From Planctomycetota bacterium (GTDB lineage: Bacteria; Planctomycetota; Phycisphaerae; WQYP01), in NCBI GenBank assembly GCA_021852225.1, contig JAJZOA010000017.1:1-16168 (forward strand): DNA of 16,168 bases. Reading direction: 5' to 3'. This document shows positions 1-16,168 of this stretch, one piece after another. The position numbers and the translations under genes were made by a program. The number at the start of each line of letters is the position of its first letter. The first letter of the stretch is position 1. The notes below the pieces were generated by a model. That model saw only the letters and a list, made by a program, of their open reading frames with translations, did not search any database and was not told the DNA's origin.

Positions 1-64
1 CGCATACGGCCGTCTCGTAAATCGCTGCGGCTCCAAATTTTCCTTGGTCCCGACTCCTACGCCG
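1..64 (-). other. Possible 5' start of the next packaging-operon gene (cut by window edge)
   Basis: This is the short stretch downstream of the terminase stop on the minus strand. The minus strand carries AAGGA shortly before an in-frame TTG, and an open frame runs off the window edge. In tailed phages the gene after terL is usually the portal gene, so this may be its start, but too little is present to identify it. Confidence 0.15.
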
Positions 65-1447
65 CTATTCCCCCCAAATCCGATTGAAATCAAATCGCGA
101 TTGCAGCGGCTCGCCCGGTCCTGATTGTTTTGCCGCTTCAACCGTATTTCCCGCGCCCGCTTCCGCGGTCGCATCCAGACCGGAAACCAGGTAACGCAGC
201 GCGTCCAGCGCGTGGTCGCGCCCCAGAAATGCCCGCGGACCGGGATTTCCGGCGGACCGAACGGCATAACGATATTCCGCCGCCTCTGAAAGAAGATTCA
301 CACACTGCGGATCCACTTTCAGGAGACCGGTTAACAGCCGCGATTCCACCAGGGCAACGCCCGCTTCAATTCCGCGTCCCGGCGGCGGCCGACATAAAAT
401 ATCCGCGCGATTCAACGCATGAATCAATTCCGGCCGAGCCGGGTCCGCAAAGGTCGCTTCCACATTCCAGCGGGCACACAGGCCGGTCAATCGCGACAGC
501 AATGAGTCCAGCGGAAGCTTCTGGACATACATTTCTTCTACAATGTGCAATACATTTTGCGCATCAGCCACCCCCACCAGCACCGCCAGCGGATCGGTCC
601 AGCCCCAGTCAATTCCCATATACACTCTGCGGCCGGGGACCATCGCCTGGGCGTTAAATTCCCGCACGGCTCCGGCCAATTCCGGGTAAACAATGCCTTC
701 TGGCTCCGCCCAGATACCATGCAGCAGTTGGTCGCGCCTTGATCCGCTAAGCCGTTCCAGGGTTTTTAAATATTCCACCCCGGCCGGCTTCCACTGGCCA
801 CTGCGATGGTCAAACAGCAAAGGATTATCCTGATGCCGGCTCACCAGCCGCTGCATAAGCCCGGCATTTGCCCGCAGATTCAGCCAGTGTCCGGGGAAAG
901 ATGGATTGCATTCGGCAATCGCCTGATGAAAGGGCATCATGCCGTTTCGCAGTCGCGTGATAAGTTTTTCCCAGTCATCAAGTTCCAGTTCCGTGGCTTC
1001 GCAGGCCAGCACCATGTCATATTCCGTGGACATCATGCGATCCGGATTATCCATCGACCCGAGCACCAGTTGCGAACCGTTGGACAGCGCATAATGCGTG
1101 CGATGCCCGCGTCCCGGTCCGCGCAGCATGGAATGGCCCGCGGGCACCACTTTGGTTTCCCACGTGACCAGGGCGGACTGGGTCAGACTCAGCCGCGTTT
1201 TGCGCACCAGCAGAGCGCGCATTCCGGGATAATTGCACATGCAGATAAACAGCTTCTCGAGTGCCGCGCGGGTTTTGCCCGTGCCCGCCGGCCCGGCCAG
1301 CAGCACTTCGCGCTGGTGCGAATAAAGCAGCTTTTCCGCGGCACCGACCGCCATAAACGGCCGCTGACCCGCGGATGGTTGATCGGATTGCGCATCGTTT
1401 CGGCCAGACCTGCCGGCACCGCCGGATAAGGGCGTTTTGGAATTCAC
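65..1447 (-). CDS. terL: Phage terminase large subunit (packaging ATPase and nuclease)
   Basis: This 460-aa protein should power packaging of phage DNA into the prohead and cut the concatemer. The N-terminal ATPase has a Walker A motif GPAGTGKT at residues 52-59 and a Walker B-like segment YDMVLACE at about 143-150, ending in the catalytic acid. The C-terminal RNase H-fold nuclease shows the expected spaced acids: YMGIDWG (Asp280), FADPA (Asp335) and GRDHALDALRY (Asp411/Asp415). The length is normal for TerL. The best start is GTG at 1447, preceded by an AGGTGA-type ribosome site; an ATG two bases upstream is out of frame and meets a stop at once. The gene lies about 40 bases downstream of the TerS-like gene on the same strand, so the two are probably co-transcribed. 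It looks intact. I am confident of the family; the N-terminal 30 residues are low complexity and less certain. Confidence 0.93.
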   Translation of the reverse strand: MNSKTPLSGGAGRSGRNDAQSDQPSAGQRPFMAVGAAEKLLYSHQREVLLAGPAGTGKTRAALEKLFICMCNYPGMRALLVRKTRLSLTQSALVTWETKVVPAGHSMLRGPGRGHRTHYALSNGSQLVLGSMDNPDRMMSTEYDMVLACEATELELDDWEKLITRLRNGMMPFHQAIAECNPSFPGHWLNLRANAGLMQRLVSRHQDNPLLFDHRSGQWKPAGVEYLKTLERLSGSRRDQLLHGIWAEPEGIVYPELAGAVREFNAQAMVPGRRVYMGIDWGWTDPLAVLVGVADAQNVLHIVEEMYVQKLPLDSLLSRLTGLCARWNVEATFADPARPELIHALNRADILCRPPPGRGIEAGVALVESRLLTGLLKVDPQCVNLLSEAAEYRYAVRSAGNPGPRAFLGRDHALDALRYLVSGLDATAEAGAGNTVEAAKQSGPGEPLQSRFDFNRIWGE

Positions 1448-1485
1448 ATCGTCACCTGGTTTATCGACTGATTCAGAATTCTCCG

Positions 1486-2028
1486 TTATATCTCATGCAT
1501 CCGCACATTTAAATATGTCTTTTCTGGTTCGCGAACCCCGGGCGCGACGCCCTTGTCTTTTCCCTGTTTCAGATATTCCTTGCCCAACATGAAAATAAGC
1601 CGCAAATCCGGTTCCTTTATTGCGGCCATGGTTAATTGCTGCCGCCGCAGCGCCTGCTGCAAAAGGGCGCGTCCGAAGCGGAAATCCCGTCTGTTTGCGG
1701 GGCTTAATTTTTTTGCCGATGTTCGCAGCAGAGCCGCTATTTCGCCAAGTGTCGCCCCGGTCTGGGCCAACTGTTGAATCTGTTTTCGGCGGTAACGAAT
1801 CGGCACAGACCGGGGCACCTCCATACCCGGAGCCACCGCTGACCCGGGCACTGCCGGCACCTCTGCGGATGCCGCCGCCGCAGGCTGCCCCGCCGGAATC
1901 CCCAGAACCATGCGGGCATTCACAGTTGCCTGTGGAACGGCCTGAACAGTGGCGGGCTTCGGAGTGGCAACCCGGTATTGGGTATTTTTGCCAAGCGGCA
2001 ACGGCAACTTGTTGACAGAATTGGACAT
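1486..2028 (-). CDS. Terminase small subunit-like DNA-packaging protein
   Basis: This 180-aa protein probably recognises phage DNA and recruits the large terminase. Residues 1-75 are a Pro/Ala/Val-rich low-complexity segment with no recognisable fold. Residues 80-130 (RRKQIQQLAQTGATLGEIAA and onwards) look like a helix-turn-helix of the terminase-small type. They are followed by LIFMLGKEYLKQ at 144-155, which matches the 'WLGKQYLGQ' segment typical of phage small terminases. The frame is open further upstream to 2139, but that part overlaps the ABC/GNAT gene. The ATG at 2028 sits two bases after that gene's stop, and the stop region itself supplies a GGGTGGGA ribosome site, so translational coupling is likely. 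The next gene downstream is terL. The assignment rests on motif pattern and position; the long disordered N-terminus is unusual. Confidence 0.72.
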   Translation of the reverse strand: MSNSVNKLPLPLGKNTQYRVATPKPATVQAVPQATVNARMVLGIPAGQPAAAASAEVPAVPGSAVAPGMEVPRSVPIRYRRKQIQQLAQTGATLGEIAALLRTSAKKLSPANRRDFRFGRALLQQALRRQQLTMAAIKEPDLRLIFMLGKEYLKQGKDKGVAPGVREPEKTYLNVRMHEI

Positions 2029-2030
2029 AT

Positions 2031-3236
2031 TTATCCCACCCATACAAATGAACAAATCCTCCGCGATCCATAGGGGCGGGTACGGCGCCGGCCCGCGTGT
2101 GCCGGTCGGCAAATGCCGATGGCCGTAGTCCGCCAGCAACGGCTTGCGTGCAAAGACCGTATCATTCCCGGATGGCTGGTAACCAGGCTCAAACGCCGAA
2201 CCGCGGGGGCCTCAATTGCGGCCACAGTGTCACGAAAAGCCGAACCAATGCCGATTCCCTGAAAATCCGGTAAAACCACCACCCGGCTGAACCGCCAGTA
2301 ACCCCTGAACCCGGCCACCGGTGCCACCGCCGCAAACGCCACCGGCTTGGGCGACGCGTTCGTGTCGTTCAGGCCGCTGCCGGCAGTCAGCAGGCCGGCG
2401 TAACAGCGTATCGCCGCCGGCAAAGACTGACTTAAATAGTGATGACGCTTAAACAGGTTCCAAACGTCGGCATTGCACCGATGGACCGAAATTCTGATTC
2501 TCGGCCGACAAAGCAACCCCCGTGTCCGCCGCGGCTGGTGGACACGGGTAAGGTCCGGCGCCACCGTTCCCGCCGCCGGTTGGCAAGCGGCCTGCGGCAT
2601 ATCAGCCGCATGAAAGCGCGTCAGTTGGCCCGATGCCATGTCCAGGCACCAGTCCGGACAAAGCCAGTCCAGCACATCGTAATGACAGGACACAGCCACA
2701 AATCGCCGCCGTATGGATCCGGCCCGAATGGCTCCCGCCACCGCGGCTGCGCCCACGCGCGCCGCGGTACGGTCCACCAGACTGGTGAATTCATCCATCA
2801 CCACGGGGATATCCGGATCAGTGGCGGCCAGCAGCATTCGAGCCAGGTCCGCGCGGAATTGTTCTCCACCGCTAAGTGTGCCATAAGGCCGCAGCCAAGC
2901 CGGCGGAGAGGCAAACCCCACCGCCGTCAACATGCGGGTAATCTGATGAATGTCGCCATCCAGGCAGTCCACAATCGCCCGGTCGGCCGGCCAAATCAGC
3001 GGCCAGACCGGCGGCCGCAACGAACCGGCAAACGCACTGCGCGCGATGTGGGTTTTACCGCTGCCTGAAGGGCCGACAATCAACCCAATTTTCCACGGTT
3101 CACTTTCCGCCGGAATTTCCGCGCAAAACTGCTGCACACTGTTTTTAGTTATCGCAATATCAAAAAGGCCGGCAACCTGCCGAACACGAAATGAATCCGC
3201 AATTGAACAACTGACAGTGGTGGTGATTTCCGGCAT
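2031..3236 (-). CDS. ABC-type ATPase fused to a GNAT acetyltransferase
   Basis: This is a single 401-aa chain with two domains. Residues about 1-215 form an ABC-class ATPase: Walker A GPSGSGKT (55-62), signature LSGGEQ (121-126), Walker B VVMDEF with Asp148/Glu149, and an H-loop SCHYD (183-187). No membrane segments are present, so this is not a transporter subunit. Residues about 245-401 are a GNAT fold, with the acetyl-CoA loop DFQGIGIGSAFRD (324-336). The C-terminal GSRRICSFVWVG fits the end of related phage-associated acetyltransferases, so I see no frameshift. The ATG at 3236 is preceded by GGAAGG. The gene lies between the ParB-like gene and the small terminase, and its stop is two bases from the TerS-like start. 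The position suggests a packaging- or DNA-linked role, but the substrate is unknown. Confidence 0.85.
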   Translation of the reverse strand: MPEITTTVSCSIADSFRVRQVAGLFDIAITKNSVQQFCAEIPAESEPWKIGLIVGPSGSGKTHIARSAFAGSLRPPVWPLIWPADRAIVDCLDGDIHQITRMLTAVGFASPPAWLRPYGTLSGGEQFRADLARMLLAATDPDIPVVMDEFTSLVDRTAARVGAAAVAGAIRAGSIRRRFVAVSCHYDVLDWLCPDWCLDMASGQLTRFHAADMPQAACQPAAGTVAPDLTRVHQPRRTRGLLCRPRIRISVHRCNADVWNLFKRHHYLSQSLPAAIRCYAGLLTAGSGLNDTNASPKPVAFAAVAPVAGFRGYWRFSRVVVLPDFQGIGIGSAFRDTVAAIEAPAVRRLSLVTSHPGMIRSLHASRCWRTTAIGICRPAHAGRRRTRPYGSRRICSFVWVG

Positions 3237-3475
3237 AAACCTTCCCGCGGTTTAAGGGAATATGAGAAAGATATCCGGCGGACGTCCTCCGGAATCAGGC
3301 GGCGATATTAATCTGAATCGCGGACATCACGCCGGCGGCCGCCCCTTCAAATAAGGTAACACTGGCCCTCGGTCAGAATATAATTTCAGGGTACGCAGCG
3401 ACCTTATGCGGCAGAAGTCGTATGATTTGGGGCAGACCGCTCCAACATTTTGGGCATGACCAAGCATCAGTTTCC

Positions 3476-4036
3476 TTACAGTGTCATCAGCCGCACCTTG
3501 CGGCCCTGCCCCGCAAGCTGCTGGTACAATATTTTCTGATCCGCCTCGTCATGACATTCCACGGCAAGTTCATACAAGTGCGGAATGTCGTGAATCTGCG
3601 GCAAATTTTCCGGCAGTTGCAACGGTGCCACCCCGGCGGCTTGTAACAACGCATTCAGTGATTCATCAGAAAAACCGGTGGCAATTTTCAGCAGATCATC
3701 CAGCGATTCAAATTCGCTTTTAAGTGCCGCAAGGTCCCATTGGGCAAGTTCTGCGGTGCGGTTGTCCGCAATGGCGTAGGCAATTGCATCGGGTCCGGAA
3801 AGATCGGTTACGAGCACCTCTATGGACGACCAGCCCAATTCACGTGCCGCCTGATAGCTGCCGTTGCCGGCACGAATAATATTATTGCGGTCCACCACAA
3901 TGGGCTTCTGCTGGCCGAAGCGGCGCAGGCTGGCCTTAATTGCCGCAATATTTTCCGGACTATGCCGCCGCACATTGGCAGGATCCGGAGAAATGGAATC
4001 AAGCGGCACGGTTTTTATGAGCGGCGTGGTTTTCAT
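3476..4036 (-). CDS. ParB/sulfiredoxin-fold nuclease-domain protein, phage type
   Basis: This 186-aa protein carries a ParB N-terminal (ParB/Srx) domain over residues about 5-95: VPLDSISPDPANVRRH, IKASLRRFGQQKPIVVD and RAGNGSYQAARELGW. The glycine-rich GNGS box is the CTPase/nuclease motif, in the GNGS form often seen in phage ParB-like proteins instead of the GxRR/GHGR form of chromosomal ParB. There is no ParB-type central helix-turn-helix or dimerisation domain, so this is not a partition ParB. It is the first gene of the leftward packaging operon; about 240 bases separate it from the ABC/GNAT gene. That gap contains only very short open frames. The start ATG at 4036 has only a weak ribosome site. 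Expected role: DNA or nucleotide binding linked to packaging or replication. Confidence 0.85.
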   Translation of the reverse strand: MKTTPLIKTVPLDSISPDPANVRRHSPENIAAIKASLRRFGQQKPIVVDRNNIIRAGNGSYQAARELGWSSIEVLVTDLSGPDAIAYAIADNRTAELAQWDLAALKSEFESLDDLLKIATGFSDESLNALLQAAGVAPLQLPENLPQIHDIPHLYELAVECHDEADQKILYQQLAGQGRKVRLMTL

Positions 4037-4093
4037 ATTTCAGATATAGCAATCAAGGAAAGCGGATAATCAAAATCACCCATCGCCCCAACC

Positions 4094-4118
4094 TGGCGGG
4101 CGGGCATCTTGCCCGCCA
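4094..4118. repeat. REP-like inverted repeat, perfect 8-bp stem
   Basis: TGGCGGGC and GCCCGCCA pair perfectly across a 9-base loop. It sits upstream of the ParB-like gene. A related GGCGGG/CCCGCC hairpin lies at 4429-4447, in a similar ACCTGGCGGGCGG context, so these may be members of a dispersed GC-rich repeat family. There is no T-run, so a classical terminator is unlikely. Confidence 0.6.
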
Positions 4119-4149
4119 AACGCCAGTGCGTAGCCCGGCCACCCGGCGG

Positions 4150-4164
4150 CCCGTGCTTCACGCC
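4150..4164. repeat. Short direct repeat CCCGTGCTTCA-GCC, copy 1
   Basis: The block CCCGTGCTTCACGCC recurs with one mismatch at 4446-4460 (CCCGTGCTTCATGCC). Both copies follow a GC-rich palindromic segment, which supports a shared REP-like origin. Confidence 0.5.
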
Positions 4165-4275
4165 AAACACGATATCCGCATTTTTCAGAATGAGGTAATA
4201 AAATTATTGAACCATGACCCTCGCAAAATTGATGACTGCCTCCATTATTAAGCGATGCACCCCATCTCCTCTCAT

Positions 4276-4321
4276 TAAGTGAGGCAACGCCGAAGCCTCA
4301 TTAAAGCCGCCGCGGGCGGCT
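4276..4321. repeat. Two adjacent hairpins (possible terminator or processing structure)
   Basis: TGAGGC (4280-4285) pairs with GCCTCA (4295-4300). The pairing extends through TTAA on both outer sides with one bulged G. Immediately after, AGCCGCC (4305-4311) pairs with GGCGGCT (4315-4321) over a GCG loop, followed by TGTCTTATTA. Tandem hairpins between divergent operons could block read-through or be repeat debris. Confidence 0.45.
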
Positions 4322-4428
4322 GTCTTATTATGCGTAGCGCCGCCGCCCATCGTCCTCCGGGTTGCTCGTTGGTCGATAATCGTTCGCCGTTGTTAACCCC
4401 CCCGCCTCCCAACCGCCAATGAGAACCT

Positions 4429-4460
4429 GGCGGGCGGCCGTCCCGCCCGTGCTTCATGCC
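4429..4460. repeat. REP-like inverted repeat plus CCCGTGCTTCA block, copy 2
   Basis: GGCGGG (4429-4434) pairs with CCCGCC (4442-4447) around CGGCCGT, and the second copy of the CCCGTGCTTCA-GCC block follows directly. The preceding ACCTGGCGGGCGG matches the flank of the hairpin at 4094. Confidence 0.5.
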
Positions 4461-4568
4461 GCAGCCGGGACTATCCAAAGAACCGGCAATGGAGCATAAT
4501 TTGTAACGATGGCGGTTGAATGCGGAATTCGCAGGGCTAACGCCTGTTTACTTCTGGGATTGTGACCT

Positions 4569-7500
4569 ATGGCATTGAATTTTTCAGCCGCGCGGGAATT
4601 GCTCAACCAATTCAAATTTGGCGATCTGTTCATCGAGCATCTCGGCTGGTCCAACCCGCCCGCGGGACGCCGCGCGCCGGTGAAAATGCAGGTCAAGGGA
4701 CTCGATTTCCAACGGCGGCAAATTGCCGACCTCGGCGGCGTCGGCGTTTACGAAATTGTCGCGTCCACAATCGCAGACCGGAAAACCCGTGAAGCAATCG
4801 GCCGTGAAATGCGGCAGATTCAATACGAATGCCTGCTGATATTTGTCGACGCCCAACGGACCCAAAGCGTCTGGCACTGGGCCAAAAAGGAGGGGGATAA
4901 AAACACGCATGTTGTCCGGGAACATTTCTTCGCCGGCGGCCAGCCGGGCGATTTATTTATCAGCAAAATCAGCGCAATCGTTTTTGATATGTCGGAATTT
5001 GATTCCGAAGGACGTGTGGCGCTTACGCAGGTGGCGGCCAAGCTGCGTACCGCATTGGATGTACAGCGCGTCACCAAAAAGTTTTTTGGTGAATTTAAGA
5101 CCATTCACGACGATCTGGTGGGCCTGATAGCCGGGATACCACACGAACGGGACCGCCGGTGGTATGCGTCTATCCTGCTGAACCGGCTCATGTTCATCTA
5201 TTTCCTGCAGCGCAAGGGCTTTCTTGATTACAAAAACAAAAACAGCCGCGATGGCAATGTGCTTTACCTTCAGCAGAAGCTGACCCATTATCAGAACCCG
5301 GCGGAAAGGAAGCCGAATGGCGGCAGCTTTTACGGCGAATTTCTGCAATTGCTGTTTTTTGAGGGCTTTGCCAAGCCGGAGGAGGAGCGGTCCGCGGCGG
5401 CCCGCACGGCCCTGGGGGCCATCCAGTATCTCAACGGCGGCCTGTTCCTGCCGCACCGCATTGAGACAACCAACAAAAATATCGCCATCCCCAACGAATT
5501 TTTTGAACGGCTCCTCAAACTGTTCGCCAGCTATTCATGGAACCTTAACGACATCCCGGGCGAAAATGACCAGGAAATTAGCCCGCATATATTGGGCTAC
5601 ATTTTTGAAAAATACATCAACCAGAAAGCTTTTGGAGCCTATTACACTCGCCCCGAAATTACCGAATATCTCTGCGAACGAACAATTCACCAGCTTATTC
5701 TGGATGCCATCAACACCCCGGCCAATACACCCATTTTGCCCGGTGCCAAGGCCAGGCAGTATGAATCTCTGGCCGACCTGTTGATCGATCTGGACGCCCC
5801 ACTGTGCCGCAAGCTGACTCTGGAGGTGCTGCCACGGCTGTCTCTCCTGGACCCGGCCTGCGGCTCCGGCGCTTTTCTGGTGGCGGCAATGAATACGCTG
5901 ATCAACGTTTATTCGGCGGTCATCGGCAAGATTAAGTTTTTGCACGATGCCGAGCTTACCACATGGCTTGCGACCATTGAATCCGGACGCACCGGCCCGA
6001 ACATTGCCTATTTCATTAAAAAGCGGATCATCACCGACAATCTTTTTGGCGTGGACATTATGGAAGAGGCCACGGAAATAGCGCGCCTGCGGCTGTTTCT
6101 GGCCTTGGTATCCTCCGCGGAAACGGTCGAACAACTCGAACCGCTGCCGAATATTGACTTCAATATTCTGCCGGGCAACTCCCTGGTGGGGTTAATGCGG
6201 GTGGACGGCCCTTCATTTGAGAAAAAGGAACGGCAGGGGAATTTATTCCGGCAGCGGTCGTACAGGCAAATATTGGAGGAAAAAAATCGCCTGATTGATA
6301 ACTACCGTCACGCGGCTACCTATTTTGAAGATTTAACCGCCCTTCGCAACGATATTGATGGGAAAAAGCAGGCCTGCGGAGATGTACTGGATGACATGCT
6401 TCTGGACGAATTTGAACAACTCGGGATTAAATTTGAACAGGCCACTTGGGATGAGGCAAAGAATGCCCAAGGGCGCCCGAAAAAGCGGGGATTGAATCTG
6501 GAGGATATTAAGCGGATGCAGCCGTTCCATTGGGGATTCGAATTTGACCGCGTACTCAATGAACAAGGCGGGTTTGACGCTATTATCACCAATCCGCCAT
6601 GGGAAATATTGAAGCCCAACGCCAAGGAATTCTTTCTGGACCGTTCCGACCTGGTTTCCAAAAAGAAAATGCTGATCCACGATTTTGAAAAGGAGCAGGA
6701 GCGGCTCCTGAAGCAGGATACGGAAGTTCGCGATGCGTGGTTGGAATACCTTTCCAGCTACCCGCATGTCAGTGGCTATTTCCGCAGCGCCCGGCAGTTC
6801 CAGAACCAGATCAGCATAGTCAACGGAAAGAAGGCCGGAACAGATATCAACCTCTATAAGCTGTTTACCGAACAATGCTTCAATCTTTTGCGGGCTGGCG
6901 GCCTGTGCGGCACCGTAATACCCAGCGGCATATACACGGACCTTGGTGCGAAGCAATTGCGCGAAATGCTGTTCAAGGAAACGCTCATTACAGGGTTGTT
7001 TGGCTTCGAGAATCGCAAGCAGATATTTGAAGGCGTCGATTCACGATTCAAATTTGTCGTGCTTACATTTCAAAAAGGCGGCACAACCCGGCAATTCCCC
7101 GCAGCGTTCATGCGGCACGATGCGGAAGAATTGGAGCGCTTTCCACAGCACGGCGCCGTGCCTATCAGCGTTGACCTGGTGCGGCGTCTATCGCCGGATT
7201 CGTTATCCGTGATGGAATTCAAATGCGATCTGGATGTCCAGATTGCCGAGAAAATGCTGAAGTTCCCGTTGCTGGGGGAAAAACTTGAGGGCGTCTGGAA
7301 TTTGCAGTTCTCGTGCGAATTTCACATGACCAACGACAGCGATTTATTTGAGACCAGCCCCGGCAAGGGGAGGCTGCCGCTTTACGAAGGCAAAATGATA
7401 TGGCAGTTTGAACACGACTATGCCAAGCCGCGGTATTGGGTGGATGAGAAAAAAGGGCGGGCACGGATTTTAGGCCGCACGGCGGATAACGGCCAGAAGC

Positions 7501-8063
7501 TGGATTATCAGGATTATCGGCTGGGGTTCCGGGATATTGCAGCAAACACGAACGAGCGGACCTTGGTGGCAGCACTTATTCCGGCAGCATTTCACGGTAA
7601 TAAAATTCCAACAGTATGCACCTACAGCGGGCGCGGCGGGATGCTTATCAAGGAAAGTGACCAATTATTCCTTTCCGCACTGCTTAATAGCTTCGCCATT
7701 GACTGGGTAATCCGGATGAAGGTAACGACAACCCTCAATTTCTTTTACGTCTACCAACTCCCCGTTCCGCGTTTGACGGAAAAAGACCCGGAGTTCGCGC
7801 CCATCGTGGAACGCGCCGCCCGCCTGATCTGCACCACGCCGGAATTTGATTCATTGGCCAAACAAGTCGGCCTGAAAAGCCACAAAGACGGCACCACCGA
7901 CCCCGCCGAACGCGCCCAACTCCGCGCCCAGCTCGACGCCCTGATCGCCCATCTCTACGGCCTAACCGAACAAGAATTCGCCCATATATTAACCACCTTC
8001 CCACTGGTACCGCAGGAAACTAAGGACGCCGCGTTGGCGGAATTTTTGGCGGGTATTACATAA
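4569..8063 (+). CDS. Eco57I-type adenine-specific DNA methyltransferase / type IIG-like restriction-modification protein
   Basis: This 1164-aa protein should methylate adenine in DNA using S-adenosylmethionine. Motif I is DPACGSGAF (Asp428-Phe436) and catalytic motif IV is FDAIITNPPW (NPPW at 675-678), the gamma-class N6-adenine signature of Eco57I-like enzymes. Residues 1-160 form the N-terminal domain of this large family (GDLFIEHLGW, then LLIFVDAQRTQSVWHW). Residues about 190-225 (RRWYASILLNRLMFIYFLQR) start the helical linker, and the C-terminal ~350 residues are the target-recognition part. The chain ends in LYGLTEQEFAHILTTFPLVP, a typical family tail. I cannot point to a clean PD-(D/E)XK nuclease motif, so cleavage is not shown. 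The ATG at 4569 has only a weak GGGA site. No separate specificity or helicase subunit is adjacent. The tail of this gene recurs as fragments three more times downstream. Confidence 0.9.
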   Translation: MALNFSAARELLNQFKFGDLFIEHLGWSNPPAGRRAPVKMQVKGLDFQRRQIADLGGVGVYEIVASTIADRKTREAIGREMRQIQYECLLIFVDAQRTQSVWHWAKKEGDKNTHVVREHFFAGGQPGDLFISKISAIVFDMSEFDSEGRVALTQVAAKLRTALDVQRVTKKFFGEFKTIHDDLVGLIAGIPHERDRRWYASILLNRLMFIYFLQRKGFLDYKNKNSRDGNVLYLQQKLTHYQNPAERKPNGGSFYGEFLQLLFFEGFAKPEEERSAAARTALGAIQYLNGGLFLPHRIETTNKNIAIPNEFFERLLKLFASYSWNLNDIPGENDQEISPHILGYIFEKYINQKAFGAYYTRPEITEYLCERTIHQLILDAINTPANTPILPGAKARQYESLADLLIDLDAPLCRKLTLEVLPRLSLLDPACGSGAFLVAAMNTLINVYSAVIGKIKFLHDAELTTWLATIESGRTGPNIAYFIKKRIITDNLFGVDIMEEATEIARLRLFLALVSSAETVEQLEPLPNIDFNILPGNSLVGLMRVDGPSFEKKERQGNLFRQRSYRQILEEKNRLIDNYRHAATYFEDLTALRNDIDGKKQACGDVLDDMLLDEFEQLGIKFEQATWDEAKNAQGRPKKRGLNLEDIKRMQPFHWGFEFDRVLNEQGGFDAIITNPPWEILKPNAKEFFLDRSDLVSKKKMLIHDFEKEQERLLKQDTEVRDAWLEYLSSYPHVSGYFRSARQFQNQISIVNGKKAGTDINLYKLFTEQCFNLLRAGGLCGTVIPSGIYTDLGAKQLREMLFKETLITGLFGFENRKQIFEGVDSRFKFVVLTFQKGGTTRQFPAAFMRHDAEELERFPQHGAVPISVDLVRRLSPDSLSVMEFKCDLDVQIAEKMLKFPLLGEKLEGVWNLQFSCEFHMTNDSDLFETSPGKGRLPLYEGKMIWQFEHDYAKPRYWVDEKKGRARILGRTADNGQKLDYQDYRLGFRDIAANTNERTLVAALIPAAFHGNKIPTVCTYSGRGGMLIKESDQLFLSALLNSFAIDWVIRMKVTTTLNFFYVYQLPVPRLTEKDPEFAPIVERAARLICTTPEFDSLAKQVGLKSHKDGTTDPAERAQLRAQLDALIAHLYGLTEQEFAHILTTFPLVPQETKDAALAEFLAGIT
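7963..8042 (+). repeat. Methylase 3'-tail seam, intact reference copy
   Basis: This segment of the methyltransferase encodes the LTEQEFAHILTTFPLVPQ region and is the reference for three degenerate copies at about 9429-9532, 11443-11478 and 12546-12614. Within the window only this copy is part of a full-length gene. Confidence 0.8.
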
Positions 8064-8118
8064 CGGTCGGCAGCCAGATGCCTTTGCTCATATCCGATTT
8101 CGACGAAAAGCAAAGATT

Positions 8119-8146
8119 TTGACAAAAATCTCCGCCTTCATATAAT
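8119..8146 (+). promoter_or_regulatory. Consensus sigma70-type promoter for the SDH operon
   Basis: TTGACA (8119-8124) and TATAAT (8141-8146) are both exact consensus hexamers separated by 16 bases. The predicted start at about 8153 lies ~40 bases before the 70-aa ORF. This is the best promoter in the window and implies strong, probably constitutive, expression. Confidence 0.8.
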
Positions 8147-8190
8147 AAAAAGTGAATTAACGTCAAATTATCAATGTAAGGAGAGTCTCC

Positions 8191-8403
8191 ATGGACCGCA
8201 GAAAGTCAAAAAAAAGCATAACGGCAGGGAGTCGGAAACGTGTGGATGCCGCCAGACTTATTTCCCAACACAAACGATATTTCACACCCGCGGAATCCGC
8301 CCCGTCAAACGAAAGTGAACGATACTCGCTCGAACAACCATTTCCATTTCCTTCGGTTCCCACAGTTACCACCTCATTAACACCATATTCCATATCCCAG
8401 TGA
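8191..8403 (+). CDS. Small basic protein of unknown function, first gene of the SDH-peptidase operon
   Basis: This 70-aa ORF starts at an ATG preceded by AAGGAGAG, one of the better ribosome sites in the window, and lies directly behind a consensus promoter. Its N-terminal third is rich in Lys/Arg (MDRRKSKKS, GSRKR); its C-terminal third is rich in Pro/Ser/Thr (PFPFPSVPTV). I do not recognise a family, and there is no signal peptide or membrane segment. It ends ten bases before the SDH-type peptidase start, with an AGAGGA site in the gap, so the two are almost certainly one transcript. It could be a regulator, substrate or adaptor of the peptidase, or simply a leader ORF. The strong signals favour a real gene, but the sequence itself gives no function. 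Confidence 0.55.
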   Translation: MDRRKSKKSITAGSRKRVDAARLISQHKRYFTPAESAPSNESERYSLEQPFPFPSVPTVTTSLTPYSISQ

Positions 8404-8413
8404 AGAGGATTCA

Positions 8414-9391
8414 ATGCCGAATTGGGGCGACGTTCAAAACGAGATCAATCTCCAGATATCTCAGCACCAGAGCATGGCCCAACAAAGCCATGATACGGTT
8501 CGGCGAAAATATCTCGAACAATTGCAACAGCACACCAATCGCAACATAATCGCCTATTATTCAGGCTGGCTTTCCAAGCAGCAGATTTCCGGTATGGAAA
8601 TCAACGATGAAGATAAAAACGGCTTTATGATGGCCGTGCATAAACTTGACCGGACCAAGGGCTTAGACCTCATCTTGCACACTCCGGGCGGCGATATTGC
8701 GTCAACACAATCCATTGTTGATTATCTACATAAAATGTTTGACAATGATATTCGAGCCGTTGTACCGCAGATCGCCATGTCCGCCGGTACCATCATCGCC
8801 TGCTCATGCAAGGAAATCCTGATGGGCAAACAGTCCAACCTCGGCCCGATCGATCCGCAGGTGCGCGGAGCTCCCGCATATGGCGTAATACGCGAGTTCA
8901 GGCGTGCTGTGAAAGAAATAAAGAAAGACCCCGCCAGTGTGGCCGTCTGGCAGACCATTATCGGCAAATATCAACCAACCTTCCTGGGACAGTGCTCCAA
9001 CGCGATCCAATGGTCCAACAATTTTGTCCGCGAACAACTTGCAAAAGTAATGTTCGTCGGCGAAGCCGGTGCCAATCGCAAAGCGGCCAAGATTGCCAAA
9101 CAACTTGCCGATTACCGAAAGCATAAGACGCATGGCCGGCATATTCACACCGACGAATGCAAGGCCATGGGGCTTAAGATCATGGAAATTGAAACTGATC
9201 AGAAACTTCAGGATTTGATTTTGACCGTGCATCATTGCTATATGCATGCTTTAATGAATACCGGTGCGATCAAGATAATTGAAAACCACCTGGGGGCCAG
9301 ATTGATAAAACAACAGGTTATGCTGACCAATCCCGCCCCATTCAATACAATGCCGCCTCGACAGGAAGTCGGTAATTCCCCGGCCAGCTAA
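8414..9391 (+). CDS. SDH/SppA-like serine peptidase (ClpP/crotonase fold)
   Basis: This 325-aa protein resembles the serine dehydrogenase proteinase (SDH_sah) family, soluble serine peptidases with the ClpP/SppA fold. The oxyanion-loop motif is LILHTPGGDI (residues 87-95). The nucleophile motif is QIAMSAGTII with Ser123, followed by QSNLGPIDPQ (140-149), which lines the active site in this family. There is no N-terminal signal peptide or membrane anchor, unlike SppA or NfeD partners, so it should act in the cytoplasm. The C-terminal ~120 residues include HIHTDECKAMGLKI, typical of the family tail. The start ATG has AGAGGA upstream and follows the 70-aa ORF by ten bases. Its substrate is unknown. 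The neighbourhood (restriction-modification, toxin-antitoxin, TcmP) suggests a defence-island role, but that is inference from location. Confidence 0.85.
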   Translation: MPNWGDVQNEINLQISQHQSMAQQSHDTVRRKYLEQLQQHTNRNIIAYYSGWLSKQQISGMEINDEDKNGFMMAVHKLDRTKGLDLILHTPGGDIASTQSIVDYLHKMFDNDIRAVVPQIAMSAGTIIACSCKEILMGKQSNLGPIDPQVRGAPAYGVIREFRRAVKEIKKDPASVAVWQTIIGKYQPTFLGQCSNAIQWSNNFVREQLAKVMFVGEAGANRKAAKIAKQLADYRKHKTHGRHIHTDECKAMGLKIMEIETDQKLQDLILTVHHCYMHALMNTGAIKIIENHLGARLIKQQVMLTNPAPFNTMPPRQEVGNSPAS

Positions 9392-9428
9392 ATGAAGTAA
9401 GATAAAAGATGGTTTATTAAACATTATT

Positions 9429-9532
9429 GAATTCGAAATTCCGGCATGTTTTGGGGACGTTTTTCCCGGCGAGCCGAGATTCCGGAGGAAATTAAGAAGA
9501 CAGCGCTGGCGGCGTTTGTGACAGTCGGTTGA
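9429..9532 (+). pseudogene. Decayed methylase 3'-tail fragment, copy 2
   Basis: The last codons read PEEIKKTALAAFVTVG then TGA, aligning with PQETKDAALAEFLAGIT of the intact methyltransferase. Upstream, in a shifted frame, HVLGTF matches HILTTF, and the fragment starts with the shared GAATTC. It has accumulated indels and no start. It begins ~37 bases after the SDH-peptidase stop. The similarity is mainly at protein level, so this is the oldest or most distantly derived copy. Confidence 0.55.
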
Positions 9533-9815
9533 AATCGCAATTGAAAAGGTACGCAAGCGAACCGGTGGACGATGAGGCCCCGGAGTGTGTGGCGCTTTCC
9601 TGAACCGCCAAACGGACGCGGGTGTTCGGAACCCGATGCCCAGCCCCTATGTCCTTGCCTATAAAATGAATCTTCCATTTGTTAAGCGTCTGCGGACTAA
9701 GCTTTTCACGCCGGGCAAATGCGGCCATGGTTAATCCGCTCTCCCGCAAAAGCGACACGGCATGATGCCAAAATGCGCGACGATCTTCATTGGATAACCC
9801 ATCCCGCTGTTTCAC
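9492..9815 (-). pseudogene. IS66-family accessory protein TnpA, solitary remnant
   Basis: The translation from a GTG at 9815, preceded by AAGGAG, gives KQRDGLSNEDRRAFWHHAVS and then SGLTMAAFARREKLSPQTLNKWK. This is the helix-turn-helix pattern of IS66 OrfA/TnpA proteins (FW..HV....SGLS.AAFCR...LS...F..WR). No TnpB or TnpC transposase follows, and no IS66 ends are recognisable. The 3' end of the frame runs into antisense of the decayed methylase tail, so the last ~15 residues are not TnpA sequence. I read it as a truncated relic left by an older insertion beside the tail fragment. A longer TTG-started frame to 9842 exists, but the GTG start is better supported. Confidence 0.65.
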
Positions 9816-9905
9816 TGCTGACTCCTTGAAACTCTTCAACAATCAAAGAATCAAAATTTACACCGCTAGAAAATTCCCGCCAGATGGGGTTCGCGGGACG
9901 TTTAC

Positions 9906-10227
9906 CAATAATCCGACCTCTGGTTGTGCCGCCGCGTTGACAATTGTTAGGTATTTGTTAGTATATGGTTGATATCGGAGGATTGCATTATGTCCAAACC
10001 GCCGAAGGAACCAATATGGCCGGCCCGGGAACACACTCTTGCAAAAATTGCCATTCTCGACGCATACCTTAATGCTTGGTTCGCCATCCTCGGCCGTTCG
10101 GTGAAAAGCGACATGCTTTATATCGACGGCTTTTCGGGTCCGGGTGTTTACGCTGGCGGCCAAGACGGTTCGCCCGTTGTGGCCGTAAAGGCGGCCCATA
10201 AAGCGCGTTGTGATGCGGGCGAAAAAT
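9906..10227 (+). repeat. 322-bp direct repeat copy 1: tcmP promoter and 5' end
   Basis: This segment matches 12636-12957 at a constant offset of 2,730 bases with about a dozen substitutions and no gaps. It contains the putative promoter, ribosome site and first ~79 codons of tcmP. Homology stops abruptly at both ends: the left flank is IS66-derived or unknown, and the right flank is the coiled-coil gene. Confidence 0.93.
9937..9964 (+). promoter_or_regulatory. Putative promoter, tcmP-type, copy 1
   Basis: An exact TTGACA (9937-9942) is followed after 16 bases by TAGTAT (9959-9964), a fair -10. The same element is identical at 12667-12694. It lies ~25 bases upstream of the ATG at 9990, whose ribosome site is GGAGG. 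In this copy it would now express the chimeric cargo downstream. Confidence 0.55.
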
Positions 10228-10241
10228 CAGCCGCCCCCTGA
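9990..10241 (+). pseudogene. tcmP: Truncated TcmP, N-terminal fragment
   Basis: The first ~79 residues are nearly identical to the full-length TcmP at 12720 (for example IDGFSGPGVYAGGQDGSP, DMLYIDGFSG). The frame then crosses the repeat boundary at about 10227 and ends after four foreign residues (SAAP). The promoter, the GGAGG ribosome site and the ATG are intact, so an 83-residue stub may still be translated. The fragment overlaps the start of the coiled-coil gene in another frame, so it may act as a translated leader for it. Loss of the remaining ~75% of the protein makes TcmP activity very unlikely. Confidence 0.88.
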
Positions 10242-11445
10242 TCCACAGGCAGCGGAAGTTTTCGAGCGTTTTGTTCGCGTGGTTAACTCCCTTGGGGCTC
10301 GCCTGCAGTCGACCGATTCTGCCCTGGTTCCAACTGGCAATCTGCAACAATTGCCAAATCAGTTGACCGCCCTATTGAACATTTTCAACAGTTACCTCCA
10401 GAACATTAGGCTGTGGACGCAATTAAACAACCAAATCGATCAGGTTTTAGCAAGTCTGGTTCACATTCCGATCTTCGCAACCGACACCGCGGCCAGTCAA
10501 TATACCGCTTCCCTTGCTGATTTCATGAAGTTCCGTGACCAGGCGATAAAACAAGCGGAAGACCGGGCTGCGAAGATGGAGGAGCGGGCAAAGGCGTTCG
10601 AGGCGGTGGCGAGCACCGTCGAATCGCGAGCTAAAGAAGTTCAGGGCCAGGTGAACCAGGAGAAGGCCCGGCTGGATAGTATAATTCCTGCTTCGCAGAG
10701 TCAGATAGCAAAATTAATCGCGGAAGAGCAGGCACGGTATAGCGAGGCTGAAAAGCAGCGGGAAAAAATTGCCACTGACGGCGAAGCCAAGCGAGACGCG
10801 GAGGCCAAGGCGAGGTTGACCGAATTTACGAAGGAATTCGACCAACTGGTTGCGGCGGACCAAAAGGAATTCTTAGATACCATCGAAACGCACCGTAAGT
10901 CAGCCGGCGCGGCGGTAACCGAGCTTTCCACGCAGTTGGCGGAGGCGAAGAAGATTGTCGGTCTGATCGCCAACACCGGGATGGCGGGACACTATCAGCT
11001 TATCGCAGATCGGGAATGGAAGTGGATGTGGATCATGCGGTGGATTGCCGCAAGCTTTTTTCTCGGTGCGATAGGCTCAATCGCGTGGCTGATCGTAGGC
11101 GTCCATTCCGCCCAGGTGGATTGGGAAATGGTGGTGTTCCGTTTCGCACTGGTGGTGGTTGTGCTCGTTCCGGCGTTCTATTTTGCCCGCGAGTCTGGCC
11201 GCCACCTGCAGCGCGAAGCCCACAACCGGCGAATTGAACTGGAGCTTTCGGCGCTCCAACCGTTCCTCGCACGGCTGCCGGAAAAGGACGCCCAAGATAT
11301 TATAAAAGCAAAAGCGAACCAATATTTCGGACAGGAGCCGCCGCCCGACAATGATGACGCCAATTTACTGCGAGACGTATCGCTGCGGGGCGATCAGGTG
11401 CTGAAGATTCTGACCAAAGTTTTAGCAGCCTGGCGGGGGAAATAA
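10213..11445 (+). CDS. Coiled-coil protein with two membrane segments, function unknown
   Basis: This protein has ~410 aa; a GTG one codon upstream at 10210 is an alternative start. Residues about 15-90 are helical, and about 105-250 form a long charged coiled coil (EDRAAKMEERAKAFEAVAST). They are followed by TGMAGHYQLIADREWKWMW at about 256-274. Two hydrophobic segments follow, at about 277-297 and 308-326, then a helical C-terminus. This layout resembles membrane-anchored coiled-coil proteins found in defence islands (compare the DUF6161-type and ZorA-like architectures), but I do not recognise a named family with confidence. The first ~5 residues are read from tcmP repeat sequence in a shifted frame, so the native N-terminus has probably been lost or replaced. 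The stop codon TAA is shared with the first bases of the methylase-tail seam at 11443. Confidence 0.75.
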   Translation: MRAKNQPPPDPQAAEVFERFVRVVNSLGARLQSTDSALVPTGNLQQLPNQLTALLNIFNSYLQNIRLWTQLNNQIDQVLASLVHIPIFATDTAASQYTASLADFMKFRDQAIKQAEDRAAKMEERAKAFEAVASTVESRAKEVQGQVNQEKARLDSIIPASQSQIAKLIAEEQARYSEAEKQREKIATDGEAKRDAEAKARLTEFTKEFDQLVAADQKEFLDTIETHRKSAGAAVTELSTQLAEAKKIVGLIANTGMAGHYQLIADREWKWMWIMRWIAASFFLGAIGSIAWLIVGVHSAQVDWEMVVFRFALVVVVLVPAFYFARESGRHLQREAHNRRIELELSALQPFLARLPEKDAQDIIKAKANQYFGQEPPPDNDDANLLRDVSLRGDQVLKILTKVLAAWRGK

Positions 11446-11478
11446 CCGAACAAGAATTGGCACATGTATTAACGGCGT
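11443..11478 (+). repeat. Methylase 3'-tail seam, copy 3
   Basis: Over 31 bases (11443-11473) it matches 7963-7993 of the methyltransferase with three substitutions, reading TEQELAHVLT against TEQEFAHILT in the same codon phase. The match then fades (TACPRVRG). Its first three bases are the TAA stop of the coiled-coil gene. Confidence 0.85.
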
Positions 11479-11528
11479 GCCCGCGAGTGCGAGGGAAAGA
11501 TTTGGCCTGCGGCCACCGATGGATTAAA

Positions 11529-11564
11529 TCCCGATATCAGTTTCCAGAGAGGCGGATATCGGGA
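11529..11564. repeat. Perfect 10-bp inverted repeat hairpin
   Basis: TCCCGATATC (11529-11538) pairs with GATATCGGGA (11555-11564) over a 16-base loop. There is no T-run after it, so it is not a canonical terminator. It could be an operator, an element end or a factor-dependent termination structure downstream of the coiled-coil gene. Confidence 0.6.
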
Positions 11565-11639
11565 CAGGCTCCACCGGCTAACATGGTGTTGCGGTCACGG
11601 TGTGTTGTTGTTCATGGGGTGCCCGTATCCGCGTCCTAG

Positions 11640-11740
11640 TACTACAGCGCGACTTCTCAATCGCCGCATGCGTTAAACGCGGGAAATCAGAATTCTGGAA
11701 TGGCGATTTTCACCATTTGAAATCGAAGTCGCGCTGTAGT
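11640..11740. mobile_element. MITE-like element (~100 bp) with 16-bp terminal inverted repeats
   Basis: ACTACAGCGCGACTTC (11641-11656) is repeated in inverse at 11725-11740, perfect over 16 bp. An inner pair AATCGCC/GGCGATT (11660-11666 and 11702-11708) extends the foldback. CCTAG flanks both sides (11635-11639 and 11741-11745), a probable target duplication. No coding capacity. This fits a non-autonomous miniature transposable element; the parent transposon is not in the window. Confidence 0.65.
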
Positions 11741-11780
11741 CCTAGCCGGAGATCAATTCGCCACCGATTGGTTGTTTGCG

Positions 11781-11786
11781 TATAAT
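11781..11786 (+). promoter_or_regulatory. Possible -10 box for the MNT/HEPN operon
   Basis: An exact TATAAT lies ~118 bases before the MNT start. The matching -35 is weak (TTCGCC at 11757-11762, 18 bases upstream), so the call is tentative. Confidence 0.3.
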
Positions 11787-11903
11787 GAAGATCGAATTAA
11801 ATTCTCTTTTGAGGTATGCATTGGCAATCGATGTTCATGTACGGGTTATGGAAAGTTGGTTAAGGTGCCGGGATCGACCGGCGGAATTGTCTGGGAGTTT
11901 ACG

Positions 11904-12194
11904 ATGATCTTCCTGCAGGACGTTATGCGGCGGCGCAACGATATTCTGGCGGTGGCTGGAAAATATGGTGCCCACGACGTGCGAATCTTTGGTTCTGTGG
12001 CACGCGGGCAGGCGGGGCCTTCATCGGATCTCGACATGATCGTGCGATTTGATCCGGATCGCACCCTATTTGACCACGGTGGTTTGGTAATGGACCTGCA
12101 GGATCTGCTGGGCGTCCATGTGGACGTACTTGATGAGGACGGCCTGCGCCCGCGCTTCCGGGACCACGTTATGAAAGAGGCCGTAACGCTATGA
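11904..12194 (+). CDS. mntA: MNT-domain nucleotidyltransferase antitoxin (MntA-like)
   Basis: This 96-aa minimal nucleotidyltransferase is the expected antitoxin of a HEPN RNase. It has the GSVARG motif (residues 30-35) and SDLD (41-44), whose two acids bind metal, with a third acid in VHVDVLDED (about Asp74). In characterised MNT/HEPN pairs, MntA transfers AMP groups to a tyrosine of the HEPN toxin and so silences it. A longer open frame reaches 11772, but the upstream 44 residues look non-native. The ATG at 11904 follows a GGGAG ribosome site and gives the normal family length. The gene overlaps the HEPN start by four bases (ATGA), so the two are translationally coupled. All key residues are visible, and the pair appears functional. 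Confidence 0.9.
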
Positions 12195-12547
12195 GGCCGA
12201 CCAAGCTGCTTTTGCAGGATATGCTCGATTCGATAGCCGAAGTGGTGCAGTCCACGCCGGAATCGCCAACCGAATTTGTGAACAACAAATTTGTCCAGTC
12301 GCACATTCTCAGGCACATCCAAATTATAGGTGAGGCCGCATGGCGACTCCCGGACGAATTGCGCGAGGCGCATGCCGAAGTGCCGTGGCGGCAAATCGCG
12401 GGAATGCGGCATGTTTTGGTGCATGATTACTTCGAAGTAAATTGGAATCGTGTTTTCAAAACCGCTCGTGAAGATGTTCCCGCCCTTCAACCACAGATGC
12501 GGAAAATTCTCGATACATTGCCGTTGGAACTCGACGAACTTGAATAA
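12191..12547 (+). CDS. hepT: HEPN-domain RNase toxin (HepT-like, DUF86)
   Basis: This 118-aa all-helical protein is the toxin partner of the MNT gene that overlaps it. The signature RHVLVHDY at residues 73-80 matches the RX4HXY active site (Arg73, His78, Tyr80). The tyrosine is the residue AMPylated by MntA in studied systems. [20 protein letters not shown] is the family's most conserved stretch, and the length is typical. When released, such toxins cleave RNA (tRNA in some cases) and arrest growth, often in response to phage. The TAA stop at 12545-12547 overlaps the start of another methylase-tail fragment, like the stop of the coiled-coil gene. The gene looks intact. Confidence 0.9.
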
Positions 12548-12614
12548 TTCGCCCACATAATTATCCACCTTCCCACTGGTGCCGCAGGAAGTAAAGGATG
12601 CCGCCCTGGCCGAA
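12546..12614 (+). repeat. Methylase 3'-tail seam, copy 4
   Basis: AATTCGCCCA onwards matches 7975-8042 of the methyltransferase closely, including CCACCTTCCCACTGGT and CCGCAGGAA. A one-base insertion (cacataattat against catatattaa) breaks the reading frame, so it is non-coding debris. Its first bases form part of the HEPN stop codon. Copies 3 and 4 overlap by only ~19 bases of the tail and bracket the MNT/HEPN cassette. Confidence 0.85.
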
Positions 12615-12635
12615 CACGCAAACGGTGGGCCCGAG

Positions 12636-12957
12636 CAATAATCCGACCTCTGGTTGTGCCGCCGCGTTGACAATTGTTAGGTATTTGTTAGTATATGGTT
12701 GACATCGGAGGATTGCATTATGTCCAAACCGCCGAAGGAACCAATATGGCCGGCCCGGGAACACACTCTTGCAAAAATTGCCATTCTCGACGCATACCTT
12801 AATGCGTGGTTCGCCATCCTAGGCCGGACGGTGAAAAGCGACATGCTTTATATCGACGGCTTTTCTGGTCCGGGCGTTTACGCTGGCGGCCAAGACGGTT
12901 CGCCCATTGTGGCCGTAAAGGCCGCAAATAAAGCGCGTTGTGATGCGGGCGAGAAAT
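12636..12957 (+). repeat. 322-bp direct repeat copy 2: tcmP promoter and 5' end
   Basis: This is the counterpart of 9906-10227. Here it continues into a long tcmP reading frame, so it is probably the parental arrangement. The left boundary lies ~20 bases after the copy-4 methylase tail. Confidence 0.93.
12667..12694 (+). promoter_or_regulatory. Putative tcmP promoter, copy 2
   Basis: TTGACA (12667-12672), a 16-base spacer and TAGTAT (12689-12694), identical to the copy at 9937-9964. Conservation of the segment between the two repeat copies is consistent with, but does not prove, promoter function. Confidence 0.55.
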
Positions 12958-13811
12958 GGACTGCCAAGACGATCCGTATGGTCTTTGTTGAGCGCAACAG
13001 CGAACGATTTGACATTTTGCAATCGCGGCTCGCAATTCACCAGCGGCAACCCAATTTGAGTATCCAGTGCATCAACGATGCATTTGCCTCAGCCTTCGGC
13101 GAAATAAGGCGGCAGCATAAGGACGCCTTTACTTCTTCAATGCCATTATTCGCTTTCCTCGACCCGTTTGGAGTAAAAGGAACCACCTTCAGCATATTGC
13201 GGGAAATTCTTTCAAGCGGAACCTCTGAAGTGTTTCTTTTATTCGACGCTGATGGAATGGAGCGAATCCGAGTGGCGGGCGGGGCTGCTGGATGTGAAGC
13301 GGTATTTGACGCGGTCTTCGGCGGCCCAAGCTGGCGAGAAATTTCATTTACTGACGATATAAAATCGAACAGCCGAAAAATATTGGTCGCCTATCGCGAG
13401 CAACTCCGCGGCCGCGCGGGTGCTAAATTTTCCTTCTCGTTCGAAATGCGAAAGGATAACGGGGCAAGCAGTTACCATCTTTTGTTTGCAACAAAACATA
13501 TCAGAGGGCTTGAAAAAATGAAGGAGGCCATGCGGGCAGTCGACAAGAACTTTATATTTGCCGACGGACAAACCGGACAGAAAATCATGTTCGGTCCGGA
13601 CAACAGCGCTGTGGCGGCGGTTGACGCGGAAACATATTTTGACAAATTTTGTTCTGGAAAAACGATAGGCTACGATGATATCAGGTCTTGGGTGCTGCAG
13701 GAAACGCCCTACATGCGGCCTGACACGCGGGCCTGTGACAGTTTCTGTCCAGGGTATCGCTTGGTAAAATATGTGAAGACTGATCCACAGGATGTGGTTC
13801 GGCAGTTGTGA
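12720..13811 (+). CDS. tcmP: Three-Cys-motif partner protein TcmP, 3' end interrupted by an insertion sequence
   Basis: The first ~336 residues match the TcmP family: HTLAKIAILDAYLNAWFAIL, then YIDGFSGPGVYAGGQDGSP at 44-62, MVFVERN and FLDPFGVKGTTF at 147-158. The DGFSGPG and DPFG boxes resemble a methyltransferase-like Rossmann fold, but the biochemical activity is not established to my knowledge. The family is named for co-occurring with the Gp37/Gp68 three-Cys protein, which is indeed encoded convergently at 15368-16153. The ATG at 12720 has GGAGG nine bases upstream; a TTG at 12699 is less likely. At 13729 the left end of an ISKra4-like element begins, so the last ~27 residues (from about CDSFCPGYR) are IS-encoded. 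I could not find the missing C-terminus beyond the right end of the element. The protein may be damaged. Confidence 0.87.
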   Translation: MSKPPKEPIWPAREHTLAKIAILDAYLNAWFAILGRTVKSDMLYIDGFSGPGVYAGGQDGSPIVAVKAANKARCDAGEKWTAKTIRMVFVERNSERFDILQSRLAIHQRQPNLSIQCINDAFASAFGEIRRQHKDAFTSSMPLFAFLDPFGVKGTTFSILREILSSGTSEVFLLFDADGMERIRVAGGAAGCEAVFDAVFGGPSWREISFTDDIKSNSRKILVAYREQLRGRAGAKFSFSFEMRKDNGASSYHLLFATKHIRGLEKMKEAMRAVDKNFIFADGQTGQKIMFGPDNSAVAAVDAETYFDKFCSGKTIGYDDIRSWVLQETPYMRPDTRACDSFCPGYRLVKYVKTDPQDVVRQL

Positions 13812-13833
13812 CTTTATTCAAGGAGGAACAAAC

Positions 13834-14205
13834 ATGTCAGCAGCGACCAGTCGTCAGGAAGCGTTGGAGAGGATAACCAAGACATTCCGCGATGCCTTGG
13901 AACGGATGATTCCTGCGGATGAGGGCCAGCGGTTGCGGGGAACCACGTTTCGGGATTTTGAGTTGCTGGGGCAGGAATTCAAGGCCGCGTTGATGCCAAC
14001 GCTGCTGGAGGAATACGCTCGGCTGACAGATTCAGCGTCCTTAAAAGAAGCGGGTTGCTGCCCGCAGTGTGGATCACTGCGGACACATTGGGCCTCGGCC
14101 CCTACGCAAAATGAGATCAGAGGCCCGGATGGCGTGATGGTGATTACCAAGCAGCACGGACGTTGCCGGTCATGTGGCCGGTCTTTTTCCCCCTCAGGAT
14201 CGTGA
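13834..14205 (+). CDS. ISKra4-type transposase, N-terminal frame (zinc-finger part)
   Basis: This 123-aa frame starts at an ATG preceded by an excellent AAGGAGG site. It encodes the N-terminal part of an ISKra4-family transposase. Its C-terminal half holds two Cys pairs, CCPQCGSLRTHW and RCRSCGRSFSP, a zinc ribbon expected to bind the element ends. It stops at TGA just after a TTTTTCCCCC run, where the catalytic frame takes over in the +1 phase. On its own it could act as a DNA-binding repressor; fused by frameshifting it would give the full transposase. The frame upstream to 13792 overlaps the TcmP read-through and lacks a ribosome site. Confidence 0.82.
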   Translation: MSAATSRQEALERITKTFRDALERMIPADEGQRLRGTTFRDFELLGQEFKAALMPTLLEEYARLTDSASLKEAGCCPQCGSLRTHWASAPTQNEIRGPDGVMVITKQHGRCRSCGRSFSPSGS

Positions 14206-15256
14206 CTGGAGCCTGCCGGCGGAGGTTCCGCTGACGCCGCTGGCGGCCGAGCGGGTAGCGCGTGAGGCGTCGGATCGGGTATTTGATGATGCTGCCCGCT
14301 CATTGAATCTGGATTGGCAAACGCAATTGGATGGTAAGCAGGTGCAGCGTTGGTCCCAGCGGATGGGGGACCAAATGGTCGCCATGCGGGTCTGGGAGAT
14401 GGACTTGGAGCGGCGTGGAGTGCATCCGGCGGGGCCTGCCAACGCCCCGCAATTGCTGGTGGTGGGCATGGATGGGGGACGGGTGCATACGCGTGATAAG
14501 AACCCGCAGACGCAAAGCCGTTGGCGAGAAGATAAAGTGGCCAGCTTCACCAGTTACATACCCGGCGACGGCAAGGACAAAAAGCCCGTGGCGCAGGTGA
14601 CCACCTACACCGCCACGATGAAGGACGCCAAGGCCTTTGGGCCTATGGTCAAGCTGGAGGCGAATCGCCGTGGACTCGCCCGTGCCGCAGTGGTGTTGAA
14701 TATAAGCGATGGCGGGAACTGGATTGATCCGTTGGCCAAACAACTCAGGCTGGCGGATTGTCGCATCATTGATTATTACCATGCACTGGAGCATCTTCAT
14801 CTGATGGCGGCGGCGGTGCATGGCAAGGATACGGTGGAGACCAAGGCTCTGAGTAATGAACTCGAAGGCCTGCTATGGGAGGGGAAGGTGAGCCAAATAC
14901 TGCTTCGGGTCAAACCCCATGTGCGATCATCTGAAAAGGATTCGCCGAAAGCTCAGGGGGAGACTCCGCAGCATATCCTGCGCCGCGAAATGGGGTATTT
15001 CGAAAAGCACCAGGAGCACATGTGCTATGACCTTTACCGGAGTAAGGGCTGGCCGATTGGTTCTGGCAATACCGAGGCGGGCGTCAAAACATTCAATAAG
15101 CGGGTCAAGGGCACGGAACAACGATGGCGTATTCCAGGGGTCGAGGCCATCCTCGCCTTAAGAGCAGCCTGGAAAAGTCAGGATGCCCGCTGGGAACGGC
15201 TGTGGGCCAACCGACCCGCCTACGTTATGACAAAGACAATAAAAAACGCAGCATAA
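14174..15256 (+). CDS. ISKra4-type transposase, catalytic frame (needs +1 frameshift)
   Basis: This 360-residue frame carries the DDE-type catalytic part: LLVVGMDGGRVHTRDK with the first Asp, then VVLNISDGGNWIDPLAKQL, CRIIDYYHALEHLH with the second Asp, and GWPIGSGNTEAGVKTFNKRV with the final Glu. That is the conserved order in ISKra4-family enzymes. It has no good start or ribosome site of its own. The natural join is within TTTTTCCCCCTCAG, giving RSCGRSFSP-QDRDWSLPAEV, which restores family continuity. The upstream frame must shift by +1 (or -2) at CCC-TCA. This may be programmed frameshifting or a recent indel. The stop overlaps the right inverted repeat. Confidence 0.85.
   Translation: MAGLFPPQDRDWSLPAEVPLTPLAAERVAREASDRVFDDAARSLNLDWQTQLDGKQVQRWSQRMGDQMVAMRVWEMDLERRGVHPAGPANAPQLLVVGMDGGRVHTRDKNPQTQSRWREDKVASFTSYIPGDGKDKKPVAQVTTYTATMKDAKAFGPMVKLEANRRGLARAAVVLNISDGGNWIDPLAKQLRLADCRIIDYYHALEHLHLMAAAVHGKDTVETKALSNELEGLLWEGKVSQILLRVKPHVRSSEKDSPKAQGETPQHILRREMGYFEKHQEHMCYDLYRSKGWPIGSGNTEAGVKTFNKRVKGTEQRWRIPGVEAILALRAAWKSQDARWERLWANRPAYVMTKTIKNAA
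14176..14190 (+). promoter_or_regulatory. Candidate +1 frameshift site in the transposase
   Basis: The zero frame reads TCT TTT TCC CCC TCA. A tRNA-Pro slipping from CCC to CCT would continue as CAG GAT CGT in the catalytic frame. Runs of five T and five C make this a plausible slip site, but a simple sequencing or mutational indel is not excluded. Confidence 0.45.
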
Positions 15257-15367
15257 ACTGTCACAGGCCCAGTGGCTCGAGAGATTCCGCCGTGGCCGGG
15301 TCAATGGTTCGTATTGAAAACATGCCGTATATAAACTCCTTAGCCCAGGGCGGCTGATGCCGAGCCT

Positions 15368-16153
15368 TCACGCGACCACATCCAGGGCTACCTTTCTCCA
15401 TGCCCGATTTACTGTCGCCCCTCCAGGCCTGCGGACACCGGTGCCGTGTGCCGGCATGGCGTCATAATTGCGACCATTAAGCAGCCGCCCGGTCGAATGC
15501 TTGTTTACTCCGCCCCATTGTTTGAAGAAAAAAGCAACTTTTTTTTTCTCACATTGTTTGCGAATAGACTCTACCCAGGCCTCCTCCATTGGTCTGGCAC
15601 CCGGACCAGATTCCCCTCCCACAATCGCCCAGTGTATGGCCGTCAGTTCCAGGTTATTCAAAGGCCCCAATAGAGGCTCGAGTGAAAGAAATCGCACTTG
15701 TGCCGGTACCTGCGCCAGGTCCGTGATGCGCGACACCACCCGCTCATCTTCTACACTTACGCCCATCCAGACGTTTTTTGGCCAAGGCAATTCCGGTGCG
15801 ATCGCGCGCAGCCGTCCGCTGCGTTTCGTCAGTACCTGAAATGTATGCTGGGGACAGGCCGCCATTGTGTCAAAGACTCGTCGGATGAAATCATCCGGAA
15901 CTTTTTCATGAAACAGATCGCTCATGGAATTAACGAATATGACCCTTGGTTTGGCCATACGACGCGGCAGGTCAATTAAATCCGGATGCAGCGTCACCTT
16001 AAAGCCATTGCGGTATCGCGGGCTGCCCATGGCAAGCAATCGCCCGGCCATTCTTTCGGCATAACAGTGCCGACATCCTTCGCTGACCCGTGAACAACCG
16101 GTAACCGGATTCCAGGTAAATTGCGTCCATTCAATTTTGCTGGTTTTCGGCAT
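15368..16153 (-). CDS. Phage Gp37/Gp68-family three-Cys-motif protein (DUF5131, radical-SAM-like)
   Basis: This 261-aa protein has the diagnostic N-terminal [20 protein letters not shown]. Its cysteines 20, 27 and 30 (C-x6-C-x2-C) resemble an iron-sulfur cluster-binding motif, so it may be radical-SAM-like. Other family landmarks are [20 protein letters not shown] (90-109), [40 protein letters not shown] and FFFKQWGG. All appear intact, and the length is normal. The ATG at 16153 follows AGGAG. The family is the partner from which TcmP takes its name, and tcmP faces it convergently, now separated by the insertion sequence. An A9 run in the coding strand (around KKKVAFFF) could promote slippage. 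The biochemical role of the pair is not established here. Confidence 0.9.
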
Positions 16154-16168
16154 CGCGCTACTCCTGAT

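Follow-up and report, generated by a model that had tools for sequence, protein, structure and literature searches.

How does the 3′ end of one gene come to stand repeatedly, apart from the gene itself, behind a series of unrelated neighbors? This question is raised by a cluster of defence genes from an uncultured bacterium, in which a window of 16,168 nucleotides (the whole stretch of DNA that was analyzed) holds an intact Eco57I-like methylase followed by further, orphan copies of its 3′ end (the tail). Here, we propose that the orphan tails are probably displaced or duplicated 3′ ends of type IIG-like methylases, which would stem from repeated insertion or replacement of small defence and toxin–antitoxin modules at the 3′ edge of a restriction–modification locus. 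In the open-licence literature, searched at the level of titles and abstract starts, no published description of repeated methylase ends was found.

The methylase tail and its copies in the window

The intact methylase carries an Eco57I methylase domain (PF07669, 80.3 bits against a cut-off of 25.3) and matches the type IIG-like PADLOC profile PDLC03628 (E 1e-107), while sliding identity places its variable region near residues 1001–1050. The tail copies and the cargo genes between them are listed in Table 1. For the MntA/HepT-like pair, the Pfam domains scored above their cut-offs, and the curated NCBIfam models gave 38.8 and 44.6 bits (cut-offs 60). Homologous DNA of the SDH gene occurs in the related loci L010, L076, L120, and L123r, and homologs of the coiled-coil gene are found in L006, L124, and L126. 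The order of tail followed by TcmP is common to the window, L006, and L008; the DUF5131 gene is inverted in the window relative to L006 and L008. A DNA-level search for plasmid relatives of window positions 7500–13000 gave no match.

Table 1. Positions of the methylase, the tail copies, and the neighboring genes in the window
Feature	Position	Strand	Remarks
Eco57I-like/type IIG-like methylase, intact	4569..8063	+	PF07669; PADLOC REase_MTase_IIG; last ~100 nt = tail
Tail copy 1, inside intact methylase	7942 to ~8062	+	profile match, 111.3 bits
Cargo: ClpP-like SDH-type serine proteinase	8414..9391	+	PF01972, 78 bits
Orphan tail copy 2 (weak)	9437..9529 (profile match)	+	16.9 bits; 29/39 nt identical at 9482–9520
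Truncated 5′ copy of TcmP gene plus leader	9906..10205	+	96% identical to 12636–12935
Cargo: coiled-coil protein, family unassigned	10210..11445	+	weak coiled-coil matches only; ORF start mechanical
Orphan tail copy 3	11441..11490	+	22.7 bits; 28/31 nt identical at 11443–11473
Cargo: MntA-like nucleotidyltransferase antitoxin	11772..12194 (ORF as listed)	+	PF01909, 41.8 bits; PADLOC PDC-S09
Cargo: HepT-like RNase toxin	12191..12547	+	PF01934, 85.3 bits
Orphan tail copy 4	12543..12614	+	57.8 bits; 60/72 nt identical
TcmP gene (PDC-M30A-like), interrupted by ISKra4-like element	12699..13728	+	TIGR04474, 174 bits; PADLOC
DUF5131 partner of TcmP	15368..16153	-	PF07505, 337 bits

The profile used for scoring included the intact window tail and the tails of relatives but left out the three orphans of the window. 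With this profile, copies 4, 3, and 2 reached 57.8, 22.7, and 16.9 bits, against a top score of 11.7 bits among 200 shuffled windows. Local alignment to the intact tail gave scores of 83, 47, and 28 in the same order, and none of the dinucleotide shuffles (1000 for each of three local stretches) reached the observed values. Chance similarity was thus ruled out as the source of the tails, and copy 2, the weakest, is real but weak. The sequence-only reading that had pointed out the repeats was right about recurrence; its count of four recurrences holds for the intact end plus copies, but the orphans number three. Its statement that each cargo block ends in a tail applies in part. At copy 3 the repeat overlaps the stop codon of the coiled-coil gene (11445), and at copy 4 that of hepT (12547); the copy 3–coil joint recurs in L006 and L124. 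However, the SDH stop is separated from the start of copy 2 by 46 nt according to the profile or 91 nt according to the nucleotide match, and a search of the window found no tail behind the TcmP/DUF5131 block. Ordering the events by tail divergence, as had been suggested, failed: copy 2 lies closest to the intact gene yet has diverged most, and copy 4, the most distant orphan, has diverged least.

Arrays and cargo-free sites in related genomes

In one Planctomycetota family, a tail match at E ≤ 1e-4 was present in 16 of 28 genomes, and nine of the 28 carried at least two tails, intact ends included, on one contig. These arrays comprised two to five tails per contig (24 tails in total, none reversed within an array); low-scoring matches lacking a second tail on the contig, for example G003 C23, G021, and C17 and C282 of G029, were left out of the array count. 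Class-wide, 20/298 genomes gave a match at E ≤ 1e-8, with the arrays concentrated in one family. At most eight and at most five candidates were scored per genome in two of the searches, and many of the loci are MAG contigs. The sole viral-contig match of the tail pattern (L005) was rejected as a chance match in a phage contig.

Comparison of filled and empty sites revealed that coil, SDH, HNH, or MntA/HepT genes precede the displaced tail, and the insert types across loci include HNH, MntA/HepT-like, HipA-like, ApeA-like, and SDH genes. A two-gene HNH insert with its orphan tail is present in L029 and L175 and absent from L180 and L182, and in L123r and L132 the flank is 90% identical from near the tail onward. 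Another such set comprises L125r, L126, and L128; the first two stem from a single bin and could represent strain variants or a binning error. Between L006 and L008, the block is replaced from the methylase variable region through to the tail. P0001 and the window methylase share 88–100% identity per 50-residue block up to residue 1150 and 14% thereafter. L122r encodes a methylase of 34–41% identity with a window-type tail behind it. In L076, tail 4 matches the intact tail at 106/108 positions, and L120 shares the cargo–tail joint at lower identity. An intact methylase adjoining the tail is not a rule, as the gene is broken in L008 (residues 74–190 unmatched) and in L069 (two reading frames) and its ORF is shortened to 722 aa in L182.

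In sum, the sequences show that the tails are real, that they lie downstream and on the methylase strand, and that nearly all of them come from the final ~10% of the gene. Among relatives, the site occurs in cargo-bearing and cargo-free versions, with the orphan tail on the shared-flank side; unrelated cargo has repeatedly become joined to the tail, often with the cargo stop codon inside it, and identity between locus pairs switches inside the tail. Since the same pattern is seen in relatives, the repeats look like scars, perhaps reusable joints, of gene swapping. The proposed role of the methylase 3′ end as a marker of cargo turnover was likewise supported by the orphan tails that recur behind unrelated accessory genes in relatives.

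Repeat edges and the search for a recombinase

A trans-acting site-specific recombinase might use the methylase 3′ end as its attachment site, with each cassette carrying its own site, as in SCC/rlmH or integron attC. Such an enzyme would account for same-strand tails behind cargo, for cargo stop codons at the tail edge, and for arrays of up to five tails. Nevertheless, we consider it improbable, as a fixed attachment core was not found: the repeats have left edges at distances ranging from 54 to 305 nt from the reference gene's end, in a comparison that covered the last 500 nt of the reference genes, such that longer stubs could not show, and that set aside the row for L076 near 13714 (one of 30), which had aligned with the intact tail. 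The position of the breakpoint within the tail also varies from pair to pair. No attC-like hairpin was detected, the consensus structure of 18 tails amounting to three pairs at −0.79 kcal/mol. Furthermore, a search of 11 array genomes for tyrosine-type integrases (PF00589, E ≤ 1e-5) found none on the array contigs. PF00589 genes lie elsewhere in all 11 genomes, and since the array contigs span only 4.4–62 kb, an integrase may lie farther away. The option in the sequence-only reading that the tail is an integration target, taken strictly as the site of an integrase, thus found no backing here.

Preferential copying of the methylase 3′ end

The tails might also reflect ordinary imprecise module replacement, in which an overshoot of ~100 nt into the neighbor would be kept for the promoter of the downstream gene and the tail itself would not be special. 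In line with this, 5′ stubs occur too, namely the 300-bp TcmP copy in the window and the helicase 5′ parts present in L124 and L127, and one methylase 5′ end is copied upstream, in L076. A self-tail test, in which loci were found via the methylase body and the last 150 nt of each ORF served as the query, argues against this alternative, which we regard as unlikely. A downstream copy of its own 3′ end was found for 8/66 methylase ORFs, a set that includes fragments of broken genes (8/64 in an earlier version of the test). The positive ORFs belong to Planctomycetota, Chloroflexi, and Cyanobacteria; the remaining 58/66 have no orphan tail. Among the viral loci L001–L004, whose methylases are 38–54% identical relatives, only L001 passed the filters, and it was negative. 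In the controls, methylase start or middle blocks were copied in 0/66 and upstream copies were seen in 0/60, whereas other ORFs of at least 400 aa had their 3′ end copied in 2/231 and their start or middle in 1/231. The difference in 3′-end copying between methylases and other long ORFs is significant (Fisher p = 1.3e-4), and both non-methylase cases are helicases of the PLD-Snf2 type, whose gene occurs next to methylases of this kind. Methylase 5′ ends were copied upstream in only 1/64, and the near-identity of L076 tail 4 to the intact tail suggests that tails exchange sequence.

The displaced fragments themselves lie within the last 10% of the methylase protein in 25/26 cases. This set was found partly with a tail model and leaves out intact methylases, those of 34–41% identity in L122r, L125r, and L129r, and fragments that abut the start of a contig (L120 1–216 and L123r 1–324); the protein-level fragment search did not recover the copy of L054 or window copies 2 and 3. 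The exception to the rule, L132, carries a longer methylase piece, either displaced or cut, that covers the protein from the 73% mark onward; it begins 125 nt from a contig start and did not continue that genome's other methylase contig, and L132 is thus not a clean empty site. Random decay, in which several methylase genes between the cargo genes were independently deleted to 3′ stubs, is hardly probable: the L132 piece, the degraded window copies 2 and 3, and the apparent plain deletions in L176r and L124, where the 5′ part of a helicase gene runs into a methylase tail, would suit it, but a gene of ~3.45 kb should leave stubs of all lengths, and the tail-model-free set likewise yielded copies of 3′ ends and none of starts or middles. 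The earlier suggestion that several methylases once stood here holds in an altered form, in which an orphan tail can be the displaced end of a methylase that was replaced (L123r versus L132; L122r); of the two mechanisms offered there, successive insertions that leave repeated 3′ ends fit better.

Comparison with known systems and a proposed mechanism

Insertion with long and variable target duplication was reportedly described for restriction–modification genes by Nobusato (2000) and Furuta (2010). In those cases, direct repeats of ~100 bp and variable length flank restriction–modification inserts, with no known mobile element (PMC3031569, PMC3874152). Here too, long, variable direct repeats of target DNA surround the insert, and relatives without it exist (L180 and L182). 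Unlike there, where restriction–modification genes are the insert, such a gene here provides the target with its 3′ end; what is inserted is mostly other cargo, and the repeats pile up in arrays of up to five. A true target duplication should yield copies that run through the stop codon; the repeats of L029 and L082 fit, passing it by 7 and 29 nt, respectively, whereas in most Planctomycetota tail copies similarity stops before it. In L082, the stretch from the helicase end to the copy of that end contains a methylase and further genes.

Integron cassettes are each followed by a repeat in one orientation and draw on a shared pool in varying order. The arrays resemble them in both respects but differ in their variable repeat edges and in the lack of an attC-like fold and of a tyrosine integrase on array contigs. 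SCC elements insert at the rlmH 3′ end, carry ccr recombinases, and have a fixed core. They share with our loci the insertion at a methyltransferase gene 3′ end that leaves 3′ ends repeated, and differ in that core, the edges here being variable; with regard to recombinases, the search here covered PF00589. In target-recognition-domain exchange, the variable region of restriction–modification genes is swapped among otherwise similar proteins, as is seen here, although the exchanged block may extend through the tail into the cargo (L006 versus L008). The enteric immigration control region, a defence island contrasted with an integrase-bearing one, likewise has variable defence content between conserved anchors, and the section consulted does not mention repeated methylase ends (PMC12707154).

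We infer that new joints would form when an insertion duplicates a long target stretch of variable length or, alternatively, by one-sided (homology-assisted) illegitimate recombination. Existing tails of ~100 nt could then provide homology for general recombination, by which cargo would be added, removed, or swapped, and the exchange may sometimes bring in a new methylase specificity region; a dedicated integrase would not be needed. It is conceivable, though we hold it only tentatively, that this amounts to a recombinase-free cassette system, in which the 3′ end of a restriction–modification gene acts as a portable homology tag of ~100 nt on defence and toxin–antitoxin genes and general recombination shuffles cargo much as an integron integrase does, coupling specificity switching to defence-gene turnover.

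The integrase-free gain and loss of defence-island genes is hard to study because the events leave few marks. The tails offer countable, oriented marks of past insertions, at sites for which public genomes provide both filled and unfilled versions, and they predict RecA-dependent exchange at a defined stretch of ~100 nt. Should the methylase end serve as a common homology tag, a single locus would link changes in methylation specificity to the exchange of defence cargo.

Results

Within the 16,168 bases of the window, comparison with the 101-nt methylase tail revealed three displaced (orphan) tails downstream of the intact one, with local scores of 28 for copy 2, 47 for copy 3 and 83 for copy 4, which none of 1000 dinucleotide shuffles of each of the three stretches reached. 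Since a profile containing these copies would find them anyway, they were taken out before the window was rescored, giving 16.9, 22.7 and 57.8 bits, respectively; the highest score among 200 shuffled windows was 11.7. The downstream recurrence proposed in the sequence-only reading thus holds for all three orphans, although copy 2, given its small distance from the shuffle maximum, is real but weak. The further expectation, that orphan tails would lie behind unrelated accessory genes in relatives, was borne out at several loci (L numbers; r, reversed), including L006, L008, L069 and L076, where BLASTN of the window returned second tail matches; L076 carries five tails in a row.

Features of the window and of related loci
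Feature	Position	Remark
Methylase, Eco57I-like/type IIG-like	4569-8063	1164 aa
Orphan tail copy 2	9437-9529	methylase strand
Orphan tail copy 3	11441-11490	methylase strand; overlaps coiled-coil gene stop codon
Orphan tail copy 4	12543-12614	methylase strand; overlaps hepT stop codon
Direct repeat of TcmP leader and 5' end	9906-10205 and 12636-12935	300 bp, 96% identical
ISKra4-like element	13729-15270	two overlapping ORFs; ~19-nt terminal inverted repeats; interrupts 3' part of TcmP
Methylase piece, residue ~855 on	L132:1-1036	124 nt ahead of piece
Helicase 5' part	L124:7691-8063	joined to methylase tail
Helicase 5' part	L127:8738-8889	ahead of cargo
Helicase 5' part	L176 (reversed) 2601-3368	joined to methylase tail
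PLD-Snf2 helicase 3' end	L076:4748-4892 and 8805-8949	duplicated downstream behind other genes
PLD-Snf2 helicase 3' end	L082:9412-9544 and 15476-15608	duplicated downstream behind other genes

In a whole-protein comparison, 25 of 26 displaced fragments fell within the C-terminal 10% of the methylase. The sole exception, in L132, runs from 73% of the protein on and starts 125 nt from the contig start, and the sequence ahead of it matches neither the methylase nor the genome's other methylase contig in the expected way. Random deletion decay leaving methylase stubs would not easily account for such a set, given the shortness of almost all stubs. The fragments were found partly with a tail model; less biased support therefore comes from a self-tail test on loci collected independently of the tail, in which the 3'-terminal 150 nt of every ORF of >=400 aa were compared with downstream DNA (threshold 45). 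Here, 8 of 66 methylase ORFs had a downstream copy of their own 3' end, with scores of 77-206, namely those of the window, Planctomycetota L006, L008, L069 and L076, Chloroflexi L045 and L054, and cyanobacterial L029. No upstream copy was detected for 60 methylase ORFs, and no downstream copy of the methylase start or middle block for 66; a previous run gave 8/64, with control blocks at or below 43. Among 231 other ORFs, two had a 3'-end copy and one a start or middle copy. Both 3'-end copies belonged to PLD-Snf2 helicases encoded upstream of the methylase (L076 and L082); a small gene of L082 extends 13 nt into the duplicated helicase end. Copies of methylase 5' ends were found upstream in 1/64 and downstream in 0/53 cases, and those of other ORFs in 0/225 and 2/192 (both weak).

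In 29 rows (30 compared, one dropped as the re-found intact tail), the distance from the tail's left edge to the end of the best-matching reference gene was 54-305 nt, the references offered covering the last 500 nt only. An upstream cargo ORF ended within 50 nt of this edge in 15 of the 29 rows, one 62-aa ORF being excluded; with the window hepT there are 16 such ends, 11 with the stop codon inside the tail. Cargo near tails included SDH protease, MntA/HepT, HipA-like kinases, a DUF3037-like protein, ApeA-like HEPN proteins, an AlbA-type protein with a ParA-like ATPase, HNH, DprA, TcmP/DUF5131 and a HicAB-like pair scoring under Pfam cut-offs. The joint between coiled-coil gene and tail is common to the window, L006 and L124. 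The place of the joint varies for SDH between L076/L120 and L123r (and, weakly, the window), and for the DUF3037-like gene between L121 and L127.

Sites with and without cargo were compared. In Desmonostoc relatives L180 and L182 (methylase ORF of 722 aa in the latter), the flank comes after the methylase with no HNH insert between them; in L029 and L175, a two-gene insert ending in HNH, a displaced tail (just 39 nt in L175) and the flank follow. L181r has the first insert gene alone, and L183 and L176r keep only the methylase 3' ends. Behind a methylase end, L132 carries dxs (PF13292); in L123r the same flank (90% identity over 7.6 kb) comes after another, different methylase end, SDH and then an orphan tail, the increase in identity being located, by eye, inside the tail. 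L006 and L008 are ~93% identical either side of a block spanning the variable region to the tail, whose L006 version also holds the coiled-coil gene. L125r and L126, from one bin, have the left flank and tail end in common and different genes between; L126 and L128 share the MNT leader, with 99.6% identity over 238 nt from the tail end onward. Tail 4 of L076 matches the intact tail at 106/108 positions, although L120 shares its joint with a 250-aa cargo gene at lower identity, a pattern that we read as probable exchange between tails.

Against the window methylase, the two nearest proteins reach 98% and 89% identity and the remainder at most 79%. In 50-residue blocks, P0001 was 96-100% identical as far as residue 1150, except for 88% at 1001-1050, and 14% beyond it. 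For P0002, P0003 and the pair L006/L008, identity falls to 22-26% in a single block near window residues 1001-1050, probably the specificity region, judging from how variable it is and how enzymes of this type are known to be organized. L122r, L125r and L129r have methylases that share just 34-41% identity with that of the window; either the methylase or the genes downstream of it are followed by a window-type tail.

Scanning genomes with a 21-methylase alignment yielded 79 loci. A sequence-only model of 18 tails matched 16 of 28 genomes in the family of the L076 genome (E<=1e-4); nine had at least two tails on one contig (5, 2, 2, 2, 2, 2, 4, 3 and 2, intact ends included), none of these nine with tails on opposite strands of one contig. 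Class-wide, just 20/298 genomes matched at E<=1e-8, and arrays are thus concentrated rather than spread through the class. Among the matches listed, more than one occurred only in G032 and G033 for 98 relatives of the Chloroflexi locus, and only in G031 and G135 for 145 relatives of the cyanobacterial locus. A 64-nt piece on another contig (L177; G032:C139:4468-4531) is 97% identical to a Chloroflexi methylase tail; its surroundings showed no long methylase-like ORF.

The tail-then-TcmP order of the window recurs in L006 and L008, and copy 4 is therefore probably the displaced end of a methylase once ahead of TcmP. The 300-bp TcmP 5' copy upstream of the coiled-coil gene is a second scar of turnover. 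Ordering the events by tail divergence, as had been suggested, failed: divergence gave no readable order. The ISKra4-like transposase scores under the NCBIfam cut-off, and the adjoining DUF5131 gene (15368-16153) is inverted relative to TcmP, unlike in L006/L008. An IS66-type TnpA ORF (9492-9842, minus strand) adjoins and overlaps copy 2, and a 110-bp MITE-like palindrome (11636-11745), whose 21-nt arms include CTAG at both ends, lies between copy 3 and the MntA gene. Terminase-like, ABC-like and ParB-like genes (65-4036, minus strand) have a homologous cluster beside the L124 array. The helicase 5' parts in L124, L127 and L176 suggest that the whole system was deleted or replaced there.

Discussion

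A fixed attachment site for a site-specific recombinase is improbable, as it leaves the variable tail edges and breakpoints unexplained; no conserved hairpin was found in the tails, nor any tyrosine integrase on the array contigs (4.4-62 kb) of 11 genomes, all of which have such genes elsewhere. Searches of the open-licence literature listed no account of methylase 3' ends repeated behind defence cargo. For restriction-modification genes, insertion with a long and variable target duplication, on the order of 100 bp, has been described (PMC3874152, PMC3031569). The present case fits this form, but here the restriction-modification gene serves as the target and what is inserted is mostly other cargo.

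We consider it fairly probable that cargo insertion or replacement at the methylase 3' edge has acted together with general recombination between tails. In a strict version an intact methylase would be kept, but those beside the tail in L008 and L069 are broken, so this is not always the case; these two loci and the L132 exception make the reading slightly less certain. Sites with and without cargo suggest that new cargo-tail joints would arise by insertion with long variable target duplication or by one-sided illegitimate recombination, and the identity changes inside tails suggest that general recombination between tails may then spread and reshuffle them.
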